Positions 1 to 38,160 of a stretch of 38,160 nucleotides of DNA are shown here, one piece after another (position 1 is the stretch's first letter; each line of letters starts with the position of its first letter). The stretch is from Pseudomonadota bacterium (lineage in GTDB: Bacteria; Myxococcota_A; Polyangia; Polyangiales; JAKSBK01), in assembly GCA_022361155.1 (NCBI GenBank), contig JAKSBK010000566.1, positions 1-38,160 on the forward strand, given 5' to 3'. The notes under the pieces are model-generated. The model was not told where the DNA came from. It did not search any database and saw nothing but the letters and a program-made list of their open reading frames with translations. The position numbers were made by a program, and so were the translations under genes.

Positions 1-1
1 C

Positions 2-370
2 CGCTCGAAGCTAGCGGAGCTGCTGCCGTTTCGGTCCCCAGCGGCGCCCGAGGCAGCCAGCCCCCGGGAAACCCCTGATCGCGAACCTGTTCCGATGCTG
101 TTCGACGACTACGAGCAGCTGGTGCGCCACACGGGTCAAGCGATCCGCACGGACCAACGCGGCGTGCTGCCCGAGAAGCTAGCCCCGCTGGTCGAGCGAG
201 CGGGGCTGAACGCCGAGACGTTCGTCGGCTCGGTGCAACAGTACGCCCGCACGTTCTTCGGGATGGGGGGGCAGGTCGAGCGCATCCGACTGGAAGGCGC
301 CCGCCGGGGCCAGCAGCACGTCAAGGGCGTTCGGGCCGCCAGCCATCTCTACGCGCGCAACGCAGCCTGA
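2..370 (+). CDS. C-terminal part of a REP-associated (IS200-like, Y1) tyrosine transposase
   Basis: The reading frame is open from the left edge of the window and stops at 368-370, so only the C-terminal part (about 122 residues) is visible. It reads RSKLAELLPF, a Pro/Ala-rich stretch, then MLFDDYEQLVRHTGQAIR followed by TDQRGVLPEKLAPLVERAGL. This resembles, from memory, the conserved tail of transposases related to IS200/REP-associated elements (typically 'DYLELVDWTGRAIREDKRG...P.ILERLG.'). That family cuts and joins single-stranded DNA at palindromic repeats with a catalytic Tyr and an HUH motif. Both lie upstream of what is visible, so activity cannot be judged. An ATG at 95 lies inside the conserved tail and is probably not the true start. 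Repeats follow immediately downstream. The family assignment rests on the tail only. Confidence 0.6.
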   Translation, partial: RSKLAELLPFRSPAAPEAASPRETPDREPVPMLFDDYEQLVRHTGQAIRTDQRGVLPEKLAPLVERAGLNAETFVGSVQQYARTFFGMGGQVERIRLEGARRGQQHVKGVRAASHLYARNAA

Positions 371-470
371 GCGAACACCTGCTTGGCCACGACCCTCCCG
401 CCGGGGAGCCGAGAGCATCGGAGCACGCAGGTGGGGTCCGCGCGAAAATTTGCCTTCCCCCTCGAAACGT

Positions 471-584
471 ACTCAGCCGTGTTGAAGCGCAGCAGAGGGT
501 GGAATTGCACGCGGCGTCTCTGTGCCACTCAGCCGTGTTGAAGCGCAGCAGAGGGTGGAATTGCACACGGCGTCTCTGTGCCAC
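471..584. repeat. 56-bp tandem direct repeat, two copies
   Basis: Two head-to-tail copies, 471-526 and 527-582, begin ACTCAGCCGTGTTGAAGCGC and end GCGTCTCTGTGCC. They differ at one base that I can see (GCACGCGG against GCACACGG). There are only two copies and no spacers, so it is not a CRISPR. The near identity points to recent duplication. It lies 100 bp after the transposase fragment, but I see no strong palindrome inside the unit that would make it a classical REP. Confidence 0.85.
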
Positions 585-624
585 CGCAAGATGGATGTCC
601 TGAACTTACTTCCTGAACTTACTG

Positions 625-653
625 CTGGATTCCCACTTTCGCGAGAATGACAC
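625..653. repeat. dRS3-like short inverted repeat
   Basis: The sequence CTGGATTCCCACTTTCGCG followed by AGAATGACAC closely resembles the widespread dispersed element CTGGATTCCCGCTTTCGCG-GGAATGAC found in many proteobacteria. It has imperfect arms around TTTCGCG. Such copies are often dispersed in spacers and associated with mobile DNA. The identification is by pattern memory; the arms are visible directly. Confidence 0.5.
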
Positions 654-677
654 AATTACACGAGACTACGAGGTTTT

Positions 678-705
678 GAGACAGAGCCTAGTGAGACAAA
701 GCCTA
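678..705. repeat. 15-bp tandem repeat across the kinase stop codon
   Basis: GAGACAGAGCCTA (678-690) and GAGACAAAGCCTA (693-705) form two copies with a 15-bp period. The second copy contains the complement of the kinase stop codon (703-705). On the minus strand the duplication therefore places a second in-frame TAG 15 bases after the first (688-690). Confidence 0.7.
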
Positions 706-2469
706 GTAGTCGAGCTTGCGCAGCAGCTTCGTGTTGGACCGCTTGCGGTAGCGGCGCTTCCTGTTCGGACGAGGGTCTCGTGCGGGCGGGGTGGTCCGGG
801 TTGCGACCGTGGGGGTTGCGGTGGGGGCTGGTGCGGGATCGTCGCTGACGGCGAGCGGTGCCTGCGGCAAGATCCCGAGCTCCCATGGTGGAGGCGTGTC
901 TTGCGCTTGGTCCTCGGGAGCTTCGGTCGCGGCGGCCGCCTGTGTGTCCGGCGCCTCGGACCTGCTGGGTGTCGGACGCGGCGCCTTCGCGACGACGTTC
1001 TCGGGGGCCGCCGACTGCGGTTGCGCCGGGTGCGACGTGGTTCCCTGGCGGCCGGTGGTGGCGGAAAGGGCCACCGCAGGCCGTGGTGCGGTCGCTTGCT
1101 CGCTGTGCGCGGCCCGCTGCGACGCGCTGGCCTCGTCAGCAGCGGGACCACGCAACGCAGCCAGCGCGAGCAACGCCACGCCGGCAACAAGCAAAAGGGC
1201 GGCGGCCGCACGCTGGCTGCGGAGCTGCGGCGCGGACGCCAGGTGCGCGAAGTGGCCGCGCAGGTAAGCGGGCAGCGGCTTCAGGCGCTTCGCGAGCACA
1301 TCGACCAACGGGTCGCGTGGGTGCGAGTCCAGGTCGGGTCTTGGGATCGGCTGTGTGACGATGTCGTCCTCGGTGCCGGTCTCGAGCGTCTGTGCGGGAT
1401 CGAGCGGCGTTGTAGCGTTGCGGCTCGAAGCACTGCTGCGCAGTGCGCCAAAGTGCGAATCGCCGGGACCACCGGGGCCGGTAAGATCAGGCAGCGTGGG
1501 GATGAGCGGCACTTCGACCTTGGCTGGAAAGGTCGAGCGCATGGGGCGCGGAAGAATCGATAGCGTATGCACGATGCCGGCGTCCGTGGTGCCCTCGGCA
1601 GCGTCGAGGAGCGCCTGCTGCATCTGGATCGCAGTTTGAAAACGGTCCTCGGGCCGGCGCTGCATCGCACGTGTCACGACATGACATAGCGCAGATCCGA
1701 TTTCGGGGCGCATGGCTCCGATAGGCTCGGCATGGCCCGTGACGATCATGAGGATAAGGTCGCCAATGTTCTCGGAGTCGAACGGCAACCGTCCCGTGAG
1801 CGCCTCGTAGAGTATGACCCCCATGGCGTAGATGTCGCTGCGCGCGTCGATACGGCGCAGGCCGCGCGCCTGCTCAGGCGACATGTACTGTGGCGTGCCG
1901 ACGATGACGCCTTCGCGGGTGGTGAGGGGCGAGCGATGGGTCTTGCGCCGTTGCCCGTCGTCTCCTTCCTCTGCGATCATGCTGCGCGAAATGCCGAAAT
2001 CGAGCAGCTTGGGGTAAGCGCCATCGGGGGCGTCGACCAGGAAGACGTTTTCGGGTTTGAGGTCGCGGTGCACGATGCCCGCGTCGTGCACTGCCGCCAG
2101 GCCCCGCAGCGCCAGGCCCGCCACGCGCACGAGCTCGTCCACCGACAGCGCCGGCTCTCGGTCCATCCGGTCGGCGAGGGTCTCCCCCTGCAGCAGCGAC
2201 ATCACCATGAAAGGCTGGCCCCACTCGGACACACCGAAGTCCAGAATGTCCACCACGTTGCGGTGCTCGATGGCTGCGGCCAGGCGCGCCTCCCGCAGAA
2301 AGCGCTTGGCCTGGAGCTCTGCGTTGGAACCGTGCGTGTAGAGGAACTTGATCGCTACTGGACGTTCGAGCGACAGCTGCGTCGCATCCCAAACGCAACC
2401 CATGCCGCCGTCACCGATCTGGCTCTCCAGCCGATAGCGGTCGACGATCACTGAGCCTCGCTTCAGCAT
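703..2469 (-). CDS. Membrane-anchored Hanks-type serine/threonine protein kinase
   Basis: This 588-residue protein phosphorylates Ser/Thr on target proteins. The kinase domain covers roughly residues 10-290. Visible motifs are the Gly-rich loop IGDGGMGCVW (18-27), the ATP lysine in VAIKF (K41), an Arg/Glu helix with E60, the catalytic loop HRDLKPEN (134-141, D136), DFG (157-159), SPE (197-199) and SDIYAMG (211-217). HRD carries Arg, as in kinases activated through their loop. A Pro/Ser-rich linker follows. A single membrane segment, AAAALLLVAGVALLALAAL, lies at 421-439. The roughly 150-residue C-terminal part outside the membrane is Ala/Pro-rich, low in complexity and without a recognised sensor domain, ending in a basic tail (RPNRKRRYRKR). 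It is divergent from a secreted TPR protein, a common Myxococcota arrangement. The substrate cannot be told. Confidence 0.93.
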   Translation of the reverse strand: MLKRGSVIVDRYRLESQIGDGGMGCVWDATQLSLERPVAIKFLYTHGSNAELQAKRFLREARLAAAIEHRNVVDILDFGVSEWGQPFMVMSLLQGETLADRMDREPALSVDELVRVAGLALRGLAAVHDAGIVHRDLKPENVFLVDAPDGAYPKLLDFGISRSMIAEEGDDGQRRKTHRSPLTTREGVIVGTPQYMSPEQARGLRRIDARSDIYAMGVILYEALTGRLPFDSENIGDLILMIVTGHAEPIGAMRPEIGSALCHVVTRAMQRRPEDRFQTAIQMQQALLDAAEGTTDAGIVHTLSILPRPMRSTFPAKVEVPLIPTLPDLTGPGGPGDSHFGALRSSASSRNATTPLDPAQTLETGTEDDIVTQPIPRPDLDSHPRDPLVDVLAKRLKPLPAYLRGHFAHLASAPQLRSQRAAAALLLVAGVALLALAALRGPAADEASASQRAAHSEQATAPRPAVALSATTGRQGTTSHPAQPQSAAPENVVAKAPRPTPSRSEAPDTQAAAATEAPEDQAQDTPPPWELGILPQAPLAVSDDPAPAPTATPTVATRTTPPARDPRPNRKRRYRKRSNTKLLRKLDY

Positions 2470-2571
2470 AGGTCTCGTCCACGGTTAACGGATGAGAGCC
2501 CGGCGGACTGGAGGGGAGGCGCGGCGGGGAACGTAAAGGGTTCTCGCGGTCGGCCGTAGACCACAGGAGGC

Positions 2572-3540
2572 ATGTCCGGACCGCTGGCGGCACCCCATGA
2601 AGCGCTGCGCGCCCGCCCAGCGCGTGGCGGCAAGGCCGTCGTTCTGTGCGCCTTGTTGGCGCTGTACGAGGGGCCCGCCCGGGCCGAGCCCCCGGCGCAG
2701 CCCGCAGCTCCGGCCGGCGCCCCGGACGCCGGCGCCCCGGCGAGCAGCGTCAAGGTCTCCGGGGTGGTTTCCGCACCCGCGCAGGGATCGCCCGCGCGCT
2801 CCGGCGCCAAGACGTCCGAGCGATCGGGAAACACCGCGGCTGCCCGCGAGCTGTTTCGGGACGGGGTCGCTCACGCCGATGCGGGGAGGTGGGGAAAGGC
2901 CGCCGAGCGTTTTCGGCGCTCCCTGTCCCTGCGTGCTTCCGACGTTGTGACCTACAATCTCTCGGCGGCGCTGGTCGAGCTCGGTAGCTTGACGGAGGCC
3001 TCGGAGTTGTTGCGCACGATCCATACGGCGGCCGAGGATCCCGGCGTTCGTCGCGCCGCGGACGATCTGCTGCAGCGCGTGCTGCCCGGGCTGGCCTCCT
3101 TGACCTTTGCTCCGGGTGAAGCGGTGAACGGGCTCGCGGTTCTGCTCGACGGCAGAAGGTTGTCGGGGGCGCAGTTGGATGCGGCCGTTGCCGTGGATCC
3201 AGGGTCACACCGGTTTCTGATCGAACGTCACGGTCACCTGCTGGCGGCCGGTGAAGTCCGTTTGGCGGAGGGCGAGGCAAGGGAGATCCTGCTGCCCGCC
3301 CACACGCACATACCTTCACCCCTAGAGGTTGCGCGGGCCGCCTGCCGGGCCCAGGACGATGCGCACTGGAACGGGCAGGGAGCGTCGCTGGTCGAGAGCG
3401 GATGGTTCTGGCTGGGCGCGGGGACTGTGGTCGCTACCCTCGCCGTGGTGGTCATGTTCGCGTCGCGGAGAGCCGATAGCGGTCCGGCCAGCATGCCGGC
3501 TGCGCCCGCGGCCGAGCTGCCGGTGGTGGCTGCGCCCTGA
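2572..3540 (+). CDS. Secreted or membrane TPR-type protein with C-terminal transmembrane segment
   Basis: The 322-residue protein opens with a basic stretch and a hydrophobic segment (AVVLCALLALYEGPARAEP) that looks like a signal peptide ending near residue 39. A Pro/Ala-rich linker follows. Residues about 87-165 are helical and TPR-like (AARELFRDGVAHADAGRW then KAAERFRRSLSLR), followed by a beta-rich part (about 170-245) reminiscent of PEGA-type domains (LDGRRLSGAQLDAAVAV, 'DPGSHRFLIERHGH'). One membrane helix, WFWLGAGTVVATLAVVVMF, lies near residues 282-300. This TPR-plus-PEGA-like layout is common next to Ser/Thr kinases in Myxococcota. The start is not certain: AGGAGG (2565-2570) is only one base from this ATG, closer than usual. 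The specific function is unknown. Confidence 0.75.
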   Translation: MSGPLAAPHEALRARPARGGKAVVLCALLALYEGPARAEPPAQPAAPAGAPDAGAPASSVKVSGVVSAPAQGSPARSGAKTSERSGNTAAARELFRDGVAHADAGRWGKAAERFRRSLSLRASDVVTYNLSAALVELGSLTEASELLRTIHTAAEDPGVRRAADDLLQRVLPGLASLTFAPGEAVNGLAVLLDGRRLSGAQLDAAVAVDPGSHRFLIERHGHLLAAGEVRLAEGEAREILLPAHTHIPSPLEVARAACRAQDDAHWNGQGASLVESGWFWLGAGTVVATLAVVVMFASRRADSGPASMPAAPAAELPVVAAP

Positions 3541-3548
3541 CCCGTCCC

Positions 3549-4142
3549 TCACGGGGCCGCAGTGTCAGCCGTTCCGGTGCGACCGATCAAGGAGGCGACT
3601 CGCGCCTCCTGGGTCAGCACAACGAAATACGTGGACGTACAAACCTTGGCTGGGAGCCTGGCACGACGCACGACCGTTCCCTCCAGAAACTCACCACCAC
3701 CCACCGGGATGAAGTCGCCTTCGAACTCGTCTTCTACCATGGTCATCTTGTGCTTTACTGAAATCCTACATCCCTGCCGACCAACCGTGGTGATCGCGAC
3801 GTTTCGACCCAGGCTCTGCTGGATCGTGTCTCCGAGATCGAGCTCCAACTTGCCGTAGTCGGCGTGCGGCGGGCAATCGCCGTCCAGCACGAAGAACGAT
3901 GGAAAGTAGGTTCCCGGGAAAAAGCTGCAGTGGTCACCATCGAGCCGGCCAACGCAGGCTCCGACCAGCACGAGGCAACACAACAGCGCCACACGCAGCG
4001 CAGCGCCAAGACACGGCGCTGCACGCGGTGTGCGGCCAGGGCACGACGCGCCTGGCACACGCCGATCGAAATACGGCGAGGCGCTCTTCGGTTTCTTGAT
4101 GGGGTGGGTCACGTTGCCAGCATACACTCCCCGGTTCCTCAA
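3549..4142 (-). CDS. Small predicted lipoprotein of unknown function
   Basis: The frame encodes up to 197 residues. A hydrophobic stretch VALLCCLVLVGAC ends in a lipobox (LVGAC, Cys 63 of the long form), so the mature protein is probably lipid-anchored. The mature part is about 135 residues, with Cys residues in GDHCSFFPGTYF, GDCPPHADYG, GRQGCRISVKH and AKVCTSTYF, suggesting disulfides. No family was recognised. The start is uncertain: the longest form begins at a TTG (4142), and GTG codons at 4127, 4112 and 4058 are possible. GTG 4058 gives a 34-residue signal, closer to normal. It lies 28 bp downstream of chorismate synthase on the same strand and may be co-transcribed. Its 3' end is 8 bp from the convergent TPR gene. 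Confidence 0.65.
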   Translation of the reverse strand: MRNRGVYAGNVTHPIKKPKSASPYFDRRVPGASCPGRTPRAAPCLGAALRVALLCCLVLVGACVGRLDGDHCSFFPGTYFPSFFVLDGDCPPHADYGKLELDLGDTIQQSLGRNVAITTVGRQGCRISVKHKMTMVEDEFEGDFIPVGGGEFLEGTVVRRARLPAKVCTSTYFVVLTQEARVASLIGRTGTADTAAP

Positions 4143-4170
4143 ATGGGGCCGGTAGTCCGTTCGGCTCCCG

Positions 4171-5286
4171 TTACGTCTCCGCCGGGCCCTCCTTCAGGCG
4201 GAGAAGCACGTCCAGCGCGTGCTGGCGCAGCCAATGGTCAGCGAGTACGAGCAGCACCATTGCTTCCACCATGGGCACGGCCCGTGGCAGCACGCACGGG
4301 TCGTGCCGGCCACGGGCCTGCAGAGTTACCGGCCTGTTGTGACGGTCCACGGTCTGTTGTGCCTGGGAGATCGTGGCCGTGGGCTTGAAGGCAGCCCGCA
4401 ATACGATGGGCTCACTGTTGCTGATGCCACCTTGAATGCCGCCGGACCGGTTGCTGGGGGTCCGCGGCTGCCCGTGCGTACCGGGCACGAAAGCGTCGTT
4501 GTGCTCGCTGCCGCGTAGCTGGGTGCCGGCGAAGCCGCTGCCTACCTCGAAGCCCTTGCAAGCGGGCAGCGACAGCAGCGCCTTTGCCAGATCGGCCTCG
4601 AGCTTGTCGAAGACGGGCTCTCCCAGGCCCGGCGGGACGCCCCGCGCGGCGCACTCGACGACGCCACCCAGGGAATCCTGCTGGCGCTTGGCCTCCTCGA
4701 TGCGCTCGATCATGTCCTTTGCGACGATCGGATCCGGGCAGCGCACCGGGGTTGCCTCGACCTCCTGAGCCTGCACCTGGCCGGGATGCACATTCGCCTC
4801 GAGCCCATGGATGCTGCGAACCCAGGCAACGACCTCGACGCCTGCCGCGCAACGCAGCAGTTTCCTCGCTACGGCGCCCGCCGCCACGCGCCCGATGGTT
4901 TCGCGCGCGCTCGCGCGCCCGCCTCCCTGCCAGTTGCGGATGCCGTACTTGGCCTGCGTGGTGTAATCCGCGTGGGAGGGTCGGTACAGGTCCTTGATCG
5001 GCTCGTACGCTTGTGGCCGGGCGTCCTGGTTGCGCACGAGCATGGCGATGGGGCTTCCCAGTGTCAGCCCCTCGAAAAGGCCGGATAGGATCTCGACCCG
5101 ATCCGCTTCGCGCCGCGGGGTCGTCAGTCCGCTCTGTCCGGGGCGCCGGCGATCCAGGTCCGCCTGGATCTCCTGCGCGTCGAGCGCCAGTCGGGCCGGG
5201 CAGCCGTCGACGATCACACCAACCCCGCCACCGTGCGACTCACCGAAGGTCGTTGCGCGAAACAAATGACCGATGCTGCTTGCCAC
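4171..5286 (-). CDS. aroC: Chorismate synthase
   Basis: This enzyme converts 5-enolpyruvylshikimate 3-phosphate to chorismate, the last shikimate step, using reduced FMN in the cytoplasm. I start at GTG 5286 because GGAGG (complement of 5291-5295) lies just upstream and the protein then begins [19 protein letters not shown], as in the family. An ATG 45 bases further upstream would add residues with no family counterpart. The 371-residue length is normal. Signatures are FGESHG (14-19, His18 catalytic), RRRPGQS (46-52), [15 protein letters not shown] (101-115), [18 protein letters not shown] (121-138), [14 protein letters not shown] and, near the end, [25 protein letters not shown] is RPSHADYT here, a minor change. 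A 577-bp spacer separates it from the next gene, so it probably has its own promoter. Confidence 0.97.
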
Positions 5287-5863
5287 AAACCCTCCTGCCG
5301 TTGCGGGCGCGAGTATGCGGCAGGGCGTCACCCTGCGCCAGCAGACCTCACGGCCCCTGCGGCGGGCCCACCTTCAAATGCCGCTGGTGGAAGCTCGAAT
5401 CTTCGCATCGTGCGCGGGTTGCGAGGCGGCTGCTTCGGGGCTCGGTGAAAAAAAAGCACAAACCTCTTCCATTTTTGTTTCAAATCGGCACACTCATTCT
5501 CGACTAGCCGGGGCCGAAATATGATTCGAATGGGTTCGTGGGGTGTCCACCCTGCTCGAGGGCTGTATAGGTCGTGCACACACGTGTGCCGGATGCCTCC
5601 GTTACGGGATGTGGTAACCGCGCGCACCGTTGCAACCGTTCTCTGGTGTTACCGGGTGGGGCACCGTTTACGCAGCGGGCATTCAAGCCGGTCCGGCGTT
5701 GCCGCGGGCCTGCGGGTAGGCCGCTGGCGTGAACAGACACCTATGCACTGGCGTGAACAGACACCTATGCCTTGGTGTGAGCGGACACCTATGCAGCTGC
5801 GAGATGAAACGGATTCAACTACCCCCCAATAGGATCGTCACAGCGACTCAGGAGACAAAGCTT
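5287..5863. other. Long divergent spacer between aroC and the Ig-repeat lipoprotein
   Basis: This spacer should hold the promoters of both divergent genes. It has an unusually AT-rich patch for this window at about 5448-5530 (eight A residues in a row, then TTTTTGTTTC), plausibly the aroC promoter region, though no clean -35/-10 pair was found. It also contains the 10-bp palindrome CACACGTGTG (5579-5588) and a three-copy 24-bp tandem repeat (5724-5795). The open frame reading through the repeat into the lipoprotein is unlikely to be translated from 5729. Confidence 0.5.
5724..5795. repeat. 24-bp tandem repeat, three copies, upstream of the Ig-repeat gene
   Basis: Three adjacent 24-bp units begin at 5724, 5748 and 5772. 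The core is TGGCGTGAACAGACACCTAT; the third unit is diverged (GGTGTGAGCGGACACCTATG). No gap separates the units. The last unit ends 68 bp before the ATG at 5864, a position suitable for a repeated protein-binding site. It could also be the relic of a transposon end, since some IS families carry repeated transposase-binding motifs there. Neither role can be shown from sequence. Confidence 0.8.
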
Positions 5864-8800
5864 ATGCGTATACGGAAGGATTGGCGGATCGGGACCCTGG
5901 CTTGCGCGCTGGCGCTTTCAGGCTCCCTGGCGGGCTGTAGCTGCGACGACGATGGGCGGGATCCCCTCCCGGCGCCCCCACTTGCCGAGCTCGAGTCCAT
6001 CGAGGTGAGTCCCGTCTCCGGCAGCTTGGAGATCGGCAGCCCCGAGAGCATTCAGCTGACGGTGACGGGCAACTTCGAAGACGGCATGAGGATCGACGTG
6101 ACTGCCATGGCCATGTGGGCATCGTCCGATCCGAACATCGTGAACGTCAGTCCAACCGGTGTGGTCGCGCCCGGCACATCGCCCGGCGTGGCGGACGTGG
6201 TGGCAACCGTGGTGCGCCTCGGCGACAACATGCCTCTCACGTCGCAGGCCACCATCACCGTCACGGACAGGCCCCAGGTGGATGAGGTCCAGATCAGCCC
6301 ACCGGACCAGGTGATCGCCGTCGGCACGTCGGCGAATTTCACTGCGACCGCCATCTATACAGACGGGACCAACCGTTCCGTCACCGGGATCGCGCAGTGG
6401 CTTTCGAGCGACCCGAGCGTGGCGGTTCCGGACCCTGTGGTTTCGGGCCGTTTCAACGGCGTCGCGCCCGGCATGGCAATGGTGACCGCCATGGATCCGA
6501 GCGGCGTGATGGGCACGGCCCTTCTTACCGTGAAGGCGCCGATGCTGCTGGCGATCGAGGTGACGTACAGGACACCGGGGACGACCAGCGTCCTGCCGGG
6601 CACGACCGCTCAACTCGTGGCGACCGGGATCTACGACGACGCTTCCCGGCAAGAGATCACCAACGACGTCATGTGGGCGAGCGAGCAGACCGGCATCGCC
6701 ACCGTGGATGCCGACGGAGTGGTCATGGGTGTCGCCTCCGGTACCGTCAACATCACGGCTACGCTGGGTGACCAGACCGGCATGCTGACCGTAGTAGTCG
6801 CCGACGCGGTGCCCCTTTCGCTCAGCCTAACTCCGGCCACGGCCACCGTGCCGGTCAACGGAACCGTGAGCCTGATGGCGACGGCCACGTTCTCCGACAA
6901 CACGGCAGCTGACGTGACCACACAGACCATGTGGGCGAGCTCCGACGAGAGCAAGGCTACGGTTGCGGCGGGGCAGGTGCTCGGCAAGGCAAAGACCGAC
7001 GCCGGGGCACCGGCGACGATCACCGCTACCTACACACGCGGCGGCGAGACCGTCGTGGCGACGGCGGCGATCGTGGTGACCGCCTCGCCCACGCGCCTGG
7101 AGGTGACGCCGGCCGCACCGCCGGTGCTGGCCAAGGGCCTGACGCAGAACTTCAGGGCCACGATGCACTACAGCGATGGCTCCACCGTGGACGTGACCTC
7201 GGATGCCAACGTCACCTGGACGAGCTCCAACGAGGCCGCGGCCACGGTCTCGAATGCCGCCGGGAACAAGGGTCAGGTTGAAGCGGTAGCCGACGGCGTG
7301 ACCCAGATCACAGCCAGCTTCAACGACCGCATGGGCACGATGATAGCCTCGTTGCCCGTCGCTCTGCGGACAAGCGATGCTGCGGTGACGAGCATCGAGG
7401 TGTCGCCAGCTTCAGAGAGTGTTCCAGCTACGCTCAAGGTGGCGTACCGGGCAGTGGGCACCTTCAGCGACAGCAGCACCAGAGACATCACCGCGGAAGT
7501 CACGTGGAGCAGCAGCGCGTCCACCGTGGTCAGCATCTCGAACGCGGAGCTGAGCCGAGGTTTGGCCGAGGCCCTTGCTGCGGGGATGGCCACCATCACC
7601 GCCACGCACCCTGGAACCGGCCAGACAGGGACCACCACGCTCACGGTCACCGGCGCCACGCTGTCCAGCATCGACGTCCAGCCGGGCTCTCAGACCATCA
7701 ACCAGGGAGAGACCCTGCAGTATACTGCCACGGGTCGCTTCTCCGACGGCAGCAGCCACGACCTGACCAACGACTCCCGCACCACCTGGAGGAGCAGCGC
7801 CGCCGCGGTGGCGACGGTTTCCACTGCAGCCGGCAGTCAAGGCTTGGCCACCGCAGTGATGTTCGGCTCGGCTACCATCCACGCCACGCGCGGCTCCATC
7901 ACGAACAGCGCGTCGCTCACCGTGGTCTCGACCGAGGTGGCCTCGATCACGGCGAGCATCGACGCTCCCACGCTGCCCGAAGGCCGTACCGGGCAGATCA
8001 GCCTGCAGGCGACCTACACCGATGGAAGCTCACGGCCCATCAGTGCCGAGCTTGCCAGCTACTCGTCGTCTGCCCCGACCATCGCGCAGGTTAGCAGCGC
8101 GGCCGGCAGCAAGGGTCTTGTTACCGGGCTCGAAGCCGGCGGGACCGGTTCGGGCAACTCGGCTTCGGCCACGATCACGGTCAGCTTCGGGGGCAAGTCG
8201 GCCAGCGTCGCGGTGGCGGTGATCGACTGCGCATTCGACGGGCTCACGGTTATCCCCGCTGGCGTCACCGTGCCCAAGGGGGTCAGCCGTCAGTTCCAGG
8301 CTCTGGCGAGCTACCCTGCCTGCGGTGCCGTCAGCTCTGGCGGAACCTACGACGTGACCGGGGCCGCTCTGTGGACCGTCAGCAACACGGCTGTGGCAAG
8401 CGTATCCAACGCCGCGGGCAGTGCGGGTCTGGCCATGGCCCTGCCGGGCGCAGCGAGCGGCGCATCGGCCACGGTAACCGCCACGCTGGGCACCCTGAGC
8501 GACTCGCAGTCTCTGACGGTCACGGGCGCGTGCGCCGAGAGCCTCACGGTGGCGCCGCTCGATCCGACGATCCCAGTGGGCGTCACCAAGCAGCTGTCGA
8601 CCTCGGTCAGCATGAGCGACGGCAGTACCACCACCACCTATCCTGGAGTCCAGTTCTCCGGGGTCAGCGGCGGGGCCGTGGATGTCACGGGTGCCATGGT
8701 GACAGGCATCGCCGCAGGCAGCGAGACGGTTACCGCCAGCATTTCGGTGGCCGACGGAGGTTGCACGGCGATCAGCGCCGAAACCACGTTCACGGTCAGC

Positions 8801-11800
8801 GGCGCCACACTGACGGGCATCAGCGTGAACCCCACCTCGCAGACGGTTCCCCTGGGTTCCAGCGCGTCGTTTGCTGCGACGGGCAACTACAGCGACGGGA
8901 CCAGTCACGACATCACCACGGCTACGGGGACCGACTGGAGCACCGTCAATCCCGGTCTAGCCGAGCCGACCGCCCCCAAGGGCACGATCCTGGCGAAGGC
9001 CGAAGGCACGACGTCGGTCATCGCGTCGAACTCTTCGCTCACGGGCACGGCCCAGCTAACCGTGGTGAACAAGCAGATCACCAAGATCGCGATCAACGTC
9101 GACACCAACGTGGCTGCGGGCACGGCGTGCGCCTTCGAGGGCAACTACCCGGTGGGTGTCGATATCGGCTATACGGCCACGGCCACCTACACCGATGACT
9201 CCACCGCCCCGGTGACTGCGGACGTCACCTGGTCCACCAGCGACGCCACGGTGGCGTCGTTCAAGACGGGCAGCGGCTCACGCAGGCACTACTTGCACGC
9301 CCACAAGGCGGGCTCGGCAGTGATCGACGCCTGCCTCGGCGGCGTCTGCGCTTCGGCTTCGTCGAGCGCCGCGTCTCGCACGCTCACGGTGAGTGCGTCG
9401 CTGTCCCTGACGGCGGTCGAGATCCGTGCGACGGCCGGCTTCGGCGACTTGCAGATCGGCGCGTTTCGCGACTTCCGGGCCTTTGTGATTCACGGAAGCG
9501 GGGAATGTGACGTGACCACCGCGAGCTCCTGGACTGTGGAGGCGCCAATGCCAGCCGGCGTGCTCTCGATCAGCAGCTCGCCCCCCAACGAGGGCAGGGC
9601 GACCGCGGGGGCGGTCGCGGGCGGAGGCAGCGCCAACATCAAGGTCACCTTCCTGGCTCTGTCCGACGTGCGCGGGCTGAGCATCAGCGGGACCTGCTTC
9701 GACGGGCTCAGCATTTCACCGTCGAGCTTGACCGTGAATGCCGGGCGTAGCGGGACGCTGACGGTTTCCGGCAGGCGTTCCGATGGATCGACCACCACCA
9801 ATGTCGGCGGGGTAACCTGGAGCACGAGCGACAACGGCGTGTGTACCGTAACAGGAGGCACGGTTCAGGGTGTGGCTCCGGGCTCCTGCACGGTGACCGC
9901 CTCCCTATCCGGTGGCACCGTGTGCGATCAGGTGACCTCTCCCATCACTGCCACCGCGAGCGTGGCCGTGGACGAGCGGGTGCTGACCGGCATCGCGGTC
10001 AGCTGTCCCGAGGTTCCCGCATCCGGGATTCCGGCGCTGTTCATGACCGACTGCATAGCCACGGGCGCGTTCAGCACCGGACCCACAGCCGATATCACGG
10101 AGCAGGTGACCTGGAGCTCGAGCCTGGCCGCGGTTGCGGCTGTGAGCAACGACCCCGGAAGCAAGGGTATGGTCACCACCACGACCCCGGGCACCGCGAT
10201 CATTCAGGCGGCACAAGGCGTCATCGCGGGCACCTTCTCGCTGGCGGTGAACGGGGCGACCCTCGACACCATCACGCTGGCGCCCGGCAGCGCGAGCAAG
10301 CCCGTGGGCTTCCAGGAGCAGTTCAAGGCCACCGGGCTCTACATCAACCCGACGCAGCAGTTCGATCTGACGGACCAGGTCACCTGGGCGTCGACCGACG
10401 CGACCAAGGTGTCGGTGAGCAGCTCGGGTCTGGCCAGCTTCGTTGCGCAAACGCCCACGCCGAACAGCATCGGATCGGAGGACCCTTCGGTCACGGCCAG
10501 CAAGGACGGCAAGACGGGCAGCGCGCTGGCGAACGTGAACGCGGCGACGCTCGCCTCGATCGCCCTCTCGCCTCACCCGGTTACGGTCGCGGAGGGCTTG
10601 ACCCAGACGTTTACGGCCGAAGGCACCTACTCCGACAACAACACCTCGGACGTGAGCGGGCAGGTCACCTGGTCTACGGCCAATGGCAATGTGGCCACCG
10701 TAGACTCCTCCGGCGTCGCGATCGGAGCGGGCCAGGGCAGCACGCAAGTGCGGGCCACCCTCGGCCAGGTGTTCGGCGAGGCGACCATTACGGTCAGCAG
10801 CGCCTGCATCACGGGCATCACGATACAGCCCGCAACGTTGGGGCGACCTGCCGGCGTGCCGGTGCAGTTCGTGGCAACGGCCCTCCTGTCGGACGGACCC
10901 ACCATCGATGTGACCGACGCTGCGGAATCGGCGTGGTCGAGCAGCGAGCCGGGGGTCATGCCTGCCCCCTCGAGCGCGAACAGCTACAGGCCTGTCACCA
11001 CGGCCCCGGGTTCATCGACGGTCAGCCTCACCTACACAAGCAGCGCGCTGTGCACGAACGTGGGTAGCGGCGGCGCGCTGACGGTAAACGTGCCCGTGAC
11101 GGTAAGCTCGGCTTCCCTGACCAGCATCAGCATCTCGCCTGACGGCGCGGATGTTCCGGTCGGCACCACGCTGCAGTACATGGCGGCCGGCAACTACAGC
11201 GACGGCACCACCCACGACATCACCAGCGTGGTGACGTGGCAGAGCCTCAATGCCACCGCGCTGGCGGAGCAGGGCGGCGGTAGGATGCGCGGGGTGAACG
11301 AGACCGGCGGCTTGACCGTCCTGGTATCGGCGTCGTTAGGTACGCTGGAAGCCACGGTCAACGCTCGCGTAACTTCGGGCGTGCTGAGCAGCATCGCGCT
11401 CAGCGCCGAGGACAGCACGGCGGCCGATTGTGCGCTGAGTTCGACCGTGAGTCCCTCGCATCCGGCCGGAGGTCGCAGGCTCATGGCTCACGCCATGGGC
11501 ACCTTCTCGGACGGCCGCACGGCCCCCCTCATCGGCCAGGTGACCTGGTCTTCCAGCGACGACGCGATAGCCACGGTCGATTCAACCGGTATGATCACCA
11601 CCGGTAGCGCAGGCAGCGTTACGATCACGGCGACCAGTGGCAGCACGACCGCCAATATGACGCTCAGCGTCGTTGGCGGCGCGGCGTCGAACCTGTTCAT
11701 CAACAACGGTGCGCCCGAAGCGAGGGTCGTGCTTGGCAACACCGAGACCAGTCTGTACGCCGAGGTCACGCTGGGCGGGGTGCAGTATTGCGTCAGCCGA

Positions 11801-12232
11801 GATACCAACTGGAGCTCCGCAAACACCGGCGTCGTCGATGTCAGCAACGCTGCCGGCAGCGAGGGTCTGCTGACCACGGTAGCTGTCGACACGGCCAACG
11901 TTACGGCGACGTTGGGCACGCTCATGGACGTGATTCCGGTTGTGGTGTCCAACGAGACGCTGAGCTCGGTCGAGGTGCTGCCGAGCACGCTGGCCCTGTC
12001 CGTGGGCGGCACCGGTCAGCTGCGGGCTTGGGGTGTCTTCAGCGCCGGAACTCGCAACGAGATTACCTCTGATGCGAGCACGACGTGGTCTACGCCAGCG
12101 TCCAGCTCCGCCACGGTAAGCAGCGAAGGGCTCGTGACGTGCGGCTCGGCTGGCACCACCACCGTGACGGCGAGCGCTCCCTCGGGCAGCGGAGGCATGC
12201 CTGCGGGCACGGCGACGGTTACCTGCCAGTAG
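5864..12232 (+). CDS. Giant lipoprotein with 22 bacterial Ig-like (BIG_2-type) repeats
   Basis: I start at ATG 5864 because AGGAG (5850-5854) lies nine bases upstream and the protein then opens with a lipoprotein signal: RIRKDWRIG, a hydrophobic core and the lipobox SLAGC. The mature protein has about 2,100 residues and consists almost wholly of Ig-like units of about 75-110 residues. I count 22. A typical unit runs L.SI.VSP.....VG...Q..A.G.YSDGT..DIT..VTWSSS, then A.VS.AAGSKG.V.....GT..ITAT and a final strand such as LTVTGA. Units with extra Cys occur (8-10, 12-15, 18, 20-22). No catalytic domain or C-terminal anchor was seen; it ends in the last repeat (GTATVTCQ). By family analogy it is a surface or periplasmic adhesion or structural protein. 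Its partner is unknown. Confidence 0.9.
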   Translation: MRIRKDWRIGTLACALALSGSLAGCSCDDDGRDPLPAPPLAELESIEVSPVSGSLEIGSPESIQLTVTGNFEDGMRIDVTAMAMWASSDPNIVNVSPTGVVAPGTSPGVADVVATVVRLGDNMPLTSQATITVTDRPQVDEVQISPPDQVIAVGTSANFTATAIYTDGTNRSVTGIAQWLSSDPSVAVPDPVVSGRFNGVAPGMAMVTAMDPSGVMGTALLTVKAPMLLAIEVTYRTPGTTSVLPGTTAQLVATGIYDDASRQEITNDVMWASEQTGIATVDADGVVMGVASGTVNITATLGDQTGMLTVVVADAVPLSLSLTPATATVPVNGTVSLMATATFSDNTAADVTTQTMWASSDESKATVAAGQVLGKAKTDAGAPATITATYTRGGETVVATAAIVVTASPTRLEVTPAAPPVLAKGLTQNFRATMHYSDGSTVDVTSDANVTWTSSNEAAATVSNAAGNKGQVEAVADGVTQITASFNDRMGTMIASLPVALRTSDAAVTSIEVSPASESVPATLKVAYRAVGTFSDSSTRDITAEVTWSSSASTVVSISNAELSRGLAEALAAGMATITATHPGTGQTGTTTLTVTGATLSSIDVQPGSQTINQGETLQYTATGRFSDGSSHDLTNDSRTTWRSSAAAVATVSTAAGSQGLATAVMFGSATIHATRGSITNSASLTVVSTEVASITASIDAPTLPEGRTGQISLQATYTDGSSRPISAELASYSSSAPTIAQVSSAAGSKGLVTGLEAGGTGSGNSASATITVSFGGKSASVAVAVIDCAFDGLTVIPAGVTVPKGVSRQFQALASYPACGAVSSGGTYDVTGAALWTVSNTAVASVSNAAGSAGLAMALPGAASGASATVTATLGTLSDSQSLTVTGACAESLTVAPLDPTIPVGVTKQLSTSVSMSDGSTTTTYPGVQFSGVSGGAVDVTGAMVTGIAAGSETVTASISVADGGCTAISAETTFTVSGATLTGISVNPTSQTVPLGSSASFAATGNYSDGTSHDITTATGTDWSTVNPGLAEPTAPKGTILAKAEGTTSVIASNSSLTGTAQLTVVNKQITKIAINVDTNVAAGTACAFEGNYPVGVDIGYTATATYTDDSTAPVTADVTWSTSDATVASFKTGSGSRRHYLHAHKAGSAVIDACLGGVCASASSSAASRTLTVSASLSLTAVEIRATAGFGDLQIGAFRDFRAFVIHGSGECDVTTASSWTVEAPMPAGVLSISSSPPNEGRATAGAVAGGGSANIKVTFLALSDVRGLSISGTCFDGLSISPSSLTVNAGRSGTLTVSGRRSDGSTTTNVGGVTWSTSDNGVCTVTGGTVQGVAPGSCTVTASLSGGTVCDQVTSPITATASVAVDERVLTGIAVSCPEVPASGIPALFMTDCIATGAFSTGPTADITEQVTWSSSLAAVAAVSNDPGSKGMVTTTTPGTAIIQAAQGVIAGTFSLAVNGATLDTITLAPGSASKPVGFQEQFKATGLYINPTQQFDLTDQVTWASTDATKVSVSSSGLASFVAQTPTPNSIGSEDPSVTASKDGKTGSALANVNAATLASIALSPHPVTVAEGLTQTFTAEGTYSDNNTSDVSGQVTWSTANGNVATVDSSGVAIGAGQGSTQVRATLGQVFGEATITVSSACITGITIQPATLGRPAGVPVQFVATALLSDGPTIDVTDAAESAWSSSEPGVMPAPSSANSYRPVTTAPGSSTVSLTYTSSALCTNVGSGGALTVNVPVTVSSASLTSISISPDGADVPVGTTLQYMAAGNYSDGTTHDITSVVTWQSLNATALAEQGGGRMRGVNETGGLTVLVSASLGTLEATVNARVTSGVLSSIALSAEDSTAADCALSSTVSPSHPAGGRRLMAHAMGTFSDGRTAPLIGQVTWSSSDDAIATVDSTGMITTGSAGSVTITATSGSTTANMTLSVVGGAASNLFINNGAPEARVVLGNTETSLYAEVTLGGVQYCVSRDTNWSSANTGVVDVSNAAGSEGLLTTVAVDTANVTATLGTLMDVIPVVVSNETLSSVEVLPSTLALSVGGTGQLRAWGVFSAGTRNEITSDASTTWSTPASSSATVSSEGLVTCGSAGTTTVTASAPSGSGGMPAGTATVTCQ

Positions 12233-12278
12233 CCCACAGCGTGCGGTCGACCGCCGCAGGAGCGGTCGGCTGCCCTGG

Positions 12279-12402
12279 GCGGCCGGAGTCCGGCCGCCCA
12301 TTACCCGAGGCAAAGCAATGCGCGGCCGGAGTCCGGCCGCCCATTACCCGAAGCAATGCGCGGCCTGAAGCAGTCCGGCGGCTCTCTATCCGAAGCCATG
12401 CG
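12279..12402. repeat. Hairpin-forming tandem repeat, three copies, reaching into the next gene's start
   Basis: Copies 1 (12279-12321) and 2 (12322-12359) each begin with the near-perfect palindrome GCGGCCGGAGTCCGGCCGC, then CCATTACCCGA and GCAATGC. Copy 3 (12360-12402) is degenerate (GCGGCCTGA-AGCAG-TCCGGCGGC, then TATCCGAAGCCATGCG). The ATG in copy 3 (12398) is the likely start of the next lipoprotein, and copies 1 and 2 carry an equivalent ATGCG. A separate 12-bp palindrome, GCGGTCGACCGC, lies at 12243-12254. The hairpins lie between the two lipoprotein genes and could end or attenuate transcription, but no U-run follows. Confidence 0.8.
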
Positions 12403-12835
12403 CGCCCGCTCCCGCGTCATACCCTGCCTGGCGCTGATCGTGACCGTTGTAGCCTGCGGGGGATCCGGCGAACCTGCATGCGTGGCGCAATTGCCTCGCG
12501 CCTCGCAGGGCGAGTGCAATCTCCAGTACATGCCGACCTTCGACCGCATCTACCTCGAGACGCTCGGTAGCGGAAGCTGCGGTACGGTCGAGGGGCTCAT
12601 GTGCCACTCGCCTAACGCTTCGGCCGGTGGCCTGATTCTCGCTGCAGACGAGAACACGGCTTTTCGATCGCTGCTGCAAGGCGGCCGCGTCATCCCCTTC
12701 GATCCCGAGTGCAGTCCCCTGATGCGGCGTCTGGAGTCCGGGAAAGCGGATTTCCAGATGCCGCCTGGCGGCCAGCTTAGCCCGCAAGTGCGTTGTGCTA
12801 TTGTTGAGTGGATCGCCAACGGCGCCCCACGCTAG
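12398..12835 (+). CDS. Predicted lipoprotein resembling a degenerate cytochrome c domain
   Basis: I start at ATG 12398, which gives a standard lipoprotein signal (MRARSRVIPCLALIVTVVAC, lipobox VVAC); an upstream ATG at 12356 would only add repeat-derived residues. The product has 145 residues. The mature part has TFDRIYLETL, CGTVEGLMCHS, NASAGGLIL, SPLMRRLESG, FQMPPGGQLS and IVEWIANGAP. That order matches planctomycete-type or other cytochrome c domains (CxxCH, GGL.L, SPL..R, MPP.G.L, I..WI..GAP). The CxxCH heme motif itself is not intact: the two Cys lie seven residues apart (C-GTVEGLM-CH). Six further Cys suggest disulfides. It may be a heme-less relative or an electron-transfer-like surface protein. 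It follows the Ig-repeat gene on the same strand. Confidence 0.7.
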   Translation: MRARSRVIPCLALIVTVVACGGSGEPACVAQLPRASQGECNLQYMPTFDRIYLETLGSGSCGTVEGLMCHSPNASAGGLILAADENTAFRSLLQGGRVIPFDPECSPLMRRLESGKADFQMPPGGQLSPQVRCAIVEWIANGAPR

Positions 12836-12836
12836 C

Positions 12837-12963
12837 TCGTGTCTGGCCAGAATGGCGCCATGGCGGCTTTCGTCCTCGCAGCGCAGCTTGAAATAGCGCT
12901 GCTATTCCATCGCTCCGCTGCTTCGGGCGCGCTCGCCCTGGCATCCATTCTGTCCAGACACGA
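12837..12963. repeat. Large palindromic element, copy A (REP/MITE-like)
   Basis: It begins one base after the TAG of the preceding gene. The outer arms TCGTGTCTGG (12837-12846) and CCAGACACGA (12954-12963) pair perfectly. Next inward, CAGAATGG and CCATTCTG pair, then CCA with TGG. Further inside GCAGCG pairs with CGCTGC, and the centre is AATAGC-GCT-GCTATT (12892-12906). Copy B at 17945-18066 shares the CAGAATGGCGCCA block, the central AATAGCGCTGCTATTCC and GGGCGCGCT...CTGGCATCCATTCTG. Its outer and inner arms differ in sequence yet still pair. Confidence 0.85.
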
Positions 12964-12984
12964 AGTCGTGGAAAGGCACGAAGG

Positions 12985-13027
12985 ATGGCGCCATGGCGGC
13001 TTTCGTCCTCGCAGCGCAGCTTGAAAT
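12985..13027. repeat. 43-bp exact half copy of the palindromic element
   Basis: The 43 bases at 12985-13027 (ATGGCGCCATGGCGGCTTTC to CAGCGCAGCTTGAAAT) are identical to 12852-12894 of copy A. Only the left half is present, and it ends seven bases short of the sigma gene's stop codon. Between the copies, TCGTG-GAAAGG-CACGA can form a small hairpin. Confidence 0.85.
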
Positions 13028-13033
13028 GGGGGT

Positions 13034-13618
13034 TTAGGTGGCGGCGTTTGGGATCGCGGTGAGGTGCGAGCGGTCTCGGGCTTCCAGGATGCGCAGTTGC
13101 CGCTCGAGCAGCGACCGCGCCGACCGCAAACGTGCGTACACGGCTGCGGGCGTGACACCCTGCTCGCGGGCAACCTCGGCGACAGCCCGATGCTCCAGGG
13201 CCACCTCGATTAGCGTGTCGCGCCTGGTGTGATCGAGGCCTTGCAGGAGTCGTCCGACCCGCCTCGCTTCTTGTGTCCAGGCACAGCGCTGCTCGGGACT
13301 GCTCGCCGAGCTGGGCTGCCTGCCATCGATGTACTCCAGCTTTCGCTGCCGTTGCGCCCGGCGTTTGTACTCGGAGGCGACGTTGCGACACACACCGGAG
13401 ATCCAGGTGCCCACGCTCGAGCGTCGAGCAAACTTTGCCTGCCCGAGCCAAACACCGACAAGCACGTCCTGTTGCGCGTCGTCCAGGCTCGACGCTGTGA
13501 CACCAAGGCGGGCCAGGTGGCTTCGGACCAGGTTACGATACTTGGCTGCAAGCGATCCGAAACTCTGCCGCGCGCATCGGATAGGCTGGGTCTCGATACA
13601 AGCAGAAGCTGGATTCAT
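13034..13618 (-). CDS. ECF-type RNA polymerase sigma factor
   Basis: This sigma-70 family protein would direct RNA polymerase to a small regulon. I start at ATG 13618 because GGGAG lies upstream at suitable spacing and the protein then has a normal ECF length of 194 residues; the frame is open further upstream, but that part has no sigma features. Region 2 covers about residues 20-85 (LAAKYRNLVRSHLARLG, DDAQQDVLVGVWLG, VGTWISGVCRNVASEYKRR). Region 4 covers about 125-180 (LLQGLDHTRRDTLIEV, AVAEVAREQGVTPAAVYARL), a helix-turn-helix expected to bind the -35 element. No anti-sigma gene is adjacent on this strand. A hairpin may cover its ribosome site. Confidence 0.88.
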   Translation of the reverse strand: MNPASACIETQPIRCARQSFGSLAAKYRNLVRSHLARLGVTASSLDDAQQDVLVGVWLGQAKFARRSSVGTWISGVCRNVASEYKRRAQRQRKLEYIDGRQPSSASSPEQRCAWTQEARRVGRLLQGLDHTRRDTLIEVALEHRAVAEVAREQGVTPAAVYARLRSARSLLERQLRILEARDRSHLTAIPNAAT

Positions 13619-13998
13619 TTGTGCCGCTCCCTGATTCTCGGCAACCACGGCCCAGGGAGAAGCAAGACATGTGCCGTAGCTTTCACCGCGTCGCCAGGGT
13701 CCTGCAACCGTGCTGGTCCACGGGGGCCGCGACCACGTTACGAGGCGAGCGCGCCACGGTTTGCGATCGTCCGCAGTTCCGGTGTGGTCAGAAAGCCACA
13801 GTCGTGATCTGCGTTCTTCTTGAAAACCGTGGCGGAAACGGCGTCGCACGCGGGCGGACGCCGGGCTAGCCCTGACATCGCTGCTGGCGGCGGGACGAGG
13901 CAGAGGGTACCAGCCCATGTAGGGCTAGTGACTCGACGGTTCAGTCCGCGGCCCCTTCGAGGAGCCTTGCTGGGCCTACGCCGTACGGGCGTGGAGCG
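13619..13998. other. Spacer upstream of the sigma factor gene
   Basis: This 380-bp gap lies between moaB and the sigma gene, both on the minus strand. It holds the hairpin at 13627-13659 and an 8-bp inverted repeat, CTAGCCCT (13866-13873) with AGGGCTAG (13921-13928). The sigma reading frame stays open through most of it, but its translation there shows no recognisable domain. No clear promoter was identified. Confidence 0.4.
13627..13659 (-). promoter_or_regulatory. Candidate RNA hairpin covering the sigma factor's ribosome-binding site
   Basis: On the minus strand, CTCCCTG (13659-13653) can pair over seven bases with CAGGGAG (13633-13627), leaving a 19-base loop. The second arm contains the AGGGAG Shine-Dalgarno sequence of the sigma gene, with ATG at 13618. 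Folding would hide the ribosome site, as in thermometers or other translational switches. The pairing is visible; the role is inference. Confidence 0.35.
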
Positions 13999-14541
13999 TC
14001 AGTCGCCGGACCGTGCGGGAGCGGCTCGCGGCATGAGCTCCACGAAGTTGCAGGGGCGGAACCGATAGTCCAGCTGATGGCGCAGGATCTGGTCCCAGCC
14101 GTCGCGGCAGGCCCCCGGAGATCCGGGCAATGCGAAGAGGAAGGTCCCTTGGGTGATGCCGCCCGTGCAGCGCGACTGGATGGTGGAGATGCCGATTTGC
14201 TCGTAGCTCAGCCAACGGAAAGCCTCTCCGAAGCCCGGGATCTCTTTGTCGTATAGCGCTTGGAATGCTTCCGGGGTGACATCCCTGGCGGTGACCCCGG
14301 TTCCCCCCGTGCTGATGACGACCTCGACGTTGCTGTCGGCGATCCAGCGTCGCAGCTGCGATTCGATAGCCTGCTGGTCGTCCGTCACGATGCAGCGCGC
14401 AACTACGTTGTGACCGTCGGCTCGGGCCCGCTCCTCGAGCGTGGCTCCGGACCTGTCGCTCTGCTCGGAGCGAGTGTCCGAGACGGTCAGGATGGCGATG
14501 TTCACTGGCCTGAATGGGCGCGTTTCGTCGAGCTTGGGCAT
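13999..14541 (-). CDS. moaB: Molybdenum cofactor biosynthesis protein B
   Basis: MoaB belongs to the MogA/MoaB family that adenylylates molybdopterin in molybdenum (or tungsten) cofactor synthesis in the cytoplasm. The 180-residue protein is close to the usual length. It has NIAILTVSDTR (14-24), SGATLEE (31-37), the family motif STGGTGVTARD (77-87), TPEAF (89-93), a loop with GFGEAFRWLSYEQIG (103-117) and STIQSRCTGG (119-128), then LFALPGSPGACRDGWD (135-150) and RPCNFVELMP near the end. This pattern follows E. coli MoaB closely rather than MogA or the MoeA fusions. A strong GGAGGAG lies just before ATG 14541. It is divergent from purD. No other molybdenum cofactor gene is in the window. Confidence 0.93.
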   Translation of the reverse strand: MPKLDETRPFRPVNIAILTVSDTRSEQSDRSGATLEERARADGHNVVARCIVTDDQQAIESQLRRWIADSNVEVVISTGGTGVTARDVTPEAFQALYDKEIPGFGEAFRWLSYEQIGISTIQSRCTGGITQGTFLFALPGSPGACRDGWDQILRHQLDYRFRPCNFVELMPRAAPARSGD

Positions 14542-14676
14542 GGGCTCCTCCGGCTGCTTCCGCCCGAGAATAGCTCGTTCGCGTGCGGCGGTGCTAGCGC
14601 TTCACTTTGTGTTCATGACGCCGAATCGGTCGATTCCTGGAACCGTATCGGCTACACACGGACCCAGGGCGCCACG

Positions 14677-15951
14677 ATGAGGACCATAGTGATCGGCAGC
14701 GGGGGCAGGGAACACGCGTTGGCGTGGAAGCTGAGCCAGTCGCCCGAGGTAAGCAGCGTGCTTTGCGCTCCGGGCAACGCGGGAACGGCTGCCATCACGC
14801 AGTCGGTCGAGGTTTCGGTGGGGGACAACGAGGCGATCGTGGCGTGTGCTCGCGCGCATGCGGCCGATTTGGTTGTGGTGGGACCCGAGGCTCCGCTGGT
14901 GAACGGCGTCACGGACGCCTTGGCGGCGGCGGGGATCCGGGCGTTCGGACCCTCCCGCCGAGCGGCGCGTCTCGAGGGCTCGAAGATCTTCGCGAAGCGG
15001 TTCATGACCCGGCACGCTATCCCTACGGCCGATTGGGCTGCCTTCAGCGATCCGCAGCAGGCGGAAGCTCATCTGCAGCGTCGCCAGCAGCCTCCGGTGG
15101 TCAAGGCGGACGGCCTGGCCGCAGGCAAGGGGGTGGTCGTGCCAGCCACGCACGCCGAGGCGCTGCAGGCGATCGATCAGATGATGCGCGGGCGCAGGTT
15201 CGGCGAGGCCGGCGCGCGCGTGGTGCTCGAAGAGCGCTTGACGGGGCAGGAGGTCAGCTACCACGTTGTGGCCGACGGCAAGCACTACGTGCCCCTGGCC
15301 GCGGCCCAGGACCACAAGCGGCTGCTGGATGCCGATCGGGGCCCCAATACGGGCGGCATGGGTGCGTACTCGCCGCCTCCGCTGGTTACACCGGAGCTCG
15401 AGCGCAAGATCCTGCAGCGAATCGTAGAGCCCACCCTGGCCGGTATGGCCAGCGAGGATATGCCCTATCGCGGCGCTCTCTTCCTCGGGCTCATGATCGT
15501 GGAGGGCGAGCCGCTGGTACTCGAGTACAACGTGCGCTTCGGCGATCCCGAGACCCAGGTGCTGATGAGCCGCTGGCACGGGGACATCTTGCCCTTGCTC
15601 GATGGCGCTGTGCGAGGCGAGCTCGCGGGCTTTGCGGCTGCCTGGGGGGCGCCGGCGTCCGTGTGTGTGGTGCTCGCCTCCGCGGGCTATCCGTTCAGCC
15701 AAGCTGCGAGCGTTCCTATCGCTGGGGTCGAGCACGCCGCAGGAGGGGCGGGTGTCGAGGTCTTCCACGCGGCTACCCGCAGCGAGCGCGGGCAGCTGGT
15801 GACCGCGGGCGGACGTGTGCTCGGCGTAACCGCCAGGGGGCCTGGAGTGACCGAAGCCGCCACACGTGCCTATGCGGCCGCCGACTGTATCGAATTCGAG
15901 GGCAAGCAGTACCGCAGCGACATCGGCTGGGGCGCCCGGCTAGCGCAGTGA
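14677..15951 (+). CDS. purD: Phosphoribosylamine-glycine ligase (GAR synthetase)
   Basis: PurD joins glycine to phosphoribosylamine with ATP, the second step of de novo purine synthesis. The frame is open further upstream, but ATG 14677 starts exactly at the family's N-terminus (MRTIVIGSGGREHALAWKL) and gives 424 residues, a normal length. An obvious Shine-Dalgarno is lacking. Motifs: GSGGREHALAW (7-17), GPEAPLVNG (69-77), AFGPSRRAARLEGSK (89-103), the ATP-grasp segment VVKADGLAAGKGVVV (141-155), GPNTGGMGAYSPP (222-234) and LEYNVRFGDPETQ (282-294), which carries the Mg-binding residues. The stop codon overlaps the GTG of the next gene by GTGA, so the two are probably translationally coupled. 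Confidence 0.96.
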   Translation: MRTIVIGSGGREHALAWKLSQSPEVSSVLCAPGNAGTAAITQSVEVSVGDNEAIVACARAHAADLVVVGPEAPLVNGVTDALAAAGIRAFGPSRRAARLEGSKIFAKRFMTRHAIPTADWAAFSDPQQAEAHLQRRQQPPVVKADGLAAGKGVVVPATHAEALQAIDQMMRGRRFGEAGARVVLEERLTGQEVSYHVVADGKHYVPLAAAQDHKRLLDADRGPNTGGMGAYSPPPLVTPELERKILQRIVEPTLAGMASEDMPYRGALFLGLMIVEGEPLVLEYNVRFGDPETQVLMSRWHGDILPLLDGAVRGELAGFAAAWGAPASVCVVLASAGYPFSQAASVPIAGVEHAAGGAGVEVFHAATRSERGQLVTAGGRVLGVTARGPGVTEAATRAYAAADCIEFEGKQYRSDIGWGARLAQ

Positions 15952-16541
15952 TCGCCGCCGACGAGCTCGAGGCACTAGTCGATGTGCTCCGAGGCGGAGG
16001 GGTTGTTGCGTGCGCGACCGAGACCCAGATGGGGCTTCTCGCCGACGCCCTGAGCGAAGCGGCGGTCGCCAAGGTGTGCCTGCTAAAGAACCGTCCCGAC
16101 GGCGTGCCGCTTGCGGTGCTGATCCCGTCGCCACGCAGTGTTTCTGCGGTGGCGAGGGAGTTCCCCGAGGCGGCCAGCTCGCTCGCGGACCGCTGCTGGC
16201 CAGGACCGCTGACTGTGCTCGTGCGGGTGCGCGCCGGTTTGCCAGCCGCCCTGAGCAAGGACGGCAAGATCGGGGTGCGGATTCCGGGGCCCAGCCCAGC
16301 TCGCGAGCTCGTGCGTGCCTTCGGCTCACCGCTGACGGCCACCAGCGCCAATCTGAGCGGGCAGGCCGTGGCCCGGGACGGCGAGCACGCCCGAGTGGTT
16401 TTCGGCGCCGAGCTCGACGCCGCCGTCGCCGGCACCGCGCCCGGCGGGCTGCCCTCCACCGTGGTCGACACCACGGTGCATCCGCCGCAGCTGGTTCGGC
16501 GCGGCGCGGTTCGAATTGATGGCGGCGGTTCGGATCGATAG
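15948..16541 (+). CDS. Sua5/YciO/YrdC family protein (threonylcarbamoyl-AMP synthase-like)
   Basis: Members of this family make threonylcarbamoyl-adenylate from threonine, bicarbonate and ATP for the t6A modification of ANN-decoding tRNAs. I start at GTG 15948, which overlaps the purD stop by four bases; the product has 197 residues. Family features are GGGVVACATETQMGLLADAL (17-36), VCLLKNRPDGVPLAVLI (43-59), CWPGPLTVLVRVRAGLP, GVRIPGPSPARELVRAFG and PLTATSANLSGQ. The signature normally PTETVYGLGADA reads ATETQMGLLADA here, so it may be a YciO-type paralogue rather than the essential enzyme. Whether another copy exists cannot be seen. A 19-bp tandem repeat begins at its stop codon. Confidence 0.88.
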   Translation: MIAADELEALVDVLRGGGVVACATETQMGLLADALSEAAVAKVCLLKNRPDGVPLAVLIPSPRSVSAVAREFPEAASSLADRCWPGPLTVLVRVRAGLPAALSKDGKIGVRIPGPSPARELVRAFGSPLTATSANLSGQAVARDGEHARVVFGAELDAAVAGTAPGGLPSTVVDTTVHPPQLVRRGAVRIDGGGSDR

Positions 16542-16635
16542 CGGCTGGGGGAAGATAGGGCGGCTAGGGGAAGACAGGGCGGCTGGGGGAAGACAGGGCG
16601 GTTGGGGAAGACAGGGCGGCTGGGGGAAGACAAGG
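16541..16635. repeat. 19-bp minisatellite, five copies, starting at a stop codon
   Basis: Five consecutive units of GCGGCTGGGGGAAGACAGG begin at 16541, 16560, 16579, 16598 and 16616; unit 4 is one base shorter and the others differ by one or two bases. The first base of unit 1 is the last base of the TAG of the preceding gene. The plus strand is strongly purine-rich (GGGGGAAGA). It lies in the spacer before the next small gene. Confidence 0.9.
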
Positions 16636-16721
16636 TCTTTTTGACAGTCGGGCAGCGGCGCGATATTTGTCACGTCGGGTGTGGATGGAGCAACACACGC
16701 GGTTCACCCCCCGGAGGCACG

Positions 16722-16985
16722 ATGGCGCTGATCGAGTCGGACGAGGCGGCACGGCGGCTTGCAAGGGCGATAGCCAGCGATCTTTCACTGTACAACGAAG
16801 AGAAGGTTGTGGAGGGGATCAGCAACGACAACCTCTTCGAAGTGCTCTCGGAAGAGCTCGAGGAGGGGCGTGCACTGTTCAAGAGCAGAGTGACCCCAGA
16901 GCTGTTTGCACGTAACTTCTACGATCGCGCGGTCATCGACATTCTGGTTCGATCCAAAGCGCACGTTGAGTCCAAGATGTGGTGA
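16722..16985 (+). CDS. Small conserved-looking acidic protein of unknown function
   Basis: I start at ATG 16722, four bases after GGAGG (16713-16717), giving 87 residues; the frame is open upstream, but that part is translated repeat. The protein is mostly helical and charged (SDEAARRLARAIASDLSLYN, KVVEGISNDNLFEVLSEELE, GRALFKSRVTPELFARNFYD, AVIDILVRSKAHVESKMW). There is no signal peptide and no membrane segment. It is reminiscent of small conserved proteins of unknown function in Myxococcota, but I cannot name a family. Its 3' end meets the pseudouridine synthase gene, so they are probably co-transcribed. Confidence 0.75.
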   Translation: MALIESDEAARRLARAIASDLSLYNEEKVVEGISNDNLFEVLSEELEEGRALFKSRVTPELFARNFYDRAVIDILVRSKAHVESKMW

Positions 16986-17940
16986 TCGCGGACGCGGAGA
17001 CACGCTGACTGCGCGGGAGCCCTTCGAGCTGGTTATTCGCCCCGACGAGGTGGGCTGCCGGCTGGATCGGATCCTGGTCGCACGCGAACCCGGGCTGTCG
17101 CGTTCCACCTGGAAGCGTTGGCTTGTCGAGGGCCGCGTTCTGGTCGATGGAACACCCGTTCGGGCGAATACCCGGCCTCGCACCGGTGCTGTCGTGCACG
17201 TGCATCCACCGCCAGCCGAGCCTGTGGAGCTCGGCGCCGAGGTCATCGCGCTCGACGTGCTGTTCGAAGACACCCACCTCATCGTGATCGACAAGCCGGC
17301 CGGACTCGTGGTCCATCCCGGCCCAGGACACGCGACGGGCACGCTCGTCAATGCGTTGGCCGAGCGGCTCACGGAGCTGGTTGGCAGCGATCCGGTGCGT
17401 CCTGGCATCGTGCACCGACTCGACAAGGACACTAGCGGCGTGATGGTCGTAGCGAAAGCCCACGAAGCGCAGCAGGCACTTCGCCGCCAATTCCAGGCCC
17501 ACGACATCGAACGCCAGTATCACGCGATCGCGCGTGGTCAGGTGCCGACGAAGCTACACCTCGATACACTCCACGGCCGTCACCCGGTGGATCGAAAGCG
17601 CTTCACCTCCAGACTGCAGCGAGGCCGGCGTGCCATAACCGAGGTGCAGGTCCTGGAGCCGCTCCACGCGTGCGCCTTGGTGCGCTGCCGTCTGCAGACC
17701 GGACGCACGCACCAGATTCGAATGCAGCTTGCCGAGCGCGACCACCCTCTGCTGGGCGACCCGGTCTACGGGCGAGCGCCCAGGGATCCGCGCCTGAGGG
17801 CAGCGGCGTTGAAGCTCGGTCGCCAGGCCCTACACGCCAGCACCCTTGGCTTCCGCCACCCGCTGAGCGGCCGCTACCTGGAGTTTGCCAGCGAGCTGCC
17901 GCACGACCTGCGGGTCGCGCTCGACGCCCTGCGTCGCTAG
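16966..17940 (+). CDS. RluD-type 23S rRNA pseudouridine synthase
   Basis: RluA-family enzymes convert specific uridines in 23S rRNA to pseudouridine. The protein has an N-terminal S4 RNA-binding domain (GCRLDRILVAREPGLSRSTW) and the catalytic domain with IVIDKPAGLVVHPGPGH, VRPGIVHRLDKDTSGVMVV (catalytic Asp in HRLD), LQTGRTHQIRMQ and LGDPVYG. The start is unsettled. The longest frame begins at a TTG (16906) deep inside the previous gene. TTG 16966, chosen here, gives 324 residues, a normal RluD length, with a 20-base overlap. CTG 17005 has GGAG (16996-16999) five bases upstream and would not overlap. GTG 17050 would cut into the S4 domain. RluC or RluA-like specificity is possible; context suggests RluD. 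Confidence 0.92.
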   Translation: MSPRCGDRGRGDTLTAREPFELVIRPDEVGCRLDRILVAREPGLSRSTWKRWLVEGRVLVDGTPVRANTRPRTGAVVHVHPPPAEPVELGAEVIALDVLFEDTHLIVIDKPAGLVVHPGPGHATGTLVNALAERLTELVGSDPVRPGIVHRLDKDTSGVMVVAKAHEAQQALRRQFQAHDIERQYHAIARGQVPTKLHLDTLHGRHPVDRKRFTSRLQRGRRAITEVQVLEPLHACALVRCRLQTGRTHQIRMQLAERDHPLLGDPVYGRAPRDPRLRAAALKLGRQALHASTLGFRHPLSGRYLEFASELPHDLRVALDALRR

Positions 17941-17944
17941 CTTT

Positions 17945-18066
17945 GTTCCTGCCCAGAATGGCGCCATAGCCGCTTACGGCCTCGAAAAAATCCTCAAAAT
18001 AGCGCTGCTATTCCTGCGGTTTTTTCTCCGGGCGCGCTGGCTCTGGCATCCATTCTGAGCAGGAAC
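17945..18066. repeat. Large palindromic element, copy B (REP/MITE-like)
   Basis: It begins four bases after the stop codon of the pseudouridine synthase. The outer arms GTTCCTGC (17945-17952) and GCAGGAAC (18059-18066) pair perfectly but are unrelated in sequence to the arms of copy A. CAGAATGGCGCCA and TGGCATCCATTCTG are shared with copy A and pair with each other. The inner stem is GAAAAAA with TTTTTTC, where copy A has GCAGCG with CGCTGC. The centre, AATAGC-GCT-GCTATT, is identical. The exchange of one paired stem for another suggests selection for folding rather than sequence. Confidence 0.85.
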
Positions 18067-18085
18067 GGGCATTCTCGGACGGGTC

Positions 18086-18775
18086 CTAACCCGAACTCAG
18101 CGCCGACATGCCGCGCTGAGCATTCACGTACATGTCGATGTTCCGAAACACCACGAAGACCTTCTTGGCCTTGCTGGCCCTCGCATACGCCATGGCACGA
18201 TCGACGTGGTCGTCGGTGTACCTGGACCGATAACCGGACGGCCCGGGCAGCCTAAGATAAAGAACGGTGTTCGAGAGCCTCCCCGCCGGGGTCCCTGAGT
18301 GATCCAGCTGGTCCGTCAGCGGATCCACGGCCACGCTGACGGGGGCGTCTTTGATCGTAGCCAGCACGTCCTGCACGGACCAGGCCTGTAGGTCCAGCAC
18401 AGGCCGGGGTCCACGCGTGCCCATGAGGCGAGGCAACGCAAGCGCGAATCGGCGCAGCTTGGTGCGATTCGGCTTGCTCGCGGCGAATTCGTCGCCGGCA
18501 CGGTACACGACCGCCACAGCGGCCAGGGTGCGCGCAAGTTGCGCGATAGTCTTGACCGTTTCGGTGTTCGTCTTGTCCACGGAGAAGCCGGCCTTCGAGA
18601 GGGTTCCCGGTGCCAACACGCTGAAACCAAAGCCTTCGGGGCACTCCCGTTGCCAGCGGCGCACGGTCCCTCCGCCGGGAATGCCGAGCTCGGTCTGGTT
18701 GATCTCCACCGCCATGAACTCCCGGAAGTAGCGACTCGTCGCCACCGGGAAACCCGCACAAGCTACGAAAATCAT
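18086..18775 (-). CDS. DUF72 (YecE-like) family protein
   Basis: This 229-residue protein belongs by pattern to the DUF72 family, a TIM-barrel-like fold of unknown biochemical role. Visible signatures are FREFMAVEINQTELGIP with TVRRWQRECPEGFGFSVLAP, which corresponds to the family's 'F..VE.N.TFY..P..ETV..W...TP..F.F..K.P', then LYLRLPGPSGYRSRYTDDHV, KVFVVFRNIDMYVNAQR (the family's 'Y.yFNN...G.A..nA') and a central VLDLQAW. The usual N-terminal 'GTSGWSY' is replaced by ACAGFPVATSRYFREF, so it is a divergent member. A TATACT sequence lies eight bases before the ATG and no Shine-Dalgarno is seen. It converges with the pseudouridine synthase across palindromic element B. Confidence 0.8.
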   Translation of the reverse strand: MIFVACAGFPVATSRYFREFMAVEINQTELGIPGGGTVRRWQRECPEGFGFSVLAPGTLSKAGFSVDKTNTETVKTIAQLARTLAAVAVVYRAGDEFAASKPNRTKLRRFALALPRLMGTRGPRPVLDLQAWSVQDVLATIKDAPVSVAVDPLTDQLDHSGTPAGRLSNTVLYLRLPGPSGYRSRYTDDHVDRAMAYARASKAKKVFVVFRNIDMYVNAQRGMSALSSG

Positions 18776-18783
18776 GGGCGCGG

Positions 18784-18789
18784 AGTATA
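18784..18789 (-). promoter_or_regulatory. Candidate -10 element for a leaderless DUF72 transcript
   Basis: On the minus strand TATACT ends eight bases before the ATG at 18775, in the context GGTATACTCC. Transcription would then start at or next to the ATG, and no ribosome site is visible. No good -35 element was found at 17-bp spacing. Confidence 0.35.
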
Positions 18790-18852
18790 CCGACTGCTCA
18801 GGAACCTTTCACTGAGAAGGCTCCAAAGTAGGCTCACTCGATTCCGGCAAGC

Positions 18853-18869
18853 CACCGCCTCTGGCGGTG
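18853..18869. terminator. GC-rich hairpin after the NTF2-like lipoprotein gene
   Basis: CACCGCC and GGCGGTG pair perfectly over seven bases around a three-base loop (TCT). It lies about 130 bp beyond the stop of the minus-strand lipoprotein gene. No U-run follows on either strand, so a terminator role is only possible. Confidence 0.25.
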
Positions 18870-18996
18870 AGACTCGACAAGGTTGGACCGTCCCGCGGTG
18901 CTTTCCCTGCCCTTGCCCGGACACGTGATGGCCGAGGCGCTCGAAGAAGTCGAACAGGTCGTCTCGATGGTCGGCGGAGAAACCCGGGCAGCGTGC

Positions 18997-19749
18997 TCAG
19001 TCCAGGTCGACGATCTTCCACCGCCCGTCTTCCCGCTGGAAGGTCACGCTCTTGCTTTGCCCGTAGGCCATGGTCGCGTGGTTGCCCACTTGCTCGATAG
19101 GATTGTCGATGTTTTCACTGAGATTGGAAAGCAGACGCTGCGTGTCGTCTCGGTTTTCGCCCTCCCACGCCGCCTTCATCTCTTGGGTGTTGATGCCTCC
19201 TTTGAGCGCGTTGGGCACGAGTCTGAGCACGACCCCGTAGCGCTTGCGCCGCATTGCGCGAATGAAGGTGCGCAACGCAGCTCGCGGAGACGATTGCGGA
19301 TAGAAGTCCACAACGCGTGTTGCGATGCGCCAGCCTCCCGGCTCGCGTACCAACCGCAAGGACTGGCGATCCCCGTAGGCCAGCGTCGCCCATTGTTCGG
19401 CTTGTGCAGGACGACGCAGAAGCGCTCGCACCAGCTGCCGAGCTTCTGCGGGATTACCCTCGATGAGCGCTCGAAACTCCGCAAGAGAAAGCCGAGCGCG
19501 CAAGTCGCGCGCCATCCATCCATAGGCCTCCTCGTAGCGCTCATCCGCCACTGCCGCCGCAAAGGCTCGGGCGCTCGTTCCAGGTTCGGGCCCGGCCGAG
19601 GAGCCATGCGAGCAAGCCGCTCCGAACAGCAGACACGCCGACCCCGCGAGCGTGCACAAGCGGCGACCACGGCGCTCATGACGCTCATGATGCGCCGGGC
19701 TGTAACTTCCGCTTCCGGCTGGTGCTTGCTGCGCGAGCGTGCGGTGCAT
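18997..19749 (-). CDS. Predicted lipoprotein with a duplicated NTF2-like domain
   Basis: The 250-residue product has a signal of RRGRRLCTLAGSACLLFGAAC ending in lipobox GAAC (Cys 46). The mature part consists of two similar halves. The first has FAAAVADERYEEAYGWM and ends WATLAYGDRQSLRLVREPGG plus WRIA; the second has FIRAMRRKRYGVVLRLV and ends ATMAYGQSKSVTFQREDG plus RWKIVDLD. This internal repeat, a helix followed by a strand ending in G.W.I, suits the NTF2/SnoaL-like or DUF4878-type fold, often binding small molecules or proteins. There are no catalytic residues that I can name. The N-terminal part before the signal is long; a later start is possible, but no ATG or GTG with a ribosome site was seen. 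It is divergent from the TPR gene. Confidence 0.7.
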   Translation of the reverse strand: MHRTLAQQAPAGSGSYSPAHHERHERRGRRLCTLAGSACLLFGAACSHGSSAGPEPGTSARAFAAAVADERYEEAYGWMARDLRARLSLAEFRALIEGNPAEARQLVRALLRRPAQAEQWATLAYGDRQSLRLVREPGGWRIATRVVDFYPQSSPRAALRTFIRAMRRKRYGVVLRLVPNALKGGINTQEMKAAWEGENRDDTQRLLSNLSENIDNPIEQVGNHATMAYGQSKSVTFQREDGRWKIVDLD

Positions 19750-19847
19750 CCCTACTCCAACGAAGCTGCCGCGATCGGGACGCTGGACCCCGATCGGGCC
19801 AGAACCTGGACATCAAGGTAGTGTCGTCCGAGTTTCCCCCGGTCTGG

Positions 19848-19853
19848 TACAAT
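19848..19853 (+). promoter_or_regulatory. Candidate -10 element for a leaderless TPR-gene transcript
   Basis: TACAAT ends nine bases before the GTG at 19863, with no Shine-Dalgarno between them. The spacing suits transcription starting at, or two to four bases before, the GTG. No convincing -35 element was found. Confidence 0.3.
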
Positions 19854-19862
19854 TGCAACGTT

Positions 19863-22583
19863 GTGACCAGAGGTAGTGGCGAGCAGACCGCCGGTAATCT
19901 GGATGCGCGGTTGCTGCGTTTCCGTTCCAATTGGCGGGCTGAGGACGCGGTCAGGTTGGCCAGCGATCTGCTGGCAGCAGGCAGGATCCGGGATGCCAGA
20001 CAGGTGGCGCGTGCCAACCCTCGGGTAGAGGGCTCCGAGGCCAAGCTGCTCGTGCTGCAGGGACGCGCCTACTACGAGGAGCAGGAATTGGCGCGCGCGC
20101 AGACGTCGCTGATCGAAGCAGCGCGCCGAGATCCAACGTACGCGCCCGCTTATCGCTGGTTGGGACAGGTGCTGCTGCGGCGCGGCGACCCGGACCGTGC
20201 AGAACGCGTACTGTCACGGGCGTGCTCCCTGGACCCCGCCGACGAGCAAGCCGGCGAGCTTCGCCGCAGGGCTGGCCGCCTGGCCGGGCTTACACGCACC
20301 AGTGAGCCTGCCACACGCGCCGCCGAGGATGACCGCGAGATGGACACGACGGCGGTAGGCCGATACTCTCGATCGCGACCAAGCACTACAGGGGAGACCC
20401 CCGAACAAGCGAGCGTCGCGCGCCTTTCGGAACCCTCAGTCGCCTCACCCATCAGGATGGCCGGCGACGCGTTGCGTACCCGACACGATCAGCTTCCAGC
20501 CAAGACGCCGGATACGCTACGGCATGCTATCTCGAATGAGCCCAGCCCCAGCGAGGATGAGTTCCCGGGCGCAAGAAACAAGCTTCCTGCGTCCGAACAT
20601 CCGGCGCAGGATACGCCACGGCCGGTGCGGGACACGCCGCAGCCAGCGAGCTTGCACCCGAGCAGCGCGGCGCGGTTGCCGGCACGCGCAAACGGAGCTT
20701 ACCAGCATGTCGCGGGTGAGACAGAAACCCTGGAATTGGCGCCGGACGCCGATGCGTTCCGTGAGGTGATTCAGCCTCGCAGCACGCTGCGGGTCTTGCT
20801 GGCGTGGATCGCCGTTGCAGGCGTGATCGCGGGCATCGCTTACTGGAGCTGGCTGCAGCGGCGCGAGCTTGTGGAGCTTGCGGGTTTGGTGGCGCCCCAG
20901 CCGGAAGGCCAACCGGTTGCCGGCAGCATGCCGGCGGCACCCCCGGCGGCATCCCCGGCGGCACCCCCGGCGGCACCGACTCCCCCCCCGGCGGCCAAGC
21001 GCGTCCCGCCCGACGTTCCGCCGGTGGCCGCTGGGGAAGCGCGCCAGGCCTGGCAGGACGCGCGTCGGCTGCGAGAGGCTGGACAGCTGGAGGATGCGCT
21101 GATCGCACTAGAACGGGCAGCGGAGTACGAAGGTCAGGGCCGGCTGGATGCGGAGAGTCTGGCCGCCGAGGCCCACGCTCTAGCGCAGTCCTCGTCTGAG
21201 CACCACGATCTCGAGATTGCTCAGCGAGCTGCCGAGATTTCCCTGCATCTTCGGCCCGACGTGCTGGCGCAGCGCCAGTTGCTCGCCGATGTCTTGATCC
21301 GCCGGGGCTACGGCAAGCGCGCCCTCGGGGTCTTGCAGCGGACGCACACGAGTGAGCCGGGGGTGTTGCTGTTGCGTGCGAGGGCCGCGCTGTTGACGGC
21401 GGAGCCCAAGGCGATCGAGCAGGCGCTCGAGCGGCTGCAGGGTCATGCCACGTCGCATCCCGACCGTGATCCGACAACGCAAGCGCTGTTGCTCCGACTG
21501 CGCGTGCAGTTGCGCAGCGCGCAGGGGGAGTCGGCCGATCACAAGCTGCTCCGCCAAGCGATCCGGCTCGCAAAACGGTCCCCTCGCAACCACGATGCCG
21601 CCTTGGCCTTGATCGAGGCCGCCCTGAGCGCGCATCGATTCGCGCTGGCCGAGCCTGTGCTCAAACGGCTGAGCCCCAATAGACCGCGTGACCCGCTCGT
21701 GGAGTACCTGCACGGGCGCGTGAAGCGCGCGCTGGGAGCTGTCGATGCTGCAGAGACCCACTTGCGCAAGGCGGTTGCGCTCGCGCCGGCGTATACGCAG
21801 GCCCGGCTTGCGCTCGGCGCGTTGCTCCTGGATCGAGGCGATTATCTCCAGGCCTATCGTGTGTACGAGGACGCGCCTGGGCAGGCACAGCGCTGGGTAC
21901 TCGGCCGACTCGAAGCGCTGACCGGGCTCAAGCGTTTCGACGAAGCCGCGCGCGTGCTTGCCACGATCGCGGAGCCCTGGCGGGATAGACCCTATGTACG
22001 GGAGGCCACGGCGCGCTTCGAGCTCGCGCGCGGCAATCCGCGCAAGGTCGTCAAGATCCTGGCGCCGCTCACCAAGAGCGAGCAGGCAGCTGCCGGGGTC
22101 CTGTGCCTGCACGCGGACGCGTTGTACCGAATCGGCAAGGTGGATCCCGCGGGTGCGCTCTACGATCGTGCCCTTGGAAAGGACCCCGACTTTCCGGAGG
22201 CTTTGATCGGCCGGGCGCGTACCCATACACGTGCGGGCAGCGCCCGCCGCGCCCTCGCCCTGCTCGAACAGGCCGAGCAGAGCCTGAGAGGTCGTGTGCG
22301 CCCCAAGGCGGTCCTGGCGCAGCTGCTGACGCTGCGTGCCGAGACCTATCTCAAGGACAAGAGACTCACCGACGCTCGCGAATCGCTCGAAACGGCGCTC
22401 GGCCTCACGCTGCAGTCGCATGCCCCCGCCGAGGCCTATTTCTTCAGGGGAGAGCTGTTTGCGGCGACGAGAAGCCGGGGTGCGCGAGCCTCGTACCGGG
22501 AATACTTGCGCCGCGCTCCCAAGGGTCGTTTCGCTGCTCGCGCGCGCAAGGCGCTCAAGCCCCGCAAACGCAGAAGGCGTTGA
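19863..22583 (+). CDS. Large membrane-bound TPR protein
   Basis: I start at GTG 19863 because it leaves a normal gap to the divergent lipoprotein; the frame is open back to an ATG at 19722, which would overlap that gene and add residues of no clear character. From there the product has 906 residues. Layout: N-terminal TPR units (about 1-160: RAYYEEQELARAQTSLIEAA, AYRWLGQVLLRRGDPDRAER), a charged, Pro/Thr-rich linker, a membrane helix at about 309-332 (LLAWIAVAGVIAGIAYWSWL), a Pro/Ala linker (PAAPPAAPTPPPAAK), then a long C-terminal TPR array (about 385-900) ending in basic KPRKRRRR. TPR arrays bind other proteins. An AgmX-like lipoprotein follows 33 bp downstream, so they may work together in an envelope complex; that is inference. 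Confidence 0.85.
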   Translation: MTRGSGEQTAGNLDARLLRFRSNWRAEDAVRLASDLLAAGRIRDARQVARANPRVEGSEAKLLVLQGRAYYEEQELARAQTSLIEAARRDPTYAPAYRWLGQVLLRRGDPDRAERVLSRACSLDPADEQAGELRRRAGRLAGLTRTSEPATRAAEDDREMDTTAVGRYSRSRPSTTGETPEQASVARLSEPSVASPIRMAGDALRTRHDQLPAKTPDTLRHAISNEPSPSEDEFPGARNKLPASEHPAQDTPRPVRDTPQPASLHPSSAARLPARANGAYQHVAGETETLELAPDADAFREVIQPRSTLRVLLAWIAVAGVIAGIAYWSWLQRRELVELAGLVAPQPEGQPVAGSMPAAPPAASPAAPPAAPTPPPAAKRVPPDVPPVAAGEARQAWQDARRLREAGQLEDALIALERAAEYEGQGRLDAESLAAEAHALAQSSSEHHDLEIAQRAAEISLHLRPDVLAQRQLLADVLIRRGYGKRALGVLQRTHTSEPGVLLLRARAALLTAEPKAIEQALERLQGHATSHPDRDPTTQALLLRLRVQLRSAQGESADHKLLRQAIRLAKRSPRNHDAALALIEAALSAHRFALAEPVLKRLSPNRPRDPLVEYLHGRVKRALGAVDAAETHLRKAVALAPAYTQARLALGALLLDRGDYLQAYRVYEDAPGQAQRWVLGRLEALTGLKRFDEAARVLATIAEPWRDRPYVREATARFELARGNPRKVVKILAPLTKSEQAAAGVLCLHADALYRIGKVDPAGALYDRALGKDPDFPEALIGRARTHTRAGSARRALALLEQAEQSLRGRVRPKAVLAQLLTLRAETYLKDKRLTDARESLETALGLTLQSHAPAEAYFFRGELFAATRSRGARASYREYLRRAPKGRFAARARKALKPRKRRRR

Positions 22584-22616
22584 CGCAACAGACCCCACAC
22601 GCGCAAGATTACACAG

Positions 22617-23336
22617 ATGGGCCTGCGCTGGTTGCCAGCCGCGTGTCTGCTGATCGCTTGCGGAGCCGGGGCGACACCCGCATCGTCGCGAGCTACCCCA
22701 TCCCCCAGAGCAGCCGCTGCGAGGCCGGCGGACGAGCCAGCCGCAATGACCCACATACAGGTCGAGGGCATCATGGGAACGATCCCCGAGCGCCTGATCG
22801 AGCAGCGCATGTCGGCCAGGCAAGCCCGCCTTGTGCGGTGTTTCCAATCGCGCATGCAGCAGCTCGAGTTCCTGGCGGGCTCGATGGAGCTCCATTTCCG
22901 GGTCGACTCGGAGGGGCGTGTCACGAGGGTAGGACCCCACCGTTCCACGGTCGGGGACCGCGAAACCGAGTTGTGCATGCTGGCCGTCGCGCAGAGCACC
23001 CGCTTTCCGCGGCCCAGCGGCGGGAACGCGGCCGAATTCACCTGGAGCTTCGAGGTCGAGGTGAGCGAGGACGTACGAGCTCCAGTGACCTGGCAGCAGG
23101 TACGGGTAAGCGACTCGATCAAGGAGCATCGCTCGGAGCTCTCCACCTGCCCTGGTTGTAGCGGCTGTGAGCTTACCGCGTACGTCGCCCCCGGCGGCCG
23201 GGTCATGGCAGTCGGCGCGGCCGCCCGGCGACCAATCGGTGAGCGCGCATTCGACTGCGTTGTACGCAGTGTCGCCTCCTGGAGGCTGCCGGACCCTGGT
23301 TCTTATCCAGCCAAGGTGACCTTCCGCCTCCCCTAG
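22617..23336 (+). CDS. Predicted lipoprotein with AgmX/PglI-type C-terminal domain
   Basis: The 239-residue product starts with the lipoprotein signal MGLRWLPAACLLIAC (lipobox LIAC, Cys 15). After an Ala/Pro/Ser linker, residues about 50-150 match the AgmX/PglI C-terminal pattern known in Myxococcota: VEGIMGTIPERLIEQRM, RLVRCFQSRM, GSMELHFRVDSEGRVTRVG, then CMLAVAQSTRFPRPSGGN. That domain (Cys pairs around a GxV...FP.P core) resembles TonB-like C-termini. The remaining part (150-239) has STCPGCSGCEL and a second similar half (LTAYVAPGGRVMAVG, CVVRSVASWRLPDPG), suggesting two copies. It is 33 bp after the TPR gene and likely in its operon. Its stop overlaps the convergent response regulator gene by four bases. 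Confidence 0.75.
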   Translation: MGLRWLPAACLLIACGAGATPASSRATPSPRAAAARPADEPAAMTHIQVEGIMGTIPERLIEQRMSARQARLVRCFQSRMQQLEFLAGSMELHFRVDSEGRVTRVGPHRSTVGDRETELCMLAVAQSTRFPRPSGGNAAEFTWSFEVEVSEDVRAPVTWQQVRVSDSIKEHRSELSTCPGCSGCELTAYVAPGGRVMAVGAAARRPIGERAFDCVVRSVASWRLPDPGSYPAKVTFRLP

Positions 23337-23704
23337 GAGGCGCTTTGCAGAAAGCCTTGCACGCGAGAAACGAGCGTGGCTGGATCCGCGGCCTTGTCGA
23401 TGAAGCCGCTCGCGCCGCAGCTGCGCACCAGGCGCTCTGCCTGTTCCGGCGCGCGAGCCGAATACAGCACAAGTGGACAACTGTGTGAGGCGTCGCAGGT
23501 CCGAGCGATCTGGATCAGCTTGTCTCCCGTGATCGCGGGCAAATTCACATCAACCAGAGCAAGGTCGGGCTTTTCGGCCGTCATGATCTGGCTGAAAGCA
23601 AACGGGCTGCCGCTGCTGACCACCTGATGCCCCGCTTCCTCGAGCGCACGTCGGACGACACGTATGGCCGCGTCGCTATCGTCGATCACCAGGATCTTGG
23701 CCAT
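23333..23704 (-). CDS. Stand-alone response regulator receiver domain (CheY-like)
   Basis: This 123-residue protein is a receiver domain without an output domain. It has KILVIDDSD with the acidic pair D8/D9, the phospho-acceptor D52 in ALVDVNLP, the switch residue S82 in VLYSAR and conserved K104 in FIDKAAD. It is phosphorylated by a histidine kinase that is not in the window. Single-domain regulators of this kind act by binding partner proteins (kinases, motility or polarity proteins). Its 3' end overlaps the convergent AgmX-like gene by four bases. It is divergent from the Cys-rich lipoprotein gene, with nearly 200 bp between them. Confidence 0.93.
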   Translation of the reverse strand: MAKILVIDDSDAAIRVVRRALEEAGHQVVSSGSPFAFSQIMTAEKPDLALVDVNLPAITGDKLIQIARTCDASHSCPLVLYSARAPEQAERLVRSCGASGFIDKAADPATLVSRVQGFLQSAS

Positions 23705-23897
23705 GGCGGTGCCACCGGAGCAAGCCTAGCACGATCCAACGCGAGCCCCCACGCGATTTCGGCCACGGGAACCTGCCCACGTCGCAGGTCCCAAACGTCG
23801 CTGGCTGTGTTGCGCCTCCTCGAAATATCCCCAATATTCCTCGTCGTCGCGCCTTGCCGGCGACGCCCGGTCTGCTGCGATCTGCACAGGTTATTCG

Positions 23898-25061
23898 GTG
23901 GCGGAGCCTAACATCTGCGAGCGCTCGATCGGTGTTCGGCGCACGGGGTGCAGCCGTGCTTTGCTGTCGATCGTGGCCGGGCTCGTGAGCGCCGGCTGCC
24001 AGGACCGCGGCGCTACGGGCGGCTCGGCGGACGCAGCCGCCGTCGATGTTTCCGGCGACGCTGCAACGGTCCCAAACCCCGCGAGAATCTGTGGTGCTAC
24101 CGCATGTCGCGTGAGCATGGAGCAGCGCGCACGGGGCTTGCGACCATGCTGCCGCGGCGATGAATGCGGTTGGAGCAGTTCTCTGATTCCCGAACCGCAC
24201 TGCTACGAACCCCGCCGCAGAAGAGGTGGGGTCGACCTCAGCTGTCCGGACATCGAGCTGCCGGGATCGGTTATCTGGCGAGGCTGCTGCACGACGGGTG
24301 GGACCTGCGGGGGGCTCGACCTGCACACGGGACTTGGCTGCGTGGCTCAAGCGCAGCTCCCGCTTGCGAATCCACCGGCCGGCGGGGCTGCACCCCGCCG
24401 TTGCACCTACGACGCTCAGGCCACCTGTGAGGCGCTGGTCGAAGTGGTTTGCGACGGTCCGGAAGACTGCCCCGGCCAAGTCTGCTGCGGGCGCTCGCGC
24501 AGCAAACCGCAGGTGAGCTCCATCCAGTACGACAGGTTTGTTTGCTTGGATTCATGCGCCGGGGCCGCGGACCCCAGCGGCAACTACTTCGAAATGTGTC
24601 ACCCGGGCGCACGTTGCAGCAACCCCGCTCATCGGTGCCTCGGAAGCTACTTCCTGCCGGATTTCTTGCACCGCTGCTTCGACAGCGGCCCGCAACCCAG
24701 CAGCGATGCGGGCAGCGGTGGGGGCGAGGTGCGGTGCGGCGAGCACGCGTGCCAGGTTGGCCACAAGTGCTGCCTTGCGAGCAACGGCATCGCGCGCGAA
24801 GGCCGAACCCAGTGGCAGTCTCACTGCGTGGCAAAGGACGTCGCGTGTGCCTGCCGGCCAACCGCGACCGTGTCCGATGGCGGGGGCGTTGCGGATGCCG
24901 CGGCTGCGGATGCGGCTACGGCGCCGGATGCCGGCGTCGACGCTGCCATCGATGCCGCCACCCAGGCCGGAGCCGACGCGGAGATCGACGCCCAACTCGA
25001 TGCGGCAACCGGCGCTGGCTCCGACGCCAGCAGCGACGGCGCGCCCACCCAAGGCCAATAG
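23898..25061 (+). CDS. Cys-rich predicted lipoprotein with Asp/Ala tail
   Basis: The frame starts at GTG 23898. The 387-residue product has a signal, RALLSIVAGLVSAGC, with lipobox VSAGC. The mature part is rich in Cys, often paired, in units such as CGATACRVSM...LRPCC, CEALVEVVCDGPEDCPGQVC and CGEHACQVGHKCC, so it is likely disulfide-bonded outside the cell. No family was recognised. The last 60 or so residues are a low-complexity Asp/Ala stretch (ADAAAADAATAPDAGVDAA). The 3' part overlaps the convergent mepA-like gene by 241 bases. Only a weak AGG precedes the start. A role in surface or periplasmic binding is possible but unproven. Confidence 0.7.
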   Translation: MAEPNICERSIGVRRTGCSRALLSIVAGLVSAGCQDRGATGGSADAAAVDVSGDAATVPNPARICGATACRVSMEQRARGLRPCCRGDECGWSSSLIPEPHCYEPRRRRGGVDLSCPDIELPGSVIWRGCCTTGGTCGGLDLHTGLGCVAQAQLPLANPPAGGAAPRRCTYDAQATCEALVEVVCDGPEDCPGQVCCGRSRSKPQVSSIQYDRFVCLDSCAGAADPSGNYFEMCHPGARCSNPAHRCLGSYFLPDFLHRCFDSGPQPSSDAGSGGGEVRCGEHACQVGHKCCLASNGIAREGRTQWQSHCVAKDVACACRPTATVSDGGGVADAAAADAATAPDAGVDAAIDAATQAGADAEIDAQLDAATGAGSDASSDGAPTQGQ

Positions 25062-25825
25062 GGCCCGCGATCGCGGCAAGACGGCAGGTGAGCGGGAGGG
25101 CAGTAGATCCGTACGTGAAAGTGATTGCGGTGACGATGGCCCCGGCGTGGCTCGCGCATCACCACACGTGCACGCCTGAGCACCCAAGCTGGGGCACGGC
25201 GTTGACGAGCCTCCGCGAGCAATCGACGCTTCAGGGCCCGCGAGACGAAGATATACTGCACGCTGGCGTCCGCATCGGTCAGCAGGCGCGACACGAGCTC
25301 CCAGTTGCGGGCGTCGTCGAAGCGCAGATGCCGATCGCGGCCTCGCCCAACCCCGCTGCGGCCGAATTCGACGAAGCGGCTGGCCTCGGCCGGGACCCCG
25401 TTCCGATCGTTCACGTAGAATCCGAGGTCCACGTCGCGACCGTTTTGGTGCGACTGGTGCCCGCCGATTTCCCCTCCGTAGCGCCGCGAGAGCTCTCCGA
25501 CCGAAAGCCTGGCACCCGGCAGCCGAAAGGCCACGCCCCGGGCCACACGCTGCAGCAATCGCACGAGCTCCAGCGTCCCGTAGAAGTGGCCGCGATCCCT
25601 GTACTCGGCCACGTGTCGAACGTAGCGCGAGGGTCTGAGCGCGACCGCACCGAGCAGGGCTCCCTGCCAGGGAAACCCCAGGGAGCGGCTGGCAAGGCCG
25701 GCGGGGGCCGCCTCCGCCACACCACCCATACGTGCCAGCGCGTGCTGCGAAACCACCATCAGGACGCCAAGGATCCCCATGGCACCTGCAACCAGCAGCA
25801 GCGTCACCACTCGGGGACGAAACAT
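24821..25825 (-). CDS. MepA-like murein endopeptidase (peptidase M74)
   Basis: MepA-type enzymes cleave D-Ala-mDAP cross-links in peptidoglycan and are insensitive to penicillin. The gene starts best at ATG 25825 (334 residues), giving MFRPRVVTLLLVAGAMGILGV, a signal or membrane anchor; the frame is open upstream. Active-site motifs are GGEIGGHQSHQNGRDVDLG (zinc His/His and Asp), HLRFDDARNW, VQYIFVSRALKRRLL and RHRNHFHVRIYCP with the NHFHVR metal-binding part. The enzyme domain ends by IYCPPAHLPSCRDRGPYWPW, about residue 260. The remaining roughly 70 residues are Ala/Ser/Pro-rich and are simply the antisense of the Asp/Ala tail of the opposite gene, so the natural stop may have been lost. Confidence 0.88.
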   Translation of the reverse strand: MFRPRVVTLLLVAGAMGILGVLMVVSQHALARMGGVAEAAPAGLASRSLGFPWQGALLGAVALRPSRYVRHVAEYRDRGHFYGTLELVRLLQRVARGVAFRLPGARLSVGELSRRYGGEIGGHQSHQNGRDVDLGFYVNDRNGVPAEASRFVEFGRSGVGRGRDRHLRFDDARNWELVSRLLTDADASVQYIFVSRALKRRLLAEARQRRAPAWVLRRARVVMREPRRGHRHRNHFHVRIYCPPAHLPSCRDRGPYWPWVGAPSLLASEPAPVAASSWASISASAPAWVAASMAASTPASGAVAASAAAASATPPPSDTVAVGRQAHATSFATQ

Positions 25826-25897
25826 GCCACCAACGTAAGCGGCACGTCGTCGCCGGGCCAAGTTTCTTGCCAGGGACGCGTTTGCTAGGCTTGGCGC

Positions 25898-27211
25898 GTG
25901 GGTCTGCTCTTGCGCTTCCTGGTACCGCGGATCGCAAGTGCGGTCCGGGTTCCGGAACCGGCCCCAGGGCTGGTGAGGACCGGCTCCGGAACCCGGATCG
26001 GCCACCAGTGCATCCGTGGACCCCTTGTCGATTCAGGCACAACAGCCCATAAACTCGGATCGAGTTTCCGGGCCGTTGTACTAGGCGCCTGCATGGCGCT
26101 CGGCTGCGGCGGCGTGGTGGCGCCTCCAGTATCCCAGCACGCGCCACAGGCAGCGCCGCACGATGGACGCGGCCTCGTGCAGTCGGTCTCCTCGCCAACC
26201 CGGCGGCGCAAGGCCCCAGCCGCCGATCCCCGGTCGCTGAACGCGGACGCCACCTTCCAGACCCTGGTGCAGGCTGCCCGCGCGATCGAAGCAGGAGCTC
26301 GGTCCAGCGCCGGCCGAGGCTGTCTGCTGCGCCGGGCAGCCCCTGGTGCTGCTGGGTTGCGTCTCGATGCCGAGCTTGCGGCTGCGGTGAACCCCATACC
26401 CGACCCTCCCTCCGACCTCGGCACGCGACTGCGGCGCCACCATGGCGGGGTGGGGGTGCTCACCCGCTGGGGGCTGATCGGCGAGTCAGACACCGGGCTG
26501 CTGCTGAGCGCGCTCACGCTGACCACGCCCCGAAGTCTGCGAGCGGTCCCGGTGGGACTCTTTCTCACGCCGGAAGGGATACACTTGCGAACGTCAAGTC
26601 AGGCCGGCTCGGGTGATGGCGGACCGATGGGAGCTCACGCGCTCGCAGCAAGACTGCTGGAGCTTGTCGCTCAGCAGCGAGTGACACTCTTCGTGACTGC
26701 CAATGCGGGCGTGCCAGCCGCTTCGCTGGCAGAGCTGCTGCGTCACCTGCCGCGAGCCATCCAGGACGTGGCCTTGGCCGTGACCTTGCCCCACGGAACC
26801 CGCCTGCCTCGCGCACCGCCGGCCGCTCCCAGCCCTCGCCTGAGTTGCCCCGAAGGCCTGCCCGAGCTCGATGCCAATCTTGATGCAGGCGAGCTCGACG
26901 TCGCGAGTGTGCGCCGGTTCGTCGTCCCGCTCGAGGCGAGCGCCCGCGCTTGCCTGAGCAGGGCGCGCGGCCAAGCGGCCGCAGGAGGCCGGGCGGTGGT
27001 GGCGCTGCGCGTGGGCGCTGACGGCCGCGTAAGCCACGCGTGCATGCTGGCACAGCAGAGCCAGGATCCCGCCCTGGCTGCCTGTTTGACAGACGCGGCC
27101 CGTCGGCTGACCTTTCCGCGGCCTGCTCCCGCCGGCAGCGTCGACATTCACCTGCCGCTAAAGCTCGTCCCGGGCTCATTCCAGCGCCAGCAACCCTTGT
27201 GCGAAACGTAA
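25898..27211 (+). CDS. Predicted lipoprotein with AgmX/PglI-like C-terminal domain
   Basis: The frame starts at GTG 25898 (437 residues). The likely lipoprotein signal is further in, at KLGSSFRAVVLGACMALGC (lipobox MALGC, Cys 70), so the N-terminal 50 residues are doubtful: they include the translated palindromic element at 25921-26022. GTG 25973 is another candidate start. The mature part begins with a variable linker. Residues about 100-330 are of unknown kind (VLTRWGLIGESDTGLLLSAL, VTLFVTANAGVPAASL). Residues about 335-430 match the AgmX-like pattern (RRFVVPLEASARACLSRA, GRAVVALRVGADGRVSHACM, CLTDAARRLTFPRPAPAGSV), the same type of domain as in the gene at 22617. It is divergent from the mepA-like gene. 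Confidence 0.68.
   Translation: MGLLLRFLVPRIASAVRVPEPAPGLVRTGSGTRIGHQCIRGPLVDSGTTAHKLGSSFRAVVLGACMALGCGGVVAPPVSQHAPQAAPHDGRGLVQSVSSPTRRRKAPAADPRSLNADATFQTLVQAARAIEAGARSSAGRGCLLRRAAPGAAGLRLDAELAAAVNPIPDPPSDLGTRLRRHHGGVGVLTRWGLIGESDTGLLLSALTLTTPRSLRAVPVGLFLTPEGIHLRTSSQAGSGDGGPMGAHALAARLLELVAQQRVTLFVTANAGVPAASLAELLRHLPRAIQDVALAVTLPHGTRLPRAPPAAPSPRLSCPEGLPELDANLDAGELDVASVRRFVVPLEASARACLSRARGQAAAGGRAVVALRVGADGRVSHACMLAQQSQDPALAACLTDAARRLTFPRPAPAGSVDIHLPLKLVPGSFQRQQPLCET
25921..26022. repeat. Palindromic element inside the 5' part of a lipoprotein gene
   Basis: The inner arms TCCGGGTTCCGGAACCGG (25944-25961) and CCGGCTCCGGAACCCGGA (25980-25997) are complementary except at one position and leave an 18-base loop. 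The outer arms around GGATCGCA (25929-25936) and TGCATCC (26009-26015) pair with small gaps, and GGTACCGCGG (25921-25930) pairs loosely with CCGTGGACC (26014-26022). The whole can fold as one large hairpin. It is not the same family as the elements at 12837 and 17945. Confidence 0.7.
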
Positions 27212-27727
27212 CTGTTCAGGCCCCTGTCAGTCGGGTTTTCAGGCGGTTTTCCGGGCGAGCGCGCCCGCAGGAATCGCCCGAGGAGTACTTGTGGGCTGCG
27301 GTTGGAATCAGCTGCGGCGCAGGGCGAGGACGAGGACGAAAGCTGTCCAGAAAACCGCCTGGGAAGGCGCCATGCAAGCGTGGTCACCCCGTGAACAATT
27401 ACTGCGAAACTGCATCGTCAAACCTGCACCGCCTCTCGCCCGGGCCCGCGGATCTCGCAGGGTTCGCTCGTAGGGTTCGAGCAGGGTTCGGCAGATTCCA
27501 GTTTGTCCGCGAGTAGTGTACAAGAGTAAGGGCCCGTCCAAGAATGATTCAATCGGCTGCGGCCGTGCAGGGCGGCGCGCGGCTGGCGGCCAACAGGCCG
27601 GCGAATCGCCGTCGCAACGGTTGAGCTGTTTCAAGTAGAGCTGTTTCGAGGAGGTTTCACGGAGATAGTCGCGAGGCGTTCGTTGCTGCGGCCGCCTCCA
27701 GGAGCGTGCGAATCACGTGAGGAATCG
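27212..27727. other. Long spacer upstream of the phenylacetate operon
   Basis: This spacer holds no gene that I can support. It contains an inverted-repeat element (27240-27361); three copies of AGGGTTCG (27459-27466, 27472-27479, 27483-27490), possibly an operator; the palindrome CGGCGAATCGCCG (27599-27611); and a direct repeat GAGCTGTTTC (27623-27632 and 27638-27647) about 80 bp before paaG. The operon promoter should be here, but no clear -35/-10 pair was seen. A short plus-strand open frame (27040-27516) has no protein-like features. Confidence 0.5.
27240..27361. repeat. Inverted-repeat element in the paa upstream spacer
   Basis: The arms CAGGCGGTTTTCCGG (27240-27254) and CCAGAAAACCGCCTG (27347-27361) are complementary except for one base, 92 bp apart. 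Inside, CCGCAG with CTGCGG and GCCC with GGGC can pair around AGTACT. The total length is 122 bp. It carries no coding sequence. No target-site duplication was seen. Confidence 0.6.
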
Positions 27728-28537
27728 ATGTTGCAGGAAACCTGCCGGTATGAGTACGTACGCTTTGGTGTTGAAGAGCAATCGGGCATCGCCCGCCTGA
27801 CTCTGAGCCGACCCAAGAAGCTCAACAGCTTCAATCGGCAGATGGCGCAGGAGTTTCTCGGTGCGCTGGAGCGTTGCTCCCACAGCGCTGTGCGCACACT
27901 GCTCGTTACGGGCTCGGACCGTGCCTTTAGCGCAGGCCAGGATCTCGAGGATGTACTCGACGCGGATGGCAAGCCCGGCGTGGATTTGGCCGGCGTCGTA
28001 GCGACGCAGTGGGTCCCGATGCTGCGCGCGATCGGCGCGCTGGAAAAGCCGGTGATCTGCGCTGTCAACGGCGTCGCGGCCGGCGCCGGAGCAAACCTGG
28101 CATTGGCATGCGACTTCGTGCTGGCAGCAGAAACCGCGGTGTTCGTACAGTCGTTCGCGAAGATCGGGCTGATTCCCGATTGCGGCGGCAGCTTCTTGCT
28201 GCCACGGCTGGTGGGCCTCGCGCGAGCCAAGGCCATGGTGATGCTCGCCAACGAGGTGAGCGCCGTGGAAGCCGAGCGCATCGGTCTTATCTACCGAGCA
28301 GTGCCGGCCCCACACCTGCTCCCGGAAAGCGAGAAGCTTGCCGCTCGACTCGCCAGCGCGCCCACCACGGGCTTGGGTCTGACGAAACGCCTCTTCAACC
28401 AGTCGCTCCACAACGACCTCGAGCGGCAGCTGGCGCTCGAGGCCACGCTGCAGGGCGAGGCCGGTCGTAGCCACGACTACAAGGAAGGCGTGGCCGCGTT
28501 TCTAGAAAAGCGCAAACCCACCTTCACGGGCCGGTGA
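27728..28537 (+). CDS. paaG: Enoyl-CoA isomerase PaaG (1,2-epoxyphenylacetyl-CoA isomerase)
   Basis: PaaG converts ring-1,2-epoxyphenylacetyl-CoA to oxepin-CoA in aerobic phenylacetate breakdown, and may also move double bonds later. I start at ATG 27728 after GAGGAA, giving 269 residues. The sequence follows E. coli PaaG closely: LTLSRPKKLNSFN (25-37), FSAGQDL (67-73), KPVICAVNGVAAGAGANLAL (107-126), FAKIGLIPDCGGSFLLPR (143-160, with the catalytic Asp151 in IPDCGG), TTGLGLTKRLFN, GRSHDYKEGV and FTGR at the end. It is the first gene of a tight operon; its TGA is nine bases before the ATG of the next gene. The repeats in the 516-bp spacer upstream may control it. Confidence 0.93.
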   Translation: MLQETCRYEYVRFGVEEQSGIARLTLSRPKKLNSFNRQMAQEFLGALERCSHSAVRTLLVTGSDRAFSAGQDLEDVLDADGKPGVDLAGVVATQWVPMLRAIGALEKPVICAVNGVAAGAGANLALACDFVLAAETAVFVQSFAKIGLIPDCGGSFLLPRLVGLARAKAMVMLANEVSAVEAERIGLIYRAVPAPHLLPESEKLAARLASAPTTGLGLTKRLFNQSLHNDLERQLALEATLQGEAGRSHDYKEGVAAFLEKRKPTFTGR

Positions 28538-28545
28538 GACACTCC

Positions 28546-29799
28546 ATGCAACACTTCACGCAACGTGGTGCCCCCGAGGACAAAGCCCTTCGGAGCTCGA
28601 CCCCCGCGCCCGTTCTCGTGCTCGGCGCAGGCGCCATGGGAACGGGGATCGCGCAGATCGCGGCGACGCATGGCCACACGACCTACCTCTACGACACGCA
28701 CGGGCAGGCGCTTGCGCGCGCTCGCACCACCCTGAACAAGGTCCTCGGCCGCCAGGTCGATAAAGGGCGGATCACGCGAACCGAAGCGGATGCGGCGCTC
28801 GCGCGAGTCCAGGCCGTGGATGAGCTGACCCCGCGGCTGGCCGGCGCGTTCCTGGCCGTCGAGGCGGTGGTCGAAGACCTTGCCACGAAACAGCAGCTGT
28901 TCAGGCAGCTCGAGGAACTGCTTGACGACGACAGCCTGCTGGCGACCAATACCTCCTCGCTGTCCGTAACCGCGATCGCGTCGGCCTGCCGGCAACCAGG
29001 TCGGGTCGTGGGTTTGCACTTTTTCAACCCTGCACCGGTGATGGCGCTCGTCGAAGTCGTCAGTGCGCTGCAGACCGACCGACACGCTGCGGACCGGGCG
29101 CGAGCCTTGGTGGCCGGCTGGGGCAAGACCGCCGTACGGGTAGCGGACACACCGGGTTTCATAGTCAACCGTGTGGCCCGGCCCTTCTACGGAGAGGCGC
29201 TCAGATTGCTCGAGGAGGGTGTCGCGGACGAGGCGACCATCGATTGGGCCATGCGTGACATCGGAGGCTTTCGCATGGGACCCTTCGAGCTGATGGATTT
29301 CATCGGCAACGACGTCAATCTAGCCGCCACCCAATCGGTTTACGCCGCGCTCTACCAGGACAGTCGTTTCAAACCGTTTTTGCGGCAGCAGCGCCTGGTT
29401 GAAGCGGGATTCCTGGGACGCAAGAGCGGTCGCGGTCACTACCGCTACGACGATGCCGGCAGACCGGTCGACATGCCCAGCCCCAAGCGCGACCCGCAAG
29501 CCGGGCGCAGCATCGTGGATCGCATCGTGGCCATGCTGATCAACACGGCGGCCGACGCTGTGCTGCTCGGCGTGGCCAGCCCGGAGAGCGTCGATCTGGC
29601 CATGACCAAGGGCGTCAACTACCCCAAGGGTCTGCTGGCCTGGGCCGATGAGATAGGCATCGATCGGGTGGTGCAACGCCTGCGTGCGATCGCGGACGAG
29701 TACGGCGAAGAACGCTACCGCCCTTGTGTGCTGCTAACACGCATGGCGAAGACCGGGGCGCGCTTCTTCGGGCACGTTGGGGACGGGAGCGAACGATGA
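28546..29799 (+). CDS. paaH: 3-hydroxyacyl-CoA dehydrogenase PaaH
   Basis: PaaH oxidises 3-hydroxyadipyl-CoA to 3-oxoadipyl-CoA with NAD. The NAD-binding motif VLVLGAGAMGTGIA lies at 23-36, the catalytic His in GLHFFNPAPVM is H158, and ATNTSSLSVT (133-142) follows the Rossmann fold. The first C-terminal 3HCDH domain has DTPGFIVNRVARPFYGEALR and GPFELMDFIGND. A second, shorter copy follows (RIVAMLINTAADAVLLGVAS, MTKGVNYPKGLLAWADEIG), as in PaaH rather than in simple FadB-like proteins. I chose ATG 28546, with GGTGAG eight bases upstream; a GTG at 28534 overlapping paaG by GTGA would add four residues. The stop overlaps the next gene by ATGA. Confidence 0.93.
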   Translation: MQHFTQRGAPEDKALRSSTPAPVLVLGAGAMGTGIAQIAATHGHTTYLYDTHGQALARARTTLNKVLGRQVDKGRITRTEADAALARVQAVDELTPRLAGAFLAVEAVVEDLATKQQLFRQLEELLDDDSLLATNTSSLSVTAIASACRQPGRVVGLHFFNPAPVMALVEVVSALQTDRHAADRARALVAGWGKTAVRVADTPGFIVNRVARPFYGEALRLLEEGVADEATIDWAMRDIGGFRMGPFELMDFIGNDVNLAATQSVYAALYQDSRFKPFLRQQRLVEAGFLGRKSGRGHYRYDDAGRPVDMPSPKRDPQAGRSIVDRIVAMLINTAADAVLLGVASPESVDLAMTKGVNYPKGLLAWADEIGIDRVVQRLRAIADEYGEERYRPCVLLTRMAKTGARFFGHVGDGSER

Positions 29800-31019
29800 C
29801 GGCGCAGAAGCACGCCTATCTCGTCGACGGGATCCGGACGCCGATAGCGAAATTCGCCGGAGGGCTGGCGCAGGTACGAGCAGACGATCTGCTCGCACTG
29901 ACCATTGAAGCCCTGCTCGAGCGCAATCCCAGCGTGGACCATGACGCCATCGACGATGTGGTTGCCGGATGCGCGAACCAAGCGGGCGAGGACAACCGCA
30001 ATGTCGCGCGCATGGCAGCGCTCTTGGCCAAGCTTCCGGTAACAGTCCCCGGCGAAACCATCAACCGTCTGTGTGCCTCGGGCATGAGCGCAGTGGTCCA
30101 CGCGGCCCGTGCGATCGCGGTGGGTCAGGGCGAGCTCTTCGTTGCCGGCGGTGTCGAACACATGACGCGTGCGCCTTACGTACTGTCGAAGACTGCGACG
30201 GCATTCGGCCGCAACGCAGAGTTGTTCGACACCAGTCTCGGCTGGCGTTTCGTCAATCCAAAAATGCAGGCGCAGTACGGCACCCACTCCATGGGCGAGA
30301 CCGCTGAAAACGTCGCAGAGCGTTTTGGCATCCCGCGCGAGCCCCAGGATCGCTTCGCCCTGAGCTCGCAGCTCAAGGCGAAGGCGGCGCGCGAGCGCGG
30401 GCGTCTCGGACGCGAAATCGTGAAGGTGGAAATCCCGCAGCGCAAGGGCCCGGCGCGTGTCTGCGATCAGGACGAGTTCATCCGCCCCGACACGCGCATC
30501 GAAGACCTGAGCAGGCTCAGGCCTGCTTTCCGCCGCGACGGAAGGGGCACGGTTACGGCGGGCAACTCGTCCGGCATCAACGACGGAGCCTGTGCGCTGC
30601 TCGTCGCCTCGGACGCAGCCTGCCAGCGCTACGGGCTCGCCCCCAAAGCTCGCCTCGTCACCAGCGCGGTGGCGGGCGTAGAGCCGCAGGTGATGGGCCT
30701 GGGACCCATCGAAGCCACGAAGCGGGCGCTGTCGCGCGCCGAGCTTTCGCTGGCCGATGTGGACGTCATCGAAATCAACGAGGCCTTTGCCGTCCAGGTG
30801 CTGGCTTGCCTCGCGCGACTCGACCTAGAGGCGGGCGATCCGCGCGTAAACCCGAACGGCGGCGCCATTGCTCTTGGTCATCCGCTCGGAATGAGCGGCG
30901 CGCGCCTGCTCCACACAGCCATGCTCGAGCTCGAGGAGCACCGCAAACGCTACGCGCTGTGTACGATGTGCGTCGGCGTCGGCCAGGGCATGGCGACCAT
31001 CATCGAGCGCGTGCAGTGA
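29796..31019 (+). CDS. paaJ: 3-oxoadipyl-CoA / 3-oxo-5,6-dehydrosuberyl-CoA thiolase PaaJ
   Basis: The thiolase cleaves 3-oxo-5,6-dehydrosuberyl-CoA and 3-oxoadipyl-CoA, yielding acetyl-CoA and finally succinyl-CoA. The start ATG 29796 overlaps the paaH stop (ATGA) and follows GGGAG at six bases. The 407 residues match the usual length. Catalytic residues are visible: Cys93 in [14 protein letters not shown], His362 in [15 protein letters not shown] and Cys392 in [20 protein letters not shown] and [14 protein letters not shown] are further family motifs. The assignment to PaaJ rather than a generic acetyl-CoA acetyltransferase rests on the operon. Its TGA overlaps the GTG of paaY by GTGA. Confidence 0.93.
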
Positions 31020-31672
31020 GCAACACCTACGAGTTCGAAGGTGTCAAGCCCGTAATCGACGCGAGCGCGTTCGTGCATCCCGCGGCCGTGGTGGTCGGCA
31101 ATGTGCAGATCGGAAAGGACGTATATGTCGGACCCGGAGCGACCATCCGCGGAGATTGGGGCGAGATCATCATCGAGGATGGCTGCAACGTGCAGGAGAG
31201 CTGTACCATTCACATGTTTCCCGGCGTCACCGTCCGACTGGAGGCAGCAGCACACATCGGGCACGGCGCCATCGTCCATGGGGCATGCATCGGCGCGAAC
31301 GCGCTCGTGGGCATGAACGCCGTGGTGATGGACAACGCCCGAGTTGGGGCTGGAGCCATCGTCGGCGCGCTGGCGCTGGTGCCAAGCGAGATGGTGGTCC
31401 CCGAGCGCAAGCTGGTGGTGGGAAACCCGGCCCGCATCGTCAGGGATGTGAGCGACGACATGCTGGCGTGGAAAAGCGACGGGACGGCCCTGTACCAGAG
31501 CCTGCCCGAAAGCCTGCGCCGGACCCTGAAGCCGTGCACGCCTCTGCGCCGGCGCCCGAAGCGTCGAGCCAGCCAGGCTGCTCGCTACAAGACCTGGCGC
31601 GAAACGCTTGCGGCCACGAGAGGAGTAGAAACGGGCAGGCGGAAGCGACAGACAGCGAAGGACGAGTCATGA
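31016..31672 (+). CDS. paaY: Hexapeptide-repeat protein PaaY (gamma-carbonic-anhydrase-like thioesterase)
   Basis: PaaY is reported as a thioesterase that clears dead-end CoA products of the pathway. The protein starts at GTG 31016 (GTGA overlap with paaJ) and has 218 residues. It reads YEFEGVKPVIDASAFVHPAA, then IGKDVYVGPGATIRGDWGEI, CNVQESCTIHMFPGV and HIGHGAIVHGACIGANALVG, followed by MNAVVMDNARVGAGAIVGA and LVVGNPARIVRDVSDDMLAW. These are left-handed beta-helix hexapeptides with His at about 66, 80, 83 and 88 as metal-ligand candidates. The match to E. coli PaaY extends through LAWK...G...YQ. The basic C-terminal tail (CTPLRRRPKRRASQAARYK) is longer than usual. The stop overlaps paaZ by ATGA. 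Confidence 0.92.
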   Translation: MSNTYEFEGVKPVIDASAFVHPAAVVVGNVQIGKDVYVGPGATIRGDWGEIIIEDGCNVQESCTIHMFPGVTVRLEAAAHIGHGAIVHGACIGANALVGMNAVVMDNARVGAGAIVGALALVPSEMVVPERKLVVGNPARIVRDVSDDMLAWKSDGTALYQSLPESLRRTLKPCTPLRRRPKRRASQAARYKTWRETLAATRGVETGRRKRQTAKDES

Positions 31673-33729
31673 AACTGCAATCGTACGCCGCGGGGGCATG
31701 GGTCACCGGCACGGGCCGCGGGAGGCCTCTGCTCAACGCCGTCAACGGCGAGGTGGTTGCGGAAGCCAACAGCGAGGGTGTGGACTTTGCCGGCATGCTC
31801 GAGCACGCCCGTTCTGTGGGTGGCCCCAATTTGCGCCGAATGACGTTTCACGAGCGCGCGAGGATGCTGAAGGCGCTGGCAAAGCATCTTACGGCTCACA
31901 AGGGCGCACTGTACCGCCGTTCCGCCGCGACCGGAGCCACCAAGGCCGATTCGTGGATCGATATCGATGGAGGCATCGGTACGCTTTTCGTCTATGCCAG
32001 TAAGGGTCGCCGCGAATTCCCAGACGAGACCTTCTACGTGGACGGGGGCCCCGAGGCGATCTCGAAACGTGGCTCCTTCCTGGGGCAGCACCTATGCGTG
32101 CCGCTCGAAGGCGTCGCGGTCCATATCAATGCGTTCAACTTTCCCTGCTGGGGGGTGCTCGAGAAGCTCGCTCCCACGTTGCTCGCGGGGGTACCGGCCA
32201 TCGTCAAACCGGCAACCATAACCTCCTACCTTAGCGAGCAGCTGGTCAGGCTCATGCTCGATGCAGCAGTGCTCCCCGACGGCGCCCTGCAGTTGATCTG
32301 CGGCTCCGTGGGTGACCTCCTGGACCACCTGACAGGCCAGGACGTGGTGACCTTGACGGGAAGCGCATCGACGGGCCAGAGGCTGCGAGCGAAGCCGAGC
32401 ATCGTCAACCATGCGGTGCGCTTCAATATGGAGGCGGACTCGCTCAATTGCTGCATTCTGGGGCCGGCCTGCGAGCCGGGCACGCCCGAGTTCGACCTGT
32501 TCGTCAACGAAGTCAGCCGCGAAATGACCGTCAAGGCAGGCCAAAAATGTACGGCCATTCGGCGTGCGATCGTACCGGATAGGTTGAGCGGTGTCGCGAT
32601 CGAAGCGCTGTCCATGCGCCTGAGCAAGATTCCGCTCGGAGACCCGGCGGAAAAGGGCGTGCGAATGGGTCCACTGGCAGGCCTGGAACAGGTCCAAGAG
32701 GTCGGTCAGCGAGTCGCCGAGATTCGCCAGGACGCCGAGCTGGTCTACGGCGACACCGACGATTTCGCGGTCGTCGGGGGCGACCGTGACAAGGGAGCGT
32801 TTTCGCCTGCGCTCCTGCTTTACACCAAGGAACCCTTCAAGCACCGCGCCGCCCACGACGTAGAAGCCTTCGGCCCCGTCTGCACCGTCATGCCGTACGG
32901 CACTGTCGAGGATGCAATCGAATTGGCTAAGCTCGGCAAGGGCAGCTTGGTGGGCTCCTTATTCACGAACGACGACGAAGTAGCGCGTCAAGTCGTGCTA
33001 GGGACAGCGGCCTACCACGGGCGCATCATGATCGTGAATCGCGCCTGCGCCGAGGAGTCCACCGGTCACGGATCGCCGCTTCCTCACCTGATCCACGGCG
33101 GTCCGGGCCGGGCCGGTGGTGGCGAGGAAATGGGCGGTGTGCGAGGTGTGATGCACTACCTGCAGCGCTCGGCCCTGCAGGGCTCCCCCACCACGCTGAG
33201 CAGGATCTGCAATCGGTTCATGCGCGGCGCGGCGACCACACCCAGCGAGATCCACCCCTTCCGGCAACCATACGAGGATCTCGCCATCGGCAGGACGTTC
33301 TTGACGGCGCGGCGTACGATCGGCGAGGCCGATATCGTCAATTTCGCAGGCGTCAGCGGTGACTACTTCTACGCGCACATGGACGAGCTGGCGGCCCGAA
33401 GCTCGATCTTCGAAAAGCGAGTCGCCCACGGCTACTTCATCGTATCGGCAGCTGCGGGGCTGTTTGTCGATCCTGCCGAGGGACCCGTGCTCGCCAACTA
33501 CGGCCTCGAGAACCTACGTTTCGTCAAGCCGGTCTACGCGGGCGATACGATTCGCGTTCGGCTCACCGTCAAGCAAAAGACCGTCAAGGAACGCCGCCAG
33601 CCCGACGACACGCCTCAGGGCGTGGTCGAGTGGGACGTCGAGGTGCTCAACCAGAACGATGAATCGGTCGCCGTGTATTCGATCCTCACCTTGGTTCGGT
33701 GCCGGGAAGCAACACCCCTGGCCGAGTAG
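31669..33729 (+). CDS. paaZ: Bifunctional oxepin-CoA hydrolase / semialdehyde dehydrogenase PaaZ
   Basis: PaaZ opens oxepin-CoA with its C-terminal hydratase-like domain and oxidises the aldehyde produced with its N-terminal NADP-dependent dehydrogenase domain. The start ATG 31669 overlaps paaY (ATGA). The 686 residues agree with E. coli PaaZ (681). The dehydrogenase half has HINAFNFPCWGVLEKLAPTL (152-171), the catalytic Glu255 in FNMEADSLNCC and Cys294 in KAGQKCTAIRR. The MaoC-like half begins about residue 530 and has FAGVSGDYFYAHMDE, with D565 and H570 matching E. coli D561 and H566. ALDH and MaoC domains are both complete, so the enzyme should be functional. Confidence 0.95.
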   Translation: MKLQSYAAGAWVTGTGRGRPLLNAVNGEVVAEANSEGVDFAGMLEHARSVGGPNLRRMTFHERARMLKALAKHLTAHKGALYRRSAATGATKADSWIDIDGGIGTLFVYASKGRREFPDETFYVDGGPEAISKRGSFLGQHLCVPLEGVAVHINAFNFPCWGVLEKLAPTLLAGVPAIVKPATITSYLSEQLVRLMLDAAVLPDGALQLICGSVGDLLDHLTGQDVVTLTGSASTGQRLRAKPSIVNHAVRFNMEADSLNCCILGPACEPGTPEFDLFVNEVSREMTVKAGQKCTAIRRAIVPDRLSGVAIEALSMRLSKIPLGDPAEKGVRMGPLAGLEQVQEVGQRVAEIRQDAELVYGDTDDFAVVGGDRDKGAFSPALLLYTKEPFKHRAAHDVEAFGPVCTVMPYGTVEDAIELAKLGKGSLVGSLFTNDDEVARQVVLGTAAYHGRIMIVNRACAEESTGHGSPLPHLIHGGPGRAGGGEEMGGVRGVMHYLQRSALQGSPTTLSRICNRFMRGAATTPSEIHPFRQPYEDLAIGRTFLTARRTIGEADIVNFAGVSGDYFYAHMDELAARSSIFEKRVAHGYFIVSAAAGLFVDPAEGPVLANYGLENLRFVKPVYAGDTIRVRLTVKQKTVKERRQPDDTPQGVVEWDVEVLNQNDESVAVYSILTLVRCREATPLAE

Positions 33730-33752
33730 CAGACGCGTGTCCCGGAGGTGCC

Positions 33753-34526
33753 ATGACAATGAGCGAAAGTGGCAAGGTTACGAGCGAGCTCAGCGACAAC
33801 ATAGGCTGGGTGCGCTTCCATCATCCCAAGAAAAACTCATTGCCGCGAGCGCTGCTCGATTCGATCGCCGACGCAATCGCACGCTTCGGCGAGGACCCGC
33901 AGGCGCGCGCCATCGTGCTCGCGAGCCAGGGCGACGGCCCGTTTTGTGCCGGAGCCTCGTTCGAGGAGTTGGCTGCCATTTCGGAACAGGAAGCCGGCAT
34001 GCACTTCTTCAGCGGCTTCGCCAAGGTCATCATGGCGATGCGGGACTCGCACAAGTTCGTGATCGCCCGAGTCCAGGGGAAGGTCGTCGGAGGAGGAGTG
34101 GGCCTGGTAGCAGCCGCCGACCTGGCCCTGGCAACCACGGAGGCGGCCGTCCGCATGAGCGAACTCGACCTCGGCATCGGCCCTTTCGTCGTGGGCCCTG
34201 TGCTGGAACGTCGAGTCGGCCGTACCGCCTTTGGAGCAATGGCGATCGACACCGAATGGCGCGACGCGAGCTGGGCCCTGGCGCATGGACTCTACACACA
34301 CGTGGCGCCCAGTATCGAAGACTTGGATGAGAAGCTCCGGGCCGTGACGAGCAAACTGGCCGCGCACGACCCCGAAGCCATGGCCGAGCTCAAGCGGGTC
34401 CTATGGCGAGGCACCGAGAGCTGGAACTCGCTCCTCGCCGAGCGTGCTGCGCTCAGCGGACGCCTGGTCCTGTCCCGGTTCGCCAAAGACGCGATCGCCA
34501 AGATCAAGGCCAATCGCGGATCCTAG
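33753..34526 (+). CDS. Enoyl-CoA hydratase/isomerase family protein, PaaF-like
   Basis: I start at ATG 33753, four bases after GGAGG (33744-33748); ATG 33759 is an alternative. The 257-residue protein has a crotonase fold: IGWVRFHHPKKNSLPRALL, GDGPFCAGASFEEL (oxyanion-hole region), RVQGKVVGGGVGLVAAADLA and SELDLGIGPFVVGPVLERRV. It probably supplies the 2,3-dehydroadipyl-CoA hydratase step (PaaF). One point needs care: the first catalytic Glu of classical hydratases, expected after GGG (GGGxELA), is replaced (GGGVGLV), while the second (SELDLG) is kept. It may be an isomerase or a hydratase of a different type. It lies 23 bp from the convergent TonB receptor gene. Confidence 0.8.
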   Translation: MTMSESGKVTSELSDNIGWVRFHHPKKNSLPRALLDSIADAIARFGEDPQARAIVLASQGDGPFCAGASFEELAAISEQEAGMHFFSGFAKVIMAMRDSHKFVIARVQGKVVGGGVGLVAAADLALATTEAAVRMSELDLGIGPFVVGPVLERRVGRTAFGAMAIDTEWRDASWALAHGLYTHVAPSIEDLDEKLRAVTSKLAAHDPEAMAELKRVLWRGTESWNSLLAERAALSGRLVLSRFAKDAIAKIKANRGS

Positions 34527-34549
34527 CTGCATGCCGGGACGGGCACTAA

Positions 34550-37339
34550 CTAGAACTCGTAGTCCATACCGATCCGGAAGTTGCGAGGGGTCTGCCGGCC
34601 GGTCACTTGGCCGAAGTTGCTGCGATCGGCCGTGGCTATGCCCGTGGCAGTCCGCATGTTGAGCAGGTTGAAGATATCGAGGTGCAGCCTCAGCTTGTGT
34701 CCTAGCTTGACGGGAAGCACCTGGATGCTCGCACGCAGGTCGATATGGAAGGTGTCGGGCGTGCGGAACTCGGTAACGCCCGAGATATCGTTCGGTGTGA
34801 GCGGCAGCGTTCCGTTCGGCGAGCGGCGAAGACCGTAGCCACCGCTGGACTGCTGATAGAAGCGCTTGGTGCGGTTCGAGCCGCTTCGGTAATGCGCGAT
34901 GGCGCCGAAGCTGAGGTAGTCCAGGTCGTAGCTCGTGATCACGCGGAACTGGTGGCGCACGTCGTGACCAAGGTAGCCGTCGAAAAAGCGCCGCTGCCTG
35001 AGGTTGCCGTAGCCCCCGCCCGGACCGTATGTCCATGAAAGCGTGTAGAAACCCAGGAAACGCAGCCGGGGTGTCGGGTGGCCGTTGAGGGTCACTGAAG
35101 CGCCGTGGTAGTTCGTGTGGTTATCATCCGGGGTAGTGTAGAAGGAAACGGTCTGGCCCTGCTTCTGAGGGTCCACCCAGCCGACGATCCTTGACCCCGT
35201 GGGGTCCCAGATGCGGTTGATCTCGACGGTCGCCCAGCGGTTGGAGATCTTCTTGTAGGTATACTCGGCGCTCGCAGTCAGGCTCGGGGACAGCGCGCGC
35301 CGCGCAACCAGCGTGATCTCGTCCGAATGAGGCATCTTGGCGTTGGGATCGACGCTGAAGTTGCCTTCACCGCCCGACTTCGACACCAGGGTGTCGAAGG
35401 CCGCGGTGTTGGAATCCCACTGCCAGGTGGAAACGGTCTGTACCCGTGACTCGTCCAGCCGCTGTGCCGCTCGCAGGTTCATGGGCTCGGTGTGCCGCCC
35501 ATAGTACGCGCTGATCACGTTACGGCCGTCGCCGGTGATGTCGAACGCCAGACCCAGGCGCGGCCCGAAGCCAAGGAAGCTTGTCACCTGCTCTCCGCCG
35601 CTGGCATAGGTAGTGCCATAGTCCAACCGGATGCCCGGCATGACGTGGAGCCACTCCAAGGGAGTCCACCAGCGATCCTGAATATAGAGGCCGGCCTGGT
35701 AGCCCGTTTGCGTAGTGTCGACGGAGGGTACCTCGGTCCGCCGGTAGCAGGCGTCCCAGGTGGCCGGGTTGTCGGGATCGCACAGCCCATCCTCGAGCTT
35801 CGCTCCGGGTTTGCGATCCTGGTAGGTGTAGCCGCCGGGCGTCTCCTTGGTAACGTTGTTGGAGTCGGCCGATGCCTGAATGCCTATCTTGATGTCGTGG
35901 GTGCCGTAGTAGCGGCCGTGAATGGAAACCGACGGGTCGAACTGGAAGCCACGCTGGGAAGTGATCGAGTCCTCCCCGCCCTGATACCAGCGCGTGCCGT
36001 CCACCAAGTTGGTGTGCTGGGCTCGATGCGGATCGTAGACGCAGTTTTTTGGGCTGAACAGCTCGCAGCCTGTGAAATCGACGCTCCGCACCCGGCCCTG
36101 AGGTCCCCAGCGCTGCCGGCTGCCGGTTACGCCCACCTGCAGGGTCGTGGTGATATCCTCGCTGAGCAGGTAATCCCAGGCGCCAATCACGAACCCCGAG
36201 CTTCGCGCCGCCCCGGTCTCGGCCACGGCCAAGCGACTGTTGCTCCTGTCGGCGTTGTCCCAGGCGGCGGGCGACGTGTTGGCCGACAGCCGCAGCCGAT
36301 GGCGCAACGTCGGAGCGTACTGCAGCTTGGCGCGCGCTCCCTGGGTCGTGTACTTGTAGCTCGGGTGCTGGATGTTGTACGGGGGAACGCCGAGGGGAGA
36401 AGCCATGAAAGGAGGCTCGACGTTCTGGAGCAGCTTGTACGCAGCGTCGAACCAGAACTTGTCCTTGATGATGGGGCCGCCCACCCTGAGGGCGGCGAGG
36501 TAATTGCCGCCCCGGCCCGGCCGAGTCGTGCTGAATGGCTGCTCGAAGCTGTTTGCAAGCGTGCCGGCTTTGGTACGGTCGAACATCCAGGCTCGGACCA
36601 GATACAAAGACGCCTTCGCCGTCCATTCATCGGAGCCGTCGGCGGTCATCGTATTCACGACGCCTCCGAGCGCGTTGTACTGCGCCTCGCCGCCACCCGT
36701 GACGACATCCACCGACTTGACGGAGTCGAAGGGCATCACGTTGCCGCCTCGACCTGTGATGTCGAGCCCATCGACCAGCCAGCGCGTGTTGCGGCCCGTC
36801 CCTCCCTTGATGTTGGAACCGCCCGTGACGCCCGGCACGTTCGCCGGCACGCTCCCGAAGTAGCGAATCACGGTCTTGTTCAGGGTCTTGGCATCCACCG
36901 CTACACCCGTTTGAGCAGCGTCGGCCTGCGTGCTCAGCGCCATGCCGGTGATTTCCATGACCTCCACTTCGGTCGTCTTGATCCGAAGCGACGCCGTGTC
37001 CCCGGCCTGGACGCTGGCGTTTCGCAGCAGCGGTTGCTCTTCGCCGACCACTACCTTGACCTGATACGGGCCCGGCGCAAGCCTTTGGATCAAGAAGCGG
37101 CCGCGCGCGTCCGTCTTGACCTGGCGCGGCTCGCCGATCAGCGCTGCTCCTTCCACCGTGACCGTGGCGCCTGCCACGGGCTGGCCTTGGTCGTCGATTA
37201 CCCTCCCCTTGATTCGTCCAAGCTGCTCGCCCACGGCCAACGCCAGCGCGGGGCTCAACGCCAGCACGGCTTGTACGGTCAGCATCAACAGTCTCATTCG
37301 CTTCCCGAGTCGCGCCTCCATCTGATCCCTCTTCCTCAT
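34550..37339 (-). CDS. TonB-dependent outer-membrane receptor with N-terminal carboxypeptidase-regulatory-like domain
   Basis: The 929-residue protein has a signal peptide (RLLMLTVQAVLALSPALALA), then a carboxypeptidase-regulatory-like beta-sandwich (about 40-125: GRIKGRVIDDQGQPVAGATV, DARGRFLIQRLAPGPYQVKV), a plug (about 150-240: VPGVTGGSNIKGG, NTRWLVDGLDITGRGGNVMP, SVDVVTGGGEAQYNALGGVV) and a long beta-barrel ending in FRIGMDYEF with a terminal Phe, the signal for outer-membrane insertion. It belongs to the SusC/Oar-like branch of TonB receptors. The substrate is unknown. No clear TonB box was seen. The start ATG 37339 overlaps the stop of the upstream gene (ATGA); ATG 37321 is an alternative. 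It converges with the phenylacetate operon. Confidence 0.92.
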   Translation of the reverse strand: MRKRDQMEARLGKRMRLLMLTVQAVLALSPALALAVGEQLGRIKGRVIDDQGQPVAGATVTVEGAALIGEPRQVKTDARGRFLIQRLAPGPYQVKVVVGEEQPLLRNASVQAGDTASLRIKTTEVEVMEITGMALSTQADAAQTGVAVDAKTLNKTVIRYFGSVPANVPGVTGGSNIKGGTGRNTRWLVDGLDITGRGGNVMPFDSVKSVDVVTGGGEAQYNALGGVVNTMTADGSDEWTAKASLYLVRAWMFDRTKAGTLANSFEQPFSTTRPGRGGNYLAALRVGGPIIKDKFWFDAAYKLLQNVEPPFMASPLGVPPYNIQHPSYKYTTQGARAKLQYAPTLRHRLRLSANTSPAAWDNADRSNSRLAVAETGAARSSGFVIGAWDYLLSEDITTTLQVGVTGSRQRWGPQGRVRSVDFTGCELFSPKNCVYDPHRAQHTNLVDGTRWYQGGEDSITSQRGFQFDPSVSIHGRYYGTHDIKIGIQASADSNNVTKETPGGYTYQDRKPGAKLEDGLCDPDNPATWDACYRRTEVPSVDTTQTGYQAGLYIQDRWWTPLEWLHVMPGIRLDYGTTYASGGEQVTSFLGFGPRLGLAFDITGDGRNVISAYYGRHTEPMNLRAAQRLDESRVQTVSTWQWDSNTAAFDTLVSKSGGEGNFSVDPNAKMPHSDEITLVARRALSPSLTASAEYTYKKISNRWATVEINRIWDPTGSRIVGWVDPQKQGQTVSFYTTPDDNHTNYHGASVTLNGHPTPRLRFLGFYTLSWTYGPGGGYGNLRQRRFFDGYLGHDVRHQFRVITSYDLDYLSFGAIAHYRSGSNRTKRFYQQSSGGYGLRRSPNGTLPLTPNDISGVTEFRTPDTFHIDLRASIQVLPVKLGHKLRLHLDIFNLLNMRTATGIATADRSNFGQVTGRQTPRNFRIGMDYEF

Positions 37340-38160
37340 GGAACCTGCTGCACGACCTGCAAACAGTAGACGTAACGCCGGTCGAAGCCGCTGAGCTCTT
37401 CCTGTGGTGTGGGCAGGTAGCGAGTGGGAGCTGGATCCATGGCCAGGACAGACGTTTCGTCTTTGGGCCCCTGGTAGAGCTCCGGCCGATCCGGATCAAA
37501 CGCAACGGTCGCGTTGTAGCGCCAAACCTCGCAGAGCGGGGAGTAGCCCGGCTCGTTCCGCATGAACTGCAGCACATCGTAGCCTGCACCCACTTGGCCC
37601 GGGCTCGTCTTGGATGGGTCGGCCGGGTCGGTTGCTACCAGGCTCGGGATGTAGAGCTTTTGGGCCAACAGCTGTGTGGACATCGTGTTTGGCACGGGAG
37701 CAGTCGGAATCGGACCGCCATCGAGGTAGGCCAAGAGATAGCGATCCAACCAGCCCCAGCGCTGCAGACCGAGCCCCGAATGGCCCGCCTTTTCCGACTG
37801 GCCCAAGGGATAAACGGCCGCCGCCGGATCGATCACGAGCCACGCTAGAAGCTGCCCATCGGCCGGTAGATCAGCCGGTCCGGCCAGCCCCAGTGCCTGT
37901 ACGAGCCCGTTTTCGCTCTTGACCCGCTGGCATGCTGCTCCGCCCAGATCCACCGGTGCCCGGGAGACCACCGGCGCATACTTCGAGCTCGGCAGCGCGC
38001 CCTCCGCGTACTTGGCGCTGGGAAGCTTCGTGAAGACGTTGCCCTGCTCGGCGAAATTGACCTCATCGAGACGCGGGTCGTAAACGTAATTGGCAGGCGG
38101 AGAGCAGGTCGCAACACCGGCTGGATCCAATACGTAGGCCTTCGGAGCCGACGGCACCGG
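37336..38160 (-). CDS. Unknown protein coupled to the TonB receptor gene (partial)
   Basis: The frame is open to the right edge, so only the C-terminal 274 residues are visible. The first codons in view (PVPSAPKAYVL) are not a start; a GTG at 38157 is in frame but probably internal. The sequence is rich in Pro, Ala and aromatic residues (NYVYDPRLDEVNFAEQGNVF, LLAWLVIDPAAAVYPLGQ, GWLDRYLLAYLDGGPIP, YDVLQFMRNEPGYSPLC). Cys residues lie at several points. No domain was recognised. Overlap with the receptor start by ATGA makes co-translation likely, so it is a good candidate for a periplasmic or surface partner of the receptor. Confidence 0.7.
   Translation of the reverse strand, partial: PVPSAPKAYVLDPAGVATCSPPANYVYDPRLDEVNFAEQGNVFTKLPSAKYAEGALPSSKYAPVVSRAPVDLGGAACQRVKSENGLVQALGLAGPADLPADGQLLAWLVIDPAAAVYPLGQSEKAGHSGLGLQRWGWLDRYLLAYLDGGPIPTAPVPNTMSTQLLAQKLYIPSLVATDPADPSKTSPGQVGAGYDVLQFMRNEPGYSPLCEVWRYNATVAFDPDRPELYQGPKDETSVLAMDPAPTRYLPTPQEELSGFDRRYVYCLQVVQQVP

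Follow-up and report, generated by a model that had tools for sequence, protein, structure and literature searches.

The lipoprotein gene at 5864..12232 (+) of the window, i.e., of the whole stretch of 38,160 nucleotides that was analyzed and that comes from an uncultured myxobacterium, encodes 22 Big_2-type Ig-like units and raises the question whether such a chain is a plain spacer or a rod of defined shape, and where in the cell envelope it would act. The first-pass annotation had described a lipoprotein of about 2,120 residues with an N-terminal lipobox, and the open reading frame indeed comprises 2,122 amino acids followed by a stop. An AGGAG motif at 5850..5854 (+), which ends 9 nt upstream of the ATG at 5864, is the likely ribosome-binding site; the frame is likewise open from an alternative in-frame GTG at 5729. 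Based on the sequence, a signal peptide is encoded at 5864..5938 (+), with the lipobox L22-A23-G24-C25 (LAGC) and C25 (5936-5938) as the predicted lipidated residue, and this Cys column is kept in four orthologues. Downstream of the stop, two 41-nt GC-rich palindromic repeats (12276..12359, +) form a strong hairpin, with a fold z of -5.0 and none of 200 shuffles equally stable, which is a possible transcription end of the gene. An Rfam scan of the window gave no match.

The repeats were analyzed with a profile trained on the units themselves, which detected exactly 22 domains between residues 41 and 2121. The leave-one-out scores ranged from 16.1 to 84.2 bits, compared to shuffle maxima of 3.5-11.4 bits (each unit shuffled 200 times, except unit 13 with 199), and every unit scored higher than its own shuffles, including the weakest, unit 13, with 16.1 bits versus a maximum of 10.0. 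The 22 Ig-like repeats noticed earlier were thus verified, and the mean identity between units is 28%. The Pfam model Big_2 (PF02368) scored 350 bits (cut-off 22.8, E 7.1e-107), which places the protein above the Pfam gathering score in the Big_2 multidomain class; Big_2 alone passes in only 12 stretches, and thus the figure of 22 derives from the self-trained profile. Pfam and NCBIfam revealed no domain besides the Ig-like units in the 2,122-residue protein, in accordance with the description of its C-terminus as free of an anchor, enzyme or export domain, and sequence searches gave no match of the units to an enzyme carrier.

Structure prediction had been proposed for consecutive units, and two four-unit stretches were both predicted to be all-beta Ig chains (pLDDT 83.9 and 82.1). 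The pTM values of 0.55 and 0.52 and the rmsd of 13.2 to LigA mean that these models do not define the angles between the domains. Sequence and fold searches both led to Leptospira LigA/LigB. LigA (8gyr) matched units 6-7 in a phmmer search (E 2.9e-25), it had rank 3 in Foldseek with the model of units 11-14, and it had rank 1 in VIA-align for units 11-12 of the model (Z 15.9, rmsd 13.2, 177 residues). The unit 11-14 model also resembles the S-layer arrays SbsC, EA1 and Sap and cadherin chains. The nuclear-pore and cadherin fold matches were set aside as generic beta-sandwich chains. Taken together, the repeat profile, the LigA matches and the four-unit models support the very long rod suggested by the first-pass annotation, at least as a predicted elongated chain.

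Repeat numbers were also compared across relatives. Orthologues in three other lineages, with 21, 19 and 25 units, could be aligned unit for unit with flush C-termini. The register match was clear for H, L107 and L114 and weaker for L115 and L116, and the Cys-free arrays L109 and L120, which served as controls, had no unit-for-unit match. The blastp scores of the best versus the next register were 698 vs 263, 549 vs 145, 566 vs 212 and 801 vs 358 bits, and the match was reached in 0 of 1000 permutations and, in a second test, in 0 of 300. Between orders, the register and the Cys positions persist at an identity of 32-41%. The register-matched arrays have 19, 21, 22 and 25 units, and the difference sits in the membrane-proximal part, i.e., around units 1-3 (5987..6805, +), while units 4-22 (6806..12229, +) are matched in register by the orthologues of 19, 21 and 25 units. 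Only 5 of 21 single units ranked their in-register partner first, and in the comparison with H the unit-level register excess was weak for units 2-4 and 19. A dN/dS of 0.40 between two orthologues points to constraint. Fast-evolving units were considered as binding sites, and this was dropped because the per-unit dN and dS values (L107 vs L108) were too small for ranking.

The alignment used had ten non-overlapping rows and replaced 37 overlapping-window rows that slid on themselves. Viral contigs contained no relative, and among genome contigs the single-protein query found none and the alignment query one record. A register-matched Ig-array family was absent from the titles and abstract openings among the literature matches listed.

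The repeats contain 20 Cys, all of which can be paired within the chain. Repeat Cys occur at 14 corresponding positions in five proteins (nine all-Cys columns and five within a few columns), and most therefore look like intrachain disulfides; units 10, 14 and 18 have one Cys pair in common. The earlier statement that extra Cys lie in positions not shared by other units thus holds only in part. The cross-linking of neighbours proposed there was divided by the results. Between molecules it is disfavored by the recurrence and by the even totals of repeat Cys in the protein itself (20), H (18), L114 (22) and L115 (20); the total is 19 in L107, and the 30 Cys of L116 represent a partial array that ends at the contig end, and thus the parity is not perfect. 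Between neighbouring units of one chain two pairs fit, namely C1089 and C1215 in units 12-13 (9074..9688, +) and C1856 and C1976 in units 20-21 (11372..11950, +). These candidate disulfides look like inter-unit staples. C1089 and C1856 sit in poorly predicted insertions of the models, L115 is devoid of the Cys of units 12, 13, 20 and 21, and L116 has a Cys in unit 12 and none in unit 13.

A four-unit super-repeat is suggested for units 7-22 (7649..12229, +). Period 4 had a p value of 0.007 for the protein alone, as the best of seven periods tried, and of 0.555 for H alone. The joint test gave 0.034 for units 2-22 and 0.0016 for units 7-22 (0.0022 with Cys masked), a segment that was picked after the data had been seen.

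Gliding, predation and cell-cell contact had been named as possible roles, and gene-content scans revealed no neighbour gene that hints at function, adhesion, gliding, predation or cell contact. The next gene downstream lies on the same strand about 123 bp past the stop and encodes a small PSCyt1-type lipoprotein, so that joint action was considered, e.g., the holding of an electron-transfer protein at the surface. Homologues of this gene are present in 15 of 56 genomes of the order, its own included. They are followed by a frame that matches multihaem cytochrome families at all four loci scanned, and a YtkA protein comes next after this frame at both loci scanned for it. However, nine stretches of 14.6-20 kb around the homologues contained no Ig unit (frames of at least 80 codons), which led to the rejection of an operon or functional link. 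In addition, the strong hairpin separates both genes, and CBS and Hsp20 genes come after the Ig orthologue L076; joint action is thus extremely unlikely.

Neighbours were also surveyed in the window and at ten other array loci, using frames chosen by a codon-bias heuristic that missed the Ig frame of L064, and thus the survey is incomplete. Kinase-like frames are common to the window, L061, L063 and L076 (29-39% identity), but kinases are abundant in myxobacteria and therefore they were not built upon. One gene is found beside L060, L062, L063 and L065 (an SNF2 helicase in L060), an ECF-like sigma factor occurs in the window and at L061 (27% identity), and a few further single-pair matches were seen.

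The preferred reading, with a probability of about one half, is an outer-membrane, LigA-like adhesive rod that is probably surface-exposed and whose distal units are not interchangeable. The sequence and the two predicted four-unit segments show that the mature part consists of 22 Big_2-type Ig-like domains in a row; through the lipid on C25 its N-terminus would be held in the outer membrane, with the chain extending from there as an elongated rod, most likely on the outside of the cell. Because the distal unit order and many Cys positions are kept in orthologues, one distal unit could probably not stand in for another as a spacer, and these units may carry specific binding faces. The shape would be set by intradomain disulfides and the two inter-unit staples, and the reach by the proximal units. 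By analogy to LigA, the rod could adhere through many sites to other cells, to matrix or to surfaces, and it would have no tip with an enzymatic or effector function. A passive stalk that merely adds length, with a unit order kept by chance of descent, is quite improbable: the Cys-free arrays L109 (31 units) and L120 (19 units), which share no fixed register with the protein, would suit it, but the register and the Cys positions survive at the low identity between orders, and Pfam detected no distal domain to present. The fixed order of the outer units and the matching Cys in distant relatives rather suggest a shaped surface rod.

The location of the chain could also be periplasmic, with a course along the outer membrane or peptidoglycan as a scaffold or spacer. 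Ig domains are about 4 nm long each, and 22 of them would far exceed the periplasm width. The nearest protein of the same plan, LigA, sits on the surface according to PMC7821625. On the other hand, the lipobox alone gives no leaflet, disulfides form in the periplasm too, and Pfam and NCBIfam revealed no surface-export domain. This location is rather unlikely, but has these arguments in its favor. In M. xanthus, according to PMC3222651, most inner-membrane lipoproteins have Lys at +2, and Ala at +7 is linked to matrix export. The 2,122-residue protein has Ser, not Lys, at +2 and Gly, not Ala, at +7, of which the former counts for the preferred reading and the latter against it. Alternatively, the rods could associate with their own kind, either on one cell as a coat or with those of the next cell as a homotypic connector between cells, comparable to S-layer Ig arrays or cadherins. 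Ordered packing would suit the fixed distal order, and the unit 11-14 model matches SbsC, EA1, Sap and cadherin chains, yet these matches are generic for beta-sandwiches (identity 10-22%, large rmsd in most rows) and Pfam detected no S-layer anchor domain, and this alternative is regarded as unlikely.

The unit-for-unit orthologue alignment and the recurrent Cys are new. A common view of long repeat proteins is that they acquire and shed units freely; in contrast, the distal order is kept here across orders at 32-41% identity and the length varies near the anchor. Provided that every distal unit serves a separate task, the adhesive rod would allow concrete tests of the organization of a bacterial Ig rod and of the way in which these bacteria might set their contact reach. 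More tentatively, it may belong to a Polyangia family of register-fixed Ig rods, in which the distal 19 units would be stiff and of defined shape, with four-unit super-repeats, disulfide-locked units 10, 14 and 18, and staples at 12/13 and 20/21, eight units apart, and in which the reach would be tuned by the number of membrane-near units. In bacteria, such a family could correspond to the large Ig-type proteins of cell contact that have a fixed order, with a partner read along the whole length.

Other Big_2-type arrays of the same order and class (L059-L066, L069, L109-L112, L117-L121) are similar in that many carry a site resembling a lipobox and units that continue to the C-terminus. They differ in that several have a long Asp/Gly/Ala-rich tether, several hundred residues precede the first unit in L110, L118 and L119, and L109 and L120 do not match unit for unit. 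The N-terminal Big_2-like repeats of the bacterial teneurin-like proteins 9ifo and 9pt5 match units 5-8 (E 6e-32), but only about the first 360 of their more than 2,100 residues align, and the remainder has no counterpart here. The S-layer arrays SbsC, EA1 and Sap are likewise chains of Ig-like domains with fold matches, but identity is low, the rmsd large, and no such anchor domain was detected by Pfam in the protein studied here. According to PMC7821625, LigA is lipidated, surface-exposed and elongated, and the Lig plan is a lipoprotein signal peptide followed by 13 or 12 Big_2 domains, without a C-terminal extension in LigA. The 2,122-residue protein has the same order of a lipoprotein signal and Big_2 domains as LigA (LigB/LigC), but it has 22 units and a recurrent Cys pattern and comes from a different phylum; the likeness compared is that of single Big_2 domains and thus gives no evidence of Lig orthology. 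The LigA-type plan of a lipid anchor and Ig domains is thereby placed in free-living bacteria.

The gene for P, the Ig-repeat lipoprotein of 2,122 residues by translation, lies at 5864-12232 on the plus strand, on contig 566 of an assembly of 5.41 Mb and 608 contigs. An AGGAG is located upstream of its ATG and ends 9 nt away. By sequence reading, residues 1-25 form a lipoprotein signal peptide, which ends with LAG directly before C25 and is followed by SCDDDG, and the remainder consists of 22 Ig-like units of 85-108 residues each. A profile trained on P's own units detected 22 domains (independent E-values 1.2e-31 to 4e-17). In a leave-one-out control with 200 shuffles per unit (199 for unit 13), each unit scored higher than its own shuffles, and the narrowest margin was seen for unit 13 (16.1 versus 10.0 bits). 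In Pfam, Big_2 passed with 12 stretches (E 7.1e-107), the sole other match was a further Big-like model below the cut-off, and the NCBIfam search of P gave no match. The 22-unit Ig-like lipoprotein of the first-pass annotation is thus real and was well described, and its lipobox Cys is C25; the statement that P has no anchor, enzyme or export domain at the C-terminus also held, as nothing was found at the tip in Pfam or NCBIfam. Newly added are a unit-for-unit conservation, a membrane-proximal change in length and a recurrent Cys pattern.

H is the array of 21 units at locus L076. P and H aligned over nearly the full length with 34% identity and 698 bits, versus 263 bits for the next register. 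At the level of units the in-register excess was 45.5, which was equalled in none of 1000 permutations; it was strong from unit 5 onward, weak for units 2-4, and absent for unit 19. The arrays L107 and L108, both with 19 units and 93% identical to one another, aligned to units 4-22 of P (549 versus 145 and 566 versus 212 bits for the best versus the next register). L114, a 25-unit array from a different order of the same class, was 37% identical to P (801 versus 358 bits) and 41% identical to H (1046 versus 442 bits). Seven partners were put through an offset test at the level of units, each with 300 permutations: H, L107 and L114 match P in register, L115 and L116 do so more weakly (0/300 each), and L109 (31 units, p 0.57) and L120 (19 units, p 0.76) have no register match to P. 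The single units had their in-register partner at the top rank in 5 of 21 cases and at the second rank in 7 of 21, and an out-of-register partner was often better, so the register claim rests on the whole array. By the offsets, the C-terminal ends of H, L107, L114 and L115 are flush with P (L116 is cut by the contig end), and thus the lengths of 19, 21, 22 and 25 units arise membrane-proximally. The P-H length gap is in units 2-3 and not at the extreme end; L115 has 22 or 23 units, depending on the threshold. Between L107 and L108, dN was 0.036 and dS 0.090 (ratio 0.40; 1,848 codons, no gap), and judged by these substitutions the coding sequence is constrained.

Within P, the similarity of units was raised at separations of 4, 8 and 12 (p 0.007, best of seven periods), and in H alone period-4 similarity was not raised (p 0.555). 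For P and H jointly, period 4 gave p 0.034 for units 2-22 and p 0.0016 for units 7-22, a segment picked post hoc after data inspection; with Cys masked the latter value was 0.0022. This hints that the array may have grown by copying blocks of four units. In contrast to the fixed-register arrays, L109 (1620-10322, minus strand; a 2,901-codon Ig array without Cys), the units of which match P about equally in several registers, has apparently been homogenised.

The repeats of P contain 20 Cys. When P was aligned with H, L107, L108 and L114, nine columns held Cys in all five proteins (789, 890, 1215, 1278, 1354, 1381, 1397, 1648, 1976), and at five more sites all five had Cys a few columns apart (820/823, 966/967, 1085/1089, 1730/1735, 1855/1856). 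We infer the pairs 789-820, 890-967, 1089-1215, 1278-1354, 1381-1397, 1648-1730 and 1856-1976. One Cys pair is common to units 10, 14 and 18, in L115 likewise. Units 12, 13, 20 and 21 have one recurrent Cys apiece, so one predicted Cys pair each would bridge the adjoining units 12-13 and 20-21. L115 lacks all four of these Cys, and the joint absence fits bridging pairs; L116 has the Cys in unit 12 and lacks that in unit 13, which is at odds with the 12-13 bridge. C1089 and C1856 are in or beside the worst-predicted insertions of the four-unit structure models. The remaining Cys of P occur in twos (1157/1162, 1327/1342, 2093/2121). The unit 22 pair 2103/2107 is present in H, L107, L108 and L114 and absent from P, and the Cys total of L107, 19, is odd.

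Of 53 genomes sampled from the order, 16 contain Big_2 matches, as do 5 of the 14 named control genomes. With units 9-10 as the query and P's genome counted, 13 of 183 order genomes matched at E 1e-8, and in a sample of 289 genomes drawn from the whole class 26 did so at E 1e-10. Among 30 fetched Ig-unit frames (P excluded), 25 carry eight or more units. Of these, 22 end at most 12 residues past the last unit, and 20 of those 22 carry a lipobox-like site (loose motif). The arrays L110, L118 and L119 are not Ig-only, since several hundred residues precede the first unit. Six arrays (L060, L062, L064, L065, L111, L112) differ from P and H in that their mature sequence begins with C-G-R, often ahead of an Asp/Gly/Ala-rich tether. 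The only further match of P within its own genome is a 433-codon frame on contig 522 (L027, 9577-10875, plus strand); it has four Ig units and lacks a clear lipobox.

Upstream of the P gene is a chorismate synthase gene on the opposite strand, and a Ser/Thr kinase is encoded at 703-2469 (minus strand). The arrays of L061, L063 and L076 likewise have kinase-like frames in their neighbourhood, at distances of up to several kb, possibly by chance. Downstream follow a small lipoprotein with a PSCyt1-like domain (12356-12835, plus strand) and a sigma-70-like factor (13034-13918, minus strand); a sigma-70-like factor near the L061 array is 27% identical to the latter. Elsewhere in the order, PSCyt1 homologues are followed by a multihaem cytochrome at each of four loci scanned and, at the two loci checked for it, by a YtkA protein as well, and no Ig units were found in nine stretches around these homologues; the window gene stands without multihaem cytochrome and YtkA genes. 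The L076 array has a PAS histidine kinase gene before it and CBS and Hsp20 genes after it. The P gene thus seems to travel alone within the loci compared. Three direct repeats with 24-nt spacing (5725-5804), situated 59-69 nt or farther upstream of the ATG, are possibly a regulator site; no further copies with up to two mismatches were found in the assembly. Two 41-nt GC-rich palindromic repeats past the stop codon (12276-12359) fold as a strong hairpin (z -5.0), and their core has two copies in the assembly, both there. A 46-nt direct repeat (12849-12894 and 12982-13027, 98% identical, 133 nt apart) lies between the PSCyt1 and sigma factor genes. Farther downstream are a fatty-acid beta-oxidation type gene run (27683-34526, plus strand; enoyl-CoA hydratase, hydroxyacyl-CoA dehydrogenase, thiolase, an aldehyde dehydrogenase-MaoC fusion and hydratase) and an outer-membrane barrel protein (34550-37339, minus strand), whose N-terminal domain is carboxypeptidase-regulatory-like and which also matches Big_1 weakly.

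For the localization of P, the sorting positions were compared with Myxococcus xanthus, for which PMC3222651 reports Lys at +2 in most inner-membrane and Ala at +7 in most matrix lipoproteins. P has Ser/Gly at +2/+7, and L107 has Asp/Ala. P is likely in the outer membrane, and it is predicted to be, probably, on the cell surface. A plain stalk would be one reading of a lipid anchor with a chain of Ig domains, and the fixed order of the distal units argues against it; a putative role in adhesion or contact is plausible.

Two four-unit segments of P were modeled, each from a ten-row alignment of window and L076 sequence. The models of units 11-14 (pTM 0.55, mean pLDDT 83.9) and units 19-22 (pTM 0.52, mean pLDDT 82.1) list no helices of at least 4 residues. 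The closest solved relatives by sequence are the teneurin-like proteins 9ifo (E 6e-32) and 9pt5 (E 7e-32), in which the match runs through repeats near their N-termini, followed by LigA 8gyr (E 2.9e-25); further relatives are single domains annotated as LigB or Lig-like (2mh4, 2n7s, 2mqg, 2mog). With Foldseek, LigA 8gyr was at rank 3, below two nuclear-pore chains, and with VIA-align it was at rank 1 (Z 15.9, rmsd 13.2, 177 residues); with this rmsd the single domains are alike and the inter-domain angle is not. P is close to a known kind of protein: LigA shares its plan of a lipid anchor and an Ig chain, and is described in PMC7821625 as elongated, lipidated and surface-located, with several domains that bind host proteins.
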